From IMG/VR virus record IMGVR_UViG_3300022562_000520, positions 1 to 64,000 of that record: a stretch of DNA of 64,000 nucleotides. One strand, given 5' to 3'. Each line of letters starts with the position of its first letter. Within the stretch, counting starts at the first letter, position 1. The notes below the pieces were generated by a model. The model was not told where the DNA came from, ran no database searches, and saw nothing but the letters and a program-made list of their open reading frames with translations. Below are positions 1-64,000 of the stretch, one piece after another. The translations under genes and the position numbers were made by a program. The stretch is from a virus.

Positions 1-115
1 CTGCATGAATTAATATGTTAATTGTTTCTTGAAAAAGTTTTTCGTTGACGTATACTGCATCTATTCTACTTTCAGTTTTTATAGAATCAGCAACAAATCG
101 ATTAAGATCTGACAT
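1..115 (-). CDS. Partial CDS, N-terminal 38 residues, unknown (possibly MazG-like)
   Basis: An open frame on the minus strand starts with ATG at 115-113 and runs off the left edge. It begins MSDLNRFVADSIKTESRIDA and has no stop within the window. The start 'FVxxSIKTES' resembles, from memory, MazG-like nucleotide pyrophosphohydrolase-type proteins of T4-like cyanophages, but the catalytic part lies outside the window, so the function is not supported here. It follows tRNA-Arg on the same strand, about 40 bases downstream. Confidence 0.5.
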   Translation of the reverse strand, partial: MSDLNRFVADSIKTESRIDAVYVNEKLFQETINILIHA

Positions 116-156
116 GATATTGTTCCTTATTGTTATTATTTTATGGTTATAAAAAA

Positions 157-232
157 TGGTGCCCCTAGCAGGATTCGAACCTGCACCTGACTTCTTAGGA
201 GGAAGCCACACTTCCTATTATGCTATAGGGGC
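157..232 (-). tRNA. tRNA-Arg(CCU), CCA encoded
   Basis: On the minus strand a complete cloverleaf folds: acceptor GCCCCTA pairs with TAGGGGC, the T-arm carries a standard GGTTCGAATCC core, and CCA is encoded at 159-157. The anticodon stem GCTTC/GAAGT closes the loop CTCCTAA, giving anticodon CCU, which reads AGG. It lies a few bases beyond the stop codon of the 112-residue gene on the same strand. Confidence 0.9.
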
Positions 233-237
233 TAAAA

Positions 238-576
238 TTATTTGCGCCGTTGCTTCTTACGAGCTTGCTTCTGCGATTTCCGCTTTGCTTTACGTTGTGC
301 GTCTGTCGTTCTATTTCTAGTATAATTACTTTGAAAAATACCCATTTCGCTTCGCATACGCACAAACTCTTTCTTACTTAAATGACCAGCTTCTAACGCG
401 CCTTTTAACAACGCTAACATTTGCCTACTGGTAAATACTGTTTGCTGCTGTTCTGGTTCATCGGCGGCATCGTGGGCTTCATTAAGAGCTTCAAACGCGT
501 CTGCTTCATCTAATGCTACTGGAATTTCTTCAAAGTCCGCATCTTCGATATCATTATTTTCTATTTTTTCTTGCAT
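238..576 (-). CDS. Hypothetical protein, acidic N-terminus and very basic C-terminus (112 aa)
   Basis: I do not recognise this family. The first half is strongly acidic (D/E-rich to about residue 45). A middle segment (residues 48-80) could be helical. The last 25 residues are almost entirely Lys/Arg/Gln, as in nucleic-acid-binding tails. An AAAGGA ribosome binding site lies about 8 bases before the ATG. It sits between tRNA-Arg and tRNA-Ser on the same strand, so all three may share a transcript. The charge split would suit an RNA- or DNA-binding accessory protein, but that is inference. Confidence 0.7.
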   Translation of the reverse strand: MQEKIENNDIEDADFEEIPVALDEADAFEALNEAHDAADEPEQQQTVFTSRQMLALLKGALEAGHLSKKEFVRMRSEMGIFQSNYTRNRTTDAQRKAKRKSQKQARKKQRRK

Positions 577-610
577 CTCTACTATCCTTTCTTTGTTATG
601 GTTATATCAG

Positions 611-699
611 CGGAAGACAGAGGACTTGAACCCCAAGCCTGCAATAGGCTCCAACTGCTTTCGAAACAGTGTCTGCCACCAATGGCAGAATTATCTTCC
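611..699 (-). tRNA. tRNA-Ser(CGA), long variable arm
   Basis: Minus-strand class II tRNA: acceptor GGAAGAT/GTCTTCC, anticodon stem ACTGT/GCAGT around loop TTCGAAA (anticodon CGA, reads UCG), a long variable arm built on GAGCCT...AGGCTT, and a T-loop TTCAAGT. The discriminator base is G and CCA is not encoded, unlike the neighbouring Arg and CUA tRNAs. Its first nine bases are also the last two codons and TAA stop of the deformylase gene. Confidence 0.88.
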
Positions 700-1269
700 T
701 TTAAATTTTTTAATCTTCTTCTTCACGCGGTCTTGTTTTAGTCTAGATATACCATCAACAAAAACTTTTCCACATAAATGATCTATTTCGTGTTGAACTA
801 TAAAAGCCGCCAAACCTTGAAATTCATCTTGTGCTATCACATTTCCTGCGGTCTGATATTCAACCAACACCTTTTGTGGCCGCTTACGTTTTTCAAAATA
901 TCCCGGCACAGATAAGCATCCTTCGTCGAAACTATACATCAAATCGTTACTTTCAAGAATAACAGGATTAATTAATGGTATTATTCCCCTATTAATTTCA
1001 ACAACAATAACGCTTTGTGAAACTCCAACTTGTGGCGCAGCCAAACCAACGCCCTTTTTATGATACATGGTATATGCCATATCATAAATTAACTGGTGAA
1101 GTGTTTCATCAATTTCATGAACGAACTTACAGTGTTGATGTAAAATTTCGTCTGGCCAAAAAACCAAAGGCAAAATCTTCGGTTTTAGTTTTGGTGATAC
1201 CCCAAGAACATCAGGATTTGGAGGTACACTAGGTACCTCCAAATTCTTAGTCATTATATCAGTTTGCAT
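691..1269 (-). CDS. def: Peptide deformylase
   Basis: Zinc/iron hydrolase that removes the N-formyl group from nascent proteins. All three family motifs are present: GVGLAAPQVG (about residues 73-82), EGCLSVPG (about 116-123), and QHEIDHLCG (about 158-166) with the metal-binding HExxH. At 192 residues it is close to bacterial deformylases; the first 30 residues are a non-family extension and the C-terminus is Lys-rich. The ATG at 1269 overlaps the end of the HNH gene; an alternative ATG lies at 1254. The stop codon is inside the 5' end of tRNA-Ser. Deformylases are known in marine T4-like phages, where they are thought to support translation of phage or photosystem proteins; here the neighbours are tRNAs and bS21. 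Confidence 0.93.
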   Translation of the reverse strand: MQTDIMTKNLEVPSVPPNPDVLGVSPKLKPKILPLVFWPDEILHQHCKFVHEIDETLHQLIYDMAYTMYHKKGVGLAAPQVGVSQSVIVVEINRGIIPLINPVILESNDLMYSFDEGCLSVPGYFEKRKRPQKVLVEYQTAGNVIAQDEFQGLAAFIVQHEIDHLCGKVFVDGISRLKQDRVKKKIKKFKGR

Positions 1270-1846
1270 GTAAACGACTTACCTTTGGTACGCGCTTCAT
1301 CAAAAATTCCATTTGATCTGCGAGCACTTTACGGTTTTGCAATATCAACCATTCCGCACGGTTAGGTACGTATGGAACATAAAGCAATTCCATATTAACG
1401 TCTTCAAGCAATTTATCATCCTTGTGTTTGTTACATGGTGCACATGCGGTTACAACATTAGTCCATTTGTTTTCACCACCACGTGAAACAGGGTGAACGT
1501 GATCGCGTGTCAAATTTGCAGCATTGAAGGTTTCCCCGCAGTACGCACAGATGTTTTGGTCACGACGAAACAACGTTTTGTTAGTCAATGGAACACGATC
1601 ATAATGTTTCATTGCCTTTGGACTCATGTGTCCCTTAACAGCGATAATCGTGTTAATGGTCAAAATACTTCTTTCACCAGTTTTGGCACAAGTACCGCCG
1701 CGCAGATCAAACTCCACCTGTCCCATTGCCCAGGCGACGTTGCCTTTCGAATAGTGATAGGCAGAATCTTCATAAGTAATCCACTGTTGTGGGTTACCAG
1801 CTGCATCAAGCTGTAAAACTAATGGTAATTCTCTTACCGTAGTCAT
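1259..1846 (-). CDS. HNH endonuclease
   Basis: The protein has a classic HNH core in its second half: CxxC (CAYC, about residue 100), then LTRDHVHPVSRGG with the catalytic DH, then NVVTACAPCNKHK carrying the Asn and the second CxxC. This is the ββα-metal nuclease fold with a structural zinc. The first 90 residues are a separate domain seen in HNH proteins of the cyanobacterial/phage type. Such proteins can be homing nucleases or terminase-associated nickases; the position beside tRNAs favours a free-standing homing-type nuclease, but this is not proven. A good sigma-70 promoter lies just upstream (1904-1932) and the deformylase overlaps its 3' end, so the two are co-transcribed. Confidence 0.88.
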   Translation of the reverse strand: MTTVRELPLVLQLDAAGNPQQWITYEDSAYHYSKGNVAWAMGQVEFDLRGGTCAKTGERSILTINTIIAVKGHMSPKAMKHYDRVPLTNKTLFRRDQNICAYCGETFNAANLTRDHVHPVSRGGENKWTNVVTACAPCNKHKDDKLLEDVNMELLYVPYVPNRAEWLILQNRKVLADQMEFLMKRVPKVSRLHAN

Positions 1847-1903
1847 GGTACTTCTCCTTTTAGTGATATAGTATTTATATTACACATATTTACACAAATC
1901 GTT

Positions 1904-1932
1904 ATTATAAACACAATGACTGTTCTTGTCAA
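1904..1932 (-). promoter_or_regulatory. Sigma-70-type promoter for HNH/deformylase
   Basis: On the minus strand TTGACA (1932-1927) and TATAAT (1909-1904) are separated by exactly 17 bases, a perfect consensus. It lies between the 166-aa gene and the HNH gene and reads toward the latter. Confidence 0.85.
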
Positions 1933-1941
1933 TGGTTTTTA

Positions 1942-2442
1942 CTATGCTGCTTCTTCTAAAATCGCGTAAATTTGACTAAAATCAGTAGGTTTAAAATCAC
2001 CTTCAAGAATTTTATTTGCGATTTTTCTACCTATTCCATAATTAGAATAAAGTGGTTCTATCTTTGGCAACTCGATAGCTGCAAGTAAATCGATAGTTAC
2101 TACATGATTGAACGGTGCGAGGAACTGTACAAGCGAATCTGCTGCATATTTTGGTATCGATTTTCCATTAACGATTTCCTTCGCTCTGCTAATCTTTGCA
2201 GAAAGACTACAATAGGCATCATATAGGCCAGCATTTATTAAGTGCCCATTTTGTAATTTAGTCTTTCTGGTTATTGGTGTGAATCCACGTTCTGCTGGTT
2301 TGCCACATAGTAAATTAAACATCAAGTGATGTGCGCCCTGTAACCAGCAAGATGTTTCAGGATCGCTAATTCTAGCAGCGTTACTCCATGCGTGACGGAA
2401 TGAAATGTATTGTTCTTTGGTGTTAAAAATTGATTTAGTCAT
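1942..2442 (-). CDS. Hypothetical protein (166 aa), TAG stop followed by TAA
   Basis: Not recognised. It is a soluble, mostly helical-looking protein with no clear motif; the Cys/Trp/His-containing stretch SCWLQGAHHLMFNLLCG (about residues 31-47) is its most distinctive part. An AGGAG ribosome binding site precedes the ATG. It ends GCA GCA TAG TAA, so termination is doubled, which matters because an amber-type tRNA is encoded 165 bases upstream on the same strand. Confidence 0.75.
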   Translation of the reverse strand: MTKSIFNTKEQYISFRHAWSNAARISDPETSCWLQGAHHLMFNLLCGKPAERGFTPITRKTKLQNGHLINAGLYDAYCSLSAKISRAKEIVNGKSIPKYAADSLVQFLAPFNHVVTIDLLAAIELPKIEPLYSNYGIGRKIANKILEGDFKPTDFSQIYAILEEAA

Positions 2443-2606
2443 GATAAATTCTCCTATTAAGTGTGTGTTTCGACTATAAAAAATGTTAAATAAGACGAAA
2501 CACGTTAAGGAGGGGCACGACTACGGTGTACCTACGTGAAAGGGATTTTAAAAATCTAATGTTTAGTTAATTTCATCATAATTGTATATATCATTTGTTT
2601 TTAAAC
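2443..2606 (-). other. Intergenic region with short inverted repeat
   Basis: No gene seen. A short palindrome (GATTTT...AAAATC, about 2551-2564) lies downstream of the CUA tRNA and could help end or process that transcript. A TATAGT box near 2475 on the minus strand could serve the 166-aa gene, but no good -35 is seen. Confidence 0.3.
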
Positions 2607-2680
2607 TGGCGCTCGCGGTGGGAGTCGAACCCACGTGCAAGGATTTAGAGTCCCCCGCTATGCCTCTCAGCTACACGAGC
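2607..2680 (-). tRNA. Amber-suppressor-type tRNA (anticodon CUA), CCA encoded
   Basis: Minus-strand cloverleaf with all arms intact: acceptor GCTCGTG/CGCGAGC, D-stem GCTG/TAGC, anticodon stem GGGGA/TCCTT (two G-U pairs), T-arm GTGGG/CCCAC with loop TTCGACT, discriminator G, CCA encoded. The seven-base anticodon loop is CTCTAAA, so position 33 is U and the anticodon is CUA, which reads UAG. The ACTCTAAATC context is typical of suppressor tRNAs in recoded phages. G73 would be compatible with glutamine charging, but the amino acid cannot be proven from sequence. It starts six bases after the bS21 stop. Confidence 0.88.
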
Positions 2681-2686
2681 AAAAAT

Positions 2687-2902
2687 CTATCTGCCAAGTT
2701 TTTGCATCGCCGATTCGCGTTGTTGCTTTTGTGCGCGTTTTATTGCAGCAGCTTTAGCACGTTTACGTTTTTCCGATGGTTTTTCGTAGTATTCGTATTT
2801 ACGGAGGTCTTTAAGTACGTCTGCCTTGTCAACAGCTTTCTTAAATCTACGAAGTAGTGAATCAAATCTTTCTTTTGGATGTTTTAATGTTACTTTTGCC
2901 AT
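2687..2902 (-). CDS. rpsU: Ribosomal protein bS21 homologue
   Basis: A 71-residue basic protein that matches bS21 along its length: the helical [17 protein letters not shown] segment (about residues 19-35), the conserved [18 protein letters not shown] block (about 39-56), and a short basic tail. bS21 binds the 30S platform near the anti-Shine-Dalgarno region and affects initiation. Phage-borne bS21 copies are known from aquatic viruses and are thought to be built into host ribosomes. The stop is TAG. If read through by the CUA tRNA encoded immediately downstream, translation would add 13 residues and stop at a TAA inside that tRNA's own anticodon loop. Confidence 0.93.
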
Positions 2903-2934
2903 ATAATATGCTTTAATGTTAATAAAATTAAGGT

Positions 2935-3893
2935 TGAGATTACACCTTTACTGCCTGTACCTTTGTGTCATTATCCCATCACCTGCGACAGTTAGGGTTC
3001 TACACTTATCCACGCCCCCATGGGGTGTCTACAAGCATGACTGCCTTTTTTGAAGTGTGGCGATTCACTTGTCGCGTAAAGCTATTCAAGGTTTCATCTA
3101 CCGTCTGCCTTGCGAGCAGTCAAGAGGGGCCTCCTCACCGTGCGACTCTGCCTTAATGCCCTTCACCTTGCGGGTTCCAGACAACTACATTCACCGAAGT
3201 GTGTAGTATTAAGCCATTTTCACCTTACACCGGACGCGTCTTTGCGTTTTTCATGTAAAAGATAGTTGGGGTTGAACCAACAGTCTTCTGCGTCTAAAGC
3301 AGATGCCTTACCATTAGGCTATATCTATAACTAGCGACGATGTGCGCGTCCAGTAGGTTCGCGATCTTTTGGATCACAAAATGCTACACACCACGTGTCT
3401 TTCCCCTGCCGAGTACTTGACCGTTTGTCAAGATCACTGGAACCTACCCGTCTTAAACGGGGTCTACGGAACCAACAACCTTTAAAACTGAAACAACGCC
3501 CTTGATTGCGGTCTTGGACTATTTGTTCCTACCCTTTATCCATCATGGCTCGTGCTTTGGTCTATCTGGGGACGGGTACCAGCCGTTCTTCATTCGCTCG
3601 TGTTCCCTGCTAGCCCAAAGGCATAACAGGCACTTAAACAAGTGTTCTTTCCCAAATTAGCACTTCCCCCAATACATCCGGCGCTCTTTTCACCGAACGA
3701 CCCTTTCGGGCAGGATGAGGCTTGCGTTTGTTTACCATTTCTGGCGGTGGTTAAGCTAGATCCCCACCTTTCCCCCTGTTACCAAGGTTTATGCCCAAAC
3801 GCGGCAATTCTTTAACATGATGGGAATCAAGTCCCACTTTACTCGACGCTCGCCCGAAGGTTTGTGTCTTACACACCAGATAGTGCTACATGT
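2935..3893 (-). ncRNA. Candidate large structured noncoding RNA (GOLLD/ROOL-like in size and setting) with an internal tRNA-like domain
   Basis: About 960 bases hold no plausible gene, although flanking genes are tightly packed, and base composition is clearly GC-richer than the surroundings. Read on the minus strand the region is full of local helices: GTGT-GTAAG-ACAC, CCC-GAAA-GGG and a second hairpin enclosed by CATCC/GGATG (a three-way junction near 3673-3720), CACTT-GTTT-AAGTG, CCCGT-TTAAG-ACGGG, CTTGAC-AAACG-GTCAAG, GATC-CAAAA-GATC, and ACTACA-CACTTCGGTG-AATGTAGT near 3184-3208. A tRNA-like cloverleaf sits inside it (3257-3328). Giant phage RNAs such as GOLLD and ROOL are of this scale and occur near phage tRNA genes. 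Assignment to either family is inference; strand is chosen from neighbours and the tRNA-like element. Confidence 0.6.
3257..3328 (-). tRNA. tRNA-like element, anticodon UAG, short variable loop (tRNA or tRNA mimic)
   Basis: A cloverleaf folds on the minus strand: D-stem GCCT/AGGC, anticodon stem TCTGC/GCAGA around TTTAGAC (anticodon UAG, which would read CUA, Leu), T-arm GTTGG/CCAAC with loop TTCAACC. It is odd for a leucine tRNA: the variable loop is only about five bases, whereas bacterial tRNA-Leu has a long arm. The acceptor ATAGATA/TATCTTT has a T-T mismatch at pair 2-71, the discriminator is T, and no CCA is encoded. It may be a domain of the surrounding RNA rather than a working tRNA. 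Confidence 0.6.
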
Positions 3894-3980
3894 CAAAATT
3901 TATAAAAAGTGATATAACTTGTTACATCACTATGATTTGTTTGTAAACTTGTATATATTATACATACACAAAAAGATTTG

Positions 3981-4310
3981 TCAATCCCTTTTTTTCATTT
4001 TTTTGAAAAATTCTTCCGCTTCTTGATTTTGTTTTTTAATTACTTCCACCAATTCGCATTTTTCATAATCATCACCATCATCACCATCGTAAAATCTATG
4101 AAAATGGCTTTTGAACCATGGCCCCGGATTATCGGGATTTGGGTCATACATTTCAGCTATATAATCTGCAACGAAAAGTACCATAGTAATAATCAAAGAT
4201 ACTGTATCATCTAAAAGATCTATTAGCCACAGTCCCGTTTGGATTAAAAAAACAATGGCAACGATATGATAAAATGTCGATCTTACATGATGTCTTCCAA
4301 AAATATTCAT
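3981..4310 (-). CDS. Small membrane protein, two transmembrane segments (109 aa)
   Basis: Not recognised. Two adjacent hydrophobic segments (about residues 13-30 and 37-52) are joined by a short acidic LIDLLDDT turn. A hydrophilic, Asp/Lys-rich tail of about 50 residues follows. The start is chosen at 4310 because that ATG follows the TAA of the upstream lipoprotein gene by one base (TAATATG), implying translational coupling; an upstream in-frame start would overlap that gene. It is the last of three co-directional genes for envelope-targeted proteins. A role in altering the host envelope is plausible but unproven. Confidence 0.75.
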   Translation of the reverse strand: MNIFGRHHVRSTFYHIVAIVFLIQTGLWLIDLLDDTVSLIITMVLFVADYIAEMYDPNPDNPGPWFKSHFHRFYDGDDGDDYEKCELVEVIKKQNQEAEEFFKKMKKRD

Positions 4311-4311
4311 A

Positions 4312-5055
4312 TTATTCGCACAACGAAATGCTTCCATTACTGTGTATCATCGCATAAAATTCATCAATGATATCCGTAGTAACATACATTCTTCCACTAA
4401 CATAGTTCATATTATAATTAAAGTCTTTTACTGTGACCAAAAGACACTTATCTGGCACGATATATTCGAAACTGCTTAATCTAATAGTATAGGTATTGTA
4501 AAGTTCATCATAGTAAACTCCAACAATTCCATTTCCTGAATTGTTGTATTGTCTGAAATTAGACAAATAATTGACTATGAAAATAAAAGTTTCTTCACTA
4601 TTATCAATTAAAGCAGTGCCATAATAACCTTCTTCTTCATTTATATTAACTGCGTACATATCTAATACGTCAGCTTTAAAGACGCGTGCGTGAACTGGCG
4701 CTACAGTATTGCTTGTAAATACGAATTCATAATACAAGAATGTTTCTTTAGTATAAGATAGTGTCAATGGTGCTGGCCAGCCAGTTATACTTTGAAATAC
4801 GGCGGTTTGTGCTTCTGTAAAATTGTTTACACTTATAAATTCGTTGTTGATATCTTTTACGTGAAATGTAACAGCCCACTCATTTGGGTCTATACCCAAT
4901 GCATCAAAAGTAATATCGCGATTACTTTCTAGCGCAATATATGCATTTGATAGGCGAATATCAATTGTAGTTTCTGGAATAATATAATTAACAGTAGTAT
5001 CATTACTACATGCTGTCAACAACAGCAAGAAGATCGTTGAAAAAATAGTTTTCAT
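4312..5055 (-). CDS. Predicted lipoprotein, unknown function (247 aa)
   Basis: The ATG at 5055 gives a textbook lipoprotein signal: MKTIFSTIFLLLLTACSND, with lipobox LTAC and the acylated Cys at about residue 16. The mature part looks β-rich (alternating hydrophobic/Thr/Tyr stretches) with no motif I recognise. It overlaps the upstream secreted-protein gene by ATGA, so the two are translationally coupled. Phage lipoproteins can act in superinfection exclusion or as outer spanins, but this is much longer than a spanin. The Asp-free position after Cys (Ser) fits outer-membrane sorting in enteric-type hosts. Function is open. Confidence 0.78.
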   Translation of the reverse strand: MKTIFSTIFLLLLTACSNDTTVNYIIPETTIDIRLSNAYIALESNRDITFDALGIDPNEWAVTFHVKDINNEFISVNNFTEAQTAVFQSITGWPAPLTLSYTKETFLYYEFVFTSNTVAPVHARVFKADVLDMYAVNINEEEGYYGTALIDNSEETFIFIVNYLSNFRQYNNSGNGIVGVYYDELYNTYTIRLSSFEYIVPDKCLLVTVKDFNYNMNYVSGRMYVTTDIIDEFYAMIHSNGSISLCE

Positions 5056-5369
5056 TTGATAAACGTAATCTCGTTGATTGTACGAAGGCACTGTAAAAAA
5101 GTTCTAACAGCGTATTTGTGTGGTGTTTCTTTCCATAGATACGCACCGAGAACTGCTTGTAAATAAAAATCGTTTTGTTCTGTACCAAATCCATATATTC
5201 TGACGCTCTCTTCTGGTGTAATACCTAAGCGCGAATTGATAACAGAATCGAAACCAACCATAGCTTTTGCATAACACGCTTGTTCTTTTGGTGTTAAATC
5301 ATCAGGATCGACATTTGCAAGAGCAGTATTAGTAACTAAAATGCTTATAAAAATAAAAATATACTTCAT
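5052..5369 (-). CDS. Small secreted protein with signal peptide (105 aa)
   Basis: The ATG at 5369 starts an N-terminal signal peptide, MKYIFIFISILVTNTALA, followed by a mature acidic domain with two Cys (about residues 32 and 93 of this start) that could form a disulfide in the periplasm. A GTG four codons upstream is a less likely start. It overlaps the lipoprotein start (ATGA) and is probably the first gene of a three-gene envelope cassette. A lysozyme-inhibitor or receptor-blocking type function is possible; nothing in the sequence decides it. Confidence 0.75.
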   Translation of the reverse strand: MKYIFIFISILVTNTALANVDPDDLTPKEQACYAKAMVGFDSVINSRLGITPEESVRIYGFGTEQNDFYLQAVLGAYLWKETPHKYAVRTFLQCLRTINEITFIK

Positions 5370-5402
5370 AGCATTTCTCACTTTGTGTTAATGGTTTAAC
5401 TA

Positions 5403-5570
5403 GGCACCATCAACGATTCTAAGGGACTATCCTAGTATAGCGTTACACTTGGTAGTAACCAACCCCCTACGGTCTTCGCTTCAACGGCCTAAGCCTCTGC
5501 TACGTATCACACGGGTTCTAAACACGTCGCGAATCAGGATGTGTGCGACCCCAACCGTTCAAACCGTGCC
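5403..5570 (-). ncRNA. Candidate structured noncoding RNA, about 168 nt
   Basis: This gap between two minus-strand genes is GC-rich against its surroundings and codes for nothing. On the minus strand its ends pair (GGCAC at 5570 with GTGCC at 5403), and inside are GTCGC/GCGAC, TTGGT-TACT-ACCAA and CTAT/ATAG hairpins plus a GGCTTAGGCC element. That is a closed multi-branched RNA shape. The strand is inferred from both flanking genes. I do not recognise the family; it is not an obvious 6S, tmRNA or RNase P RNA. Confidence 0.5.
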
Positions 5571-5602
5571 AATTATTATATTACAGGGATTTTAACCTAA
5601 TG

Positions 5603-5833
5603 TCAAGTATTGAGGGGACGAAAAATTTGTTCGGCTTCATTATATTCTTTTTCGCATCTTTTGACAGTTGCAGTGTAATAGGAATCATCTATACAATTAG
5701 AATATCCTGCTGCACTATTGCGCATAAGTTTATAAGCCCTTTGAAGTTTTTCTATTTTTTCATTTGCGATAGCTAATTCGAGTTCCAACACACCCGTTTC
5801 GGTACTTACGTCATAATCACGTGGGTCAATCAT
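5603..5833 (-). CDS. Hypothetical small helical protein (76 aa)
   Basis: Not recognised. Residues 14-45 form an amphipathic, coiled-coil-like helix (LELELAIANEKIEKLQRAYK). A second helix follows with two Cys. An AAGGTGAT ribosome binding site precedes the ATG, and the gene follows the RNA ligase by nine bases, so it is probably co-transcribed with it. Confidence 0.7.
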   Translation of the reverse strand: MIDPRDYDVSTETGVLELELAIANEKIEKLQRAYKLMRNSAAGYSNCIDDSYYTATVKRCEKEYNEAEQIFRPLNT

Positions 5834-5842
5834 ATATCACCT

Positions 5843-6988
5843 TTAGTTATATTCAGTTCCGTTTTTACGTAATAGGTATTTTTCGCTTACACTTTTCAGA
5901 ATAACACGACCGATTTCATCATGCTTTCTTTCTGGGAATGGACGAATTACCACACCTTCGCGCATGTGTGCTTCTGTACCAGATGCGGTTTCTTTTCCAT
6001 CTGTGTATTTTTCTACAATTTCACGACTGTAAGGCCCAGCATATAGCATTGGTACTGCTTCCAATCCAAGTTGTTCACACATATAATGAACTTCGGGTTG
6101 TGTATAATATAATCCATTAGATGGATCGCCTAAGAAAATATCGAAGACGCGAAACTGAAGCGGTTGACCACCGTAAGTTAGGTCTTGTACACCCTCTCCA
6201 AAAATCTCTCCAAGGATGTAAACAGGTTCTTCAAAAAGTCCAATAAGGGTTCTAAGACGATCTAAAACTGACCAACCATCAGTATTTTTAGTAGCATCGT
6301 AGGCACGAATGTATAAATTTTTCGCATTAGCTTCATTAAACTTAAATGCTAAACCTTGACCACTTAAACCTTTGGAAGTAATAATAGGAATATCCGAATC
6401 AGGATGAAATCCCATACAACACCAAGTACCGTGGATTTTTTCTGTTAATGTGACATCTTCACCATCAATTAAAATATCTGGATACTTCTTCAAGTTTTCA
6501 ATATCATATTTTAGTGTCATACCAAAAGCATTAAAAACTTCACCTGCCATTTGTGTTGGAATTGGTGGTTCATACTTAGTAATACGCAGCCATTCAGTAA
6601 CATCATCGCCAATTTCTACGGAACGACCAAAGCCGCCTTCACTGTGCGTTACACAGTGAATATTAGAAATATCACCAGTGTCCATATCAATGCAGTCTTC
6701 GCGAGTTTCTACAGGATAAATTAAGCCCTGTGATAAGATGCCGCGAAGCTTAACAGCTTTTACACGGTTTTTATCCTTACCTGCAAGTTTACCTTCTAAA
6801 CCAAGACGTTCAATCATCCAATCGGGAAGAATAGCAGCCTCTGGAATATAAACACCAAGATCGCCGGTTTTAAATTGTCCTTTACGAACAATAGAACGAT
6901 AATCACCGACCTTTGCTAATTCAATTACGTCAGCATTGGGATGTTCTTCAATTTCCAATCTGTAAACTTTACATTCAAACTTACTCAT
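5843..6988 (-). CDS. RNA ligase, Rnl5/DraRnl-type
   Basis: ATP-dependent RNA end-joining enzyme. The nucleotidyltransferase motifs are in order: motif I EKIHGT with the AMP-accepting Lys at about 184, motif III VYILGEIFGEG (about 256), motif IV EGVVIRPF (about 343) and motif V ILKSVSEKYL (about 364). The N-terminal 140 residues form a separate OB-like domain, as in the Deinococcus DraRnl (Rnl5) family, rather than the T4 Rnl1 or Rnl2 layout. In a phage with many tRNAs a ligase would repair host-cleaved tRNAs. Its ATG overlaps the backup TGA of the upstream 87-aa gene, so the two are coupled. Confidence 0.88.
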   Translation of the reverse strand: MSKFECKVYRLEIEEHPNADVIELAKVGDYRSIVRKGQFKTGDLGVYIPEAAILPDWMIERLGLEGKLAGKDKNRVKAVKLRGILSQGLIYPVETREDCIDMDTGDISNIHCVTHSEGGFGRSVEIGDDVTEWLRITKYEPPIPTQMAGEVFNAFGMTLKYDIENLKKYPDILIDGEDVTLTEKIHGTWCCMGFHPDSDIPIITSKGLSGQGLAFKFNEANAKNLYIRAYDATKNTDGWSVLDRLRTLIGLFEEPVYILGEIFGEGVQDLTYGGQPLQFRVFDIFLGDPSNGLYYTQPEVHYMCEQLGLEAVPMLYAGPYSREIVEKYTDGKETASGTEAHMREGVVIRPFPERKHDEIGRVILKSVSEKYLLRKNGTEYN

Positions 6989-6990
6989 TT

Positions 6991-7254
6991 CTAAATACTC
7001 TGAACTACATCTATACCTTCAGGGATTTCACTTTCATAAAGCACTACTACTTCCCACCAAACAGTTCTACCATATTCACCAAATTCCCATGGCATTGTTT
7101 CTTTAAAATGTGCAGTTAATTCCCTTTCAGATGGTCTGTTTAACCAATATCCTTCAACGCCCGAATCTGTTGATTCTGATTCCCATGTAGCAACATAGAT
7201 TGGATGTTTGTTTGGTTTAGTTGCCTTTTTCTTCTTTTTTAATTTTTTTGCCAT
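6991..7254 (-). CDS. Hypothetical protein, Lys-rich N-terminus (87 aa), TAG stop
   Basis: Not recognised. It starts with a run of Lys (MAKKLKKKKKATKPNKH) and continues as a Trp/Glu-rich domain (YVATWES..., TVWWEVVVLYESE) that could be a small β-sheet. It ends in TAG followed after one codon (AAA) by TGA, and that TGA overlaps the start of the RNA ligase. Read-through would therefore add only two residues. Confidence 0.7.
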   Translation of the reverse strand: MAKKLKKKKKATKPNKHPIYVATWESESTDSGVEGYWLNRPSERELTAHFKETMPWEFGEYGRTVWWEVVVLYESEIPEGIDVVQSI

Positions 7255-7269
7255 TGTTTAGCCTTTTTG

Positions 7270-7602
7270 TTAACACTTCTCTTCACCGTAAAATTTTGCA
7301 GCGCCTGTTTGTTCCAATAATTGTTTAAATTCTTCATCGCGATCTTCTTTATTTTCAAAATGCCAAATACAATCAGCATCTTTTAAAAAACAGAACCGAA
7401 TAACGTAAAGTTCACCTACATCATCGCCGAGGTTATTGATTTTTTCAATTGCGGCGAAAAAAGTTTTTACTAATCCCATGTTTATTGGATCGTTGCGATA
7501 GTTAATAACAGGCATAGTTTTAATCCGGCGCTGTGAGCCGTCTTCTACTATTTCCTGTCCACCTGTTTTGAAGCTTGTTATTTTCTTTGGATATACATAC
7601 AT
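7270..7602 (-). CDS. Hypothetical protein (110 aa)
   Basis: Not recognised. It is a mixed α/β small protein with a central VGELYVIRFCFLKDADCIWHFENKEDRDEE segment that looks like two β-strands and a helix. A good sigma-70 promoter (7609-7637, minus strand) sits directly upstream, so this is probably the first gene of a transcript running through the 87-aa gene, RNA ligase and 76-aa gene. Confidence 0.7.
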   Translation of the reverse strand: MYVYPKKITSFKTGGQEIVEDGSQRRIKTMPVINYRNDPINMGLVKTFFAAIEKINNLGDDVGELYVIRFCFLKDADCIWHFENKEDRDEEFKQLLEQTGAAKFYGEEKC

Positions 7603-7608
7603 CCTTAT

Positions 7609-7637
7609 AGTATATCGATTTCTAGGTTTAATGTCAA
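7609..7637 (-). promoter_or_regulatory. Sigma-70-type promoter for the RNA-ligase operon
   Basis: Minus strand TTGACA (7637-7632), 17-base spacer, TATACT (7614-7609). The -35 box overlaps the TGA stop codon of the 72-aa gene upstream. Confidence 0.82.
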
Positions 7638-7837
7638 CGCGTTTTCTTTGGGGCTTTGTAGTTATCTGGAACTACATGAATTGAACGAACAATCACTGCC
7701 GGATTTAATCTTGGATCTGTGCCTGTTTTTTTCAATACCATAATATCCACTTCATCCATGGAAATATAATTAGGCTGTACAGTTTCAAAAATGGTCTTAT
7801 CTGTCTTAATATTTCTGTAAACATAATGTTTAGCCAT
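7634..7837 (-). CDS. Hypothetical small protein (67 aa)
   Basis: Not recognised. The start is set at 7837 because GGAGG lies nine bases before that ATG; the in-frame ATG at 7852 would lie upstream of this Shine-Dalgarno sequence. It is a small soluble protein with a basic C-terminus. It is transcribed divergently from the nuclease gene at 7934. Confidence 0.65.
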   Translation of the reverse strand: MAKHYVYRNIKTDKTIFETVQPNYISMDEVDIMVLKKTGTDPRLNPAVIVRSIHVVPDNYKAPKKTR

Positions 7838-7933
7838 ATTATTATCCTCCATATGGTTGATTTTGATTGTAATAAATAGTATGATATCAGGTTATATATG
7901 CTTATTAGCGTATAATAAAAATAAGGTAATCAT

Positions 7934-8599
7934 ATGTTTACACATATAGAAATTCCAGAATTGCCCAAGATTATACAAAAAAATCAACCAAGTGGCAAGA
8001 GATTCTACATTACGCCAGATGGAAATGAATATCCATCAGTAACTACTGTTTTAGGTGCGAAAGATAAACCACACCTTGAAAATTGGCGAAAAATGCTGGG
8101 AGATAAGAACGCAGATCGCGAAACTAAACGATGCGCTGATCGTGGTACTGCTGTGCATGAACTGGCAGAAAAATACCTTAAAAATGAAGAAATTATTACA
8201 AAGGGTATTAAACCCGAATATATTAGTGATTTTAATAAATTAAAGATATATCTTAATAAAATTAATAATATACGTGCGCAGGAAGTTGGTCTATATTGTG
8301 ACCTTTTAAAAGTGGCCGGAACTGTAGATTGTGTTGCGGAATATGATGGGGTTCTTTCTATTGTCGATTTTAAAACTTCCACAAACAATAAAACGCATGA
8401 TATGGTGCACGATTATTTTAAACAATGTACGGCATATGCTATTGCATGGCATGAACGCACTGGTGAAACTATTGAAGATATTACTATTTTAATGACAGTA
8501 GAACGTGGATTAATGCCTTTAATATTTCGCGAAAAGGTCGAAAACTGGATTGCACCACTACTTCAAGATATCGCTTTGTTCAATTCTTTGAATAAATAA
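7934..8599 (+). CDS. PD-(D/E)XK nuclease, MGME1/Cas4-like exonuclease family
   Basis: The DNA-end nuclease core is visible: a helical GTAVHELAEKYL segment (about residues 71-82, typical of RecB/Cas4/MGME1 nucleases), AGTVDCVAEYDG with the metal-binding Asp (about 132), and the IVDFKTS motif (D145-x-K147), followed by a QCTAYAIAW helix carrying the usual Q/Y. The N-terminal SVTTVLG segment is also common in this phage group. It probably trims single-stranded ends in recombination or repair. A TATAAT -10 box lies at 7911-7916 without a good -35. It heads a plus-strand run of five genes. Confidence 0.85.
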   Translation: MFTHIEIPELPKIIQKNQPSGKRFYITPDGNEYPSVTTVLGAKDKPHLENWRKMLGDKNADRETKRCADRGTAVHELAEKYLKNEEIITKGIKPEYISDFNKLKIYLNKINNIRAQEVGLYCDLLKVAGTVDCVAEYDGVLSIVDFKTSTNNKTHDMVHDYFKQCTAYAIAWHERTGETIEDITILMTVERGLMPLIFREKVENWIAPLLQDIALFNSLNK

Positions 8600-8621
8600 C
8601 ATATTACACTGGGGAAATTAC

Positions 8622-9518
8622 ATGGAATTTGAAAATTTAGAAGATTTAAAAGCAGCATTTATGGGCGGTAATTTTAATTTCCCTGAAGAAATTGTCGTAG
8701 CGGGTGTAAGATTTCTAAAATTTCGTTCGTCAGAATATTCACTAGAAGACATGATGAAAAATAACTACAAGGCTATGTGGTTATATTTTACACCCAAACC
8801 AGAAATTGAAAGAGCGCGAGAAGCTGGATTGGGCGGTGCATTGGTTTTTCTTTGGGGGTTTGCACCCGGTAAACCAGTAATGTACCCATATGATCTTCGT
8901 AATACTACTAAGGCAAGAATAATTGGTAAAGTTGTTACAGAAGATGTAAATGGTGATAGTGTTAATATTAAGAAAGAAAAGATCATAGGTGATGTTGTTG
9001 ACGTTATAGTTACTAGTATCCCTAACAGTTCGGCAATGAAAGGTAAAGTAGATACTGGTGCTGACGTTTCATCTATACATGCGGAAAACTGGAGCATAAA
9101 CAACGGTCAAGTAACATTCACATGTCCTGAACTTTCTGAAAACAAAATTACACTCCCAGTGCTAGAAAAACAAGCGATTAAATCGTCAAATGGTGATATG
9201 GAATATCGCCCCGTTATACAACTAAACATTCGTATAAATCAACAACAATTAATTAACATGATGTTTAATTTAAATGATCGTGGAAAAATGAAATATCCTA
9301 TACTGGTTGGTCAAAATATTCTTGAAGCTGGTGGATTCATGATAGATCCAACTATAAATGATCCGGATGCGTTAGATGAAGATTTTACCCAAGATACTAA
9401 AGTAGATTGGGAAGGATTACAGGAAGAATTCAAAGACGATATCATCTCTAATTTTATCATAGAAGATGATATTGAAAAAGCAAAAATAGTATTAGATTTT
9501 ATAAAAAGCATCAAATAA
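8622..9518 (+). CDS. RimB/DUF785-like retropepsin-type aspartic protease domain protein
   Basis: The C-terminal half matches the small aspartic-protease family usually called 'putative ATP-dependent Zn protease' (RimB type): KVDTGADVSSIHA with catalytic Asp at about 144, then RPVIQLNIRI (about 196), FNLNDRGKMKYPILVGQNIL (about 215-234) and FMIDP (about 239). These are the retropepsin fold elements in order. The first 110 residues are a separate unknown domain with a hydrophobic GGALVFLWGFAPGKPVMYPY stretch. In bacteria the family sits with RimK-type ATP-grasp ligases and cuts poly-glutamate tails; no ATP-grasp gene is seen here. It could process virion or host proteins. It lies between a nuclease and a 2OG oxygenase with short gaps. 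Confidence 0.75.
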   Translation: MEFENLEDLKAAFMGGNFNFPEEIVVAGVRFLKFRSSEYSLEDMMKNNYKAMWLYFTPKPEIERAREAGLGGALVFLWGFAPGKPVMYPYDLRNTTKARIIGKVVTEDVNGDSVNIKKEKIIGDVVDVIVTSIPNSSAMKGKVDTGADVSSIHAENWSINNGQVTFTCPELSENKITLPVLEKQAIKSSNGDMEYRPVIQLNIRINQQQLINMMFNLNDRGKMKYPILVGQNILEAGGFMIDPTINDPDALDEDFTQDTKVDWEGLQEEFKDDIISNFIIEDDIEKAKIVLDFIKSIK

Positions 9519-9536
9519 AAATAATAAGGAATAGTC

Positions 9537-10160
9537 ATGGCAACACCAAAATCGCCGTTTTATGTGGTACAAAATTTTCTTACACCTAAACAATGTGAAA
9601 TAATTGTAGACAATTTAGGATACTATTCGCCTGACATGGATAAGGATGGCACTCCTATTAAAATGATGCGCCACCATGAAGACTCCGAAAAACTAATCTA
9701 TGATAAATTTGAACCATTAATACCATTGTTTGAAAAGTATTACAATTTTCAACATCGTGGTACAGAAATGGTTACATTTGAATTTCATGCGGAAGGTGTG
9801 AAACCTGAAGCAATTTGTGACAATTCTAAGTGGGTAAATAAAAAATGGGTTAGAACCAAAGATAGAGATTTTAGCGCTATATTATTTTTAAGTGACTATC
9901 AAGATGACTTACCATTTGATTCTGATTATGAAGTTTATGGTGGTAAGTTAGAATTTCTACAACATAAATTTGGATTTAATCCAGAACGTGGAACGCTTAT
10001 AGTATATCCAAGCAGTCCGCATTTTATTAATGCATTTTCGCAAATCGCCGCAGGTGATTTGTTTATAGCAAGATTTTATATGGCTGGACAAACGCCATAT
10101 TTATATCAACCAGCTGAGTTTCCAGGTAATTATCTTAGTTGGTTCAATCACTTACAATAA
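9537..10160 (+). CDS. 2OG-Fe(II) oxygenase, prolyl-4-hydroxylase-like
   Basis: Members use 2-oxoglutarate, O2 and Fe(II) to hydroxylate a side chain. Visible elements are the N-terminal VVQNFLTPKQCEIIV helix, the DFSAILFLSDY strand (about 111-121), VYGGKLEF (about 133-140), the distal PHFINA histidine (His162) and the 2OG-binding Arg in LFIARFYM (about Arg179). The usual HxD is replaced by DRD (about 109-111), so the iron site may rest on Asp111 and His162, or the alignment may shift. T4-like aquatic phages often carry such enzymes of unknown target. Its gene is close to fibre genes rich in Gly-Ser-Pro, which raises proline hydroxylation as a speculation. Confidence 0.82.
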   Translation: MATPKSPFYVVQNFLTPKQCEIIVDNLGYYSPDMDKDGTPIKMMRHHEDSEKLIYDKFEPLIPLFEKYYNFQHRGTEMVTFEFHAEGVKPEAICDNSKWVNKKWVRTKDRDFSAILFLSDYQDDLPFDSDYEVYGGKLEFLQHKFGFNPERGTLIVYPSSPHFINAFSQIAAGDLFIARFYMAGQTPYLYQPAEFPGNYLSWFNHLQ

Positions 10161-10169
10161 CAATAAAAC

Positions 10170-10198
10170 TTGACACCCATAAATATTTGGGTTAAAAT
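10170..10198 (+). promoter_or_regulatory. Sigma-70-type promoter for the transglycosylase gene, overlapping a late-like box
   Basis: TTGACA (10170-10175), 17-base spacer, TAAAAT (10193-10198). The spacer contains the near-palindrome CCCATAAATATTTGGG, whose CATAAATA is one base from the late box TATAAATA, so early and late control may overlap here. Confidence 0.7.
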
Positions 10199-10230
10199 TA
10201 GCATATTCTATTAATATTAGAGGTAATGTT

Positions 10231-11304
10231 ATGAAATCTTATACTACTAAAGTAAGGGGATATTTTACGATGGAAAATGTAAGAAAATTGATGACTGCCA
10301 TTCATGTAAGATGGGTTAATTTCAATAACCACATTGCGGCTGGTTCTGCGAATTCGACGATAACAGTAGCATGTATCGTACTTTCTTTTACAGTGCTTGG
10401 TATTAATATAAGCGGATATCGCGATTCGGTATTAGAAAAAGAAATTGCGTTAAAAAATATAGAACTTGCTTTGGCGAAACAGAGCAGCGATGAACGTATT
10501 AAAATTGCAAAAGCTACTGCCAAAACCAAAGTAGAATTGGAAAAAGTTCGCGCCGATGCACTAAGTGAAGCAGCCGAATATAATCTTAAGGCAGAAAAGG
10601 AACGTAGGCTCGCAGAAGAAGCACGGGCGACCGTTAATCCTTATGTAGCATTGGCAGAACATGGTAAATCTACACCGACACCTGTGAATGTTTATATTAA
10701 TACGCAGGAAGAAGATGGTTATGTTATTCATACTTCTGATGGTGCAACAGAGATTGCCATTAGTACCATTAAGGTTAAAGGTAAAAGATATTCACCTGAA
10801 CAGCGTAAGTTGATGGAAATGGCATATTATATCGGTAAGGATGTTGGATTCCCAGAAACTATTCAAGCATTGTTGTTACAAGAAACACATGCTGGTGCTT
10901 TTGGTGATAGAATTGGTGATATTAATTTACCCGTAGGTAAACGCAGTTATGGTGTTATGCAAATGAAAGTATCTACTGCAAAGAAAGTATTAACTGCATA
11001 TCCAGAACTTGTTACAAAGTATTTTCCTACTCGTAAAACGCTTTCACGTGTTCGCGAAGAAGAACTTATTATCAAATTAATTCAAGATGATGAATTTAGT
11101 ATCCATTTGGCAGCTTTGAATTTTGCTATTCATCGCAAATCGTCCAAAAGTTGGTCGCAGGCGGTTGTTGCTTATAATACAGGACAAGGTGCGGCAAACG
11201 ATATTGAAAATCCAAAGGAACACGAATATTTCATTCATATCATTAATAGGTTAATAAAAGAAGTTAGACCTTTTAATAAAGCAGCAGAACTTTCTTCATC
11301 ATAA
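10231..11304 (+). CDS. Membrane-anchored lytic transglycosylase (SLT domain)
   Basis: The C-terminal 160 residues are a soluble-lytic-transglycosylase domain: catalytic Glu in LLQETHAGAFGD (about residue 218), SYGVMQMKVSTAKKVL (about 248), and AVVAYNTGQGAA (about 312), the usual motifs of GH23-type enzymes that cleave peptidoglycan. Ahead of it are about 45 cytoplasmic residues, one transmembrane helix (STITVACIVLSFTVLGI, about 46-62), and a long charged coiled coil (about 70-130). That is a tethered enzyme rather than a free endolysin. AGAGG precedes the ATG by seven bases. It may serve lysis, or act with the tail, since the gp5 homologue lacks a lysozyme domain. Confidence 0.85.
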   Translation: MKSYTTKVRGYFTMENVRKLMTAIHVRWVNFNNHIAAGSANSTITVACIVLSFTVLGINISGYRDSVLEKEIALKNIELALAKQSSDERIKIAKATAKTKVELEKVRADALSEAAEYNLKAEKERRLAEEARATVNPYVALAEHGKSTPTPVNVYINTQEEDGYVIHTSDGATEIAISTIKVKGKRYSPEQRKLMEMAYYIGKDVGFPETIQALLLQETHAGAFGDRIGDINLPVGKRSYGVMQMKVSTAKKVLTAYPELVTKYFPTRKTLSRVREEELIIKLIQDDEFSIHLAALNFAIHRKSSKSWSQAVVAYNTGQGAANDIENPKEHEYFIHIINRLIKEVRPFNKAAELSSS

Positions 11305-11311
11305 TAACCTA

Positions 11312-11340
11312 TTGCATTTTATTTTCCGTTATGTTATAGT
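11312..11340 (+). promoter_or_regulatory. Sigma-70-type promoter for the DsbA-like gene
   Basis: TTGCAT (11312-11317), 17-base spacer, TATAGT (11335-11340), followed by an AACGGAG ribosome binding site before the ATG at 11376. Confidence 0.75.
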
Positions 11341-11375
11341 ATCACAAAATATTATAACAATAACGGAGAATAATA

Positions 11376-11648
11376 ATGACAATAGCTATTAACCCCGATG
11401 AACGCAAAGCCCTCAAAACTATGATCGTTGAAATGACACATTGCTTACAGCGCATTGATGACGAAAAAGAACAAATGAAGGATATTGCGGCTGCGGCTGA
11501 AGAAAAATTTGAAATTAAAAAGAAATATATTAACAAAATGGCAAGAACTATGTATAAACATAATTATGCTGACTTGCAACAGGAAACTGAACATTTTGAA
11601 TATCTCTATGAAGCTGTCGTTGAAGGGCAGGAAATTTCTGAAGATTAA
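11376..11648 (+). CDS. Small helical protein resembling T4 DsbA (dsDNA-binding)
   Basis: A 90-residue, almost wholly helical charged protein. Its second half (EIKKKYINKMARTMYKHNYADLQQETEHFEYLYEAV) matches in pattern the C-terminal part of T4 DsbA, a small double-stranded-DNA-binding protein linked to late transcription: N-K/R-L/M-A-x-x-x-Y-K/H-x-N, then ETE-x-x-x-x-LY-x-x-V. Length (T4: 89) also agrees. It has its own promoter and is followed by a strong terminator. The match is by eye only. Confidence 0.55.
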   Translation: MTIAINPDERKALKTMIVEMTHCLQRIDDEKEQMKDIAAAAEEKFEIKKKYINKMARTMYKHNYADLQQETEHFEYLYEAVVEGQEISED

Positions 11649-11679
11649 AAGAAAAGGGGCTTTAAGCCCCTTTTCTTTT
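11647..11679. terminator. Bidirectional terminator hairpin
   Basis: A perfect 15-base-pair stem (AAAAGAAAAGGGGCT / AGCCCCTTTTCTTTT) with a three-base loop. It has T-runs on both strands and sits between the convergent DsbA-like and fibre genes, so it can stop transcription from both sides. Confidence 0.92.
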
Positions 11680-11688
11680 TAGTAGTTA

Positions 11689-13194
11689 TTAAACTACCGG
11701 CTTACCTGTTGTCATATCGATCCAGAAAGATGGACTTCCACCACGACCAAAACACATTGAACCTGTTGGTGCTGGTGAACCAAAGCCTGTTGCATCTATA
11801 ACATAGATAAAACCGCCTGCAACCACCACTGGTAATGTTCCAACTGTGTATGTTGGTGCTACTGGAACGCCAGTGAATACAGGACTATCTTCAGGTGCTT
11901 GCGCAACCCAAGATGATCCATTATATGCTTTTACACGACTTACAGTAGTATCGTAAACTGTACCACCTGTTACACCAACAGGTAAATTAACAGGCGAGCC
12001 TGCATAATTTGGTTGTACGAACTGTGCTTTCGCACCAGATAATGTTAATACACCATTGTCTGACATTAACATGTAGAATGTTTCTATTGGTGAACCGTGC
12101 GCGGCTTGGCCAATCATAACACTGCTTGCTGTTGTGTTTGTAAGATTATAACCAATAGTAGTTGCATAATCCAAGTTTGTCTGCGTTGAATATCCTAATG
12201 CTATCGAATTAGTTCCACGACAATCAGCGTTTGCACCTATTGCTATTCCACCAACGCGCTCTCCTTGTGTTCCACCTACAATCGCATTAGCACCAAGCGC
12301 AAGAGAATCTTGCGATTTGGCTGTTGCATATGCACCAAAGGCAGTTGCACGTTGTTTATCTGTTGCAGTTAATGGCGAACCTACTGGCGATCCAGTGAAT
12401 CCAGAAGCGATTGCTTGGTAACCAACAGCGGTACAATCGGTTGCATATGCATTTGTATATGCACCAATTGCTATAGTACCTGTTAATGAACTTCCAGCAT
12501 CTTTGGTATAACCTGCTTGTGCAGCTTCACCGATTGCAATATTTTCGTAACCGCGTGTTATTGCTTGGTAACCAATGGCAATAGAAGCCCAACCACCAAA
12601 AGCTTCAACCGAATCGGCAACGGCTTCTTGACCAATAGCGATGCTATAATCACCGCGTGCGTGTGCCACTTCACCGATAGAAATAGTGCCATTTATTGTT
12701 GGCGAACCAAGACCTGCGGCGTTACCTATCGAAATAGAACCAACACCCGGTGCTACTGGCGCGGTAGCAAAATCTGCGCCATTGTTCGCATATATCCAAT
12801 GACCTTCTTGTTTTAATGCTAATTCGCCTGCAACTTTAGATGCAGACCAAACTTCTGTAGTACTTACAGGACTTCCTGTATCATCTATTATAAAATGAAG
12901 TGTGCTATTAGCGATGTGTGTATCAATTTGTTCATGTGTATTCGCCGGAGCGGGACTACCCAAGTGTGCATCGTAATCAGTTTTAAGTACTGAAACATCC
13001 ACGCCGTCTACATTGCCAACATTTGTTATAGCATTTCCACCCATATCCAAATCGGCTAACATGGCCGTTGGACTACCGCCATTACGATTAAGATATTGCG
13101 TATTTAATGATGCTTTTGCTGTTGCATCATTAACGATTTCATTCGCAACGTCTGGTATATTAAGCTGCTTGCCTAGTACTTTTTCTTGAGCCAT
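11689..13194 (-). CDS. Tail-fibre/adhesin protein with YadA-head-like repeats
   Basis: Residues about 150-370 carry repeats of the form SIAIG...A.A.G (ISIGNAAG, YSIAIGQEAV, ASIAIGYQAI, ENIAIGEAAQ, NSIALGYST), the left-handed β-roll of trimeric YadA-type heads. The N-terminal part has phage-fibre phrases (LNRNG, LADLDMGGNAITNVG, HIANSTLHFIIDD, TEVWSASKV). The C-terminus (PTGSMCFGRGGSPSFWIDM) looks like a small capping domain. It has ten GSP tripeptides. It lies 11 bases after the 1117-aa fibre gene and ends at a terminator, so it is probably the distal, receptor-facing fibre subunit, transcribed late with its neighbour. Confidence 0.85.
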   Translation of the reverse strand: MAQEKVLGKQLNIPDVANEIVNDATAKASLNTQYLNRNGGSPTAMLADLDMGGNAITNVGNVDGVDVSVLKTDYDAHLGSPAPANTHEQIDTHIANSTLHFIIDDTGSPVSTTEVWSASKVAGELALKQEGHWIYANNGADFATAPVAPGVGSISIGNAAGLGSPTINGTISIGEVAHARGDYSIAIGQEAVADSVEAFGGWASIAIGYQAITRGYENIAIGEAAQAGYTKDAGSSLTGTIAIGAYTNAYATDCTAVGYQAIASGFTGSPVGSPLTATDKQRATAFGAYATAKSQDSLALGANAIVGGTQGERVGGIAIGANADCRGTNSIALGYSTQTNLDYATTIGYNLTNTTASSVMIGQAAHGSPIETFYMLMSDNGVLTLSGAKAQFVQPNYAGSPVNLPVGVTGGTVYDTTVSRVKAYNGSSWVAQAPEDSPVFTGVPVAPTYTVGTLPVVVAGGFIYVIDATGFGSPAPTGSMCFGRGGSPSFWIDMTTGKPVV

Positions 13195-13205
13195 TGTTTA
13201 CTCCC

Positions 13206-16200
13206 TTATTCTATATAACCAAAGCCGTAAATTTCTACATCTGCAAGGGCAGTCGGTTCACTACCAGCATTAAATGTAATTGTAATAGTGCCAGTACCAT
13301 AACCCGAAACCTGATATGCTTTACTTGCACCTTCGATTTGTTTAATACCATTAACAAATATTTGTATTGCTGCATGGCCTACTGATGGTGTTGGTATATT
13401 CCATGAAAGGATATAAGCACCTGGACTTCCAGCTGGTGCAGAAACAAGCGTGTAAAGTGGTTGCGCGACAGATGTACCAACTTTTGCGAGTGGTAATTCA
13501 GTTCCATCTACACCAGCTTTAAACGTTTCTAATGTATTATCCCAAACAAGAACAGCATTTGCTGCAAGTGGTGAACCGCCACCACGAACAATAGTAATAC
13601 CAGAACCCGTACTACCGGATGTTGCACCTGTATAGTTTCTGTTAAGCGTGATATTATTATCGTCTATATTTAAGTTAGTAGCATCGATTGTTGTAGTTGT
13701 ACCGTTAACTATAAGGTCACCATTAACCGTTACTGTTGAACTAAAAACAGTGGAATCACTAAAAGTTTTAACACCATTGATGGATTCTGCGATACTTCCC
13801 TGTGTACGTACAAAATCAGTTATAACTGAAGGGGCTTGGTTTGCCCATACACCAGCAACGCGTTTTAAGAAATCACCATTAGCTATACCAGCATATGCGA
13901 CATCCTGCATCTCATCTAAGTTGTTTACATTAAGTTCAGCCGTAACTGCGGTAGAAAAATCAGTAATATTTGCGGCAACGTGCGTATGAACTGCTGCTGC
14001 GAATGATGCTGCATTTGAACCACTATCTGTTAAGTTGCCTGAACCGTCAAGACCTGCAAAATTGCCTGCAACTGCACCTGAAACTTTATCGGCCTTCGTT
14101 GTATCAATCTTATTAGCTGTCCATAAATCGGCAACTGTAGTACCAGCATCGTTTACTGCAACACCTGCGTCTTCCATATCACCGTTGGCAGCAATTCTAA
14201 GAATATTACCAACTACATTCGGACTACCACCAACAAAGTTAGCTTTAAGGTTTAACTGTGCTTGTATATTTGATGTTACACCATTTAAATGGTTAACTTC
14301 TGTTGCCATTACAGCAGGGCTACCAAGTACTATAGCATCTAAAAATGCATTTTGGTCTGCTGTCATGTGGAATACTGTTGGGCTTCCAGTGTCTACTGCG
14401 TGTGCATGTAATGCCGCTTGTATAGCGGAGGTTTGTGCATCAACATATTCTTTTGAAGAAGCACCAGTAGCAGAAGGTACGGTTGGTAAACCAAGAACTT
14501 CACCGCCGCCTGAGAACGTAAGGTTAGCAGCGCTGTCCATTGCATCACCTGCACGGCCAATTTTGCTATCTATTTGTACTTGTACGTTTGACGTTACACC
14601 ATTAAGAAAATTGATTTCGGCTGCCATAGTAGCAGGGCTGCCAACTACAATCGCATCTAAAAATGCATTTTGGTCTGCTGTCATGTGGAATACTGTTGGG
14701 CTTCCAGTGTCTACTGCGTGTGCATGTAATGCTGCCTGAACTGCGTCAACATATTCTTTTGATGCGGCAGCAGTAGCGGAAGGTATAGCTGGTAAACCAA
14801 GAACTTCACCGCCACCTGAGAATGTAAGGTTAGCAGCGCTATCCATCGCATCGCCAGCGCGACCGATTTTGCTATCTATTTGTGGTTGAATTAACGATGT
14901 AACACCGTTAAGGTAGCCAACTTCAGTAGCTAATGTTGGAGGGCTTCCAACCATTATCGCATCTAAGAAAGCATTCTGTGCTGCTGACATGTGGAATAAT
15001 GATGGTGGGCTTCCAGTTTCTGCCATATGTTGTGCTAAGTCAAGTTGAACGGAAAGTGAAGAAACTATTGGTGTTGCACTACCTTCAACGCCAAGTTCCC
15101 ATTGTTTTGCACTTTCATCCCATTGAATAATAGCATCTGGTAAATTAGATGCAGGACTTCCGCCAACACCACGTGAAATTCGAATACCTGCCGTACCTGT
15201 ACCATTAGCAGCAAGATTAGCAGTATCACCATAGTTAATATCTACGAAAGTGTCTTTAACGTATAATTCGTTTGTTTCTATGCTTGTATTGGTACCTAAA
15301 ACTTGAAGATTTTGTTCAATTATAATACCATTTTTAAAAGTTTTAATACCATAAACATCTTGGTCAACACCCGTATTTGGGGAGCCGACATCGGCTTTTG
15401 CAACAACATGATCGGCATCTACAAAATCAGAAATGTCTGATTTGACAAGTGCACGGTTTACGAATTTTACACCATTATGAACTAATACGTGTTTATTTGC
15501 TGGTGCTAATGAAGTAGTATCAACATCATTAAGATCGTCTGTAACAAGAAATCTATTTACATAATTCGTGCCATTGTGAACTAACACATGTTTGTTGCCA
15601 GCACCACTGCTAGTTACATCAAGGATATCGTTAATATTTAAACTGATATCGCCCAAAACTGGTGCCAGTGTATTAACCGTTTCAACGTATCCTGCAACTG
15701 GAAAATCTGTAATTTCAGAAACTGTGTGGTTGTGCGAAATAGGTGCAAATAACGCGTTTGCTTCCGTTTCTGTATAATAACGCGAATCCAATACACCTGT
15801 ACTTGAAAGTTCATTTTCAGTATAATATCTGAAGTCTAGTGCACCACCATCTAATTGTGCTTTAGAATAAAAACTACCAGTGGAAACGCCAATTGGATTC
15901 CACGTTGCGCCGTCGTTAGTAAATTCCCAATGTGGTCCACTATCAGGACTTCCGACACTTTCTTCTACGAATCTTATTGATACTGTTCCACCCGGACGCG
16001 AGACTGCTATTCCAGCGCCAGTAATGGCTGGTAATGAGCCGCCATCTGTATTAAGTGTAAAATATTCATCTGCTGTACCAAAAGTTTCAGCTTTCGTTGC
16101 TAAACCATCATTAAGTTGGTCTACTGTTGCAAAAGCATCTAACTGTGATTGACTAACACTATCTGGTTGGATTTGCCACATAGGACGAAGATCGTAGATC

Positions 16201-16559
16201 ATATCGTTTGTGATAGAAAGTGTGGTATTACCAACAAAGATTGCCGCCAATGGTAAATAATCTTTGTATAAGGATGAATCTGGTAAATCTGGTGTGGCGC
16301 TTGCGATACCGTCTATTGGGGGATTGAGTTGGCCATTTGGTTTTAGTGCAATTATAACCCATTTTGCATCAGCTGTTGGATTAGTAATCGGTTGTGATGT
16401 GCCACCTGAATATTCCATATATTCGCCCGTAGCCGTCCAAAAACCACCAGCGGCGACTTTAACTGTCATGTTTGGCGATGCTTGTGCTTCAACTTTCAAT
16501 GGTGCAAAATATGCACCCAATTTTTTGGCGTTATCACCTTTTGGCGGAAGACTTATCAC
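13206..16559 (-). CDS. Large tail-fibre protein with tandem modules
   Basis: The GTG at 16559 is chosen because AAGGAG lies seven bases before it; an upstream TTG would place the Shine-Dalgarno sequence inside the gene. Repeated fibre modules make up most of the protein: HVLVHNG.NYVNR/KFVNR pairs, three copies of FHM[T/S]A[D/A]QNAFLDAI...LNGVTS..Q.QID, SKIGRAGDAMDSAANLTFSGGGEVLGLP twice, and two diverged copies of 'VNG...TT...GI.I.RG...A...WD' (around residues 450-530 and 960-1060). It has twelve GSP tripeptides. The C-terminal 70 residues form a distinct β-domain ending IYGFGYIE. This is a trimeric, elongated fibre; the short N-terminal region probably attaches to the baseplate. Confidence 0.85.
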   Translation of the reverse strand: MISLPPKGDNAKKLGAYFAPLKVEAQASPNMTVKVAAGGFWTATGEYMEYSGGTSQPITNPTADAKWVIIALKPNGQLNPPIDGIASATPDLPDSSLYKDYLPLAAIFVGNTTLSITNDMIYDLRPMWQIQPDSVSQSQLDAFATVDQLNDGLATKAETFGTADEYFTLNTDGGSLPAITGAGIAVSRPGGTVSIRFVEESVGSPDSGPHWEFTNDGATWNPIGVSTGSFYSKAQLDGGALDFRYYTENELSSTGVLDSRYYTETEANALFAPISHNHTVSEITDFPVAGYVETVNTLAPVLGDISLNINDILDVTSSGAGNKHVLVHNGTNYVNRFLVTDDLNDVDTTSLAPANKHVLVHNGVKFVNRALVKSDISDFVDADHVVAKADVGSPNTGVDQDVYGIKTFKNGIIIEQNLQVLGTNTSIETNELYVKDTFVDINYGDTANLAANGTGTAGIRISRGVGGSPASNLPDAIIQWDESAKQWELGVEGSATPIVSSLSVQLDLAQHMAETGSPPSLFHMSAAQNAFLDAIMVGSPPTLATEVGYLNGVTSLIQPQIDSKIGRAGDAMDSAANLTFSGGGEVLGLPAIPSATAAASKEYVDAVQAALHAHAVDTGSPTVFHMTADQNAFLDAIVVGSPATMAAEINFLNGVTSNVQVQIDSKIGRAGDAMDSAANLTFSGGGEVLGLPTVPSATGASSKEYVDAQTSAIQAALHAHAVDTGSPTVFHMTADQNAFLDAIVLGSPAVMATEVNHLNGVTSNIQAQLNLKANFVGGSPNVVGNILRIAANGDMEDAGVAVNDAGTTVADLWTANKIDTTKADKVSGAVAGNFAGLDGSGNLTDSGSNAASFAAAVHTHVAANITDFSTAVTAELNVNNLDEMQDVAYAGIANGDFLKRVAGVWANQAPSVITDFVRTQGSIAESINGVKTFSDSTVFSSTVTVNGDLIVNGTTTTIDATNLNIDDNNITLNRNYTGATSGSTGSGITIVRGGGSPLAANAVLVWDNTLETFKAGVDGTELPLAKVGTSVAQPLYTLVSAPAGSPGAYILSWNIPTPSVGHAAIQIFVNGIKQIEGASKAYQVSGYGTGTITITFNAGSEPTALADVEIYGFGYIE
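14335..14414. repeat. 80-bp direct repeat within the fibre gene, copy 1
   Basis: These 80 bases recur essentially unchanged at 14653-14732. They encode the DTGSPTVFHMTADQNAFLDA core of the fibre module. The flanking module sequence is similar but diverged, so the identity reflects recent duplication or gene conversion. Confidence 0.85.
14653..14732. repeat. 80-bp direct repeat within the fibre gene, copy 2
   Basis: Second copy of the repeat at 14335-14414. A third, more diverged module copy begins near 14950 and keeps the GSP positions but differs in many bases. Such repeats allow unequal recombination to change fibre length. Confidence 0.85.
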
Positions 16560-16607
16560 TCTGTTTCTCCTTAATAAATACAATTTTTAAACGTGGGTTA
16601 AGAATTA

Positions 16608-17537
16608 ATGTCTAATAATATTTATCAGAGAAGTAAAAATTTTTTACGTAATTCTAAAAAAATACACAAAAATAGGTATGATTATAGTAAAGTTGATTAC
16701 GTAAACGCTAAAACTCCTGTTATAATTGGTTGTCCAATCCATGGTTATTTTAAACAAACGCCAGAAAAACATACCCTCAGAAAACACGGATGCCCGGTTT
16801 GTGGTGGTACATCTAAATCTAATACGTCAGAATTTATAGAAAAAGCGAACAATATACATGACAACAAATATGAATATATGTTAGTAAATTATACGGGTAA
16901 TCGGGGTAAAGTTCAGATAGTTTGTCGCGAGCATGGTGTTTTTGAACAAACACCGAAAGATCATTTAGATGGCTGTGGATGTCCCAAGTGTGGTGGAAGC
17001 GCACCACTAACACAACGCGATTTTTTAATAAGATCTATGGAAGTTCATGGTAACAAATATGATTATTCTCTGGCTAAATATGTTACAGATAGTACTAAGG
17101 TCATCATAATATGTCCTAGCCATGGTGAATTTAAACAAGCACCTATGAGTCATATGCGTGGGGCGGGGTGTCCTATATGTAATAAACCTGGACATTTTTC
17201 TGAAAAATTGTTCAATGAAAATGAAGAATTAAAGTCTAGACCTGGTAAAATATATCTTTTAGAATTTACAGATATCAATGAGAATATTAAATTTTTAAAG
17301 GTAGGTATTACACAAACCTCTATAGAAGATAGGTTTAGGCGTGGATATAAAGCTTACAAATATAATGTGTTAATAGAAAAAACACTCGATTTATATGATG
17401 CTTTTTTATTAGAGCAGCATCTAATTCGTACATTCGTTAATTCGCAATTTATACCACCCATGCCTTTTGGTGGAAGAAACGAATGTTTTACAACCCAATA
17501 TAAAGACCAAATTATTAAAACAATCTTGACATCCTAA
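16608..17537 (+). CDS. Free-standing homing-type endonuclease: zinc-ribbon repeats plus GIY-YIG-like domain
   Basis: Three repeats of about 60-65 residues share the pattern 'H.N.YDYS...Y......V.I.C..HG.F.Q.P..H..G.GCP.C' (Cys/His pairs near residues 43-72, 107-133, 168-193), a DUF723-like DNA-binding zinc array. The C-terminal 100 residues (GKIYLLEFT...FLKVGIT....RFRRGY...LYDAFLLEQHLI) resemble a GIY-YIG/T5orf172-type nuclease, with Tyr, Arg and Glu in plausible catalytic places. It sits directly before the DNA polymerase gene, as free-standing homing nucleases of T4-like phages often do. A late-like AATAAATA is near 16573. It seems intact. Confidence 0.8.
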   Translation: MSNNIYQRSKNFLRNSKKIHKNRYDYSKVDYVNAKTPVIIGCPIHGYFKQTPEKHTLRKHGCPVCGGTSKSNTSEFIEKANNIHDNKYEYMLVNYTGNRGKVQIVCREHGVFEQTPKDHLDGCGCPKCGGSAPLTQRDFLIRSMEVHGNKYDYSLAKYVTDSTKVIIICPSHGEFKQAPMSHMRGAGCPICNKPGHFSEKLFNENEELKSRPGKIYLLEFTDINENIKFLKVGITQTSIEDRFRRGYKAYKYNVLIEKTLDLYDAFLLEQHLIRTFVNSQFIPPMPFGGRNECFTTQYKDQIIKTILTS

Positions 17538-17554
17538 CACGTATCGTATATCAT
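17526..17554 (+). promoter_or_regulatory. Sigma-70-type promoter for DNA polymerase
   Basis: TTGACA (17526-17531), 17-base spacer, TATCAT (17549-17554). The -35 box overlaps the last codons of the homing-type nuclease, so polymerase expression does not depend on that gene's promoter. Confidence 0.8.
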
Positions 17555-17590
17555 ATTTGATGCTAAAAATAATAAGAATAAGGAAAATAA

Positions 17591-20230
17591 ATGGGATATA
17601 TCAATACTACAAAAATAAACAATGATGTCCTAGTATGGGAAAGAAACAATGGAAAGCGCGAAGTTGTAACACATCGTGCACCGTACTACTTTTACACAAA
17701 ATCAAAAAATGGTCAATATACAAGCATATATGGTGATAAATTAGAACGTCACGACTTTGCCACAGGCAAGGATTTCAACATAGCACGCTCTAAATTTTCA
17801 GGAATGGGGGTTAAGCTATTTGAATCAGACATTCCTCCAGAATTGAAAATCCTTTCCGAACATTATTATAACAAGCCAGCCCCAGAATTAAACGTAACCT
17901 TTTTTGACATCGAGGTTGATTATAATCCAGAAATTGGTTATTCAACTGTTGGTAATCCATATGCACCAATAAACTCTGTCGCATTATACAATGCTTGGCA
18001 AAAACGCATGGTGGTTTATGCTGTACCACCCAAAGAGTATAATGGCCAAACGGATAGGAAAACAGTTTTACAAAAATTAGACGAAATAGCAAAACTCCCA
18101 ATAGACTGTAAAGTTGATGTTGTTTTTGTTGATAATGAAGAAGAATTACTTTTATGTTTTCTTGAAGAAATTAAGGATAGTGATGTAATTTCTGGTTGGA
18201 ATAGTGAATTTTTTGACGTTCCTTACATAGGTAAACGATTAGAAAAAATGGGTAGTGTATATCTTAATCAATTATCCTTTCCTGAAGGCAGACCGCCAAA
18301 ATTTCGTGACGTTGAATTAAATTACAGAATACAAACAACATTAGATTTATCTGGTAGGATTAGCGCAGACTATTTACCAATATTTAAAAAATATGAAGTT
18401 GTTGAACGACATTCATTTACTTTAGAATCTATCGCGGAAGAAATTTTAGTTGATCCAGATACTAATGAACCGATAATGCCTAAGCTAGAATATGAAGGTT
18501 CACTTGCTGGGCTATACAGAAAGGATTTTTTAAAATTTGTACGATATAACCTTCGTGATACAGAAATTTTGAAAGGGTTTGAAGACCGTTTAGGTTATAT
18601 AGAACTTGCAAACCAAATGTGTCATCTTTCTACGGGTCTATTTAAACACGTTACTGGAACTATAAAACTATCAGAATTTGCAACGATTAACTACTGTCAC
18701 TATGAGCTTAATGGTATGATTGTTAATGATGTTCACGTTCCTGAACATACGGAAAAGGCCAAAGGTGCTTTCGTTTTACTTCCACAGATTGGTGAACATG
18801 AACTTATTGGGGCAGTCGATATAAACTCTCTATATCCATCCACCATTCGTTCCAACAATATAAGTCCTGAAACTATTGTAGGACAGTTTGTAGAAAAAGA
18901 ATTGGCATTTGAACATATAAGGGATGGTTCCTTTGCAAAGCTAACCCTCGAATTTGATTCTGGTGAAGCGTTAACCACAGGCGCAGATGAATGGCGTGAA
19001 GCTTTAAAAAATAAGAAATGGTCAGTATCTGGTTATGGTACAGTATTCACACAAGAACGCAAAGGTATCATGCCATCTATTCTTGAATATTGGTATGGAA
19101 AACGTAAAGAATACCAAAAACTTAATAAAGAAGCAAAAGAAGCTGGTGATTTAATTAAAGCAACTTACTACGATAAACTCCAATATGTTTACAAGATTAA
19201 ATTGAACAGTTACTATGGCTCTCTTTTAAATGCGTATTTTAGATTTTATGATAAACGTCTTGGTGAAAGTACGACTGCAACTAGTAGGGCAATCCTATTA
19301 CATCAATGTGCATATGTAGCTAAATTATTAGATGGAAAATATGCACCAACAGATAGGCGTGAACTCGACGAAAATGGTGATGTTCATATTGGTTATTCTG
19401 ATAAATGGTCTGTTATCTACGGTGACACAGACTCTACATATTTTAAAACTCATGCAACAACTGTAGAAGAAGCTATTGCTATTGCTGATGCTGTTGGTGA
19501 ACAGACTAGTAAATCATTTCCAGAATTTATGCGAAACGCATTTTTGTGTTGTGAAGGCTTTGATGATATTATTAAAACTGGTCGTGAAATAGTTTCAGAT
19601 AAAGGGATATTTGTTGATAAGAAACGATACTTTTTACATATTGTTGATAATGAAGGATTCAAATGTGACAAATGTAAAATTATGGGATTGGATACAAAGA
19701 AAACAACACTTCCAAGGGAAATATCCAAAGTTCTCAACAAATATATTGAACGATATTTAAAGGGTGAAGAATGGGATACACTCGCACACGAAATTGTAGA
19801 TTATAAAGATGAACTTTTTAACACAAAAGAAGTTATGTCTATTGGGTTACCAAAAGGTGTAAAAAAGGTGGAACAGTATACCCGCGAATTTCAACGAAAT
19901 GAAAAAACACGCTTACCCGGTCATGTTGCGGCTTCCATACATTACAATATGTGTCGTGAAAAATATGGTGATAAGGAAAGCCCTGAAATTACTTCAGGTA
20001 TGAAAATAAAAGTTTTTTATTTAAATAAAAACTACGGAAGATTTAAAAGTATTGCCATACCTGTTGATATCGAACAGGTTCCAGATTGGTTTCTTGATGA
20101 ATTCACTATTCATAGAAAAATGCATATTGATCGGCTTGTAGATAACCCATTTAATAACATCGTAAAAGCGATTGGGCGTGAAACCCCTTCAAAACAAAGT
20201 TTGTTGAATGATGATTTATTAGGATTTTGA
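17591..20230 (+). CDS. 43: DNA polymerase, family B, T4 gp43-like
   Basis: Replicative polymerase with proofreading. The 3'-5' exonuclease motifs are present: Exo I FFDIE (Asp106), Exo II NSEFFD (about 204-209), Exo III NLRDTEIL (Asp323). The polymerase motifs follow: A DINSLYPS (410-417), B KLNSYYGS (537-544), C YGDTDS (610-615). At 879 residues it is close to T4 gp43 (898). The C-terminal SLLNDDLLGF is likely the clamp-binding tail that docks on gp45, encoded 650 bases downstream. AAGGA precedes the ATG. No intein or intron interrupts it, although a homing-type nuclease flanks it. Confidence 0.96.
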   Translation: MGYINTTKINNDVLVWERNNGKREVVTHRAPYYFYTKSKNGQYTSIYGDKLERHDFATGKDFNIARSKFSGMGVKLFESDIPPELKILSEHYYNKPAPELNVTFFDIEVDYNPEIGYSTVGNPYAPINSVALYNAWQKRMVVYAVPPKEYNGQTDRKTVLQKLDEIAKLPIDCKVDVVFVDNEEELLLCFLEEIKDSDVISGWNSEFFDVPYIGKRLEKMGSVYLNQLSFPEGRPPKFRDVELNYRIQTTLDLSGRISADYLPIFKKYEVVERHSFTLESIAEEILVDPDTNEPIMPKLEYEGSLAGLYRKDFLKFVRYNLRDTEILKGFEDRLGYIELANQMCHLSTGLFKHVTGTIKLSEFATINYCHYELNGMIVNDVHVPEHTEKAKGAFVLLPQIGEHELIGAVDINSLYPSTIRSNNISPETIVGQFVEKELAFEHIRDGSFAKLTLEFDSGEALTTGADEWREALKNKKWSVSGYGTVFTQERKGIMPSILEYWYGKRKEYQKLNKEAKEAGDLIKATYYDKLQYVYKIKLNSYYGSLLNAYFRFYDKRLGESTTATSRAILLHQCAYVAKLLDGKYAPTDRRELDENGDVHIGYSDKWSVIYGDTDSTYFKTHATTVEEAIAIADAVGEQTSKSFPEFMRNAFLCCEGFDDIIKTGREIVSDKGIFVDKKRYFLHIVDNEGFKCDKCKIMGLDTKKTTLPREISKVLNKYIERYLKGEEWDTLAHEIVDYKDELFNTKEVMSIGLPKGVKKVEQYTREFQRNEKTRLPGHVAASIHYNMCREKYGDKESPEITSGMKIKVFYLNKNYGRFKSIAIPVDIEQVPDWFLDEFTIHRKMHIDRLVDNPFNNIVKAIGRETPSKQSLLNDDLLGF

Positions 20231-20231
20231 T

Positions 20232-20441
20232 ATGGTATCAAAAGAAGAAGTAAGATTAGAATGTAAGTCTGCAAATTGTAAATCTTTAAATGATTGTTAT
20301 TTGGTCGCTGATAGAATAATTAACAAATATTCATTACTATATGGGAAGGTGCCTAATGGATTTACGTTGATGGCAGAAATTGTATATAGCGCTGCCAGGA
20401 ATTATTGGCATTCAAAAAATGAAAAAAATCTACACATCTAA
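20232..20441 (+). CDS. Hypothetical small protein (69 aa)
   Basis: Not recognised. The ATG follows the polymerase TGA by one base, so it is translationally coupled. It contains three Cys in the first 22 residues (LECKSANCKSLNDCY), possibly a small metal site, then a helix. Its end overlaps the start of the DUF488-like gene. Confidence 0.6.
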   Translation: MVSKEEVRLECKSANCKSLNDCYLVADRIINKYSLLYGKVPNGFTLMAEIVYSAARNYWHSKNEKNLHI

Positions 20442-20823
20442 CTTTGCTAGAAATGGTAGCAACCCCAACGCCATTGCCATCAGTTCTATCATACCTGAAT
20501 GGTATAACGGCAAGGAAATGCGTGAACTACTAGCACCAAAATTCGATTTGGTTAAAAAAACCAAAGATGGTACATATAGTAAAGAAAAATATAAAGAAGA
20601 ATATCTTAAGCTACTTAATGATAGACAAATAGTTCCTGAAGAATTGATTGAACTTTTACCAGATGGGGCAATTCTTTTATGTTACGAAAAACCTGGAGGA
20701 TTTTGTCATAGAAGAATCCTTGCTGAATGGATTAAAGAACATATGGGGTTTGAAATACCAGAATGGAAAAGTGAAAAAGAAATGGCTAAAGATAAAATAG
20801 TTGACAGTATATTAGATTTTTAG
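20419..20823 (+). CDS. DUF488-family protein, TAG stop with TAA three codons later
   Basis: The start is set at 20419 (MKKIYTSNFARNG), where the family similarity begins, rather than at the upstream in-frame ATG. The C-terminal ILLCYEKPGGFCHRRILAEWI is the DUF488 signature (LLC.E....CHR..LA). The family's function is unknown; the Cys-His-Arg suggests a nucleotide- or phosphate-binding or catalytic site. It ends in TAG followed by TAT AAT CCA TAA, so read-through adds four residues. Those bases also form the -10 region of the clamp-gene promoter. Confidence 0.75.
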   Translation: MKKIYTSNFARNGSNPNAIAISSIIPEWYNGKEMRELLAPKFDLVKKTKDGTYSKEKYKEEYLKLLNDRQIVPEELIELLPDGAILLCYEKPGGFCHRRILAEWIKEHMGFEIPEWKSEKEMAKDKIVDSILDF

Positions 20824-20829
20824 TATAAT
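20801..20829 (+). promoter_or_regulatory. Consensus sigma-70 promoter for the sliding clamp
   Basis: TTGACA (20801-20806), 17-base spacer, TATAAT (20824-20829): a perfect consensus lying across the end of the DUF488-like gene. This would give strong early/middle expression of gp45. Confidence 0.92.
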
Positions 20830-20876
20830 CCATAAATTATAAAAAATATAACATATTAGATAGGATAATAATAACA

Positions 20877-21578
20877 ATGAAACTTTCTCAAGAACAAATC
20901 TCATTTATTGAAAATGTAGTTAAAACAGGCCAAAGTATTGGTATTGACAATATCATTATTGAACCAGAGATGGTTCGTGCTATTGACGATGCAAGAACTG
21001 TAGTATTATATCAAAACGCAGACGTACCTGAAATGCCATTTGGTTCAGTAGGGTTGAATCGTATTGGTGTCTTTTTATCACGTCTTGAAATTGCTAAACC
21101 AAGTGAAAATTTTACACTTGACGTAACAGTTGATGATGGTGAAGAATACGCTCGTTCTATCACAATGAAGGGTACTGGATTAAAAGTTGATTATCGTTGT
21201 GCAAATCCGACGACTATTCAAGCACCGCGTCAGATTAACGACAATTTGGTATATCGCGTTCAGCTTAATGCAGATGCGGTAAGTCTACTTCAAAAGGGTC
21301 AAGTAGCTATGGGTTCTGAAACCGTTGCTATAATTTATAATGATGGTGTTTCACTAGAATTAACCGATGTTAACAGTGATGTATTTAACCACAAATTTGC
21401 ACCAGATGCTGAACTTTTAGATGACGATGCAAATCCATCCTTTTCACACAGATATCCTGTGAAAACCCTTTTAGCACTTTTCAAACAAAATCCAGACGGA
21501 TACTTTGAAATTGGTGAAAAAGGTATCCTTAGTATTACTGTTAATGGTCTTTCCATTTACGTATTACCACAAGTATAA
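20877..21578 (+). CDS. 45: Sliding clamp, T4 gp45-like
   Basis: Ring-shaped processivity factor for DNA polymerase, and in T4 also the mobile activator of late transcription together with gp55. At 233 residues it is close to T4 gp45 (228). The opening LSQEQISFIENVVKTGQSIGIDNIIIE, the central CANPTTIQAPRQI (about 103-115) and the C-terminal FEIGEKGILSITVNGLSIYVLPQV follow the clamp pattern of two β-rich domains. A consensus promoter precedes it and a 12-bp hairpin follows. The loader genes gp44/gp62 are not in the window. Confidence 0.9.
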   Translation: MKLSQEQISFIENVVKTGQSIGIDNIIIEPEMVRAIDDARTVVLYQNADVPEMPFGSVGLNRIGVFLSRLEIAKPSENFTLDVTVDDGEEYARSITMKGTGLKVDYRCANPTTIQAPRQINDNLVYRVQLNADAVSLLQKGQVAMGSETVAIIYNDGVSLELTDVNSDVFNHKFAPDAELLDDDANPSFSHRYPVKTLLALFKQNPDGYFEIGEKGILSITVNGLSIYVLPQV

Positions 21579-21586
21579 AATTTAAT

Positions 21587-21625
21587 TGGTACATCTATCC
21601 TTTTTGGGGTTAAATAGATGTACCA
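21587..21625 (+). terminator. Hairpin between clamp gene and next gene
   Basis: A perfect 12-base-pair inverted repeat (TGGTACATCTAT / ATAGATGTACCA) encloses a 15-base loop containing CTTTTTGGGG. It is followed by an AT-rich stretch but no clear T-run. It may be an attenuator, an RNA-stability hairpin, or a protein-binding site. Confidence 0.6.
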
Positions 21626-21648
21626 TATTATAATTTTAGGAGATAATA

Positions 21649-22146
21649 ATGACTATAACAACGGATGAAAACGATAATCTGGTATCTGTTCCTGCCGAGC
21701 CAGTGATGCCTGAAAATGAATCATTTAGTGAATATGAAGTAACTAAAGAACAGGCGAAATCATCAATTCTTTCTGGTGAAGATTTGGCTGACATTAAAGA
21801 GCAACTTAAAAAACAAATTATGGAAGAATTTAAAGATGAAAATACGCGCAAGATGGAACATCAACGTTTACGCCGCGAAGCAGAAGATGAACAGCACAGA
21901 CAATATGTTGAAAAAATGAAAGCTTCCCCAGATCCATGGGTTGATATTATTGGATGGGTTAGAACTGATGCTGGTGTTAAAGTTGAATTAGATTGGAACG
22001 ACGCATTTGTTGATTACCTTCGTGTTAATGGAATTAAGGGCACGGATGATGAACAAACAGTCCAAAAGTGGGTTACTCTACTTTTACGCGACATGGCCGA
22101 TGACATGGAAGAACGTTTCGGCGGTGATATAAGTGAATACGAATAA
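21649..22146 (+). CDS. Hypothetical acidic protein (165 aa)
   Basis: Not recognised. Residues 1-55 are acidic and probably disordered. Residues 55-90 form a charged coiled-coil-like helix. The rest (PWVDIIGWVRTDAGVKVELDWNDAFVDYL...) looks like a compact domain. AGGAG precedes the ATG. Its TAA is followed by TAATG, which starts the RNase H gene, so it is coupled to a replication function. Confidence 0.7.
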   Translation: MTITTDENDNLVSVPAEPVMPENESFSEYEVTKEQAKSSILSGEDLADIKEQLKKQIMEEFKDENTRKMEHQRLRREAEDEQHRQYVEKMKASPDPWVDIIGWVRTDAGVKVELDWNDAFVDYLRVNGIKGTDDEQTVQKWVTLLLRDMADDMEERFGGDISEYE

Positions 22147-22148
22147 TA

Positions 22149-23060
22149 ATGAAATACTTAGTCTTAGATATTAGCAACCTTCTATATCGTACATTCTATG
22201 CGAATAAAGGTGAAGATGATATTACACTTGCTGGTTTAGCACATCACCAAGCACTCCTTACATTAAACAAATATTACAGAGCGCATAAACCTGATAAAGT
22301 TGTCATGTGTTTTGACCGCAAAACTTGGCGTAAAGAATATACAAAATCTGAAAAGTGTATTTCAGGTAAATTATACAAGGGTAATCGCCGTCAAGATATG
22401 ACACCAAAAGAGCGCGAAAAGTATGAACTGTTTTTAGAACATTTAAGTGAATTTGAAGAACTAATGAATGTGCGTACAAGTGTTGTATGTCTCGCTGCGG
22501 ATGGTCTAGAAGCAGATGATCTAGCAGCAGGGTTTGTCCAAATGTATTCTGGTGATGATAACGAAATTGTTGTAATAAGCACAGATAAAGATTATATACA
22601 ATTACTCGGTTTTCCTAATGTTACACTTATCAATCCTGCGGATGATAAAGAGCGCAGCCTTGATAATTGGGGTGGTGATGCTGAATTGTTTATATTTGAA
22701 AAGTGTGTTCGTGGTGACGCCGGTGACAACGTACAATCTGCTTATCCGCGTGTTAGAACAACTAGAATCCAAAAAGCATATAATGATCCCTTAGAACGCG
22801 TTAATATGATGGAAGAGACATGGACAAACCATGAAGGAAAGGAAATGCGTGTTAAGGATGTTTTTAAAGAAAATCAATTATTGATGGACTTACGAAAACA
22901 ACCAGAAGAATATCGTAATTTAATTAAAGAAACAATTCTTAATGAAATGGAAGATCCCGGCACATATTCATATTTCCACTTTCTCAAATTTTTAGGAAAG
23001 TATGATATGAAAAAGTTGGCTGGTCAAGCCGAACAATTTGCGGAGATGCTAAGCAGGTGA
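22149..23060 (+). CDS. rnh: RNase H / 5'-3' exonuclease, T4 Rnh-like (FEN/PIN fold)
   Basis: Removes RNA primers from lagging-strand fragments. The acidic metal-site residues of the FEN family are visible in order: LDISNLLYR (Asp7), CFDRKTWRKEY (about 55-65), EADDLAAGF (about 120-128), STDKDYIQLL (about 142-151) and RGDAGDN (about 188-194), followed by a helix-hairpin-like SAYPRVRTTRIQKAY. At 303 residues it matches T4 RNase H (305). It ends with TGA one base before the stop codon of the convergent holin-like gene. Confidence 0.9.
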   Translation: MKYLVLDISNLLYRTFYANKGEDDITLAGLAHHQALLTLNKYYRAHKPDKVVMCFDRKTWRKEYTKSEKCISGKLYKGNRRQDMTPKEREKYELFLEHLSEFEELMNVRTSVVCLAADGLEADDLAAGFVQMYSGDDNEIVVISTDKDYIQLLGFPNVTLINPADDKERSLDNWGGDAELFIFEKCVRGDAGDNVQSAYPRVRTTRIQKAYNDPLERVNMMEETWTNHEGKEMRVKDVFKENQLLMDLRKQPEEYRNLIKETILNEMEDPGTYSYFHFLKFLGKYDMKKLAGQAEQFAEMLSR

Positions 23061-23072
23061 TTACTCACCTGC
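23053..23072. terminator. Hairpin spanning both stop codons of a convergent pair
   Basis: GCAGGTGA - TTAC - TCACCTGC forms an eight-base-pair stem. The left arm ends with the RNase H TGA, and the holin-like TAA (as TTA) is in the loop. There is no T-run, so termination may be partial or the hairpin may shield both mRNA ends. Confidence 0.65.
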
Positions 23073-23420
23073 GTGGTCATCTACTTTTGGTTTAGGGGCA
23101 TCTTCTTTTTTATTACCCCAAAATGTAAATCCATTCCATTTTTTACCTGTAGAAGTATATAGTCCGAAAACAGCGGCAGAAATACCAACAACAGCTGTAA
23201 CCAATGCGGCGTGTTGTGTGGTAGGTGCCTGAACAATACAATCTAATGTATTTTGCGAAACACATTTGTCGATGAGGTGTGGTTCTAATGCCATATACCA
23301 CATTACTACTTTGTATAACATCCAGCAGTATAAACCTACTAAGGCACGTGGAACAATGCGCCATGCATCAAGCATTTCGGCCAATGCAAGGTGAATTTGA
23401 CGAAATCTATCTATATCCAT
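23061..23420 (-). CDS. Small membrane protein, putative holin
   Basis: A 119-residue protein with two hydrophobic segments: about 22-42 (IVPRALVGLYCWMLYKVVMWYM) and about 72-89 (AALVTAVVGISAAVFGLYTS), followed by a charged C-terminal tail with Lys/Asp. The 'QAALV...VG..AA.FGLY' pattern recurs in small proteins of T4-superfamily phages often called holin-like. A role in lysis is inferred from size and topology only. A GGAGG ribosome binding site precedes the ATG, and a late-like AATAAATA (23447-23454) lies upstream. Confidence 0.65.
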   Translation of the reverse strand: MDIDRFRQIHLALAEMLDAWRIVPRALVGLYCWMLYKVVMWYMALEPHLIDKCVSQNTLDCIVQAPTTQHAALVTAVVGISAAVFGLYTSTGKKWNGFTFWGNKKEDAPKPKVDDHAGE

Positions 23421-23440
23421 AATTACCTCCTTGTAATCAT

Positions 23441-23454
23441 GATAAATATTTATT
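23441..23454. promoter_or_regulatory. Overlapping divergent late-promoter boxes
   Basis: GATAAATA (plus, 23441-23448) points to the PAAR gene. AATAAATA (minus, 23454-23447) points to the holin-like gene. Both differ by one base from the T4 late consensus TATAAATA. Confidence 0.55.
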
Positions 23455-23483
23455 ATTGAATAGGTTAATTTTTGGAGAAATGA

Positions 23484-23798
23484 ATGAGTTCAGCAGTGGC
23501 AAGGATAGGTGATCCAATTTCCTGTGGAGATACCATAGCCCAAGGTAGCGGTGACGTATTTGTTAATAATATACCGGCCGTAAGATTGGGGGATATGACT
23601 ATAGGACATACACCCCCAGGGCACACCCTATATCCACCTACGCCAATTATTAATGGTTCGGGATCTGTTTTTGTTAATAATCTCCCACTGGCGCGTTTTG
23701 GCGATGCCATTGCTACACATACTGATCCTGGTCATCCATCATCACATCCACACGCAGGAACTATTAGTGTTGGTTCTAGTGATGTCTTTTCGGGGTAA
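23484..23798 (+). CDS. PAAR-domain spike-tip protein
   Basis: The whole 104-residue protein is a PAAR repeat domain: ARIGDPISCGDTIAQGSGDVFVNNIPAVRLGD and, after a His-rich loop (GHTPPGHTLYP), a second half GSGSVFVNNLPLARFGD...HTDPGHPSSHPH. The conserved His/Cys would bind one metal ion at the point of a cone. PAAR proteins sharpen the central β-helix spike of contractile tails (T4 gp5.4). The gp5 homologue that it should cap is encoded at 45.1-46.6 kb. Confidence 0.93.
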   Translation: MSSAVARIGDPISCGDTIAQGSGDVFVNNIPAVRLGDMTIGHTPPGHTLYPPTPIINGSGSVFVNNLPLARFGDAIATHTDPGHPSSHPHAGTISVGSSDVFSG

Positions 23799-23801
23799 AA
23801 T

Positions 23802-24725
23802 ATGGGCGTTTGTGTACCTAAACAAAATTATTGCTATGAAAGTACTAACGGGGTAAAAGGATTTATACCAGATTTTACCGCAGGAACAGAAATCTGTGTA
23901 TTACCAGAATTTAATGAATATCGTGCTAGAAATATATTAGGCGGCGAACTATTTAGGAGTGTAAACGGTGGTACTAGTGCCAACAATATATCAATAACTT
24001 GTAGTTTTAAATATTGGAATGGTAGTACATGGGTTGATACAACCGAATCTACATATGCTGCTGCACGCGATGCATTATATACTACACCCACAATTAATAA
24101 TACTACTTTTTTTATCCAAGTAACATTAACAGTTGATGACGGTATTAATACCCCCGATATCTACACGTCTTGTCAATATCAAGTTTATTACGCTGGTGCT
24201 GGATCACCATTGACGGGTGCATGGGAGTGGAAACGTAATGCAGTTCACGATGAAAGTTATTTGCCTTCACTACCATCATCATATCCTGATAATGTTGATT
24301 ATACTGTAGGTTTTCGTAACCAATTAGTATCTAGTACAATCGCAACACTTCCTGATATTGACATTCAAACAATAGGTATTGGTTCACCAGATGGCTGGGA
24401 TTCTTCCATTTACGATCCAGACCATATAGCGAGTTTCACAAATTCTAATCTAACAGGTGGCAGCGGACCACCAGACTTACCTACTAGTGCTATACGAACT
24501 GGCCCAGCTATATCTATGATTTATATCCGTAATAGTGATGCAACCGTCGATGGTTCAATACTTACTATTGATACCGTTAAGGTGTGGGATAGTTATGTAG
24601 GTACTGGTGCGTGGGTTTCACGTACAGGTTCACCGACATCTGATGGAAATAGATGTATAGATAATAGCGATCCGCTCAATCCTGTTTATTCTGATGGCTC
24701 ACCTCAATTACCTATTACTTGTTAA
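23802..24725 (+). CDS. Hypothetical β-rich virion protein with GSP tripeptides (307 aa)
   Basis: Not recognised. It starts three bases after the PAAR stop, so the two are coupled. The sequence is Thr/Ser/Asn/Tyr-rich and β-strand-like throughout, with paired Cys in the N- and C-terminal parts. It carries four GSP tripeptides (GAGSPLTG, IGIGSPDG, RTGSPTSD, SDGSPQLP) like the fibre and peripheral baseplate proteins, which supports a structural, surface-exposed role. It could be a spike- or fibre-associated protein. Confidence 0.7.
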   Translation: MGVCVPKQNYCYESTNGVKGFIPDFTAGTEICVLPEFNEYRARNILGGELFRSVNGGTSANNISITCSFKYWNGSTWVDTTESTYAAARDALYTTPTINNTTFFIQVTLTVDDGINTPDIYTSCQYQVYYAGAGSPLTGAWEWKRNAVHDESYLPSLPSSYPDNVDYTVGFRNQLVSSTIATLPDIDIQTIGIGSPDGWDSSIYDPDHIASFTNSNLTGGSGPPDLPTSAIRTGPAISMIYIRNSDATVDGSILTIDTVKVWDSYVGTGAWVSRTGSPTSDGNRCIDNSDPLNPVYSDGSPQLPITC

Positions 24726-24801
24726 AATCGATTGGTAACTCCCCAAAAATCGCTGCTAAATAATATTAGAAATTTAGCTTTTTTCACTAAGGAGATGTAT
24801 A

Positions 24802-25230
24802 ATGGCTATAACAAAAAGACAGGGTGGTTTCCCACACGTTTACTGGATTGATTTAAAAGGAAATGGCGTATTAACAGAATGTGCCGTTTTAAAAACTGAT
24901 GGTTTTGGTAATACTTACTATATTGAACTTCCAATGTTAGATGGAATTGACAAAAACCGCATAGCGCGTATCGTACGTAATCGTAATGCGCCTAACTTCG
25001 CACTTTGGGATCTTATGAGCCAAGTTACTCTTAATAATGGTCTTAATGCACTAGATTATTTCCATCAATTGGTTAAAATTATCACACCAGAAGGTGTTAT
25101 ATTGAATCCACGTGCTGGTGAAGTTGGTACTGGTAAAGTAGATACTAATGTAACAAATAACGAAATGACACCTGCACAAAAACGTGCTGAAACGATTGCT
25201 AAGAAAAGAGCAGACGTTGAAACACAATAA
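24802..25230 (+). CDS. Conserved-looking hypothetical protein (142 aa)
   Basis: Function not recognised. The first 100 residues look like a compact, conserved domain (GGFPHVYWIDLKGNG..., DKNRIARIVRNRNAPNFALWDLMSQVTLNNGLNALDYFHQLVKI). The C-terminus is a basic, alanine-rich helix (PAQKRAETIAKKRADVE). AAGGAG precedes the ATG. It is followed by a strong terminator between convergent genes. Position next to the tail genes and a late-like CTAAATAA upstream suggest late expression. Confidence 0.7.
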   Translation: MAITKRQGGFPHVYWIDLKGNGVLTECAVLKTDGFGNTYYIELPMLDGIDKNRIARIVRNRNAPNFALWDLMSQVTLNNGLNALDYFHQLVKIITPEGVILNPRAGEVGTGKVDTNVTNNEMTPAQKRAETIAKKRADVETQ

Positions 25231-25249
25231 AATAACTATAGTAAAAACT

Positions 25250-25276
25250 AAAAAACCCGCTTAATGCGGGTTTTTT
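25250..25276. terminator. Bidirectional terminator hairpin
   Basis: AAAAAACCCGC - TTAAT - GCGGGTTTTTT: an 11-base-pair stem with A/T tails on both sides, between the convergent 142-aa and 398-aa genes. Confidence 0.92.
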
Positions 25277-25300
25277 ATTATATAAAAAAATTAATAAGTA

Positions 25301-26497
25301 TTATATTTGTGTTCTTGCTACAGATATTGTAAGTGTATATGTAATAGTAAGAGTTCTATTAGCGGCTTTTAATACTGGCGCAAAAATTAAATGCGTAAGG
25401 AGTCTTTCTTGTTCTTTAGCAGAGTTAACAGGATTATTTTGTTCACCCTTATCATTACCATCTACCGCAGGTTGTATCGTACCACCTAAACCATCTGCGC
25501 CTGCAAACAAGTCTGTATAGGTTGTGCCTGCCGTTATTCTAACTTTTGAAGTTGAACCAGTAGTACCACTAGTGAAGCGTAAAAATCCATATGTTTGTGC
25601 ACCTTCGATAGAAGGATACGTACCAAATGTCGTATCTGTTATAGAAACCGTTGCGCCGCCTGGCATTGGTCCAGAAACACCCCATGCAAGACCCAAACCG
25701 GATGTTGCATTATTTAAAGCTTCACACAATTCACCATATGTAGGATAATCAGAAGGTGGTGTAAAACTAATTTCGGTTGCAGGATCGCCATCGGTTACAG
25801 CTTGGTCAACTGTAATTTTAAAACTATATGTTTTTGTTGAAAGTAATGGTGTTTGATCTGTTGAAGATTTTTCACCAACGTCTAAATCGTTAACACCTGC
25901 GGAAGCAGAAGCTGGAAGACCAGAAGTAAAAAGTGCAATTTCATCAAAAGTGAAAGAACTATCTATATTATTTGATGTTTGGTCATTTGATAACTGGCCA
26001 GTAGGTTCATCTGGATTAAGAACGCATACAATTTCAACTTCTGAGGTTAAACCGAGTTCGCGACTGCGTACACCTGGTCCTGAAACGTGTTCTACAGAAT
26101 CTGGATCACCAGAAGCAACAGCACCACCGCCCGGACGGGTTCCAACGCGTGAATCTGCTGAACCCGGGTCAGTACCTATTAATGCATCACTATCATCAAC
26201 AACTTCTGAATATGTTTCATTATATAAACGTGATTCCCACGTCTGTGTATCAGGAGGTTGTCCATCGTTTGGTTTTTTAAATGAAATTGTATAGGCGGCG
26301 TCAATTTCTGTACCGCCATTACCAAATGCAAGTCTGTAAATTCTTGAATTATCTTCGTTAGCTAAAGCTCTTGCGATAACACGCGCCATATTTTGTGGAT
26401 GAACGGCGTTGTCTTTATCAACGAAAACAGTTCCAAGATCGTCTTCGATTTTGCAATGTCCGTGGACTTCCATTGGTAGGTTTAGTGTGTGCTGCAT
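25301..26497 (-). CDS. Putative virion structural protein (398 aa)
   Basis: Not assigned to a T4 gene. It is a β-rich, Thr/Ser/Gly-rich protein with a conserved-looking N-terminus (MEVHGHCKIEDDLGTVFVDKDNAVHPQNMARVIARALA), a flexible Gly/Pro/Asp-rich middle (about 105-150), and a β-rich C-terminal half ending TLTITYTLTISVAR. It has no GSP tripeptide, unlike the two giant genes upstream. It is the last large gene of the minus-strand tail block, with its own late box TATAAATA at 26519-26526, so it is probably made in quantity. Confidence 0.65.
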   Translation of the reverse strand: MQHTLNLPMEVHGHCKIEDDLGTVFVDKDNAVHPQNMARVIARALANEDNSRIYRLAFGNGGTEIDAAYTISFKKPNDGQPPDTQTWESRLYNETYSEVVDDSDALIGTDPGSADSRVGTRPGGGAVASGDPDSVEHVSGPGVRSRELGLTSEVEIVCVLNPDEPTGQLSNDQTSNNIDSSFTFDEIALFTSGLPASASAGVNDLDVGEKSSTDQTPLLSTKTYSFKITVDQAVTDGDPATEISFTPPSDYPTYGELCEALNNATSGLGLAWGVSGPMPGGATVSITDTTFGTYPSIEGAQTYGFLRFTSGTTGSTSKVRITAGTTYTDLFAGADGLGGTIQPAVDGNDKGEQNNPVNSAKEQERLLTHLIFAPVLKAANRTLTITYTLTISVARTQI

Positions 26498-26518
26498 TAA
26501 ATTAGCTCCTATTTCGTA

Positions 26519-26526
26519 TATTTATA
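26519..26526 (-). promoter_or_regulatory. T4-type late promoter
   Basis: Exact TATAAATA on the minus strand, 21 bases before the ATG of the 398-aa protein; GGAG follows as ribosome binding site. Confidence 0.8.
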
Positions 26527-26529
26527 AGC

Positions 26530-26787
26530 TTAACTATTACGAGAAAAGCTAGATGAATCGTTCCGTGTTATACGTCTAACACTTGTAGTTAATTGTTTTA
26601 TCATGTTATTAAATGCTACAGGTTCCACCATACATTTACCAAGATCGTACCTGTTAATAAATTCGTCATCGACATTGGTGAAGACAAAAGTGCCTTTATT
26701 TCCATTGATTTCAATGTCTATTAATTCGACATCGTTTAATCGCAAAACTGCTGCTAGGATGATGTCCGTCGTTCTAAAAGATTCCAT
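26530..26787 (-). CDS. Hypothetical small protein (85 aa)
   Basis: Not recognised. It contains a short domain (IILAAVLRLNDVELIDIEINGNKGTFVFTNVDDEFINRYDLGKCMVEP) with αββ character. AAGGAAAAC precedes the ATG. It lies between the two structural genes and is probably co-transcribed with them. CATAAATA, one base off the late consensus, lies just upstream. Confidence 0.65.
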   Translation of the reverse strand: MESFRTTDIILAAVLRLNDVELIDIEINGNKGTFVFTNVDDEFINRYDLGKCMVEPVAFNNMIKQLTTSVRRITRNDSSSFSRNS

Positions 26788-26822
26788 TTTGTTTTCCTTT
26801 TTTCATTATATTTATGTTAATA

Positions 26823-29800
26823 TCATATAGATTCTACCCAACCACCTGTAATACCAGTATTTGTTAGGGCTTCTATGGTCGTAATTGTTGTTCTTATACC
26901 ATCAAAAACTGGTGCAGATTCTACACTATAAACACCATCATTATTAGGAGAACCTAAAGAATGTGATATTTTGATAGTTTGTGCAGGAGAACCCCCTATA
27001 ATATCGGCTGTAGCATCACCATAAACGATTATAGAATTTGTTCCTGTTGCTATAATCATGTATTGGAACCACTGTTGAAACAGCGCTTTACCACTTTCAA
27101 TTGTGGGAGAACCGCCAAAAATACCAGTGTTTGGCAGCGTTCCTGCAATAGTTAATGCTACATGACTATTTGGCGATCCGTACATTTCCGCATCTAAAAT
27201 TGTATAATTTCCATCATAATTAGGCGAAGATATAGATCCAGTAATTTCAATGGTTGTGTCGGCTAGCGTTCTAACCTCTGGTGAGCCAGTAATAGGCGAA
27301 CCAGTAATAGGTTTAAATATATTATATACTTCACCAGTTGAGGTATCTGGAATATATATCTTGCTTATTTCTGGTGATGTTGATACTAATTGGGTTCCGT
27401 CTATGTAAAACTTGTAACCCTTTAACATATTAAAGTCTTCCGTTATAGAAGTATCTGCATCCCACGAACCTACAAAAGTATTGGTAGCAAGACCGCCATA
27501 ATTAAAGATTTTAGCTTCAATAAAATCATCTACACTTAATGCGGGAGTGATTATTTCAAACGTTGTTTCTGATAGTATATTAAATTCTGCGCGAGTACCA
27601 TTGACGAAAACCTCTATTAACGTTGGATCGGTAACACCAGGAGAACCTATTACTGGAATCGTTAATGAAGATAATATGTATGTTGTTTGTGCTACAGATG
27701 TTTCTGTTTCACCAGCAATAAAAGTTTCCGATCCAATATTAATTCTAGTTGAAGATGCTGGTATAAGTTCATTATAACCCGGGACTTTCGTATATTCAAG
27801 TATCCAACCAGTATCTAAATTATTTAAAGTTGATGGCACAGGATAGCTTAAACTATTTCTATCATAATACTGATAAACTGTTCTATAATACATGTATCCT
27901 GTTGTAGTATCATTCCAATAAATTTTATTTAATGGCACTTCCTTCCAACCTATAGATGGTGAACCAGGTAACAACATTGTATATAATTTCAATGTACCAG
28001 GACCATTAGGGCTACCTGTATTTGAAGCTGTATCAAACCATAAATCATCTTCTACTGGGGAAACGGGTTCTGTTGCAGAAACTGTAACAGTGGGTGCAGT
28101 TGTAGAAAAAATAGTTAATGGAAGATCATAACCAAGGGCACCTATACTGTTTCCATGTGCTATAATATCATCAGAAGCCCAAACACCATGTCCATTAATA
28201 TAAAGTTTATCACGTATGGCTACTTTAACATAAGTTTCTGGTACAACATCACACAGCTGTGGTGTTTCGCCAAATCCCGGCGTTGCATATGTCAAACTAC
28301 CGCCCACAAATTCATGTATTTCACCAGTTGCATCAGTAGTATCAATGCGCTCATTGATATAAATTTTGGTTAGATTAGTAGAAGCATTATATGAAGTACT
28401 ATTAACTGTATAAAATCCATCGTTTCGTACTGAAGAAATAACATTAAATGCTGAATTCATTGGAAATATTTTAGTATAATCTCCAGATACTACAAATGCA
28501 TTTTCGGGTTCTATTGGAGAACCACCCTTTGCTATTACACCAATTACTAATTTTCCACGCTGATGGTTTATTATATCTTCAATAACACGAATTTGTGTTT
28601 CACCATTTTTAAACTTTGAACCAAGAACGGTATATTTACCTTTATATTTTCCAGTATTAACCAATAAGGTTATACCTTGTTTGAAGAAATCACTATAATC
28701 ACCATCTACTATAAACACGTTAGATGGTATATCAAATTTTACATAACCATTTATATTTGGATCATGAATGCTTGCTACACCGATTCTTGTAGCATAATCA
28801 CTTATCAATGGTTCAAAAATATATTGAATGTCAGTTATAATATAAGTGGTATTATTATCTGTAGAACCTGTGACTGTTATCTCATCACCAACAAAAACAT
28901 TACTATTTTCATAATTACCCTCTACTACAAAATATGTAGGTGATCCTTGTGAAAGGTTAACAATAGGTGCATATACGGTACCTTCATCTGGTTTTTGCAA
29001 CAGACTTTCTGGTGCTGTAGCATTAAAATATCGTAACGCATTACTGTATCCTAGCACACGATTGTAATTAAGATTACCAATACCAACGACCGATACATAT
29101 TTTTGATTTGCATCTGGATTTTCCGCCGGTGGGGTAAATGACATGCCTGTTATATAAACAGTAGTATAGGAACTAATAATACTAGTACCTTCCGTATAAG
29201 TTACATTTGTAGAAGCAAAACTACCAGTGTTATTGTCATCTATTAATTTTACAAATCCACCTGCTATATTTGAACGTATAATTTGATTTTCTACGGGGAT
29301 TCGCGTTGCTACTTGTTCAGGAGAACCAAATGTTACTACGGTTGCACCCGATGGTGAACCTGTAGGACCTTTAACAATATATGCACCATCATTGTCATCG
29401 GAATCTGTTACAAAGAAGATTGTACCTTCTGAAAATAATGCTGTTCTATCACCCAATACATAAAATTCACTACCAGAATATGCTGGTGATCCAGCACCTG
29501 GTGTGGCCATAACAATACCATCTTTTGTATAGCTTGTTATTCTAAAAATTATATTATTGCTTGGTGAAAAGAACGCACGTTGATCACCTACAAGTACAAA
29601 CGAGTTACTAGTAAATGAAGGAAAGCTAGTTATAGTTTGACCTGGGTCTGGTGAAACTATTGGAAATACGTCTGGACTATCAAATCCAAGAGTACCAAAT
29701 CCATCATCTAAACAGTCGTCTGGTGTAATAGAAGAACCATATACCATGTCTATATCAAATAAAAACTTTTCGAGCATAGTAACATCAATAAGTTCAATAC

Positions 29801-29912
29801 CAACGTATTCAACTAAAGATTCTATTACTTTTGTATGATACGGTTTAATGTCTTCTATGTAATCTATAAGACCTTGAACCGGATCCAAATTTTTAATGCT
29901 ACTTGATGCCAT
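26823..29912 (-). CDS. Large baseplate/tail structural protein (1029 aa) with repeated β-domains
   Basis: The N-terminus (LDPVQGLIDYIEDIKPYHTKVIESLVEYV) is a helical attachment region of a kind seen in large phage baseplate proteins. After it comes a chain of similar β-domains of about 45-50 residues, each opening 'V.GDYT.FF..G..' and containing '.N.G.Y.V....Y....T.I.V' (LVGDQRAFF, VLGDRTALF, VDGDYSDFF, VSGDYTKIF). It has 14 GSP tripeptides. Its position after the gp6- and gp7-position genes corresponds to T4 gp8 or beyond, but no direct similarity to gp8 is seen. It is probably a peripheral baseplate component that holds fibres. Confidence 0.7.
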   Translation of the reverse strand: MASSSIKNLDPVQGLIDYIEDIKPYHTKVIESLVEYVGIELIDVTMLEKFLFDIDMVYGSSITPDDCLDDGFGTLGFDSPDVFPIVSPDPGQTITSFPSFTSNSFVLVGDQRAFFSPSNNIIFRITSYTKDGIVMATPGAGSPAYSGSEFYVLGDRTALFSEGTIFFVTDSDDNDGAYIVKGPTGSPSGATVVTFGSPEQVATRIPVENQIIRSNIAGGFVKLIDDNNTGSFASTNVTYTEGTSIISSYTTVYITGMSFTPPAENPDANQKYVSVVGIGNLNYNRVLGYSNALRYFNATAPESLLQKPDEGTVYAPIVNLSQGSPTYFVVEGNYENSNVFVGDEITVTGSTDNNTTYIITDIQYIFEPLISDYATRIGVASIHDPNINGYVKFDIPSNVFIVDGDYSDFFKQGITLLVNTGKYKGKYTVLGSKFKNGETQIRVIEDIINHQRGKLVIGVIAKGGSPIEPENAFVVSGDYTKIFPMNSAFNVISSVRNDGFYTVNSTSYNASTNLTKIYINERIDTTDATGEIHEFVGGSLTYATPGFGETPQLCDVVPETYVKVAIRDKLYINGHGVWASDDIIAHGNSIGALGYDLPLTIFSTTAPTVTVSATEPVSPVEDDLWFDTASNTGSPNGPGTLKLYTMLLPGSPSIGWKEVPLNKIYWNDTTTGYMYYRTVYQYYDRNSLSYPVPSTLNNLDTGWILEYTKVPGYNELIPASSTRINIGSETFIAGETETSVAQTTYILSSLTIPVIGSPGVTDPTLIEVFVNGTRAEFNILSETTFEIITPALSVDDFIEAKIFNYGGLATNTFVGSWDADTSITEDFNMLKGYKFYIDGTQLVSTSPEISKIYIPDTSTGEVYNIFKPITGSPITGSPEVRTLADTTIEITGSISSPNYDGNYTILDAEMYGSPNSHVALTIAGTLPNTGIFGGSPTIESGKALFQQWFQYMIIATGTNSIIVYGDATADIIGGSPAQTIKISHSLGSPNNDGVYSVESAPVFDGIRTTITTIEALTNTGITGGWVESI

Positions 29913-29928
29913 TTATATCGCCTTATAA

Positions 29929-32900
29929 TTAATCATCGAATATGCCAGATGTTTGAAATGGTCTAATACCATGTAATGATATCATCGATGTTTTAAATAT
30001 ATCAGGGTATTTAGCTTTGGTTGTAAATGCATCGTGCAATACCGAGAAGTATATTCTATTAACATGTGTATAAGAAAAATTATTATATATTTCATCCATC
30101 GCAGCAATTATATTATCTGCTGTATCAAAACTATTTTCGGTGAAGAAGCTGTCAATATTGATTGGACTAAAATCTATATTTGGATCTATAAGATATGCCA
30201 ATATAGTTCTTAATGCTAAATCACCATTTACGAATGCTTGGCCTGTTCCTAATCCGTATCGTGTATCAGTTCCATATTTTTCATCGTAGAGTTCACGTTC
30301 ATATGATGGTACCCTGATTGTTGTGTCTGCTAAAGTATAACCTATAATAGATTCTGTGATTTTATCCCACTGCCATCTATCAATATTAAATTGTTGTTCT
30401 CTTCTAAAAATTTTCCATTCTTCGTGAAGGTTCTTTAGATCGGTGCTTCCATTAGTTAAACTATCATTTTCAAGATTGTCACGAAGTGTAAAGTCCCTTG
30501 TAAATCTTATAGTATAACGATTATCAGCATTAACAATACCTTGAAGACCGCGTATTATAGCTTGTGTAAATCTGTTTGGTAACTTCTGTGGAATACTATC
30601 AACGGCAGTATATGTAATAGTTATTTCATCATTATTCGCTGGAAAATTTGGACTACCTGGAACGGCATTAATTACAATGACATTAGTTCCAGCCGTAAAA
30701 CTGAAATGACCTTCGGTAGATATTAAATCAATACCATTAACTTCTACATAAACATTGGTTCCTTCAGCAATATTATAATCAGTATAATATGTTATTGCTG
30801 GTGGTGAACCACCTATCGATGGTGGTGAACCTGTTACAGTTGTTAGTTCACGACGAAGTACTAATGAAGTTTCCGCCGTTATACTTGATTCGGCTTGAGG
30901 ATTCTGGAAAAACATGTGTGCAGCTGGAATACTAGCAAGTTGTACTTGCGCTTCTGCTATAGACATGGTTCTATTCTTATCTCTAGGTTTAGTACCTTTG
31001 TTTGTTACCCAAAAATAATAATTATAAAATAAGTTACCAAGTGTATCGTAATATGGTACTTGTGTATATTCATATTCTTGGCGATATGTTTCTGGTGAAC
31101 CTGCAAGTAAAATATCTATATCATCTTGATTTGTAGGTACAAATTGGACAAAACGTATAACATCCGCTTCTTTAATAAATGCATCATTAACAACATATCC
31201 TGATGTTATATCTGCATTTTCTTCATATATTATTCCATTAATATACACATTGGCATAATATTTTGTAGTTTCTGGCGAACCTTCAATAACGGAATCAAAA
31301 TTAACCAATGAAGGAGTGAAAGTATAATTATTTCCAGATAATACACCATCAATTGCTGTATACAATTCTACAAATTTATTAACAGCCGGTACCCAATCAG
31401 ATCCAACCTTTCTAAGTAAAATCTTCCTTGCTGTTCCAGCTTTTCTTAAATGTTCTTCTATTGTTCTATCACCCTCTTCAATAGCGGCAAGAGCATCCCA
31501 TTCTGCCGGTGGAACATCAGATTCAACCCATTCATAAATTTCTATATTACTCCAATCAGCAAGGTTGCCCCAGTTTCTAAAACGTTCTGTTCTGTCTGGA
31601 AACATCTGTTCACTATAGTATGGAACATAGTCAAGGTTTTCCGTATTTAACCAAGTTGTACCAACAAAACCATCTTTCCAAATATCAACATAGTTTTGCG
31701 TTTGTGAAGTAACACCATAACGCGCAGGATCATTTTCATTAATAAGATCTATATTATGAATAGCGGTAGTATAATGTTTTCCACGGGCAGGGTCCCAAAA
31801 CTGAATTGGTGATATTTGTGTTTCTGCTTCCCTGTCAATTATTCTTGCGGGGTTCTGTGCATCATCATTATAGCGCAATCCCCATATAGTAACATTATTA
31901 ACAGTATTTGGTGAACCGCCAGTTCCTTCAAGCCATTCAATAATATTATTATTAATGATATTGTAATGGGTTCCTTCTGTTAATGTTACAGTTGTACCAG
32001 TATCTACAAATTCTTGCGTAACTTCAACAAAATCTGCATCTAAATCGTGTTTAATATATGAAGAGCCATTATTAGTTATGAAATCTGTGGGCGAGTTACC
32101 ATAATTCCACTTATTCTTTATCTTCATATCAAAATACATTACTTTACCATTGTCACGTAAAACTTTAGTTTGATCTGGTTGATTATACCATCGATCAGTA
32201 TTTGACATTTTAATAGCAGTAAAAGTATTTTCTACAGAAGATTCATTAGTTTCATTATCTATGAATTCTAATCGTAATTCATTGGAGCGTGCATCAGCTG
32301 TCGCAACAAACATTTCAGGATATTCTTTTTCGCCAGTGGAACCAAAACTACCAACTTTAACAGCCCAATAATCGTCAACCTTAGCATCTATAAATCTGCG
32401 TGAATTAATATATGCCGTTACAGCATTTATAGAACCCTTGGCTTGAATCTGTCCTCTCCAGAATAAAAATTGTGATTTATTTGAAAGGTTTAAATTGGAT
32501 AAGTAATCTTTAGTACCTTCGTATCCCAATCCGTTACGTGCATATTCTGTCATTAGATTAGTTTCAAGCGTACGATATGTATCATATGCATTGCGAAGAT
32601 TTTCAACGCTTGCTTCTATATTTTCATTTAAGTTTGCACCTTGGTTAAAGAAAGTACTAAGGTAATATCCACCTACGTTTGGACGTTGGGTAAATTCCTT
32701 TTGTCTATTGAATAACATTTCGTATTTTGTTACATTCAATCCTATAAATGGGTCGTATAATAAATTATCTTCAGAAGTATAATTATTGAGAACCATTACA
32801 TGTTCATATGCATCTGTAAATAAATGTAATCCACCAAGATGTAATCTTGTATAAGCATCGGATATTAATGGTAACGTTTCGCCTTCGACGGCATCAAGTA

Positions 32901-35900
32901 CTTCTATTTTTGTCAATTTATCTTGTCTATAAACGCGCAATTGGTCTGTAGAAATTCTGTCCCCATTCTGATTAAATATTAGTTGTGTAGATCTTACATC
33001 CGCAGATGGACCTGTAATAACATTAGAAACTATACCAACAGTTGGTTCAAACCATATGGCGTTTCTAAATGGGTTAATTTCAAAATCTTTAATAGATGCT
33101 CTAAATTCTCTTGGCTTAGAAACAGAAAGATTACCAACACCTGAAATTGATAGTATATCAATTGCGATACCATCTTTAGCGCCTTGTTTTGTGGCTGATA
33201 ATCTAAAAGTATCAAGGGTATCACGTATTACATAATAACGGATACCTTGTGACAATGGTGTTGGGAAAACGTTATTTGAAGAAATAACGATAACTGGATC
33301 GCCTGTTATAAATGTTCTATTTGTGTCAACAAATGTAAATGTATCCGTTGTTATATCAACAGTTACAGGATATCTATCATTAAGTTGTTCTCTGAGTACG
33401 CGCTGCGAATACGCATATGTGATAAAGCGCTCTGTTTCTGTTTGCCAGTTAAGAATTTTTCCTGATGTTGGATCTTGTAATGTATGATCATTATTAACTT
33501 TCCAGCCGATATCATCAAGATATGAAGCATATCCTTGAATTATATTAACCAGCGTTTGCATTCCTTGAATTTCTTGAGGTGTATTAATTTCTAAAATGTT
33601 TGTTTTATCAAGTGCGTAAATTCTCCAATTCGTATTAGATCTGGCACCAGAATCTGCAAGGAATGTACTTACAATTTGACCAACAAAATGATCACTGCGA
33701 CCAGCCGATGTTATATCTATAGGAATTCCAGCTATAGCATTATTGTATGTTTCAGCTACTTTAAATGTTGTATCAGAAAGGCGTATAATATAATACTTTG
33801 TTGTACCTAATATTGTATCTGTAGCTAATGGTATTGGCATAGTTTCAGCCGTAGAAAGATAGATGGTATCACCGGTTTCCCATGGTATAGTTCTATAATC
33901 AGCCTTAATTACACCAGAAATTTCTGCGTCTGGAATGTTATTACTAACAAAAATTGTAGTTAATTTGGTTGTAGTATCGTAAGATGAAAGTTCTATATCA
34001 TAGGTAGCATCATTTCCTATAGAACCTTGAATATCAAATTGACTTCCGGCAATAAGTGTGGATGTCTGATCCCCAGCTATAGTAAATGTCTTATTAAAAG
34101 TATCTAAATCCTTTATCTCCCAAGTATACAATGAACAAATATCCGTATCTGGATCGGCATAAAATTGATAATTATGCACATCATAATATTTTAAATTTCT
34201 ACTAATAGAAATATTAGTTTTAAGTTCAAATCTCCAATCAATATGATTATCATATCTTGCAAGATTATAAGGTACATTTGTTATTGATACTTTAAGTGCA
34301 TCTAACCAATAATCATTAATTCCAGGTGCGCGTTTAGCTACAATATTATAATCAAAATTAGAAACGTTTACATATCTGTGAGCAAATGTTAAAGATGGCG
34401 TATCAATAAAAGAGGCAAATTGATATGTTAATGGGGCTGTCCAACCAGTCCACATTTCTCTAAAATTAGAAAAGTTGGCATCATAACCAGAATATCTATT
34501 ATAGTTAACATACCATTGGTTCATACCATTGCTTTTATATTGTTGATTATCTACAACTTCACCATGAAAATCAACACGTGTATGACTTGCCGTATTTTTT
34601 ATACGCTTACTAACTTGTAATCCACCTATAGTAGTTAAATCAAAACCGAAAGCTAAGAAGGAAAAGCGCATAGGATCTATACGAAAAGCAACTGTAAGTT
34701 GATCATATAAAAATTGTGAAGAAACGCGCCATTCCCATTCTATATTACCAGCATCACCGAAAACATAGCTTGCATTTGGAGATATAACTTCCGTAGTATA
34801 ACTAGAAAATAATGAACGTACTAATACATCGTAATTTTGCGGAATACCATTAAATGCAGTTATATAATCCCAATATGGTGGAAATACATCATCTGGATTA
34901 TATGTAGTGGTACCGCCATCTGCACTAAGTGGACGATTGGAGATATTAACACTAAAATAATTAAACGTAGGCAAATCTGGAACAGATAAGCCAAGTAAAG
35001 TATCTTCGCTAGGTACACCGCTCATTCCAAGAACACCATTCGGATATGTTCTATTTGGTGGAATCACTCCTATACGAATATTTTCCCACATTCCATATGC
35101 TTGTAATATTTTTCCAGAAGGAATATCACTAGCTACTGACTGTTCTAATTTTATAGAAGTTATATTTGTAAGTGGATCATATAACAATCCATTTATAAAA
35201 TGATCTGTTGTATTAAATTCACCAACATCTATAGATTCTTCTACCGTTATAATAAATGTATTCAATGAATGACTTACACTTTTAATAGTAAATGATTTTA
35301 TAAGTATGTTGTATACTGGATTTATTGTACGTTCAGCTATAGAAAATACCATTCCAACTTGATATATGTCCGCAGCTGGATCTGGTGGAAGGTCTTCTAT
35401 AACAAAAGAGGCTGATCCTGCTGAACCTGGATTTATCGCTATTAAATCATCACGCGATGCTATAGTATATACACCCGCATGTGTTACAGATTCATCAACT
35501 GTAAAAGATTGTCCTGAATAGAAATTTGTATGAAAATCACCGGCAATTCCAAATTGGCCATAAGTGATAGGACTTCCCAACAGTGATTGACCATCAAATC
35601 CATCATTATTAGAAAGGACAATATCAAACCCATGTTTGTATTTCCACTTTCTATCACCCCATTGTTCTACGTCATCATTAAGATATTCTTCATCCCACCA
35701 ATCTGGTTTATCAATATATCCCTGTAAAACCCAAGGTTCTGCATGTGGATATGGGGTTCCATAAATTTTAGTATATAAATCTCTCCAATCGCCACCGGAT
35801 TCTGAACCATCATTAAGGTTATTGGGTTGTGATATTGTTATTAGGCTAGGTAAAACACCAGAATATATTATACCACGGGTGCCATCCAATACATCACCTT

Positions 35901-38900
35901 CAACGAAAATACGTGTAGTATCATTCCCACTATCATAATATGTTGTAGGTGTAGTAGGTGTAGATAGTAATGTTTTCCAAGTACCATCGTTTACTGAAGA
36001 ATTCTTAATATAGAAGGTAATTTGTGAATTACATGCACCGCTATCTGTGCATGGATCAAAAGTTGCAACGTAATCACCTGCTACTAAGAAAGAATTAGTA
36101 AGACCATCAGCTTCCAATATCGTTAATCCACCACCAATAGATGAATTTTTATAGTTCCATGTAAATGCATCTGATGCATTATATTCTGTATTTTTATATG
36201 GTGATGTAATTTCATTTTGTGAAACATAATCTAAGAATGCTTCTTCTAAATATTGTTGATATTTAACAGGGTTATCGTTAGCTAATTGTTCAAAATCATA
36301 AGCAAGATTTGGAAATGTAGGAACATTGTCATATAAACGCGTTTCAATTTCATAGATAGTATCCCCCAATAAAGTATCAAGGTTTACTTCTTGCCATGCA
36401 GAAATTGTTGCGGTTGTTACATCATTTGGATCTGTTCCATTATGCAATCTTCCACCACCCAATAATAGACCTGTTACTTCATTCCATTCTACATTACCCT
36501 GATAATCAGTTTCTTTTATACGTAAAACTTCTAAACTTGGTGTCAAATCCATCCACAACGTTCCATCTGGAAGTGATGATGATGGTTGATCTTCACCAGA
36601 TTCTGCCACAATATAACGATATAATATGTTAGGTTCACCAGATTTAATTTGATACCAATAAACACCTTCTCTGTTTGATATAGCATCAAAGCTTGTTAAA
36701 AATTCGGAAATATTGTCGGGTGGAGACATTGATGATGTTACACCAATACCTCTATCAATAGTTCTAGGATCTGGTGAAGATACTACTAATTGAGAAATAA
36801 TATCTTTTGTAGCTTGTGTTAATTTATAACTATGACGATGGCCATCATGATGAACAACATCATTAAGGGACAAATTATCATCGACTATTCTATTAGGAGT
36901 CATAGCATTGACAAGATTAATATATGGAAGTGTGGCAATCCAATTTCTAATACCAATATCATTACTACCTTCTACATCTATAAAAGTTGTAGAATCTCCA
37001 TATACAAATGATGCTTGATCATTTAATTCGTGTTCTGTTATAACATTAGTAGCAACATAAGAAGATAAATCTAGGATGTTTGCTATTTCTAAATTTGTAA
37101 GTAAAGATATAGCATTTTCACGATAAATTTCTTTAACTGAATTTAGTAACTTTTCATATTGATCGTGGGCAAATTCTATTAATGTTCTTGGTGTAACAGT
37201 ATCAATAAAAATGGATGATAGTAAATTATCAAAACCATAGTTAAATTCTTTAATAGTTCCACCATATCCATAATTTACGTCATTAATAGGTAATAAATTA
37301 AACATACCATCTTTAGAGCCTGTATAACCAGGAATCAATGGTTGTTCTTCAATAATTGTTGAAAAATGTGTTAATAATTCGCGGGAATTTAAATATTTGC
37401 GATTTTCATGTAAATGATTATAATATAATGGATCTGGTATTTCCCAATCACCGATCCACGTGCCTGTAGAAGAAAGATGGTTAATCTGACTTTGGAACCA
37501 TTCTTGTGTTGCCTGTGTAATGGCTTCTGCTTCTATAGTATATGTTCCTTTAAGTATTAATTCAGCAGCACGAGCTGTGATATAATCATCCTTCTCTGTA
37601 TTATATTCTTCTAATGAACGTACATCCCAATCTACTTTTTCTGGAATATACATTTCATCGTTTAATCCACCTTTCCAAATGGTTTGTAAATTTATATCCG
37701 TTACATAGTTATCAAATTTTTCAATTTCTACCCATATATTACCAGATACAAATCTTCTATATAATTTATCTAATACAGGATTATACCAATATAATCCATC
37801 AATAGCACGTAAACGAGAGTCTGGTTCTACTTCACTAACTATAGCTTTAGTATAGTGTTCTGACATTTCTGTCTTATCGCTCCATTCTACACCTCTCCAA
37901 AAATATACAACCTGTGTATCAGGATTATACCAATAATCTTCTTCTTTATTAGCATAATCACGATAGGCATATAAAACACCGTCATCTTCTTCTAGTAAAA
38001 ATTGGTCAAATTCATATATGTCATTGACTGAATCATATACTATACGAAATCCAGTATTAACATTAATTTCATATTCCGAGGATGTTCTATATCCAAAAAT
38101 TGGATTAGCTTTATATGCTGGCGTTCCATCAACATTAAATATATCAAATAACGGATATTGATTAGTTCTAGTTTTTATCTGTTCTACTTTACGATAATTA
38201 ATTAAACTTATAGCAGAATCACCAACTAAATCATAAGTTTCATCACTTTCTACCATTCTAACTTTATTTAAATGACTACCCAATTCATCAATAGAAGAAG
38301 CACCTACTTCAATAGCAACATTTAATCCAGCATCAACTGGGTTAAAAAATTCTATACCAACTACATAAACAGTTATACCATTTTTATTAGAAGAAAAGTC
38401 AGGATCAGCATCAGGTTGAATTGGTGATGTGATATTTGATATATCACCGCTTATTGTAGCACCTGGTGGAATTCCTGGACTACCGCTGACACGTATTCTA
38501 TTTGAATTAGGTACAGTTGGTGGTATAACTTGAAAATCCATAGTTCCAAAATTGCTATTTCCAGATACACGAATTGTATCACCAGTATTAAAATATTGTG
38601 AGTAATTTCCATCAACTATAAATTCATTCGTATCATAATCTATGGATATAATATCTAAAACTACTTCACCCAATTCATCATATGTTCCAAATTGGCGTTC
38701 TATATCAGTTCCAGCTGCATTAGTAAGGTAAACACGTATATCATCAAAACCATATAATGCTTGACGATTCAATGGACGGGTGTGTCCTACTTCTATACTA
38801 TCAGTTAGATAAAATGTTGACCAACTATTTCCCGGTGAACCGACCTTTGTTACGAAATATTTTTGTTGATATGCCGATGTTGTATATTCATAAACTTCAC

Positions 38901-41019
38901 TTTGTGGTGATCCACCATCATATCCAAGTATTGGTGTTGCAGAATCTGATATAGCAATATATGGATTATCCACTTGGTGGGGGGCTGGTGTAGCATCGTC
39001 TGCACCAAGAAATAACCAATGCACTCCATAACCTTGCCACACATCATCCATAACGGTTTTAAAAGGATAGATTTCATATGTATTAGGTATTAAGTTAATA
39101 AGATCACCGGTTGAGTTTGGTTTTACTGTAAAAGTAACAAACGTTCTATATGGATGTGTACTAGGGCTTGACTTGTATTCAGAATAATCAACCGTATATA
39201 TTGTAGGTGATGTTCCATTACTAATATAAACCTGTTTACCAGCCACGAAGTAATCTGTTAAATCACCATAACGTGTATCAAATATAACTGTTTTATTATT
39301 AATATCTACACTACTTTCAAGCTCCCACCATGTAATTGGTGCAATTTCTATTGAAGGCGGTTTAATATCTGTAGCGGAGAATATATCATCTACTTCGCTT
39401 CGATATGACCAGTTGTATAATATTCTTGTCCATTCATTTAATTCTAAATCCCAATCGTATTCAATAATTGGTTGTGTGGCTCGTCTGACAGATGCGTAAT
39501 TTGTAATATCATTTTTATGTACCCATTTATTTTGCGAAATCCACTGATCCATGGCTTCTATTCTTGGTCTTATATCACATGCTTCAGTAAGATCCCATAA
39601 GGCAAATCCTGTTGTAGCATCGAGTAATAAGTTAAAATTATTCCAAAGAATCTTCCAACCTATTGTAGTATCATACTGATAAAGTCTGTTATTAGTGGAA
39701 TCGTGCCATAATTCATCTTGTGAGCCAGCACCAACTGGTGGGCCTGCATTGGTGATACTATCAATGAAGTTTGTGTGGTCTGAAATACCATCACTTACAG
39801 GATTACCAAAACTATCTATAACATCACCCCATAATGGAATGTTTGGGTTATCATCCCACAAATTTCCTTCATCCCATCCGCCCAATATACCACATTGACA
39901 GTTCTTTTCAGCTATATAAACTGAATACTGTTCATTTAATGATAATTCACCACCCAAAACCGTATTATCCGTGACCGCGTTTTTAATAGTTATAATTGTT
40001 TGTAAATTATCAATATCTGCTTCCGAACTGACGATTTCAATATATGAGTTATTTAATTCAAGGTTGGCCAGATTTCGTATAAAGATAATAAAACCTTCTT
40101 TAAATAATTCTGAATAGTCACCGCTTTCTAAACCGGATGATGTTACTACTTCTGGTGAACCTTCATATGTAAGAGTATAATTTGACCCGATTACAATTTT
40201 ATCAAACCTGCGAAGTTTTAATGTTCCTATGGAGTTCTCATTAGTGACTAGATCATTAACGGTAAATATAGTTAAATTGTTAACCCCATCATATACTGGT
40301 AAACTATTAACCTGATGTGCACCATTATTATACGCCGTTCCTTCAATAGTAAAGTATTCATTTTCTGATAAGCTACTGGTTGCATCACCAATAACACTAA
40401 TTTCATTTCCTGAAAAATCTATATTAGAGATTGTATATGATGGTAAGCTGTTTATGTTATCGGCGGGTAACATTTCAACAAGAGGGAAAGTATCACCATA
40501 TTGATTCATTATGCTTTCCCACCATGTTACTCTTGAAGTAGCTGTGGAGCATTTGTTACGAACGGTTATATATTGTGGAAGTTCATTAGTTTCAGAATCC
40601 CAATAATAATCACGATAGTTTATTATTTTATTAATATCGATTGGTGGTGCCCAGTTGAATTTTTGGGTTGCACCCCAATTAGCAAAATCTTCAAGGTCTA
40701 CACCCAATCTTTCTAATTCGTGTTGGATATCTTTCCATGAAGCCATGTGTTCTATGGAACCAATTTTATCATATAGGATAGGTTGTAACTGGAAGGCTTG
40801 ACGATGAACGTCTTTTTCTTTTATTTGACGTTTAACTATAGCGGAGCTATTTCCTTTACCAATATAACCCGCGACCTTATCTACTTCCTGTTTAGATAGG
40901 TATCTATTAAACAAGTTGCTGAATAGGCTGATATTTGTATCAGACTGATATGGCTCTGGCAGCAAATGTACCAAATCCATAAAAGCTTTTGTATAATCTG
41001 ATTTATTATTGTGCGACAC
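29929..41019 (-). CDS. Giant baseplate/tail structural protein (3696 aa), gp7 position
   Basis: One uninterrupted frame of 11.1 kb, starting at GTG 41019 with GGAG upstream. By order (after gp25 and gp6 homologues) it occupies the place of T4 gp7 (1032 residues) but is over three times longer. The N-terminus (DYTKAFMDLVHLLPEPYQSD...) is helical. The body contains at least six 'V.GDY...F..G....' β-repeats shared with the 1029-aa and gp6-like proteins, long Trp/Tyr-rich segments, and a C-terminal helical domain from about residue 3440 (RFTQAIIRGLQGIVNADNR). It has eleven GSP tripeptides. No TAG or other stop interrupts it. A GATAAATA late-type box lies 28 bases upstream. Confidence 0.75.
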   Translation of the reverse strand: MSHNNKSDYTKAFMDLVHLLPEPYQSDTNISLFSNLFNRYLSKQEVDKVAGYIGKGNSSAIVKRQIKEKDVHRQAFQLQPILYDKIGSIEHMASWKDIQHELERLGVDLEDFANWGATQKFNWAPPIDINKIINYRDYYWDSETNELPQYITVRNKCSTATSRVTWWESIMNQYGDTFPLVEMLPADNINSLPSYTISNIDFSGNEISVIGDATSSLSENEYFTIEGTAYNNGAHQVNSLPVYDGVNNLTIFTVNDLVTNENSIGTLKLRRFDKIVIGSNYTLTYEGSPEVVTSSGLESGDYSELFKEGFIIFIRNLANLELNNSYIEIVSSEADIDNLQTIITIKNAVTDNTVLGGELSLNEQYSVYIAEKNCQCGILGGWDEGNLWDDNPNIPLWGDVIDSFGNPVSDGISDHTNFIDSITNAGPPVGAGSQDELWHDSTNNRLYQYDTTIGWKILWNNFNLLLDATTGFALWDLTEACDIRPRIEAMDQWISQNKWVHKNDITNYASVRRATQPIIEYDWDLELNEWTRILYNWSYRSEVDDIFSATDIKPPSIEIAPITWWELESSVDINNKTVIFDTRYGDLTDYFVAGKQVYISNGTSPTIYTVDYSEYKSSPSTHPYRTFVTFTVKPNSTGDLINLIPNTYEIYPFKTVMDDVWQGYGVHWLFLGADDATPAPHQVDNPYIAISDSATPILGYDGGSPQSEVYEYTTSAYQQKYFVTKVGSPGNSWSTFYLTDSIEVGHTRPLNRQALYGFDDIRVYLTNAAGTDIERQFGTYDELGEVVLDIISIDYDTNEFIVDGNYSQYFNTGDTIRVSGNSNFGTMDFQVIPPTVPNSNRIRVSGSPGIPPGATISGDISNITSPIQPDADPDFSSNKNGITVYVVGIEFFNPVDAGLNVAIEVGASSIDELGSHLNKVRMVESDETYDLVGDSAISLINYRKVEQIKTRTNQYPLFDIFNVDGTPAYKANPIFGYRTSSEYEINVNTGFRIVYDSVNDIYEFDQFLLEEDDGVLYAYRDYANKEEDYWYNPDTQVVYFWRGVEWSDKTEMSEHYTKAIVSEVEPDSRLRAIDGLYWYNPVLDKLYRRFVSGNIWVEIEKFDNYVTDINLQTIWKGGLNDEMYIPEKVDWDVRSLEEYNTEKDDYITARAAELILKGTYTIEAEAITQATQEWFQSQINHLSSTGTWIGDWEIPDPLYYNHLHENRKYLNSRELLTHFSTIIEEQPLIPGYTGSKDGMFNLLPINDVNYGYGGTIKEFNYGFDNLLSSIFIDTVTPRTLIEFAHDQYEKLLNSVKEIYRENAISLLTNLEIANILDLSSYVATNVITEHELNDQASFVYGDSTTFIDVEGSNDIGIRNWIATLPYINLVNAMTPNRIVDDNLSLNDVVHHDGHRHSYKLTQATKDIISQLVVSSPDPRTIDRGIGVTSSMSPPDNISEFLTSFDAISNREGVYWYQIKSGEPNILYRYIVAESGEDQPSSSLPDGTLWMDLTPSLEVLRIKETDYQGNVEWNEVTGLLLGGGRLHNGTDPNDVTTATISAWQEVNLDTLLGDTIYEIETRLYDNVPTFPNLAYDFEQLANDNPVKYQQYLEEAFLDYVSQNEITSPYKNTEYNASDAFTWNYKNSSIGGGLTILEADGLTNSFLVAGDYVATFDPCTDSGACNSQITFYIKNSSVNDGTWKTLLSTPTTPTTYYDSGNDTTRIFVEGDVLDGTRGIIYSGVLPSLITISQPNNLNDGSESGGDWRDLYTKIYGTPYPHAEPWVLQGYIDKPDWWDEEYLNDDVEQWGDRKWKYKHGFDIVLSNNDGFDGQSLLGSPITYGQFGIAGDFHTNFYSGQSFTVDESVTHAGVYTIASRDDLIAINPGSAGSASFVIEDLPPDPAADIYQVGMVFSIAERTINPVYNILIKSFTIKSVSHSLNTFIITVEESIDVGEFNTTDHFINGLLYDPLTNITSIKLEQSVASDIPSGKILQAYGMWENIRIGVIPPNRTYPNGVLGMSGVPSEDTLLGLSVPDLPTFNYFSVNISNRPLSADGGTTTYNPDDVFPPYWDYITAFNGIPQNYDVLVRSLFSSYTTEVISPNASYVFGDAGNIEWEWRVSSQFLYDQLTVAFRIDPMRFSFLAFGFDLTTIGGLQVSKRIKNTASHTRVDFHGEVVDNQQYKSNGMNQWYVNYNRYSGYDANFSNFREMWTGWTAPLTYQFASFIDTPSLTFAHRYVNVSNFDYNIVAKRAPGINDYWLDALKVSITNVPYNLARYDNHIDWRFELKTNISISRNLKYYDVHNYQFYADPDTDICSLYTWEIKDLDTFNKTFTIAGDQTSTLIAGSQFDIQGSIGNDATYDIELSSYDTTTKLTTIFVSNNIPDAEISGVIKADYRTIPWETGDTIYLSTAETMPIPLATDTILGTTKYYIIRLSDTTFKVAETYNNAIAGIPIDITSAGRSDHFVGQIVSTFLADSGARSNTNWRIYALDKTNILEINTPQEIQGMQTLVNIIQGYASYLDDIGWKVNNDHTLQDPTSGKILNWQTETERFITYAYSQRVLREQLNDRYPVTVDITTDTFTFVDTNRTFITGDPVIVISSNNVFPTPLSQGIRYYVIRDTLDTFRLSATKQGAKDGIAIDILSISGVGNLSVSKPREFRASIKDFEINPFRNAIWFEPTVGIVSNVITGPSADVRSTQLIFNQNGDRISTDQLRVYRQDKLTKIEVLDAVEGETLPLISDAYTRLHLGGLHLFTDAYEHVMVLNNYTSEDNLLYDPFIGLNVTKYEMLFNRQKEFTQRPNVGGYYLSTFFNQGANLNENIEASVENLRNAYDTYRTLETNLMTEYARNGLGYEGTKDYLSNLNLSNKSQFLFWRGQIQAKGSINAVTAYINSRRFIDAKVDDYWAVKVGSFGSTGEKEYPEMFVATADARSNELRLEFIDNETNESSVENTFTAIKMSNTDRWYNQPDQTKVLRDNGKVMYFDMKIKNKWNYGNSPTDFITNNGSSYIKHDLDADFVEVTQEFVDTGTTVTLTEGTHYNIINNNIIEWLEGTGGSPNTVNNVTIWGLRYNDDAQNPARIIDREAETQISPIQFWDPARGKHYTTAIHNIDLINENDPARYGVTSQTQNYVDIWKDGFVGTTWLNTENLDYVPYYSEQMFPDRTERFRNWGNLADWSNIEIYEWVESDVPPAEWDALAAIEEGDRTIEEHLRKAGTARKILLRKVGSDWVPAVNKFVELYTAIDGVLSGNNYTFTPSLVNFDSVIEGSPETTKYYANVYINGIIYEENADITSGYVVNDAFIKEADVIRFVQFVPTNQDDIDILLAGSPETYRQEYEYTQVPYYDTLGNLFYNYYFWVTNKGTKPRDKNRTMSIAEAQVQLASIPAAHMFFQNPQAESSITAETSLVLRRELTTVTGSPPSIGGSPPAITYYTDYNIAEGTNVYVEVNGIDLISTEGHFSFTAGTNVIVINAVPGSPNFPANNDEITITYTAVDSIPQKLPNRFTQAIIRGLQGIVNADNRYTIRFTRDFTLRDNLENDSLTNGSTDLKNLHEEWKIFRREQQFNIDRWQWDKITESIIGYTLADTTIRVPSYERELYDEKYGTDTRYGLGTGQAFVNGDLALRTILAYLIDPNIDFSPINIDSFFTENSFDTADNIIAAMDEIYNNFSYTHVNRIYFSVLHDAFTTKAKYPDIFKTSMISLHGIRPFQTSGIFDD

Positions 41020-41046
41020 GGCTACACATTCTCCAATAGTTCCAAG

Positions 41047-41054
41047 TATTTATC
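41047..41054 (-). promoter_or_regulatory. Late-promoter-like box for the giant tail gene
   Basis: GATAAATA on the minus strand, one base from the late consensus, 28 bases before the GTG start. Confidence 0.55.
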
Positions 41055-41080
41055 TGACTAACATTAGGCAAAAAAGCGCC

Positions 41081-44000
41081 TTATTGACGGATATTTTCCG
41101 GTGTAAATGACTGAACAATTTCAATGTTCTGCGTAGATATATCAGGTACAAAGATTTCATTTTCACGGGATTGAACTTGAAACAAATCACCAAACTGGTT
41201 TGTAGAAAAGGTTGGAACCAACACGATTGATTTTATTTCAGGACCAAGTGCGGCATGGATTGAAGCGGACAATTCGGTAAAAAAGAATGTACTACCAAAA
41301 TCCCAATCATCAATGTCAAAATAATCACGAATAACTTCAACGATTCTAACTTTAACTTCATTATCAGTTAAGTTACTGATTTCAGGGCGTATTACTTTAA
41401 ATGTAGCTTGTAATTCTGGAATTGCACGACTTCCAAAAAGTATTTTAAATAAACCAGTTTGTAATATTACCGTATCAGATATCATACGATTTTCAAGTAG
41501 GCTGTCATAGGCCGTTCTTAAATCTAATGGCGTTGGTGCATCTGGACTAATGTCAGTTTTATTTTCGAGCCAACGTGTAACACTTTCATAGTAGCCAGAA
41601 GTAATTATAAACATATCTATAATATTAGACGCAGCTGGATCTACTAAATGAAAACGCGGGGTTGTATAAAACCATGCAAAGTTCAAAGGATATCTTCCAT
41701 GTTCACGTCTATAAAGTCTATTGCGTTCAGAATTTAATAAATCAAGATACCATGCGGAACGAACAATAGCTGTATCCGTTACTGGAACCCATTCACTTGT
41801 TGAAGAATCGCGATTAAAATATACAAACTGCTTAGTACTAATTTGTATAGTCTGTCCTGCTGTAGTTCCATTTACGGTTAAATTTGTAAGTTCGGTACCT
41901 GTAACAGGTTCTATATTAGAAACGGTTCCATAAACAGTCGGGGAACCAAAATTCAATACCGGGGAACCACCAAAAGTTGGTAATAATTGGTCATGTGATA
42001 GTGGATCATTATATTGACCTATCGGAATAGTTGTATATCCTGGTGAGCCGCCTGTATAAACTGCGCCCGTACCATCGTTTAAAACACTATACGTACCATT
42101 ATAGTTACCATATGATGGATCTGTTGCACCATTTTGTATTCTTATTTTTGAACCTATTGGAAAATCTGCGGTAACATCACCTGATACTAAGACAGTATCT
42201 GGCGCTGATGGTGAACCTGGCATTGGTGAACCAATAGGGTTATTAATAATATTAACATCAATTATATCAAAAACAGGGTATAATCCCCAAGTTCCTATTG
42301 TGGCAGACCCATTGTCATAGTCAAAAACAGTACCATCGACGCTTACCAATACACTATCTGCTTCTGTACCATTTATAAAATATTGTGATGGTTTTATGAA
42401 AGTTACAGAAGTATAATCGTCTGTAGCTGCAAAAGTATCTGTAGAATATAATAATTCTAACTGGTCAATTTGATCTGGAATACCGTCATCATTAGTATCT
42501 GTTGGTATAACAAACAATCTACTATCATCTGGAACTCCAGCATTTGGAAGATTTTGAGCTACTAATTCTTGACCTAAAACGTTGTAAATTTTATTTTCAG
42601 TTAATACTGCATCCAAATTTCCATTTAAATTGGCGCGTAATATAACAATATTATCGTCATTAGAAGTTAATGTATTAAAGTTTATTACGCTTGACGTATT
42701 AGCATTTCTAAATTTAGTGCTAACGCTTTGCGCATTCATACGTTTAACTTGCCAACGTACTGTCCATCCTGATAAATTGCTTGCTGTAAATTGCGCTTCA
42801 ATTCTTATCATAAGACTTGAAGAAAATGGCAAGCCAGTTGATGGATTTATAGTTGTATTTGGTCCAACCGTCCAGTGTGGTATTTCAACGGTTGGGCTTC
42901 CAACAGCAGTTTGTGATTTAAAGTATAAATCTACCTGTGGGTTTGCTGACGTTGCTGCACTATTGAGTGCCGTTTCTATAAATGGTCTTTCTAAATCAAT
43001 ATCAAAAGTACAAGGTATTTGCCCAAGAATATTATAAAAATCACCACTACATAATAATGGTTCTACAAGATTGGTTATTACTTCATCCGCAGTTAATGCT
43101 AAATTTGAAATAGCAACGCCACCATTATTAATATCGTCTTCTACCCAAAATAATGCTAAATCTTCACCGAAAATTTTAACATCTTCATAGTATTCTTTAG
43201 GATCGTGCCACGCTATATACTTAGAATCACCAGCAAACGTTCTATTAACTGCTTGTAATTTCAATATAGAGGGGTCTTGTAACATAAAAGAATTATAGTC
43301 ACGGCCATTAACCATTCTATCCTGTGTATAATAAACAGATGGTGCAACCCTACGAATATGTTCAATATCTTCAGAAACCGAAGCATTTTGTAAAGAATTT
43401 ATTAATGAGAATGTAAACTTAAAAGTCTGTGTAGTATTTGTTAGGTCAAGATATGTAAATGATGCCGTTTGATCTACAACAGATGATTTTTGTATAATAC
43501 TATTACTGTTCGCAGAAATTCTGTACCAAATATCAAATTCACCAGAAGGTATATCTGAGAATTCCCCGTCACCAAAAATTAATCGTACTTGGTCATTATC
43601 TAATGTTTCAATTTCATATTTTTGACGATTTTTATCTGTATTAAAAATTATATTTTGCGCATTCGCCAAATCAACTTCGGTCCATTCACCATATCTACCA
43701 ATACCGTCTTCTAAGTGTGGCAATATATCTGCATATGGATTAGTTTCTACGATAACACGTGTACTTGGATCTACATTATTGAGCCAAACATCAGTTTCAT
43801 TAATATTGCTAACTAAAATATCGTGGGTTTGGTTTGGGGTAACACCATCGAAAGATTGGGTTACTAATTGTAATGTTCCTTGTTTTGTAAAGCAGAAAAA
43901 TCCTGTGGTATCTGAACCATCACCCAAACCATCTGAACCGTACAAAATTGAAAATTTGGCGTTTCTTTCGGGACGTTTTTCTACAGGCGAAGTTGATGTC

Positions 44001-44650
44001 AATGTAACAGGTACCAACTCCATTGGGAATGCTGTACCTGATGATGTTGCAGAATAGTTAAATGTTGAAACTCCACTACCCTTTAACGGTTGATTGTTCC
44101 AAGTATATAACTCAAACAATACGTCTTCTATCTGTACACGTTCATTCGGTGAAACGGTTCCAAAATCTTGTTCTAAAACACGATTCAATACAAGTAAAAA
44201 TTGTTCTTTCCAATCTGGATTATTTAAATCGTTCCAAACTATTTTGGTGTTAGCTAAATTTCTACCTTGCGAATCATTAACTTGTTCTGTAGTTTGAATA
44301 GATGTTATTTTAACTAAACCACGCGCAGCAATATTTCTTGATACTTTATAAGATATTAATTTTGCAAGACGAAGGATGGATTCTTTACGTTCAGCAGTAC
44401 TGATAAAGTTTTCGTGGGCATTTAAATCAAGTCTGTAAGAAATGATTTCACCAACGTATGCAAATATTTCAAGGATTGCTATAAATTCACTTGATTCAAT
44501 ATAATCGTTAAAATCTTCAGGAAAGTAAAGTTTTACATAATCTAAAAGACTTTCTTTGATTGTATTATAATCGAACGCCGAAAAGTTAACACGGGTAAAT
44601 ACCTCGTGTGCGCGTGTCCAAGCCTCCGCTCTAGATATTTCTATAGCCAT
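41081..44650 (-). CDS. 6: Baseplate wedge protein, T4 gp6-like
   Basis: Wedge subunit that forms the iris of the baseplate. The start at 44650 is supported by GAGG before it and the TAATATG junction with the gp25 gene. The N-terminal 500 residues have the gp6 hallmarks: DYNTIKESLLDYVKLYFPEDFNDYIESSEFIAILEIFAYVGEIISYRLDLNAHENFISTA (about 20-80), RVAPSVYYTQDRMVNGRDYNSF (about 430) and a C-terminal Baseplate-J-like DYFDIDDWDFGSTFFFTELSASIHAALGPEIKSIVLVP. At 1189 residues it is nearly twice T4 gp6 (660). The extra length is a middle insertion (about 580-950) with a 'VSGDVTADFPIG' β-repeat and six GSP tripeptides. Confidence 0.88.
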   Translation of the reverse strand: MAIEISRAEAWTRAHEVFTRVNFSAFDYNTIKESLLDYVKLYFPEDFNDYIESSEFIAILEIFAYVGEIISYRLDLNAHENFISTAERKESILRLAKLISYKVSRNIAARGLVKITSIQTTEQVNDSQGRNLANTKIVWNDLNNPDWKEQFLLVLNRVLEQDFGTVSPNERVQIEDVLFELYTWNNQPLKGSGVSTFNYSATSSGTAFPMELVPVTLTSTSPVEKRPERNAKFSILYGSDGLGDGSDTTGFFCFTKQGTLQLVTQSFDGVTPNQTHDILVSNINETDVWLNNVDPSTRVIVETNPYADILPHLEDGIGRYGEWTEVDLANAQNIIFNTDKNRQKYEIETLDNDQVRLIFGDGEFSDIPSGEFDIWYRISANSNSIIQKSSVVDQTASFTYLDLTNTTQTFKFTFSLINSLQNASVSEDIEHIRRVAPSVYYTQDRMVNGRDYNSFMLQDPSILKLQAVNRTFAGDSKYIAWHDPKEYYEDVKIFGEDLALFWVEDDINNGGVAISNLALTADEVITNLVEPLLCSGDFYNILGQIPCTFDIDLERPFIETALNSAATSANPQVDLYFKSQTAVGSPTVEIPHWTVGPNTTINPSTGLPFSSSLMIRIEAQFTASNLSGWTVRWQVKRMNAQSVSTKFRNANTSSVINFNTLTSNDDNIVILRANLNGNLDAVLTENKIYNVLGQELVAQNLPNAGVPDDSRLFVIPTDTNDDGIPDQIDQLELLYSTDTFAATDDYTSVTFIKPSQYFINGTEADSVLVSVDGTVFDYDNGSATIGTWGLYPVFDIIDVNIINNPIGSPMPGSPSAPDTVLVSGDVTADFPIGSKIRIQNGATDPSYGNYNGTYSVLNDGTGAVYTGGSPGYTTIPIGQYNDPLSHDQLLPTFGGSPVLNFGSPTVYGTVSNIEPVTGTELTNLTVNGTTAGQTIQISTKQFVYFNRDSSTSEWVPVTDTAIVRSAWYLDLLNSERNRLYRREHGRYPLNFAWFYTTPRFHLVDPAASNIIDMFIITSGYYESVTRWLENKTDISPDAPTPLDLRTAYDSLLENRMISDTVILQTGLFKILFGSRAIPELQATFKVIRPEISNLTDNEVKVRIVEVIRDYFDIDDWDFGSTFFFTELSASIHAALGPEIKSIVLVPTFSTNQFGDLFQVQSRENEIFVPDISTQNIEIVQSFTPENIRQ

Positions 44651-44651
44651 A

Positions 44652-45029
44652 TTAATCCTCAAATTGGATGTTTAATTCAAAATCATCCACCTTATTTAAT
44701 TCTATATAAAACAATGTTGCATTAACATACAACGAGTTAGTATCAAAATCTGGTGTTACAGACATGTTTACCAGATTTATTCTTGGGTCATAGTCGAAAA
44801 TAGCCAAAAGTTCAGCATATACTTCATCCACCAAATCTTCATCTAATGGTTCAAACGCTAATTCAGGTATAATACTTCCAAATTCTGGCATCATCACACG
44901 CGTACCTTTCACTGTAAATATATGATTTAACAGATCCATTTTCACCAGTTCAACATCACGAAGTCTTAAAGACTTGTTTTTTTGAAACTCGAATGAGGAA
45001 TATCCCCTGTAAAGATTAGTGCGTGCCAT
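44652..45029 (-). CDS. 25: Baseplate wedge protein, T4 gp25-like
   Basis: Small wedge/sheath-initiator homologous to the type VI secretion TssE/gp25 family. The diagnostic core is present: IFTVKGTRVMMPEFGSIIPELAFEPLD (about 37-63), i.e. the 'GtR.m.PefGs.l..llFEp.d' signature, followed by DPRINLVNMSVTPDFDTNSLYVNATLFYI. The length of 125 residues matches T4 gp25 (132). The start at 45029 is preferred over a TTG five codons upstream. It is coupled to the gp6 gene downstream (TAATATG). Confidence 0.92.
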   Translation of the reverse strand: MARTNLYRGYSSFEFQKNKSLRLRDVELVKMDLLNHIFTVKGTRVMMPEFGSIIPELAFEPLDEDLVDEVYAELLAIFDYDPRINLVNMSVTPDFDTNSLYVNATLFYIELNKVDDFELNIQFED

Positions 45030-45054
45030 ATAATAAAATCCCAATACTATCTAA

Positions 45055-45062
45055 TATTTATT
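45055..45062 (-). promoter_or_regulatory. Late-promoter-like box for gp25/gp6
   Basis: AATAAATA on the minus strand, 26 bases before the gp25 start, one base from consensus. Confidence 0.5.
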
Positions 45063-45079
45063 TCCTGTCGGTTTAGTAA

Positions 45080-46582
45080 TTATCGGTGCCAATTAGGGTT
45101 ACGATCAATGAGTTCCCCGCGTTCTGATTTACCAACATTTGGGTCATCATATGTAAATTCTGCGGAATTGGTATGGGTATTACCAGTACTGTTGTCTGTG
45201 GCAGATACTTTAGTCATTACCCTTGCCCATGGTTCATGTTCTGGAACGCGATTAGTCCAAAAAGCTTCCTTGGTATTACTGGCACTGGCTGGTGTTGCAG
45301 CAGCAGCTGGTGGTCCATTGAGGTGAATCGCGGAACCAGTTTGCAATATCTGACCACCCGCATTTATATTCGCATCACCATCGGAAGCCAACTTTAATAC
45401 ACCACCTGTTATATTAGTTTCACTTGAGCCAGTTAAATGTATATTCGTAGCTAATATATTTAAATCACTATCACTTTTAAGTTGTAAATTTCCAGACTTG
45501 GCGTGAAGTCGTACCTCCGTTTCTGAAATAAGATGAATACCATTTTTGGCTTTTACGCGAAATGTATCACCAGCTGTAAAGTTAATATCTTTTTCTGCAT
45601 GATATGAAATGTTTCCTTTTGCATAGATATCAATATTACCTGTTTTTTCATCAAGTTCTATCCACGATTTTCCACCTGCTACACTAAGATAGATGCGTTC
45701 ATTAGTATCATCTAAAATAATTTGATGTCCTTGTGTTGTTCTAACACGAATGCGGCAACTTTTAGCTGAGTCACCCATCGATATAGAATGAAAGCCTGGA
45801 GTAGTCCACGAATAAACTTGTGGATCATATGCAAAAACTGTAGTATCGGATGTTAATCCATCTTCTAATCTTGTCTTGTGATATCCATGTGTATTCTCTA
45901 TTTCGTTACCGTCTTTTTCTGTAAATGTTTCCGCTTTATCATCTATATGTGAAGTAAAAAGAACATCATCAGTATCAATAAAAAACGAATCGATACCTGC
46001 TACACCAATATCTGCACCACGTGTTCTATATTCGTAATTTTTTCGTGGATCAATAGGTATTCCTGAACCAACACTATCTAATGATTTTTGGAAGGCCATT
46101 GTTTGACTATCATATAAAGGTTGAAGTGCTTCTTCTGTTGATGTTAATGGCCCAGAGGGTTCATCTTGTAAACCATTTTCTTTATTATACGAATATCTAC
46201 CATGAGGTAATGTGTGTGGTAAAAATTGATCATGTAAACATCCCAAATAAACGCGGAATTTAGGATCGCCTTCGATACATGCTACTAAAACATATGTGCC
46301 GACTTTGGGCACATTAAACATACCATATGCTACAGGCCCAGATGATATATTATCTTCACGGCCACGGGCTAGTGAAGTTGTTGTACCTGCTAATGGTGAT
46401 ATTGGTGTTGCCCATGGAATGGTTTTTATTGGGGTATCTTTTGTATCACCAAAATATGGACATGCGATACGAATCCTTCCCATTTGCTGCGGATCGTTCG
46501 TATCTACTACTTCACCCAATGTTAACTGTTCAAATTCACCAGTAACACCAAGGCCATTGTTTATATCATCAAATATTGACAT
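45080..46582 (-). CDS. 5: Central spike protein, T4 gp5-like, without a lysozyme domain
   Basis: The N-terminal OB domain (residues 15-120: LGEVVDTNDPQQMGRIRIACPYFGD...PKVGTYVLVACIEGDPKFRVYLGCL) is the gp5/VgrG fold that docks on the hub. The C-terminal third (about 280-430) is a run of short β-strands (KSWIELDEKTGNIDIYAKGNISYHAEKDINFTAGD..., LNILATNIHLTGSSETNITGG) forming the triple β-helix needle, ending in a Pro/Ala-rich stalk. The T4 lysozyme domain normally between these is missing: residues 125-270 show no T4-lysozyme catalytic motif. Cell-wall cleavage must come from elsewhere, perhaps the membrane-anchored transglycosylase. The PAAR protein at 23.5 kb would cap the needle. Confidence 0.9.
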   Translation of the reverse strand: MSIFDDINNGLGVTGEFEQLTLGEVVDTNDPQQMGRIRIACPYFGDTKDTPIKTIPWATPISPLAGTTTSLARGREDNISSGPVAYGMFNVPKVGTYVLVACIEGDPKFRVYLGCLHDQFLPHTLPHGRYSYNKENGLQDEPSGPLTSTEEALQPLYDSQTMAFQKSLDSVGSGIPIDPRKNYEYRTRGADIGVAGIDSFFIDTDDVLFTSHIDDKAETFTEKDGNEIENTHGYHKTRLEDGLTSDTTVFAYDPQVYSWTTPGFHSISMGDSAKSCRIRVRTTQGHQIILDDTNERIYLSVAGGKSWIELDEKTGNIDIYAKGNISYHAEKDINFTAGDTFRVKAKNGIHLISETEVRLHAKSGNLQLKSDSDLNILATNIHLTGSSETNITGGVLKLASDGDANINAGGQILQTGSAIHLNGPPAAAATPASASNTKEAFWTNRVPEHEPWARVMTKVSATDNSTGNTHTNSAEFTYDDPNVGKSERGELIDRNPNWHR

Positions 46583-46584
46583 TT

Positions 46585-48573
46585 TTAACCTTTTCTACCA
46601 TTTCGTCCATATGTTCTATTTTTAACTTCACCAACTGTTCGTTCTTCGTTTGTTTTATCATAGGTGCGTGTACCTCGATGTCCTACAGTTGTTGATGAGG
46701 TTGTTGTTGGTTCTTTTATAGCTTCTTTCGTTGGTATATTTTTGTCACGCGGTTTAGTATTGGATGTTGTTTTATCAGAAACTGGAATACTCATTAAATC
46801 TAATTCTTGTAAAAATTCACCATCTGAAAACATTTGTTTAACACCAAATATCATATAATATCCCTTATACCAAAAGTCTTCATATTCTGTGTTAAAGTCA
46901 TTAGCATCAACGGGCATCTTTATATTTACTTTGCAAAGAGTTGGCGTTTTTAACCATTCAGGATTTATTGTCTTATTTTCTTTTGCATCTTCTGTCTTAC
47001 CAGCTGCTAACTCGGAAGGAAGAATTAACAATTCGCCCAATAATTGCGGATTACCAAAAATTGTCATTTTAGCTTCTATATTTTCCAGTGCAGCATGGCG
47101 GCTTAATAACGCTTGAAAAGTTGCACTACTTACAGGATTTTTTGTATTACGAGCCATGGGTTGTTTAATTATAGAACCTAAAAACAAAGGTGTTTTTGGT
47201 CTTGTATTGTTTGCTTTATTAGCAGGAGACTGACCACTTTGATGTGTCATACCATTTATATCAGCTGTAAGTTTTGTTTTTTGGTCTGGAACTGTATCTG
47301 TAGTAGCAGCTATTTGAAAGAATGCCATACCCATTTCCATTTTAATATCGAAACTTTTAATGTCTACATTTTTACCAGTAAAAATATAATTAAAATCTAT
47401 GGATTGGCCGGGTCTTGGTTTATATTCTTCACCTTTAGAAGCTGCATCAAATGGTTGTTCAATTAATTCATATCTATTAACATAATATTGTACTACAAAT
47501 TTGTCGTGGGCAGATTTTAACCCTGATGCGATTTTGTAAATATATCTTTTACCACTATCACCTTCTGTTCCATCCTTAATAACACCTTCACACGAGGCCA
47601 TTAATTTTTTAATTATTTCTTCGACGCCCAAATCTGAACCAAAATTATATGGGGTGTCAGAACCCCTACCACCTACTCTAATAGGTTCATTTGATGCGGC
47701 TTGATATTCAGACTTATCGTAATCTGGTGCAATTATTTCATATGTAACTGGTCTATAATTATTTTGATAAAACTGTTTTGCTTGTTGGGCAGCTGAATCC
47801 TCCGAAATAGCATTTCCAGTTTTCTTAGCTTCTTCATATAGTGTGTTGGCATAATCTTCTATAGCCTGTTGTTCATATTCCTTATATGAATCATTAACAC
47901 GCAATGCCAATCTCTCAAAAGTTTTTGCTAATGTTTCACCTTGTACAACATTTATAGAAACACCATTAAAAATCTTTTGCGTGTGTGGTAGTTTACCTAG
48001 ACCATTAACAGCCCCAACAAAATTCATTTTATATTTTGCACCAGAGCTATCAAATAATGCTGTAATATCGTAGTTTATAAACAAAAGTGGACGAATATTT
48101 GATATCATTTCTGTAGAACCATCGTCATTATGTCCAACAAAAATAGTCTTTAAAACAAATATCAAACCTACAGGATCAGTTTCTAAATCATCACATATAT
48201 CAGTTAATCTATTAAGAAAACTTGCGCCGAGCGGTTCTACTATTTCTAGTTCACCTTCTAATGACATAGATGTTGATTGTGGTATATCACCCTTACCAAC
48301 ATAATTTTCCATTGCTATTATATTTTCCCACGATGCATTAATAATAAAAAACCGCGCATCTGTTGTACCATCTATAATAGTTACATACTTATTATTAGGA
48401 TTTCCACCTATTTGTCTTGGTGTATATCTTGCCTGATTAAATGGATGTTGAAAAACGGTTATCTCACTAGTGTTTGATAACTCTTCGGCTGCTTCTGTAC
48501 TATTACAGGCCATAAGAATGTGGTGATAAGCGTACGACCTGAATTTTCCAAGTATATTCTGTGGATTTGACAT
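46585..48573 (-). CDS. Baseplate hub/tail structural protein (662 aa)
   Basis: No clear family match from memory. It lies between the gp5-like spike and gp53-like wedge genes, where T4-like phages encode hub components. The protein is mixed α/β with segments such as RARFFIINASWENIIAMENYVGKGDIPQ, SLEGELEIVEPLGASFLNRL and DTPYNFGSDLGVEEIIKKLM; the C-terminal 60 residues are Thr/Arg-rich and probably disordered. It contains no GSP tripeptide, like the other hub proteins. A gp27-type hub role is possible given that it directly precedes gp5 in the transcript. Confidence 0.6.
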   Translation of the reverse strand: MSNPQNILGKFRSYAYHHILMACNSTEAAEELSNTSEITVFQHPFNQARYTPRQIGGNPNNKYVTIIDGTTDARFFIINASWENIIAMENYVGKGDIPQSTSMSLEGELEIVEPLGASFLNRLTDICDDLETDPVGLIFVLKTIFVGHNDDGSTEMISNIRPLLFINYDITALFDSSGAKYKMNFVGAVNGLGKLPHTQKIFNGVSINVVQGETLAKTFERLALRVNDSYKEYEQQAIEDYANTLYEEAKKTGNAISEDSAAQQAKQFYQNNYRPVTYEIIAPDYDKSEYQAASNEPIRVGGRGSDTPYNFGSDLGVEEIIKKLMASCEGVIKDGTEGDSGKRYIYKIASGLKSAHDKFVVQYYVNRYELIEQPFDAASKGEEYKPRPGQSIDFNYIFTGKNVDIKSFDIKMEMGMAFFQIAATTDTVPDQKTKLTADINGMTHQSGQSPANKANNTRPKTPLFLGSIIKQPMARNTKNPVSSATFQALLSRHAALENIEAKMTIFGNPQLLGELLILPSELAAGKTEDAKENKTINPEWLKTPTLCKVNIKMPVDANDFNTEYEDFWYKGYYMIFGVKQMFSDGEFLQELDLMSIPVSDKTTSNTKPRDKNIPTKEAIKEPTTTSSTTVGHRGTRTYDKTNEERTVGEVKNRTYGRNGRKG

Positions 48574-48585
48574 TATATTCTCTTA

Positions 48586-48945
48586 TTATTTTATAACTTT
48601 ACCGCCTTCCGTTTTCGTCATTATATCTAACGTTAGGCGTTGTTTTGTTGGCATAACAATTTCTGCACCTGCAACAAGTTCTGTTACCGGGTCTACAATG
48701 TTGTTATATTGTAGAACTATCCATGCATAAGTTGCTTTACCATATAGACGATATGATAATAAATCTGGTCGTCCTGCTTCATGTTCACGCACAGTTATTC
48801 TAAGATCGTTGTCTTGTTTTTCTAGTGCACGTCTTTCCCACCAACCAAGTCTTTTGGTATATCTGTCTGTTAATCCGCCTTGTACCATGCGCGAATTTCT
48901 ATTATCTACCGAATTTGTATTTCTATCATCAATACTGTAAGCCAT
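48586..48945 (-). CDS. 53: Baseplate wedge protein, T4 gp53-like
   Basis: A 119-residue protein with a LysM-like core typical of gp53: ITVREHEAGRPDLLSYRLYGKATYAWIVLQYNNIVDPVTELVAGAEIVMPTKQRL (about 50-105), i.e. 'GRPDLis..lYG.....W.il..NnI.DP.....G..i.iP'. In T4, gp53 joins neighbouring wedges around the hub. T4 gp53 is longer (196); this is a short form. It is separated from the gp48-like gene by two bases. Confidence 0.82.
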   Translation of the reverse strand: MAYSIDDRNTNSVDNRNSRMVQGGLTDRYTKRLGWWERRALEKQDNDLRITVREHEAGRPDLLSYRLYGKATYAWIVLQYNNIVDPVTELVAGAEIVMPTKQRLTLDIMTKTEGGKVIK

Positions 48946-48947
48946 AA

Positions 48948-49673
48948 TTAAAATCCTTGTAATATTCCTTTTTTGTACGCATCCAAATTAAACCCTTCAT
49001 ATGAATTGGGTGAATGAGTTTCAATTAATGCTATATCAATATTCATTATTAGTGGCATTGGTACACCATTTGATGTAGTTATATAATCCATATCATTAGG
49101 ATAAGGTATTGTGAGTTGTTGTATAACAACAGGAACGCGGTTTATATGTTGTGAAACGTTCCATATGTTTGATGTATTACCAGATTTATTTTGTTTAGTT
49201 TCCGAACCAACATTTCGTGAATAGGCGCTCAGATAAAGAACTGGTGGTGGTGCACCCAATAATTCAGTACCATAGTATCTTTCCAAGTCTTCTTCATTAT
49301 CTGATTGTGGTCTATATGGATCGTATCCGCCTTGTTCTCTGCGTGAACGGGCTTGTCGCTGGCCATCTTCTAATGTGGTACTGTTTCCAAACCGTGGCAT
49401 ACACCATGCGCGAAGTGTCCAAAGCTTTGCCAAGTTTCGGTCGGCTTCTTGAATTGTTCTAGAAATTAATTTAACGTCCGATATTTGAAAGGTGCGTGAA
49501 GCGGTATTCTTATACACCTGAATTTGACCGGGTGCGTGTAATGGGTCTAAAGAACCATAATTGACGCTTCTATTTTCCGAAACAGTTGGTGATGCATCAA
49601 AAGATACAGTTTTTCCGCCGCGAGACGCAGCCGTCAACCTTACTTTATAGGGATTTTCTTGCGATTTTGCCAT
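48948..49673 (-). CDS. 48: Baseplate tail-tube cap, T4 gp48-like
   Basis: A tube-initiator protein on which the tail tube polymerises. The C-terminal half shows the typical tube/tube-cap pattern VPVVIQQLTIPYPNDMDYI...GVPMPLIMNIDIALIETHSPNSYEGFNLDAYKKG (about 175-238). The middle has NLAKLWTLRAWCMPRFG and a TELLGAPPPVLYLSAYS segment. gp48 and gp54 are related; without alignment I prefer gp48 on the C-terminal pattern. It is the first gene of the minus-strand baseplate operon, with a late-like box at 49700-49707. Confidence 0.78.
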   Translation of the reverse strand: MAKSQENPYKVRLTAASRGGKTVSFDASPTVSENRSVNYGSLDPLHAPGQIQVYKNTASRTFQISDVKLISRTIQEADRNLAKLWTLRAWCMPRFGNSTTLEDGQRQARSRREQGGYDPYRPQSDNEEDLERYYGTELLGAPPPVLYLSAYSRNVGSETKQNKSGNTSNIWNVSQHINRVPVVIQQLTIPYPNDMDYITTSNGVPMPLIMNIDIALIETHSPNSYEGFNLDAYKKGILQGF

Positions 49674-49699
49674 ATAATTTCCTTAACCTATGTTACTGA

Positions 49700-49707
49700 T
49701 ATTTATT
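49700..49707 (-). promoter_or_regulatory. Late-promoter-like box for the baseplate operon
   Basis: AATAAATA on the minus strand, 27 bases before the gp48-like start, five bases from the divergent gp55 promoter. Confidence 0.55.
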
Positions 49708-49711
49708 ACAG

Positions 49712-49740
49712 TTGACATAGCTTAAAAAGTGATATATAAT
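49712..49740 (+). promoter_or_regulatory. Consensus sigma-70 promoter for the late sigma factor
   Basis: TTGACA (49712-49717), 17-base spacer, TATAAT (49735-49740). It drives gp55 away from the baseplate operon it will later activate. Confidence 0.92.
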
Positions 49741-49760
49741 ACTGATAATTGGAGAATAAA

Positions 49761-50282
49761 ATGGCAAAAGAAGAACAAAAAACGCCACCCAAGAAAAAAA
49801 CTAACTATTTAAGAAATAAAGACTTGCTTGTTGAAGTCATAGCCTGTAAAGAAACAGGCGTAATGTCAGACACACTAGCAAGAATGCTTCAATTACTTAC
49901 AGCAAAATATGGCCGGTCAGCGCAGTTTGGCGGTTATACTTTTAATGAAGATATGCAGGCATATGCGATGATGATGTTATGTAAAACGTGGTCTAGTTTT
50001 GACCCGATGCGCAGTGATAATCCATTCGCATACTATACGCAAAGCATTAAAAATTCATTCAAACAATTCTTAAATCGTGAAAAAGTTCAAAGGGTTGTAC
50101 GAGATGAATTATTAGTTAAACGTGGTTTAAATCCATCGTTTACATACTTGGCTGAATATGCAGATTCCGATCATCACCATGTCCATGATGAAGAAGATCA
50201 CAACCAAGTAATGCAGGACATGAAAGATATAAATGATAGTGAAGATAGTTCTTCAGATGATTTAATTTCTTTCGACAAATAA
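49761..50282 (+). CDS. 55: Late-transcription sigma factor, T4 gp55-like
   Basis: A divergent small sigma factor that directs host RNA polymerase to late promoters (TATAAATA), aided in T4 by gp33 and the gp45 clamp. The region-2-like core is visible: AYAMMMLCKTWSSFDPMRSDNPFAYYTQSIKNSFKQFLNREK (about 73-113), matching 'FDP....NPFAYFTQ...N.F...L..EK' of gp55. The N-terminal PKKKTNYLRNKDLLVEV is also typical. The tail is Asp/His/Ser-rich and acidic, as expected for clamp or coactivator contacts. GGAG six bases before the ATG at 49761 decides the start. Confidence 0.9.
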   Translation: MAKEEQKTPPKKKTNYLRNKDLLVEVIACKETGVMSDTLARMLQLLTAKYGRSAQFGGYTFNEDMQAYAMMMLCKTWSSFDPMRSDNPFAYYTQSIKNSFKQFLNREKVQRVVRDELLVKRGLNPSFTYLAEYADSDHHHVHDEEDHNQVMQDMKDINDSEDSSSDDLISFDK

Positions 50283-50312
50283 TATAACTATAAAAAATAG
50301 GAAATAATAAAA

Positions 50313-51377
50313 ATGGGAAATCAGCCTAGGTTGATGAAAGGCGCATTTTTCAGCGATATACACGTAGGTGCTAAATCGAATTCACAACAGCACAATGATG
50401 ACTGTATGGAATATATTAACTGGTTCTGTGATAAGGTTAGATCAGATCCTGATATAGACTATGTTTGTTTTTGTGGTGATTGGCATGAAGTTAGAAACGC
50501 TGTCAATGTATTCACTTTAACATATTCTTACCAAATTGCTTCCAAAATCAATGATTTAGGTCTTCCAGTATTTTTTATCATAGGAAACCACGATTTATAT
50601 AATAGAAATAACAGGGAAATATATTCAGTTATTCCTTTTCACGAATTTGAAAACTTTACCATAATTGATAAACCTACCGTTTTTGACAACATTGGTGATG
50701 GTGTATTGATGTGTCCATTCCTATTTCATGAAGAATACCCTAGTTTAATTGACTACAATAACATTCCTTTTTGGGTAGGGCATTTTGAATTTAAAGGATT
50801 TATAGTTACAGGTTATAATATTACCATGAAAACAGGCCCAGACCATACGGACTTTTCTGCGCCAGAAAATATTATTTCTGGACATTTTCACAAACGACAA
50901 ACTAGTGGTAATGTAACTTATATCGGAAATACGTTTCCTACAAACTTCAGTGATGCTGATGACAGTGAACGAGGTATGATGGTATTTGACCATGGTACTA
51001 AAACTATGGTATTCTATGATTGGGAAGATTGTCCAAGATATACAAAAGCAAAATTAACAGATATTGTTGGTGAAAAGGTTACACTTTACCCCAAATCGCG
51101 GGTACGCTGCATTGCAGACATTCCTATAACTTATGAAGAAAGTATAGAGTTAAGAAGAACTTTTATGGAAGGTTATAATTTGCGGGAATTTACAATTGAA
51201 GAATCTATTGAAATTCATGAAGCATTAACGGATACCGAGGTTGATATTGATATGGCGGCTGAAGATGATGGAAAAGATCTTGGTTCGACAGACGAAATGG
51301 TAATTGACATGTTAAAGGCTATAGATTCAGAATTAATTAATAGCGACTTGTTAGTAGACATATACCAAAAAGTATAA
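50313..51377 (+). CDS. 47: Recombination nuclease subunit, T4 gp47-like (Mre11/SbcD)
   Basis: Metallophosphoesterase that, with gp46, processes DNA ends for recombination-dependent replication. The metal-site motifs are in order: FFSDIHVGA (Asp14, His16), FCGDWHEVRN (about 57), GNHDLYNR (about 91), GHFEFKG (about 157) and SGHFHKR (about 193). At 354 residues it is close to T4 gp47 (339). It is followed immediately by gp46. Confidence 0.93.
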   Translation: MGNQPRLMKGAFFSDIHVGAKSNSQQHNDDCMEYINWFCDKVRSDPDIDYVCFCGDWHEVRNAVNVFTLTYSYQIASKINDLGLPVFFIIGNHDLYNRNNREIYSVIPFHEFENFTIIDKPTVFDNIGDGVLMCPFLFHEEYPSLIDYNNIPFWVGHFEFKGFIVTGYNITMKTGPDHTDFSAPENIISGHFHKRQTSGNVTYIGNTFPTNFSDADDSERGMMVFDHGTKTMVFYDWEDCPRYTKAKLTDIVGEKVTLYPKSRVRCIADIPITYEESIELRRTFMEGYNLREFTIEESIEIHEALTDTEVDIDMAAEDDGKDLGSTDEMVIDMLKAIDSELINSDLLVDIYQKV

Positions 51378-51403
51378 CATAAAAAATAAAAAATAATAAT
51401 GTA

Positions 51404-53698
51404 ATGATTAGGTTTAAAACACTTTCGATTAAAAATTTTCTTTCTTATGGTGAAGCACCAACAGTGATCAATCTTGATGATGTTGGCACTACATTAATAG
51501 TTGGGGAAGATTTAGATAATACTGCAAGCGGTACAGGTGCTAATGGTGTTGGAAAAACTGTTTGGATAAATGCACTTATCTATGCTTTATATGGTAAACC
51601 CATATCTAAAATTTCCATGGACAATCTTATTAATAATATTAATAAGAAAAATATGGAAGTAGCGGTTGAATTTGAAAAAAATGGTGAATTAATTACCGTA
51701 ATGCGTGGACGAAAAATAACAGGCGTTGGTAATTTATCAAAAATATACATTCGTCCGGCTGGAACAGATTTAAATTTAGATAGTACGGAACAAGATAAAA
51801 CACCAGCCAATCCAAAAGAATTTGATAATTTTATCGTGGAAAAACTTGGCATACCATATGAACTGTTTGTTCGTATAGTTGCTTTTGCTGCTACTCATAC
51901 GCCATTTTTAGAACTCCCTGTTCGTGCCGCATCAGGTGCAAACCAATCAGATATTATGGAAGAATTGTTTAGATTAACCCAATTATCTGTTAAAGCTGAA
52001 GGACTTAAAGAAGCAATAAAAGACACCAAACAGCGCCTTGAAATTAAAATTAAACACAATGAACAATTAGAAAAAGAACACAATCGCCATAATATACAAT
52101 TGGAATCTGCACGTGCGCGTGTAAATGATTGGGAAGAAACCCGCAACGATGATATTGAAAAGATTAAAGTTGAATTGACAAAGTTTGAAAATGTTCCTAT
52201 AAAGGAACAAGAGTCACTTTATAAGCGTATTGATAAGGTTAAAACTGAACTTCTAAAAGTAAAAGAAGAACAGAAAGAAGTTGAATCTGTGGTTACTAAA
52301 ATAAGTACCGAATATACAATAGCCACAACTAATATTAAACGCTTCAAGGAAGAAAAGGAAAAAATTGTAAACTGGAAAGACGAAAATATTAAAAAGGCCG
52401 CAGCATATAAAGAGGCCGCAGAAAGATTGCCCGAAGCATATGTCCTTTCAAAGCAGAAAGAATTACATGATGGATTAACGGTTTTAACAGAAGAACTAGA
52501 CGAGTTGAATTCAAAAAAAGCCGATTTGGAATATTTTATAAAAGATACAAATAAAATTACAGAAAAACTCCAAGAAGAACTTCAACACCTTGAAGAAGCG
52601 AAGTGTCCATATTGTTTACAGAAATATGAAAGTAAAGATAAAATAAAGGATGCTCAACATACCATAAAAAACAAAAAGCAGGAAGAAGTTGATGCCACAT
52701 TACTTTTAGATGTTGTTATAAAAAATATTAGCGGTACTAAAAATAATATTGACATGATATCTGAAGAAATCAAATATACTGTTAAAGAAATAGAAAATTA
52801 TGAACGTGAACGTGTAGAATATGCTAAGAAAATGGAAGAACTTCTCAACGAAAAATGTCCATATGGTGATAAACATGGTACGGGTGATTTGATTGATGCG
52901 ATACACATTTTAGAAAAAGAGGCTGAAGAATTAAAAGAACGATTGGATGAAGAAGCTGATCGTTTAGTAGAAGTAGATGAAATAGTATCTGCACTCGAAA
53001 AAGAAGTTTTACAATGTAAAAATGCTATTACTATTTCATCGATTGATGAATTATACCAGATTAAAAACAAAATTATACAACTTAAAGATAAGATTAAAGA
53101 ACTTGAAGATTCAGTAAACCCATATTTAGAACCATTAAAAGAACTAGAGATGATTGAGCTTGAACCAATTGATATGGATTCTATAAATGAACTTGATAAT
53201 TTGATGAAGCACCAAAACTATTTATTGAAACTTTTAACCAAAAAAGATAGTTTTATTAGAAAGACGCTTTTGAATAGAAACCTTTCATTCTTAAATCATC
53301 GATTAAAGGAATACTTAATTGCCCTAGGTCTACCGCATAAGGTTGAATTTACTCATGAAATGACAGCCCATATTTCACAATTTGGGCGGGAACTTGATTT
53401 TGGCAACCTATCTAGCGGTCAGAAGGCGCGTGTTAATCTTGCGTTGTCGTTTTCATTCAGGGATGTGCTTCAAAAATCACATGATAGTATAAACGTGTGT
53501 ATGCTTGATGAAGTTTTAGACGTTGGCCTCGATTCAGTAGGTGTTCAAAATGCCGCAAGAATGTTAAAACGAAAAGCACGCGATGAAGATTTAGCGCTTT
53601 TCATAATTTCCCATAGGGATGAAGTCAGCAACATTTTCGATAAGAAAATGGTAGTTCAAATGACAAAAGGTTTTAGTTCTGTAAAAGAAGAAGAATGA
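51404..53698 (+). CDS. 46: Recombination ATPase subunit, T4 gp46-like (Rad50/SbcC)
   Basis: SMC-like ATPase partner of gp47. Walker A GANGVGKTVWINAL lies at about 45-58, then two long coiled coils, a zinc-hook CPYC at about 400 at the centre, a second CPYG at about 485, the ABC signature LSSGQKARVNLAL at about 670, Walker B CMLDEVLDVGLD at about 700 and the ISHRDE H-loop near the end. The overall length (764) is longer than T4 gp46 (560), mainly in the coiled coils. Its TGA overlaps the next ATG (ATGA). Confidence 0.94.
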   Translation: MIRFKTLSIKNFLSYGEAPTVINLDDVGTTLIVGEDLDNTASGTGANGVGKTVWINALIYALYGKPISKISMDNLINNINKKNMEVAVEFEKNGELITVMRGRKITGVGNLSKIYIRPAGTDLNLDSTEQDKTPANPKEFDNFIVEKLGIPYELFVRIVAFAATHTPFLELPVRAASGANQSDIMEELFRLTQLSVKAEGLKEAIKDTKQRLEIKIKHNEQLEKEHNRHNIQLESARARVNDWEETRNDDIEKIKVELTKFENVPIKEQESLYKRIDKVKTELLKVKEEQKEVESVVTKISTEYTIATTNIKRFKEEKEKIVNWKDENIKKAAAYKEAAERLPEAYVLSKQKELHDGLTVLTEELDELNSKKADLEYFIKDTNKITEKLQEELQHLEEAKCPYCLQKYESKDKIKDAQHTIKNKKQEEVDATLLLDVVIKNISGTKNNIDMISEEIKYTVKEIENYERERVEYAKKMEELLNEKCPYGDKHGTGDLIDAIHILEKEAEELKERLDEEADRLVEVDEIVSALEKEVLQCKNAITISSIDELYQIKNKIIQLKDKIKELEDSVNPYLEPLKELEMIELEPIDMDSINELDNLMKHQNYLLKLLTKKDSFIRKTLLNRNLSFLNHRLKEYLIALGLPHKVEFTHEMTAHISQFGRELDFGNLSSGQKARVNLALSFSFRDVLQKSHDSINVCMLDEVLDVGLDSVGVQNAARMLKRKARDEDLALFIISHRDEVSNIFDKKMVVQMTKGFSSVKEEE

Positions 53699-54621
53699 TG
53701 AAATTTAGAAAAGTTACCTTTAATAATAATGATTATGGAATCGTCACAATTGATGATGAAGCACCCACGAATATTGTAGAATTTGATTTAACCCAAATAC
53801 ATTTAGTTGAAAATCCCATGCCTGGAATGGAAGTACAACCATCTAATATGTTATTGGAAATTGGTGATTTACTTTATGTCCATGGAACAACCCACGTATA
53901 TGATGGGACAACATGGTTATGTGTTGATGTTGTTGAAACTAATGATGAAATTTTTATGCAAACTCCAATAAAAAGCCACCCCGGACGTGTATACCCACGT
54001 GCAGATAAAACTATCAGATTAGATGTATCTGAAACAAAAACAATGTCTTATTGGAATAAAGGTATAGATGGTAAATGGCACATGTTCGTTACTGTTGAAG
54101 AAGGTGGAAAAGTTAAGGATAGATATATCGACGGTTTAATTGTCGATAAAAAACAGTGGGATGAATTAGTAGTTCCTCCCGCAGATTGTTGTATAGATAC
54201 ACCAAAAACAGAATCTCCGCATAAATACAACAAATCATTAAACATAATGGAGAAACAGATGAACGACCAAGATACACTTCTTGCAGCTAAAACAGTAATT
54301 AAAGACGTAATGATACATCACCTTTTTGAACCTATCGACAGGATAACCTTTTCTTCCATGGAAAAAATGATTATTGATAGATTGATTGATACTATCGATA
54401 TTGATTTTTCGGTGGATGTGGATTTATATAAAGATGATGATGTAAAAGTCAAACTTATTCTTTACTGGAATGATGATATACACAAAGATACAGTAATTAC
54501 AGCAAGTTATGCTGATTGTCCTGTTTTCTTTGATGGTGAAAAGAATGAAAGACCTGTAACAAAAGAATCTGAAAAGGAAATTAAATTTCGCGCATTTGAT
54601 GATGCGATGGGAGTTGTATAA
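53695..54621 (+). CDS. Hypothetical protein (308 aa)
   Basis: Not recognised. Two parts are visible: an N-terminal β-rich half (FRKVTFNNNDYGIVTIDDEAPTNIVEFDLTQIHLVE..., LYVHGTTHVYDGTTWLCVDVVETNDE) and a C-terminal α/β domain (from about residue 183, EKQMNDQDTLLAAKTVIKDVMIHHLFEPIDRITFSSMEKMIIDRL...). It is coupled by ATGA to gp46 and by TAATG to the next gene, so it belongs to the recombination operon, but a role is not shown. Start could be 53695 or 53698 (ATGATG). Confidence 0.7.
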   Translation: MMKFRKVTFNNNDYGIVTIDDEAPTNIVEFDLTQIHLVENPMPGMEVQPSNMLLEIGDLLYVHGTTHVYDGTTWLCVDVVETNDEIFMQTPIKSHPGRVYPRADKTIRLDVSETKTMSYWNKGIDGKWHMFVTVEEGGKVKDRYIDGLIVDKKQWDELVVPPADCCIDTPKTESPHKYNKSLNIMEKQMNDQDTLLAAKTVIKDVMIHHLFEPIDRITFSSMEKMIIDRLIDTIDIDFSVDVDLYKDDDVKVKLILYWNDDIHKDTVITASYADCPVFFDGEKNERPVTKESEKEIKFRAFDDAMGVV

Positions 54622-54962
54622 TGAAGTACTGGAAGGAAGATGAAGTTCAAGTTCTTCCTTATTGGGAAGGTAGTAGAATTTTACCATATCATCATCCTGC
54701 TTCTAGGGTTGTAGACCATGATACAGGTTCAACAGTCTTTGAATGTGAAATTATTCCTTTTACGGAAAGAGAAGCGGAATATATTGACCATATTGAAAAA
54801 ACACTTGTAACTGGAAAATGTGTAAAGGTTGAAATTCGTGAATGGAGCGCAAATAGTTTAATGGGCGTTCGTCATGAAGTAGTATCATTAAACAGTATGG
54901 GATATCTTGAAGAACCTGATAATAAAGATGCCACGTTCGCACGGGCAATGAAAATTGTATAA
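54621..54962 (+). CDS. Hypothetical protein (113 aa)
   Basis: Not recognised. It starts on the A of the preceding TAA (TAATG). It is a small α/β protein with a central VKVEIREWSANSLMGVRHEVVSL segment. It is the last gene before the GIY-YIG nuclease, which is set apart by about 100 bases of AT-rich sequence, as expected at an insertion point. Confidence 0.68.
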   Translation: MKYWKEDEVQVLPYWEGSRILPYHHPASRVVDHDTGSTVFECEIIPFTEREAEYIDHIEKTLVTGKCVKVEIREWSANSLMGVRHEVVSLNSMGYLEEPDNKDATFARAMKIV

Positions 54963-55065
54963 TAATAACATAATATAACTTGTTATTATTAAAAAAGAAT
55001 TTATAAGTTATTGAATTCTTTTAAATGTGTAGCTAAATACTACCGTTTATAAGGACAATAACTAT

Positions 55066-55734
55066 ATGTACATATGTTACCAGTGGACTTGCACTGCAAA
55101 TAATAAAAAATATGTTGGTGTTACAAAAAATACACTCAATGTTAGGTGGCAAAGACATTGCTACGATGCCGATAATGGTAGTCAGTGCCTATTTCATAAG
55201 GCAATACGAAAATATGGTAAGGATGCCTTTAATGGGGTTATTTTAGCTACTACCAAAAGTGAAAAAGAAGTTTTATCACTTGAAAATAAGTACATTGAAG
55301 AAAATGGTACATTAGCAGATAAACATGGATATAACTTAACTACAGGTGGTGAATATCCAAAACTTAGCAAAGAGTTACGAAATTATTTGTCAGAAAAGGC
55401 TAAACAAAGAAAGCCAGTTTCTAATAAAACAAAAAGAAAGTTATCAAAAAGTCTTAAGGGAAATACCAATAAAAAAGGTAAATTGTTATCCCAAAAGACC
55501 AAAGATAAAATTTCTGAAAAATTAAAGGGGACAAAACAACCCGAATACGTTAAAATAAAACGTAGAGGTCAAAACCATTACAATGCTAAAAAAGTAATGG
55601 TGGATGGTACGATATATGCTACTATTTTAGAAGCCTCAGAAAAGTTAAGTATTCCTTATGGGACGGTTTATAATCGTATTAAAAGTTTAAATACTAAGTT
55701 TGGTAGTTATCATCTAATAGAAGGATGTGTATGA
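55066..55734 (+). CDS. GIY-YIG homing endonuclease with NUMOD repeats
   Basis: N-terminal GIY-YIG nuclease domain: YICYQWTCTANNKKYVGVT (Y-x-x-YQ ... KYVG, with 'YVG' for YIG), catalytic Arg in LNVRWQRHC (about 26), and Glu in SLENKYIEENG (about 74). It is followed by NUMOD3-like basic repeats (KTKRKLSKSLKGNTNKKGK, KTKDKISEKLKGTKQPEY) and a C-terminal NUMOD1/IENR1-type helix-turn-helix (ILEASEKLSIPYGTVYNRIKS). This is the I-TevI/SegA architecture. It is free-standing, with no intron visible, and overlaps the start of the resolvase gene, which it probably once invaded beside. Confidence 0.92.
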   Translation: MYICYQWTCTANNKKYVGVTKNTLNVRWQRHCYDADNGSQCLFHKAIRKYGKDAFNGVILATTKSEKEVLSLENKYIEENGTLADKHGYNLTTGGEYPKLSKELRNYLSEKAKQRKPVSNKTKRKLSKSLKGNTNKKGKLLSQKTKDKISEKLKGTKQPEYVKIKRRGQNHYNAKKVMVDGTIYATILEASEKLSIPYGTVYNRIKSLNTKFGSYHLIEGCV

Positions 55735-56213
55735 TGCGCATCCTTGGAATAGACCAAAGCTACACTTCTACTGGAATAGTGGTTTTGGAAAATGGTAAAA
55801 TGATTTATTCGGAACGTTTCGTATCAGATAAGGAACGGGATCGTTTTGGTCAGGCATATGAAATAGCTTTACATATCGCAAGTGTATATGATAAATTTGC
55901 ACCTGATATTGTAGCTCTTGAAGGACTTGCCTTTGGAATGAAAGGTAATGCGACTAGGGATTTGGGTGGATTACAATTTGTAATTGTTTGTCACCTTCAG
56001 GAAGTTAAAAAACAACCTGTAAAAATTATTGCTCCTCTAACTGTGAAAAAATTTGCTACAGAAAGTGGACGAGCGAAAAAAGAAGAAATGATAGAAAGCT
56101 TGCCCAAAAATATCTTAAAAGAATTTGAGGATATGGGGTTAAAGAAAACTACAGGGCTTGCAGACCTTGCTGATGCATACTGGATTGCAAAGACAGTAGA
56201 GAACTTAAAATAA
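55731..56213 (+). CDS. RuvC-like Holliday-junction resolvase
   Basis: RNase H-fold junction nuclease: ILGIDQSYTSTGIVVLE with first catalytic Asp (about residue 7), IVALEGLAFGMKGNATRDLGGLQFVI with the Glu (about 64), and a C-terminal ADLADAYWIAKT with the final Asp pair. The start is taken as ATG 55731 (next ATG 55734), with AAGG six bases upstream; it overlaps the TGA of the homing nuclease. RuvC-type enzymes replace T4 endonuclease VII (gp49) in many phages, resolving branched DNA before packaging. Confidence 0.88.
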   Translation: MMRILGIDQSYTSTGIVVLENGKMIYSERFVSDKERDRFGQAYEIALHIASVYDKFAPDIVALEGLAFGMKGNATRDLGGLQFVIVCHLQEVKKQPVKIIAPLTVKKFATESGRAKKEEMIESLPKNILKEFEDMGLKKTTGLADLADAYWIAKTVENLK

Positions 56214-56225
56214 AAGGTAAAAAGT

Positions 56226-56450
56226 ATGGCAACATACACATACAAATGTACAAATGAAAAATGCGATCTTAACACGCTGGCTGATGAGCCTATAATTTTA
56301 GAAGTTCAACAAAGTATGAAAGACGAACCACTCACTATTTGTCCAGATTGTAAGAAAGAAACATTAAAAAAGGTTATAATGTCCGCAGGTGGTGGATTCC
56401 GAATTGGCGGAAAAGGTGTACATAAACCGACAGCGCACTGGGGCAGTTGA
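56226..56450 (+). CDS. Zinc-ribbon protein, FmdB-like
   Basis: A 74-residue protein with two Cys pairs: YKCTNEKC (about 6-13) and ICPDCKKETLKKVI (about 38-51), giving a four-cysteine zinc ribbon in the style of FmdB ('Y.C..C.......CP.C......k.is...gf...GkG'). Small FmdB-like proteins are common in T4-like phages near replication genes; the function is unknown. Its TGA overlaps the next ATG. Confidence 0.8.
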   Translation: MATYTYKCTNEKCDLNTLADEPIILEVQQSMKDEPLTICPDCKKETLKKVIMSAGGGFRIGGKGVHKPTAHWGS

Positions 56451-56755
56451 TGGGCTGCTGGAAGGAAGATATTAAAAATCTTACTTCCAGTGAAAATCCT
56501 CTCTCCTTTTATAACTGGATACAGATATTAAATTTTTTTGAAAACCATAAAAACGAATTAGATATAGAAGATGTTCAATTAATAGTAGATAGATCAGAAA
56601 AAATTAGATTATATGTAAATGAAGAATATCGTTCAAGGATAGAACGATGTGAAGTACGACCAAATGTATATCTACATTTGGAAAATCTCAAGGAAGAAAA
56701 AAGCAGAAGTGACATACAAGTCAACGAAGACAATCTTATTGCTTGTCACCAATAA
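56447..56755 (+). CDS. Hypothetical protein (102 aa)
   Basis: Not recognised. Predicted helical, charged, with a FYNWIQILNFFENHKNELDIEDVQLIVDRSEKIRLYVNEEYRSRIERCEV core. Coupled by ATGA to the zinc-ribbon gene. The noncoding structured region follows directly after its stop. Confidence 0.65.
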   Translation: MMGCWKEDIKNLTSSENPLSFYNWIQILNFFENHKNELDIEDVQLIVDRSEKIRLYVNEEYRSRIERCEVRPNVYLHLENLKEEKSRSDIQVNEDNLIACHQ

Positions 56756-57107
56756 GTCGGTGTACGGTGCCCAACTTGAAGCGTAAGCTATTGCGGCTAG
56801 TCCATCGTTAGATGAATATCATTAAAAGGTAGAAATCAGATATGCTGCGGTATTCCAGATTTCACACGTTATGGTGGTAGTTTTCCACTAGGTAGCCGTG
56901 ACCCCTTCGGACATTGACCTTGGTTTTTATAACCTAAACGAGGGAAGGGGATAATTTATCCAACAATTAGACATAAAATAAAACAAGCCAGCGCATATAT
57001 GGCAAGCGATAGCGCAGACATATATGGCTCGGCTTCACCAAGTGCGCAGCACGTAGGTGGACCTGGAAAACTTGCTTTTAATCAATTGCTGTGATAAACT
57101 TGTACAG
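56756..57107 (+). ncRNA. Noncoding region with structured-RNA character before the helicase
   Basis: About 350 bases without a credible gene. The first 180 bases are GC-elevated with possible hairpins (AGCGTAAGCT, CCCCTTCGGACATTGACC) and end in CCTTGGTTTTTATAACC, which resembles a weak terminator. Further on, the ten-base element CATATATGGC occurs twice (about 56994-57003 and 57019-57028), flanked by AGCGC/GCGCA pieces that can pair. I do not recognise an RNA family. It could be an RNA gene plus the helicase leader, or the remnant of an intron or mobile gene. Confidence 0.4.
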
Positions 57108-58709
57108 ATGGATAATAATAACAATAAAATTTTAGAAAGTTGGGCTACACCTGAATTAATCCCACGTGAAAACCAAAAGATAGCTCTTGAATGGCTTGCA
57201 CAACAAGATTCCAAATATCTCATACTTGAACTACCTGTTGGTTCAGGTAAATCAATTTTAGGTCTTACCCTTTCAAAATACCTAGACGGAGGTTTAGGTA
57301 GTTCATTCGTATTAACACCACAACGTATACTTCAAGACCAATATGAAAATGACTTCGAACATTATGGAAGAAAATTTCTCGCTTCTCTACATGGAAAAGG
57401 AAATTATAAATGTAAATCTAAGGGAACATCATGTAACGTTGGTACATTAGTTAAACCAAGATGTGAAGATTGTCCTTTTGCGAATGCAAAAAAAGAAGCA
57501 CAAAGTTCAGCGAATACTGTACTCAATTATAAACTTGCTTTAACGTCTTTTACATATACTGAAGTATTTAAAAAACGCCATTTAATGGTCTTAGATGAAG
57601 CACACACTTTAGAAAGGCACTTAGTAGATTTTGACTCAGTAGATATCACGTATGCTATGTGTAAGCGATACGGAATAAATTTTAAAGTACAAACAAGTAT
57701 TGAAGATGCACTCGATTGGGTTAAGGTGTCATATTTACCAAAAATGGAAGAAATCTTGGGTGATATGGAATCAGATTATGAATACCTATATGATAAGGCA
57801 GGTACAGAAATAACACGCAGTGAACTCAGTAAATTGAAAGAAATTGATGAATTAGCAGATCACGTAGCAGATGTATTACAGATGTCTACACGTACTATAG
57901 ATTATTTAAATGAACATTTTGTGTTGGTACATGATAAAACAATGTTTCAATTTAAACGTCTTCGTGGATCATATTCATTTAAAAAGATCCTAGAACCTAT
58001 GGCTAATAGGTTCCTATTCATGTCTTCAACAATATTGAATAAAACTTCATTTTGTTACGACTTAGGTATTGATCCAGATGAAGCTGCTTTTCTTTCACTT
58101 GATTCCGAATTCCCTATTGAAAATAGACCCGTATATTATATGCCTGTTATGAAGATGAATGCTTCATGGAATAAACCCGAACAAGCAGCTGATAGAAAAC
58201 AAATGATTAAACGTATTAAAGATCTATTAGAAATTCACAAGGATGATTCTGGTATTTTACATACAGCTAATTATCAAGTTGCACAATGGTTAGTTAAAGA
58301 ATTATCAGATGATATTAACCATGTTATCTATAATCACAATCCCGATGAAAACACAAATAGAAACGAAGCAATACAGGGATTTATTGAAAGTAATGTACCT
58401 GCTATTTTAATCAGTCCATCATGTACAGAAGGTCTTGATCTTAAAGATGACCTTTCTAGGTTTGCCATTACTGTTAAAACGCCGTTTGGATATCTTGGGG
58501 ATCAATGGATTAAGCGTCGTATGGAAATGTCCAATGAATGGTATCGTCGAAGGGCTATGATAGATATTATTCAAGGTGGTGGGCGTATTGTACGTTCAGC
58601 TGAAGATACGGGTTCTGTTTACATACTAGATGGAAGTTTTGGATACCTTTATTCACAATCCCTAGGAATGGTTCCCAAATGGTGGAAAGAAGCCTACCAA
58701 GTAATATAA
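57108..58709 (+). CDS. Superfamily 2 helicase with Fe-S cysteines, DinG/XPD-like
   Basis: DNA helicase. Walker A is LPVGSGKSILG (about 42-52) and the DEAH box is VLDEAHTLERH (about 161-171). Between them are four spaced cysteines (about residues 101-125: CKSKGTSC...CEDC), the Fe-S cluster insertion typical of DinG/XPD/Rad3 helicases. Motifs V/VI follow (PSCTEGLDLKDD about 445, QGGGRIVRSAED about 488). The start at 57108 is chosen because an in-frame ATG 51 bases upstream would add a tail unlike the family and lies in the structured leader. In this operon, next to a resolvase and gp46/47, it probably acts in recombination or repair. Confidence 0.87.
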   Translation: MDNNNNKILESWATPELIPRENQKIALEWLAQQDSKYLILELPVGSGKSILGLTLSKYLDGGLGSSFVLTPQRILQDQYENDFEHYGRKFLASLHGKGNYKCKSKGTSCNVGTLVKPRCEDCPFANAKKEAQSSANTVLNYKLALTSFTYTEVFKKRHLMVLDEAHTLERHLVDFDSVDITYAMCKRYGINFKVQTSIEDALDWVKVSYLPKMEEILGDMESDYEYLYDKAGTEITRSELSKLKEIDELADHVADVLQMSTRTIDYLNEHFVLVHDKTMFQFKRLRGSYSFKKILEPMANRFLFMSSTILNKTSFCYDLGIDPDEAAFLSLDSEFPIENRPVYYMPVMKMNASWNKPEQAADRKQMIKRIKDLLEIHKDDSGILHTANYQVAQWLVKELSDDINHVIYNHNPDENTNRNEAIQGFIESNVPAILISPSCTEGLDLKDDLSRFAITVKTPFGYLGDQWIKRRMEMSNEWYRRRAMIDIIQGGGRIVRSAEDTGSVYILDGSFGYLYSQSLGMVPKWWKEAYQVI

Positions 58710-58737
58710 CCTATTGATTTATTTAAATATTCATTTA

Positions 58738-58766
58738 TTGACTTTTGTAACCTAATTTATTATAAT
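58738..58766 (+). promoter_or_regulatory. Sigma-70-type promoter for the membrane-protein gene
   Basis: TTGACT (58738-58743), 17-base spacer, TATAAT (58761-58766). Confidence 0.82.
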
Positions 58767-58795
58767 TTATTTAGGTTACAAAATAGGTGAATATT

Positions 58796-59314
58796 ATGTA
58801 CAAAACACGCAAGCTTTTTATATTATTTTTCTTCCTTTGGACGGGTGCACTATTGATTGCAGCCGTTGTACCAAGTTTCAGTTTAGAAAAAACTGCCCAT
58901 AATATATTCACTCCACTTTACGTTGATATTCCAGGCTGGATTTTTGATTCGATGACCAATTATCAAGAACAGATTAGAACCATGGATACTAGTGCATATA
59001 ATCCATTTCAAGATTTTTTGTGGTTAGTTTGGTGGTTAAGTATGGTCGCCCTTTCATTAGTTATTCCAGTTTTCTGGTGGGTGGGTATTACATTTGCATT
59101 CTGGCTTTCAATTTATGCGATAAGCAACAACGCAGGTATATTTCTTATTTCTGGTGAAACTATTCCACCAGCAGGCGCTCGTTATCGGAATCATTCTTCG
59201 GCAGAAGCTGCCAACTGGTTACATTTACTTAATGGTCGTACGACTATTGATAAAACGTTCGATGCTGAAGTACAAGCAAATGCAATTGCAAGTGCTTTAA
59301 ATCGCAAAAAGTAA
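58796..59314 (+). CDS. Membrane protein, about three transmembrane segments (172 aa)
   Basis: Not recognised. The start is at ATG 58796 with AGGTGA just upstream; the GTG at 58787 lies within that Shine-Dalgarno sequence. Hydrophobic segments: about 6-27 (ILFFFLWTGALLIAAVVPSF), and a long stretch at about 78-115 (FLWLVWWLSMVALSLVIPVFWWVGITFAFWLSIYAI) likely forming two helices. A soluble C-terminal part of about 55 residues follows. It has its own sigma-70 promoter and terminator, so it is a single-gene unit, probably early, perhaps altering the host membrane. Confidence 0.75.
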   Translation: MYKTRKLFILFFFLWTGALLIAAVVPSFSLEKTAHNIFTPLYVDIPGWIFDSMTNYQEQIRTMDTSAYNPFQDFLWLVWWLSMVALSLVIPVFWWVGITFAFWLSIYAISNNAGIFLISGETIPPAGARYRNHSSAEAANWLHLLNGRTTIDKTFDAEVQANAIASALNRKK

Positions 59315-59322
59315 TATAATAT

Positions 59323-59346
59323 AGGGCGGGATTTTTATCCCGCCTT
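59323..59346. terminator. Terminator hairpin between convergent genes
   Basis: A stem of about ten pairs (AGGGCGGGAT / ATCCCGCCTT, one G-T pair) with a TTTT loop, between the membrane protein (plus) and the gp51-like gene (minus), overlapping the latter's stop. Confidence 0.85.
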
Positions 59347-59572
59347 AATATACTGGATGTGGTGATTTCATTTCCATTTCAAGACGTTTACTTACATAAT
59401 CAAAAGCTATTTCGCGCTCTATATAAGACATACCATATAAAATATGGTCGTATTTCATACCACCCCGCATGAAATAAGTCAGTTGAACTATGCTGTTAAG
59501 TATTGCCTTTGTTTCACCATTTAATCGTCTGTACATTGCCAAAATCTGGTCGGGTGTTCCATTTTTCAGCAT
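59345..59572 (-). CDS. Putative baseplate hub assembly protein, gp51-like
   Basis: A 75-residue helical protein starting at ATG 59572, which overlaps the TAA of the gp26-like gene (TAATG); a longer in-frame extension would lie inside that gene. The sequence (MLKNGTPDQILAMYRRLNGETKAILNSIVQLTYFMRGGMKYDHILYGMSYIEREIAFDYVSKRLE) resembles the short gp51-type proteins that follow gp26 in T4-like phages. T4 gp51 is longer (249). Assignment rests on synteny and the 'YFMRGG..YD.....S..ER......I' type pattern. Confidence 0.6.
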   Translation of the reverse strand: MLKNGTPDQILAMYRRLNGETKAILNSIVQLTYFMRGGMKYDHILYGMSYIEREIAFDYVSKRLEMEMKSPHPVY

Positions 59573-60426
59573 TACATAAAAAAACTTATGGGGTTTATTG
59601 GGCTTTGGATTTCTATATCCGCGCCACAATCCTTACATTTGGTTTTGAAAGTAAAGTTAGGACCAAAGTCACTAGCTTTTTCTATCGTATTGGATAGTGT
59701 TGTAATCCAAGTCGCTGGAATTTTACGTATCCATTCATCTATCATGTTACCATCCTCAATGTTATCAACAGAATGAATAATACTTTTGATAACAAAAACC
59801 GTCATCTCTAGTTCTTTTTCTGGTGTCAATCCTTCAGGATTTGAATCCTGATACATTTTTATAACATCTTTAAATTTAGAAGGATGTAATTTTACTTTTT
59901 GCCCGTTTGGTAATTTGGTTGTGTATGTGTTACCAACGGTTGTAGGGTCTATCTTTTTAGATTTTTGTAAAAAGTGTGGAATATTCACCGTGTATGGATG
60001 GTTTTTAGCATCTTTACAGTTGTGCATATATCTAATTTCCATTTCATCACCATAAGTTACTTGACGTAAACAAACTAGTAAGAAATCCACATCTTTAGAT
60101 AATAGTTCTGTTGGTTTCACCACCTGTGGAATACAACGCAGAAATACCTTATGAACGGCTTCCCCTGAGAACAAAGCATCGGGTGTTTTCATAAGAATTT
60201 CATCATATGCACTCATGGGGTGAATATGTACTTCCCCATCCTGAACATCTTCACGCAATTCGCCATTATTATAGAAAATACCACGGGATGGTAATTGAAA
60301 AGTACTACCCGGCAGTTCAACTCTTGATAATAATGGATTAACAACGGTCTGATTTGTGAATGGTGGCTGCATACCAACATCCGTTTTCGGCTGATCGCCT
60401 ACTATAGGTTTTTCATTATCTGACAT
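59572..60426 (-). CDS. 26: Baseplate hub protein, T4 gp26-like
   Basis: Hub assembly protein. The conserved opening LPGSTFQLPSRGIFYNNGELREDVQDGEVHIHPMSAYDEILMKTPDALFSGEAVHKVFLRCIPQVVKPTELLSKDVDFLLVCLRQVTYGDEMEIRY (about 33-130) is characteristic of gp26-like proteins in T4-superfamily phages. A four-cysteine-type pair (CKDC, about 268-271, with an upstream HNC) suggests a small zinc site. It is followed by the gp51-like gene in overlap. Two exact late boxes lie upstream (60453-60472). Confidence 0.82.
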   Translation of the reverse strand: MSDNEKPIVGDQPKTDVGMQPPFTNQTVVNPLLSRVELPGSTFQLPSRGIFYNNGELREDVQDGEVHIHPMSAYDEILMKTPDALFSGEAVHKVFLRCIPQVVKPTELLSKDVDFLLVCLRQVTYGDEMEIRYMHNCKDAKNHPYTVNIPHFLQKSKKIDPTTVGNTYTTKLPNGQKVKLHPSKFKDVIKMYQDSNPEGLTPEKELEMTVFVIKSIIHSVDNIEDGNMIDEWIRKIPATWITTLSNTIEKASDFGPNFTFKTKCKDCGADIEIQSPINPISFFM

Positions 60427-60452
60427 ATATCTTCTCCATATAACGTATTTTC

Positions 60453-60472
60453 TATTTATACAAGTATTTATA
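60453..60472 (-). promoter_or_regulatory. Two tandem T4-type late promoters
   Basis: TATAAATA occurs twice on the minus strand (60460-60453 and 60472-60465), 27 and 39 bases before the gp26-like start. Exact consensus in both. Confidence 0.82.
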
Positions 60473-60498
60473 CCTGAAAATTGTGTAAATCCTTAATG

Positions 60499-60506
60499 TA
60501 TAAATA
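60499..60506 (+). promoter_or_regulatory. T4-type late promoter
   Basis: Exact TATAAATA on the plus strand, 30 bases before the ATG of the tape-measure-like gene; together with the boxes at 60453-60472 it forms a divergent late-promoter region. Confidence 0.82.
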
Positions 60507-60535
60507 GATAAGACACATAATTAGGTTTTTATTAT

Positions 60536-62827
60536 ATGGATGATAATCAAATTCTTGAAACATTAGCACGTTTAGTTGCCAACCAATCTGGTTTTGCGGG
60601 TCGCGCCGTAGCAGATAGAATAGGTTCGGGCGGCGGTAGTGATGCCAAAGCATATAAAATGCGTGACGACGCAGATAGGAACTTTGATGCAAGTGTAAAA
60701 AGATATGAAGCTGCCACTAAAGGTATGAAATATACTACAGATGTTTTTACCAAAAAATTAGGTGAAACGTTTGCACGATCTGAATCAAGTTTGGTTCGTG
60801 GACTTTCAAATAGTGTTAAAACCCTCGAAGATGCCCTTCGCTTTAAAGATCAGGCAACTGCCATGGATGCCGTTGTTAAACAATTACAATCGCTTGATCG
60901 TACACATTATGAAAATCGTGAAGAACTAGAAGAGCACTTTGCTGAAGTAAGTAAAATGGCAGATAAAGCTGGCTGGGCACTTGAAGATATGGGTGTTCAG
61001 ATAACCCGTTCTTGGAATGTACAAACACAACAGTACCAATATTTTATTAATAACCAACAGCGCGTTACTGAAAGATTAACAGAACAAACAAAAGAACTTA
61101 CAGATGCGTTTGAAGAAGCCGAATTTGAAACTAAGAAACATACAGATAGAGTAGAGTACGCCAAAGAAAAAGTAGGTAAGTTTGGTGAAGTCTTAAAACA
61201 TACTGCTAAAGAATTTATGAAATTTGCGGAACAAGAACAACGTTTTGCACAACAAACCGCAACGGCAGACGCTGGTTGGATTGAAGGTATTAAAGAAATG
61301 GGTATATCCCAACTTGCCTACATGAAAATCTTAAAAGATACTAGACATGTTAATTTGGCTATGAATACTTCTGGTGTTGACTTTAAGAAGTCGTTAATAG
61401 AATCCCAAAAATCATTACGCGGTTTAACTACTAACTATGAAGAAGCTGCCAAAGTTTCTGGTATGTTTCATAAGAACATGGCTCGCATTGGTGTATCACA
61501 AGACCAATTAGGTGATGCTGTTCTTCAACAAACAAAAATTTATGAAGATAATTATCGTGCATTGGGTTATACCGCAGAAGAATTCGCCAATTTAACAAAT
61601 GAACTAATCAATGATCAAGGTATGCGCGACGTTCTCTTAACTTTACAAGAAAAGGAACGTAAGGCATATGTATTAGGCATTCAACAAAGAATGGCTGAAT
61701 ATCAAACCATGGGATATACCATCGACCGTGCTAAAGAATTACAAAAAACATTCCAAAATTTAGTAGGAATGGACCCACGTGAACGTATGAAGCAAGCTGC
61801 TAAAAAGCGTGCTATGATGGGCGCAATGGGAATGGGCAGTGAAGCTACTGAATTGTTTAATCTCGAAGTACAATATAGAACCATGACAGCAGATCAAAAG
61901 AAAGATGCTGATATACGTATGGCACAAATACAATCAGATGCTGCAAAAACTTTTGGTGAAATGTCTGGTGCTGGTTCTTCTTTGGGTCAATCTATGGCAA
62001 TGCAAGTTATGGCATCAAAAACAGGATTTGATCAAGTAGCAAGAACATTTGAAACTGAGTCTGGCCAAGGATTGGTTATTGATAAAGCGCAATTGGAAAA
62101 AACTAATGAAATAAGTACCACCGCTAAAAATATTTTAGGTGCTATGGATTATTGGGGTGCCGCATCTAATAGCGCAATAGGAAGTCTTGCTACTAACCTA
62201 ATTACAGGTATTGGTGGAATTGTATTAGGAATGGCAGGTAAAAATATGTTAGGCAGTATTTTTAGCAAGCTTGGTATGAGTGGATTAGGTAGTATGTTTG
62301 GAATGGGCGGTGCAGGCGCAGGCGGTGGAATGTTAGGTGGTGCTGGTGGAATGTTAGCACGTGCGGGTGGTGTAGGTCTTGCTGGTGCCGCAGGATATGG
62401 TGTAGGTACATTAATTAATAATAATTTGGGTGAAGATACTAAAGAGACTATTAGTGATGTTGTAGGAACGGCGGTAGATAGTGTTTTAAGTTTTTTTGGT
62501 AGTGATGAAGCACAAAAACGTTTAGATACTAAAGCATTTGCAGATTATTATGCGGCTGAAGGCGGCTCTTCCTCTAGAAAAACAGCAGCGAAACAAGAAT
62601 CTGAGAAGATGCGAGTTGATAAAGACGAGCAAACTGAAAAAATGATGAAAATGCAGCTTCAGCGCGATGAAGATATTAGTATGATATTACAAAAAATCGA
62701 TGAACATTTAAAAATGGTTAATATGCAAAATACCGAACAGGCTAAAGCGGTTTCTGAAACTGGTAAAGCTATAAATGATCAAGTGCGAAGAAGCAATTTT
62801 AAAGGTAAACGACCATCAACAATGTAA
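60536..62827 (+). CDS. Large helical virion protein, tape-measure-like (763 aa)
   Basis: Mostly long α-helices and coiled coil (about residues 40-480), then a hydrophobic Gly/Ala/Met-rich segment (about 545-630: NLITGIGGIVLGMAGKNMLG..., GAGAGGGMLGGAGGMLARAGGVGLAGAAGYGVG), then a charged C-terminal helix. Coiled coil plus a Gly-rich membrane-inserting segment is the usual make-up of tape-measure proteins, which set tail length and pass through the host membrane on infection. T4 gp29 is 590 residues. An exact late promoter precedes it. Other large virion proteins could share these traits, so the call is tentative. Confidence 0.6.
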   Translation: MDDNQILETLARLVANQSGFAGRAVADRIGSGGGSDAKAYKMRDDADRNFDASVKRYEAATKGMKYTTDVFTKKLGETFARSESSLVRGLSNSVKTLEDALRFKDQATAMDAVVKQLQSLDRTHYENREELEEHFAEVSKMADKAGWALEDMGVQITRSWNVQTQQYQYFINNQQRVTERLTEQTKELTDAFEEAEFETKKHTDRVEYAKEKVGKFGEVLKHTAKEFMKFAEQEQRFAQQTATADAGWIEGIKEMGISQLAYMKILKDTRHVNLAMNTSGVDFKKSLIESQKSLRGLTTNYEEAAKVSGMFHKNMARIGVSQDQLGDAVLQQTKIYEDNYRALGYTAEEFANLTNELINDQGMRDVLLTLQEKERKAYVLGIQQRMAEYQTMGYTIDRAKELQKTFQNLVGMDPRERMKQAAKKRAMMGAMGMGSEATELFNLEVQYRTMTADQKKDADIRMAQIQSDAAKTFGEMSGAGSSLGQSMAMQVMASKTGFDQVARTFETESGQGLVIDKAQLEKTNEISTTAKNILGAMDYWGAASNSAIGSLATNLITGIGGIVLGMAGKNMLGSIFSKLGMSGLGSMFGMGGAGAGGGMLGGAGGMLARAGGVGLAGAAGYGVGTLINNNLGEDTKETISDVVGTAVDSVLSFFGSDEAQKRLDTKAFADYYAAEGGSSSRKTAAKQESEKMRVDKDEQTEKMMKMQLQRDEDISMILQKIDEHLKMVNMQNTEQAKAVSETGKAINDQVRRSNFKGKRPSTM

Positions 62828-62859
62828 CCCTTTCGTATAGTTAGCCCATTTTTGATGCT

Positions 62860-62867
62860 TATAAATA
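62860..62867 (+). promoter_or_regulatory. T4-type late promoter for the portal gene
   Basis: Exact TATAAATA on the plus strand, 33 bases before the portal ATG. Confidence 0.85.
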
Positions 62868-62899
62868 CACTAACATATAACAACTAAAAGAAAATTAAT

Positions 62900-64000
62900 A
62901 TGACGACAGCAAAATGGACAGGATATTTTAAGGTTGTAACCCCACAACCTACCAGTGTAAAAATGACCGATAGCCAGGAAATGGCTGACGCAGGTGCATA
63001 TAATAATTACACATGGTACCAAAGGTTAGTCCAAGGTTCGGCATCGCGAATGACGCGATATCGCGAATATGACCTTATGGATAATGATATTGAAGTATCA
63101 CGCGCCCTTGATACGATAGCCGAAGAAATGACAGGTAATAACCCAAAAACTAAAGAACCATTATTAATTGATATATTAACTGAAGATGAAGACAACGTTG
63201 AAAGTGTTGCTGTTTTAACATTAAAAGCGGCTCTTCGTCGCTGGGCGCAATTGCATAAATTTCCAAATCGTCTTTATAGTATTGCACGGTTAACTATAAA
63301 ATATGGTGATGTATTTTTTAAAAAGGGTAAAAAAATAAAAGACAGATGGGAATTTATTCATCCTAAGAATGTTATCGCTGCTGTTGTTGATGAAACTGAT
63401 GCGACGAAAGTTATAGCATGGCAGATTAAAAAGGATGTTGAAAGACCTAAAGTTGCAGGCTATTCTATGCCAATCGGTGGAAAGCCAAATGGCAACGGTA
63501 CAGAAAGTGAAATAATACCAGCGAAAGATATGGTACGTTTCACATTAAGTGATGATATGGCAGATACTCAACCATTTGGTGAATCTGTTCTTCGTCCTGT
63601 TTATCGTTCACACAAACAAAAAGAATTATTAGAAGATGCTGTTATTATTTACCGCGTACAACGTGCACCAGAACGTCGTGTATTTTATATTGACGTTGGT
63701 AAAATGCCACCGCAACGCGTAAAACAATATCTCGAAGGTATTAAAAATGAGATTAAACAGAAAAAGATTCCAACTATAAATGGTGGACAAAATGAAGTTG
63801 ATTCTGTTTATAATCCACATTCAATGAATGAAGATTTTTTCTTTGCATCACGTCCAGACGGTCGTGGTTCACGGGTCGATACTTTACCTGGTGGTCAAGG
63901 TCTTGGTGAATTGTCAGATTTGGAATATTTTCAACGTAAAGTATGGCGTGGTTTGAAAGTTCCAGTTTCATATATGATTGAACAACAAGAAGGTGGTCAA
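62900..64000 (+). CDS. 20: Portal vertex protein, T4 gp20-like (partial, runs off the window)
   Basis: ATG at 62900; 367 codons are visible with no stop before the end of the window. The sequence matches gp20: RYREYDLMDNDIEVSRALDTIAEEM (about 52-76), the central YRVQRAPERRVFYIDVGKMPPQRVKQYLEGIKNEIKQKK (about 250-288), NEDFFFASRPDGRGSRVDTLPGGQGLGELSDLEYFQRKVWRGLKVPVSYM (about 310-358). The portal is the dodecameric ring for DNA packaging and the head-neck joint. T4 gp20 is 524 residues, so about two thirds is seen. Confidence 0.95.
   Translation, partial: MTTAKWTGYFKVVTPQPTSVKMTDSQEMADAGAYNNYTWYQRLVQGSASRMTRYREYDLMDNDIEVSRALDTIAEEMTGNNPKTKEPLLIDILTEDEDNVESVAVLTLKAALRRWAQLHKFPNRLYSIARLTIKYGDVFFKKGKKIKDRWEFIHPKNVIAAVVDETDATKVIAWQIKKDVERPKVAGYSMPIGGKPNGNGTESEIIPAKDMVRFTLSDDMADTQPFGESVLRPVYRSHKQKELLEDAVIIYRVQRAPERRVFYIDVGKMPPQRVKQYLEGIKNEIKQKKIPTINGGQNEVDSVYNPHSMNEDFFFASRPDGRGSRVDTLPGGQGLGELSDLEYFQRKVWRGLKVPVSYMIEQQEGGQ

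Follow-up and report, generated by a model that had tools for sequence, protein, structure and literature searches.

An amber-suppressor-type tRNA of a widespread phage family, predicted to read UAG in competition with host RF1, in a standard-code jumbo phage related to XacN1

Introduction

Why does a T4-superfamily-like phage that rarely ends its genes in TAG encode a tRNA with the anticodon CUA? The window analysed here, 64,000 nucleotides of the partial, 100,293-bp record of such a phage (G000), contains a tRNA of this kind at 2607-2680. The first-pass annotation rightly took the phage to be T4-superfamily-like, its TAG stops to be rare and its tRNA to be of the amber-suppressor type. It offered two readings: either TAG is recoded elsewhere in the genome, or the phage is built to tolerate suppression and perhaps forces read-through of host genes that end in TAG.

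In crAss-like and Lak phages, CUA tRNAs go together with the recoding of TAG (PMC10607447, PMC7886860, PMC8346664). A CUA tRNA in a standard-code phage is also an already published kind of finding: the XacN1 paper reported two CUA tRNAs and 18 amber stops and found no target (PMC5852040), Ralstonia phage RsoM2USA has one CUA tRNA (PMC8504454), and Stenotrophomonas phage Summit has one suppressor tRNA with no targets identified (PMC9022506). RsoM2USA and Summit, likened by description, share with our phage one predicted suppressor tRNA each and no target shown. A further jumbo-phage report, on Atu_ph07, describes a UCA tRNA (PMC6102473). Hitherto standard-code CUA tRNAs were single reports, curiosities without a target; here they appear as a coherent family present in many phages.

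Results

A tRNA(CUA) gene in a conserved cassette with GOLLD RNA and bS21

ARAGORN and Rfam (58.9 bits) agree on a tRNA with anticodon CUA at 2607-2680, on the minus strand; the location given in the first-pass annotation stands, and its strand is corrected accordingly. With the stems assigned by hand, the gene reads GCTCGTG TA GCTG AGAGGCA TAGC G GGGGA CTCTAAA TCCTT GCAC GTGGG TTCGACT CCCAC CGCGAGC G CCA, a complete fold with discriminator base G73 and, as had been described from the letters, the anticodon loop CTCTAAA and an encoded CCA end. The cloverleaf is kept in the minimum-energy fold (-29.1 kcal/mol), and the earlier wording "fully paired" holds only if its several G-U pairs are counted. 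The ARAGORN label "tRNA-Pyl" reflects the CTA anticodon alone. A tRNA-Pyl has a specific fold, with, for example, one base between the acceptor and D stems, and the tRNA at 2607-2680 has two (TA) at this place, which does not fit that identity.

The sequence closest to this tRNA is a CUA tRNA at the same location in G001 (L002), a near-complete phage of 363,531 bp with 45 tRNAs, two of them CUA, and homologues at the same place in relatives likewise carry the anticodon CUA. Our record is collinear with 249-340 kb of G001, which matches 69 of its 90 genes at a median identity of 66%. XacN1 is more distant than G001, with homologues for 38 of the 90 genes and a median identity of 42%. G002 (L003) is a second relative that contains the cassette.

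On the minus strand, the cassette runs from a promoter (3984-3957) through GOLLD RNA and bS21 to the tRNA(CUA). The bS21 ribosomal protein gene (2687-2902, 71 aa; Pfam PF01165, 6e-16; NCBIfam S21p) ends in a TAG stop 6 bp before the tRNA. The conserved 3' domain of GOLLD (2931-3394, minus strand; Rfam RF02032) scores 198 bits against a gathering score of 150, and the 5' part of the RNA probably extends to about 3900. The promoter is a perfect sigma-70 consensus, TTGACA-16-TATAAT (3957-3984, minus strand), identified by consensus match only, and we infer that it drives the whole cassette. Two such perfect 12/12 consensus promoters, at 1904-1932 and 3957-3984 (minus strand), lie ahead of the genes for translation, which suggests that the host polymerase transcribes this block strongly and early. 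The block also holds, besides bS21 and the tRNA, a peptide deformylase gene assigned by profile match (691-1269, minus strand).

The order GOLLD - bS21 - tRNA(CUA) is conserved in G000, G001 and G002, with GOLLD in the same position in both relatives; membership of this tRNA(CUA) in a conserved cassette is new here. XacN1 resembles our phage as a standard-code, T4-superfamily-like jumbo phage with CUA tRNAs, a GOLLD RNA and very few TAG stops (8 of 426 in AP018399.1 with the gene caller used here). It differs in that its two CUA tRNAs adjoin, with no bS21 annotated beside them, and its GOLLD lacks an embedded tRNA. A general link between GOLLD and CUA tRNAs was rejected (4 of 48 CUA-tRNA records against 2 of 47 control records). 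Between the suppressor tRNAs and GOLLD of XacN1, a tmRNA is predicted at 37201-37621 (L026 2535-2955), which is absent from the annotated features shown there.

Within GOLLD, ARAGORN and Rfam recognize a tRNA-like domain (3257-3328, minus strand) without CCA, whose anticodon is UAG here and CUA in G001 and G002. Its anticodon varies further, between UAG, CUA, GUU and CCA, among the window, L002, L003, L378, L379 and L382. Because the anticodon is variable and the CCA end absent, this domain is probably not a decoding tRNA, and we rejected it as a second suppressor.

Phage CUA tRNAs form one family by their bodies

A pattern scan found at least 120 viral stretches with CUA-type tRNAs, and ARAGORN confirmed the anticodon in 98 among the matches listed. 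When tRNAs were compared after removal of the anticodon loop and the T loop, the nearest neighbour was another CUA tRNA for 62-63 of 83 phage CUA tRNAs (among the matches listed), although CUA tRNAs made up 11% of the set. This clustering is comparable to that of true isoacceptors such as Pro-UGG or Trp and holds with close copies excluded; the sample was chosen by a T-arm pattern, as were the CAT controls, and some bias may remain in it. Since the bodies cluster like those of isoacceptors, the phage CUA tRNAs are a maintained family, not scattered mutants, a grouping that is new here. G1-C72 is dominant in the family, and the discriminator bases, among the matches listed, are A in 52, G in 21, T in 9 and C in 1. 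The nearest non-CUA class was inconsistent, and a single sense-tRNA origin was rejected. On another viral contig (3300024331_000007), a predicted tRNA with the ochre-suppressor-type anticodon UUA (L065 584-661) lies about 250 bp from a CUA tRNA.

The phage uses the standard genetic code

Using a simple codon-usage caller, we called 90 genes in the record, which end in TAA (73), TGA (13) or TAG (4). None of 32 long genes in the 100 kb, structural module included, contains an in-frame TAG, which bears out what the first-pass annotation had stated for the window. Coding density is 0.911 with the standard code and 0.919 with TAG as a sense codon, and reading TAG as sense brings no density gain in G000, G001, G002 or XacN1. 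No homology spans a TAG stop across 14 phages. In some recoded phages a phage RF2 replaces RF1; the partial record of our phage has no RF-1 domain, and the factor found in G001 is RF1-like, not RF2. This phage shares with crAss-like and Lak phages a phage-encoded tRNA with the anticodon CUA but differs from them in having no in-frame TAG, where their genomes have many; it uses the standard code and is not TAG-recoded. The earlier suggestion that recoding is used elsewhere in the genome, drawn from the crAss-like and Lak phages, finds no support in the in-frame TAG counts, the coding densities or the search for homology across TAG stops.

TAG stops are rare in this phage but not in CUA carriers generally

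Four genes end in TAG, out of 52 called in the window and 90 in the whole record, and they have exactly the second stops that the first-pass annotation described. The gene at 1942-2442 (minus strand, 166 aa, no family) has TAA directly after TAG; the stop of its homologues in G001 and G002 is TAA. The gene at 6991-7254 (minus strand, 87 aa, no family) was found by gene calling, and the DUF488 gene at 20518-20823 (plus strand) has a TAG common to G001 and G002. In bS21 the backup stop is a TAA read in frame in the tRNA(CUA)'s own anticodon loop; the TAG stop itself is not conserved, the homologues in G001 and G002 ending in TAA. A second in-frame stop lies within 14 codons of 4 of 4 TAG, 48 of 71 TAA and 10 of 13 TGA stops. 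As TAG stops do not differ significantly from the others (58 of 84; Fisher p=0.31), we rejected backup stops as an adaptation, and no special meaning can be given to those singled out before. Nor do these counts bear out a phage "built to tolerate suppression": second stops do not set its TAG-ended genes apart from the rest, and in G001, with its two CUA tRNAs, TAG is the stop of 50 genes.

The rarity of TAG, which the first-pass annotation had also proposed to check, is confirmed against other phage loci, with about 12.6% TAG (P=0.008), but not against G001 (50 of 545; p=0.16) or its collinear stretch (6 of 85; p=0.53). When only genes of 200 aa or more are counted, TAG ends 0 of 47 in G000, 0 of 31 in G002, 0 of 137 in XacN1 and 20 of 157 in G001, and it is frequent in the unrelated CUA carriers G005, G007 and G008. 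We surveyed the 98 ARAGORN-confirmed CUA loci (among the matches listed) and 110 CAT-tRNA loci on viral contigs. At loci without signs of recoding, TAG made up 12.6% of stops in CUA carriers (77 loci, among the matches listed) and 14.4% in CAT controls (91 loci; p=0.33), and TAG depletion as a mark of CUA carriers was rejected. A possible subset with near-zero TAG (G000, G002, XacN1 and G006) was not significant in the larger survey. TAG rarity is therefore real in this phage, yet no rule of CUA carriers, and self-avoidance of TAG is not general, given the 50 TAG stops of G001. With a family that is mostly without recoding and whose TAG usage is ordinary overall, TAG recoding can explain few of its members, and a function under the normal code is needed.

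Predicted function of the tRNA(CUA)

We favour, with moderate confidence, a function in which this tRNA reads UAG in competition with host RF1. It would most likely be transcribed together with GOLLD RNA and bS21 from the strong host-type promoter and most likely be charged by a host synthetase; no GlnRS/GluRS-type synthetase was found in these phages. The discriminator base, G here and A in G001 and G002, may even leave room for different charging. Once charged, the tRNA would read UAG, competing with host RF1. Because the stops of the phage are mostly UAA (81%) and no large gene ends in UAG, the main effect of suppression would be on UAG-ended mRNAs of the host (or of a competitor) and on UAG mutations rather than on the proteins of the phage itself.

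That the tRNA is aimed at the host or at rivals, either by making ribosomes read past the UAG stops of host genes or by rescuing amber mutants of the phage or of a co-infecting one, we consider possible, though less than probable. Avoidance of TAG in the phage's own large genes and conservation of the CUA family in standard-code phages fit this reading, but no target is known, and bacterial genes with high expression hardly ever use UAG, according to PMC8954436. Forced read-through of TAG-ended host genes, suggested in the first-pass annotation, is a possible effect. It is unlikely, in our estimate, that the tRNA leaves UAG unread and is either carried along neutrally in the tRNA cluster or kept as a spare substrate for defences that cut tRNAs. 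Jumbo phages do gather large tRNA sets, such as the 45 of G001, and our phage has a gene for an RNA ligase of the DRB0094 family with a possible role in tRNA/RNA repair (5843-6988, minus strand; NCBIfam TIGR02306, 1e-73). Against this, a coherent family has retained the CUA anticodon in diverse phages, and G000 and G001 both have it at one and the same site next to bS21, as would be expected if the anticodon is under selection.

It is very improbable that the tRNA serves programmed read-through of a single phage gene or a few. In favour of this stands DUF488 (20518-20823), which ends in TAG followed by Tyr in G000, G001 and G002, but the extension beyond this first Tyr is not conserved, and the XacN1 authors likewise were left without a target (PMC5852040). 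The long extensions behind TAG in G001 belong to the following gene, which has a start of its own, and those examined among the apparent same-frame pairs behind TAG in 14 phages were antisense shadows or adjacent genes. Least credible of all is TAG recoding (code 15) in regions of the genome outside the record, as the pairing of CUA tRNAs with recoding in crAss-like and Lak phages might suggest: 100 kb contain no in-frame TAG, and no TAG-spanning homology occurs in the 363-kb G001, in G002 or in XacN1.

Stop-interrupted RF1-like genes in related phages

The first-pass annotation had also advised a check for a phage release-factor gene. A search with Pfam PF00472 gave one match in G001 and none in our partial record or in XacN1; RF1-like genes occur in other phages too. 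The G001 factor matches NCBIfam RF1 (3e-36) better than RF2 (1e-19) and lacks domain 1, and its gene has an in-frame UGA at codon 36, at the position of a Trp in bacterial RF1. In agreement, a match to RF1 in the PDB (2e-35) starts at RF1 residue ~112-126, with the RF1 Trp aligned to the UGA codon. These factors of the relatives, encoded outside the window, have domains 2-4 with the PxT (PPT in G001) and GGQ motifs.

With an alignment of G001 and L387 as the query, we found 28 viral loci, 26 of which (22 without near-copies) have UGA at that very codon. At L412 a +1 shift is needed at CUU UAG C, and in L413 the Trp codon is TGG, with an in-frame UGA following two codons later. In phages selected by their tRNAs, the Pfam search added five UGA genes (L447, L450, L452, L454, L460), two genes with the CUU UAG C site (L449, L459) and two without interruption (L448, L451). 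The UGA of L447 and L450 is aligned one codon later, and L450 has a second UGA. Bacterial genome records contributed two UGA genes (L481, L482) and one CUU UAG C gene (L483). L482, in Jiella sp. LLJ827 (contig NZ_JAKQZG010000004.1), probably lies on a phage-derived element and is possibly an accessible source. In total, about 29 distinct genes have UGA at or beside the conserved Trp codon, near codon 36 (G001 (L384, L386/L398), L399-L411, L414-L425, L447, L450, L452, L454, L460, L481 and L482), and four (L412, L449, L459 and L483) require the shift at CUU UAG C.

In four UGA-gene phages that were checked, TGA is the ordinary stop of 26-52% of genes, at high standard-code density, and in G001 of 20%; as the same phages use TGA as an ordinary stop, the UGA in the RF1-like gene is a local feature and not a changed code. 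All 22 genes share the UGA and, just before it, the GG of a glycine codon; in 16 of them the UGA is followed by A, and no strong nucleotide signal was evident further downstream. Conservation of the stop very probably reflects programmed recoding. The UGA is predicted to be read through as Trp under the control of RF2, whereas the UAG class, by analogy, would be a mirror image of prfB autoregulation gated by RF1.

Like prfB, which encodes RF2, these genes are release-factor genes interrupted early by a stop codon. In prfB the site is CUU UGA C with a +1 shift; the phage RF1 genes have either a same-frame UGA or a +1 site at CUU UAG C. According to a 2016 review, an early in-frame UGA with same-frame continuation was not found in bacterial RF2 genes and a UAG/RF1 counterpart was unknown, while it did mention a giant amoeba virus whose release-factor gene involves read-through (PMC5009743). 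In 2025, a survey of more than 12,000 genomes saw no case of a programmed shift in prfA (PMC12421855). Among phage RF1-like genes, both the in-frame UGA and the CUU UAG C site occur, which bears on the point left open in these two papers.

An RF-1 domain of any kind was present in 13 of 48 CUA-tRNA records and 2 of 47 CAT-tRNA records (p=0.004), the control records being smaller. Limited to RF1-like genes and records of at least 100 kb, the counts were 8 of 30 and 1 of 13 (p=0.24), so that the link between CUA tRNA and phage RF1-like gene is only suggestive. In several phages with a gated RF1, CUA tRNAs were confirmed by ARAGORN, and only confirmed ones were counted, as the pattern matches were partly other tRNAs. 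We put forward, as a rather doubtful extension, that this jumbo-phage lineage controls termination by two devices, its own CUA tRNA, which would rival RF1 at UAG, and a domain-1-less RF1 that would need recoding at an early stop and whose output would report host termination; our phage would then have the tRNA and, like G001, a gated RF1, in the unassembled part of its genome. If true, the CUA tRNA and the stop-gated RF1, made by UGA decoding as Trp or by a +1 shift at CUU UAG C, would be a joint phage termination module.

Four phages of 634-735 kb (L388, L389, L392 and L393; LR756501, LR756502, LR756504 and LR745206) also have RF1-like genes without domain 1, in which one or two in-frame UGA lie elsewhere, at codons 39-54.

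Follow-up and report, generated by a model that had tools for sequence, protein, structure and literature searches.

Open reading frames of at least 100 amino acids cover approximately 89% of the window analysed here (a 64,000-nucleotide stretch of viral DNA, read with the standard code). The virus record to which it belongs is 100,293 bases long and has four tRNAs or tRNA-like genes within positions 157-3328 of the window. An earlier note on this DNA had drawn attention to nearly 1 kb lacking a gene and elevated in GC, and had proposed a structured RNA of one of the giant phage families there, with a cloverleaf inside it. We found no credible gene in this gap, the longest open reading frame that begins there encoding 63 amino acids, and GC content is approximately 48% over 3001-3750 compared with 31-39% in most neighbouring windows. 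The gap lies directly upstream of bS21 and a CUA tRNA, as the note had it, and both genes follow on the same strand. The features of the locus, including matches to the GOLLD RNA family and to two related loci (L023 and L024), are as follows.

2607-2680, minus strand: free-standing tRNA with a CUA (amber) anticodon, CCA encoded just after it (ARAGORN; Rfam tRNA, 58.9 bits)
2687-2902, minus strand: bS21 (rpsU) gene, starting 29 nt after the GOLLD 3' end (Pfam PF01165, E = 5.9e-16)
2931-3394, minus strand: GOLLD 3' domain (full-length Rfam RF02032 match)
3257-3328, minus strand: tRNA-like domain in the GOLLD linker (ARAGORN tRNA-Leu(uag); Rfam tRNA, 64.8 bits)
3292-3298, minus strand: anticodon loop UUUAGAC, anticodon UAG (arm parsing)
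3395-3825, minus strand: GOLLD 5' (less conserved) domain, about 420-430 nt (homology to L023 and L024; covariation)
3826-3956, minus strand: leader from promoter to 5' domain, with no homology to the two relatives detectable by blastn
3957-3984, minus strand: perfect sigma70-type promoter, TTGACA-16-TATAAT (12/12 consensus match)

The GOLLD element and its neighbours

The Rfam model RF02032 matches 2931-3394 on the minus strand with a score of 198 bits against a cut-off of 150 (E = 2.3e-54). The alignment spans model positions 1-416 of 416 and is not truncated, and the 3' end of the element is at 2931. Since the match is above the cut-off and covers the whole model, the giant RNA family proposed earlier can be named as GOLLD; the accession offered for it, RF01998, was wrong, the correct entry being RF02032. 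ROOL, which had been put forward as the alternative family, gave no Rfam match, either in the window at the gathering score or in 2500-4100 at the looser threshold of E ≤ 10, and OLE RNA likewise had no Rfam match in the window or in 2500-4100. The covariance model, together with covariation in the 5' domain, upholds the claim of a structured RNA. The density of hairpins that was part of that claim is by itself weak evidence, because the folding energy of the minus strand is unexceptional (z = -0.59, with 5/20 shuffles folding equally well; not significant). That ordinary folding energy would suit an unrecognised coding region or a random non-coding stretch, a reading with practically no probability left to it, since the full-length Rfam match already refutes it and both the compensatory changes in the 5' domain and the lack of a credible open reading frame argue against it. 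The window element is almost certainly a structured GOLLD RNA of approximately 0.9 kb, judging from these sequence comparisons. GOLLD, its cage and linker tRNAs are already known, and the element is a further member of the family.

RF02032 models the 3' domain only. For the 5' part, the test drew on two relatives to which bS21 had led, the virus record L023 (363 kb) and the record L024 (61 kb). Positions 3395-3815 are 75-76% identical to these relatives by blastn, with homology starting near 3815-3825. RNAalifold on the three sequences gave 108 pairs, with 96.6% of cells paired. Two-sided changes were present in 26/108 pairs, a count that comes from three sequences and a structure derived from the same three; shuffled alignments gave a mean of 9.6, with 0/500 reaching 26, and the slid structures gave far fewer (0-2). 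Absence of covariation and coding homologues had both been named beforehand as grounds for giving up a structured RNA; covariation is present in the homologues, and the two closest of them have no coding there. On the strength of this covariation, the upstream part (3395-3825) is a second structured domain. Its length of ~420 nt agrees with the 5' region of the env-38 GOLLD, residues 1-420 (PMC12286853), the two being compared by length alone.

The promoter at 3984-3957 is the likely start of the GOLLD transcript, given its sequence and position. In L023 and L024 there are likewise perfect promoters, two per locus, at 10 and 95-114 nt upstream of the 5' domain. A survey of the 89 GOLLD loci with enough upstream sequence gave 11 in which a perfect promoter lies 700-1400 nt upstream of the 3' end; the background is 0.023 perfect promoters per kb (both strands, all loci). 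Co-transcription of GOLLD, bS21 and the CUA tRNA is plausible, since the interval from GOLLD to bS21 has no predicted terminator and the two relatives keep the same order. Accumulation during phage lysis would be expected of a GOLLD RNA.

The GOLLD-bS21 order also occurs in L023 and L024 and is absent from the other GOLLD loci examined (3 of about 110). Thus bS21 was rejected as a general partner of GOLLD, and on gene order across these loci the arrangement is a feature of one clade. Two Acinetobacter matches (H2 and H3), considered as candidate GOLLD loci, turned out to be bS21 genes in apparently chromosomal stretches; in CAKLQF020000002.1 and CAKLQH020000004.1, both labelled Acinetobacter phage, the surroundings of bS21 resemble a bacterial chromosome (htpX, gcp, yqeY). 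The ARAGORN label 'Pyl' on the tRNA at 2607-2680 is due solely to its CUA anticodon. A similar tRNA with a CUA loop comes after bS21 in L023, and amber tRNAs near GOLLD are also present in Xanthomonas phage XacN1 (two copies; L021 2381-2539). Recoding of TAG as an explanation for these tRNAs was rejected for the window, which uses the standard code despite its amber tRNA (2607-2680, minus strand): readthrough of TAG adds little to the 89% already covered. Genes for tmRNA lie near GOLLD in several phages (L021 3535-3955, L007 8209-8581 and L009 12665-13142). The cultured phage XacN1 has a tmRNA near a GOLLD that is unannotated, and its GOLLD occurs twice in the record with identical scores (38570-38983 and 357365-357778), possibly as terminal repeats.

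Other genes around the GOLLD-tRNA region, all on the minus strand, encode an RNA ligase with a PHA02142-type OB domain (5843-6988), a peptide deformylase (691-1269) and an HNH endonuclease (1259-1846). An RNA-ligase-like gene ends just upstream of GOLLD in L023. Immediately upstream of GOLLD in the window, a small protein with no Pfam match is encoded at 3981-4337 (minus strand), and a similar open reading frame precedes GOLLD in L024, so that synteny extends upstream. Further away, 29929-41019 (minus strand) is one open reading frame of 3696 amino acids.

A tRNA-like domain with a reduced acceptor end

The cloverleaf that had been placed at 3257-3328 on the minus strand was recovered at exactly these coordinates by both ARAGORN and the Rfam tRNA model. 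The D, anticodon and T arms are intact, and U33 and a TTC T loop are present. While it stands as a cloverleaf, the domain is unlike a normal tRNA gene. The acceptor strands, AUAGAUA/UAUCUUU, have one U-U mismatch and so fall short of a 7-bp stem, the discriminator position is U, and CCA is not encoded, in contrast to the neighbouring tRNA at 2607-2680. The equivalent acceptors of L023 and L024 form 6/7 and 5/7 pairs. Both relatives have the loop CUCUAAA (anticodon CUA) where the window has UUUAGAC, on nearly the same body; between the window and L023 there are 4 differences in the body, and 5/7 loop positions differ.

Within the GOLLD alignment the cloverleaf sits in an insert between model positions ~78 and ~130, which corresponds to residues 497-538 of env-38, the disordered linker in the interior of its cage (PMC12286853). 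The presence of a tRNA there is not new, because linker tRNAs have already been reported. The condition of a tRNA lying within the GOLLD linker is mentioned in PMC12286853, and PMC6582537 describes the linker tRNA of a mycobacterial GOLLD as a pseudo-tRNA that was undetected by Northern blot.

To survey the linkers of the family, DNA patterns were run on IMG/VR and the records searched with Rfam, giving about 120 GOLLD records; more came from another pattern, one placed on the 5' flank of tRNA-type linkers. After removal of identical sequences there were 158 distinct linkers, 68 of which have a tRNA-like domain tethered through its acceptor and 2 of which have a permuted tRNA. In the first, less selectively gathered set the tRNA-like domain is present in 34/107 linkers, or about a third. 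Linkers without any tRNA are common, and many GOLLDs carry other filler.

One parser, blind to the acceptor, was applied both to the 68 linkers and to 879 free tRNAs from their loci. Pairing at acceptor positions 1-7 is 50, 31, 69, 93, 97, 91 and 96% in the linkers and 89-95% in the free tRNAs, the linker acceptor being cut to about five pairs. All seven pairs are formed in 3/68 linkers against 710/879 free tRNAs, and CCA is encoded in 3/68 against 765/879; the free tRNAs were picked by ARAGORN, which favours good acceptors and somewhat inflates the contrast, but this does not explain the absence of CCA. By comparison, U33 is present in 66/68 linkers and a full anticodon stem in 63/68. From these counts we conclude that the D, anticodon and T arms have been kept and the amino-acid end has been lost. 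Consequently, although tRNA finders count such linker domains as phage tRNAs (the tRNA-Leu called here is an example), they probably are not. An acceptor strand UCGCAA(A/U) is common to 24 linkers with 8 different anticodons, a set that was chosen by that strand. The leading anticodons, CUU (18), GUU (9), UCU (8), UAG (6) and UUU (4), are unlike those of the free set, and the Lys anticodons CUU and UUU account for 22/68 linkers. Stop-codon anticodons also occur in linker domains, with UUA, UCA and CUA in L372, L162 and L368, respectively.

The two permuted cases have a different architecture. In L007 (about 4765-4865, plus strand) and L229 (about 7615-7710, plus strand) a circularly permuted tRNA lies inside the GOLLD linker, in the order T arm, acceptor 3' strand followed by ACCA, a short loop, acceptor 5' strand, D arm and anticodon arm. 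The acceptor is fully complementary in both, with 7/7 pairs, and CCA is encoded. As read from this arm order, the variable region would form the connection between the tRNA and GOLLD, with a free or capped acceptor end. L007 has a near-copy in L018. When viral sequences were scanned specifically for further permuted linker tRNAs, only L007 and L229 came up, and a parser match in L420 was discarded as it was without tRNA features. Permuted tRNA genes known so far reportedly undergo circularisation and are then cleaved back (PMC10085705). Within the literature searched we found no published permuted tRNA in GOLLD, a family reportedly first described by Weinberg et al. in 2009.

Variation of the anticodon loop

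The anticodon loop of the linker domains changes far more than the body that carries it. Among pairs whose bodies share at least 95% identity, 12/14 linker pairs but only 4/91 free tRNA pairs have different anticodons, and in clusters formed at 90% identity the anticodon differs in 6/9 linker clusters against 9/81 free clusters (Fisher p = 0.0005); many of the distinct linkers are related, so that these statistics are not fully independent. Across 12 disjoint pairs of non-identical linkers, mismatches amount to 38.1% in the loop and 5.9% in the body, a ratio of 6.4, while 75 free tRNA pairs give 5.3% and 5.5%, a ratio of 1.0. Some linkers are identical or nearly so except in this loop. L159 and L371 have identical bodies and flanks that are 98% identical, with loops CUCUUAA and AUUGAAG; in L388 and L389 bodies and flanks are both identical, with loops UUUAGAU and UUUAUGU.

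The anticodons of linkers and of free tRNAs at the same locus showed no relation, being neither copied nor avoided (10/36, with 8.3 ± 2.0 expected), and the idea that linker anticodons fill gaps in, or copy, the free tRNAs of their locus was rejected. Nor do linker loops match free-tRNA loops better than triplet-shuffled loops do (41 matches against a mean of 37.1). The candidate explanation that the loops are exact copies of real tRNA loops is thus a weak one, and close mimicry of real tRNAs by these loops is only weakly supported by the sequence comparison. Loss of the acceptor as a rule, hypervariability of the loop and permuted linker tRNAs all appear to be unreported within the literature searched.

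Possible roles and comparison with known systems

To our knowledge, GOLLD and its cage have no known function. Because the loop is hypervariable while the acceptor is lost, we infer that some reader of anticodon loops drives the change and that charging is not needed. Tentatively, then, the tRNA-like domain may be a non-charged, tethered mimic of the anticodon arm of a chosen tRNA, plausibly acting as bait for host anticodon nucleases. GOLLD RNA would assemble into a cage of 14 subunits with the linker inside, as suggested by env-38, for which cryo-EM gave a homo-14-mer with the linker pointing inwards (PMC12286853). The uncharged domains would then present many tethered copies of an anticodon arm. 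Each mimic would bind and occupy a reader of anticodon loops, most plausibly the anticodon nucleases that hosts use against phages; as the opponent changes, the scaffold would stay fixed and take on a different anticodon. Anticodon nucleases are favoured here because they are the best-known readers of anticodon loops. Changes in the anticodon loops of phage tRNAs have been predicted to allow escape from such nucleases, and PrrC cleaves tRNA-Lys (PMC10264068), so that the Lys anticodons in 22/68 linkers lend support to bait. Phage tRNAs rescue phages from retron-Eco7 and PrrC170 (PMC11555353). Those that are reported to do so replace the cleaved tRNA or resist cleavage, with a translation function presumed essential in one case (PMC11555353), which counts against bait. 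The inward-pointing linker of the published cage is a further difficulty, as a nuclease outside might not reach it; by analogy with env-38, a closed cage would suit bait poorly, unless it can open or is assembled only after capture. Mimicry itself has to contend with the permuted tRNAs of L007 and L229, whose complete acceptor and CCA would fit charging rather than mere display, and with the many linkers without any tRNA, which count against it. Of the readings considered, non-charged, tethered mimicry ranks first, and bait is its likeliest purpose, a view we take with moderate to low confidence. A broader formulation, possible but somewhat less probable than this, is that GOLLD cages carry a programmable tRNA mimic, in which the loop of a fixed, acceptor-less scaffold is swapped under diversifying selection. 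The mimic would serve as a multi-copy sponge or bait for anticodon-loop enzymes or as an anticodon-addressed binder of ribosomes, a few lineages reaching the same end with a permuted tRNA.

Docking on ribosomes is the main rival, given the cited pull-downs and the neighbouring bS21, and we consider it unlikely without being far-fetched. The tRNA-like domain, with no usable CCA end, would dock at the decoding site, so that a cage or half-shell binds, stores or modulates ribosomes, with the adjacent bS21 modifying the same ribosomes. GOLLD is cited in PMC12286853 as pulling down ribosomes, bS21 is adjacent and in the same order in three phages, and the parts of the tRNA that have been kept, the anticodon arm and elbow, are those that touch the small subunit and the mRNA. 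The confinement of bS21 to 3 of about 110 loci weakens this argument, and a hypervariable loop on a fixed body would be unexpected if the target were as conserved as the ribosome, unless chosen codons are targeted.

Slightly less likely again is a normal phage tRNA gene in the linker, whose product would be released from the GOLLD transcript by RNase P and other enzymes, CCA-tailed, charged and active in translation, with GOLLD as its carrier or timer. ARAGORN and Rfam do both call a tRNA, most linkers have intact D, T and anticodon arms, and the two permuted linkers have complete acceptors with CCA. The acceptor counts tell against such a gene, with seven pairs and CCA each in 3/68 linkers against 710 and 765 of the 879 free tRNAs nearby. 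The UCGCAA(A/U) strand shared by 24 linkers across 8 anticodons also argues that the acceptor belongs to GOLLD rather than to the identity of the tRNA, and the mycobacterial pseudo-tRNA was unseen by Northern blot (PMC6582537).

We give a little less weight still to the view that the linker tRNA is a functionless, decaying relic caught in a loop that is disordered and tolerant. In its favour, the linker lacks order in the solved structure and varies in length (PMC12286853), acceptor ends are eroded, and other filler occupies many GOLLDs. Decay should however spread evenly, yet the loop changes 6.4 times as much as the body, while body and arms stay paired (63/68 anticodon stems, with U33 in 66/68); tRNA-like domains also recur in 34/107 of the less selectively gathered linkers.

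Should the linker domains prove to be non-chargeable with faster-changing loops, this would point to a partner that reads anticodon loops and would make function testable by simple swaps. The cassette of bS21, GOLLD and amber tRNA offers a compact system in which to test function.

Compared with GOLLD as represented by RF02032, the window element is alike in its whole 3' domain, its location in a phage near tRNAs and its linker tRNA. It differs in having bS21 directly downstream, in a 5' domain whose sequence recurs in just two relatives, and in a linker domain that is truncated at the acceptor and variable in the anticodon, a description not found in the literature searched. In both the element and env-38, the linker comes some 66-77 nt after the beginning of the 3' domain. 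The mycobacterial GOLLD likewise has an internal tRNA-like gene judged non-functional; it is found on a bacterial chromosome in a tRNA array, and acceptor loss and loop swapping are absent from the passages of PMC6582537 consulted. ROOL RNA is also phage-borne, cage-forming and near tRNAs, and differs in that the window has no Rfam match to it. OLE RNA is another large ornate RNA with a proposed link to RpsU, or bS21 (PMC12286853), a link which in the window consists of gene order alone. Finally, the linker tRNAs of L007 and L229 have the same arm order as permuted tRNA genes and permuted tmRNA, and differ from these in being embedded in a phage GOLLD linker and joined to it via the variable region.
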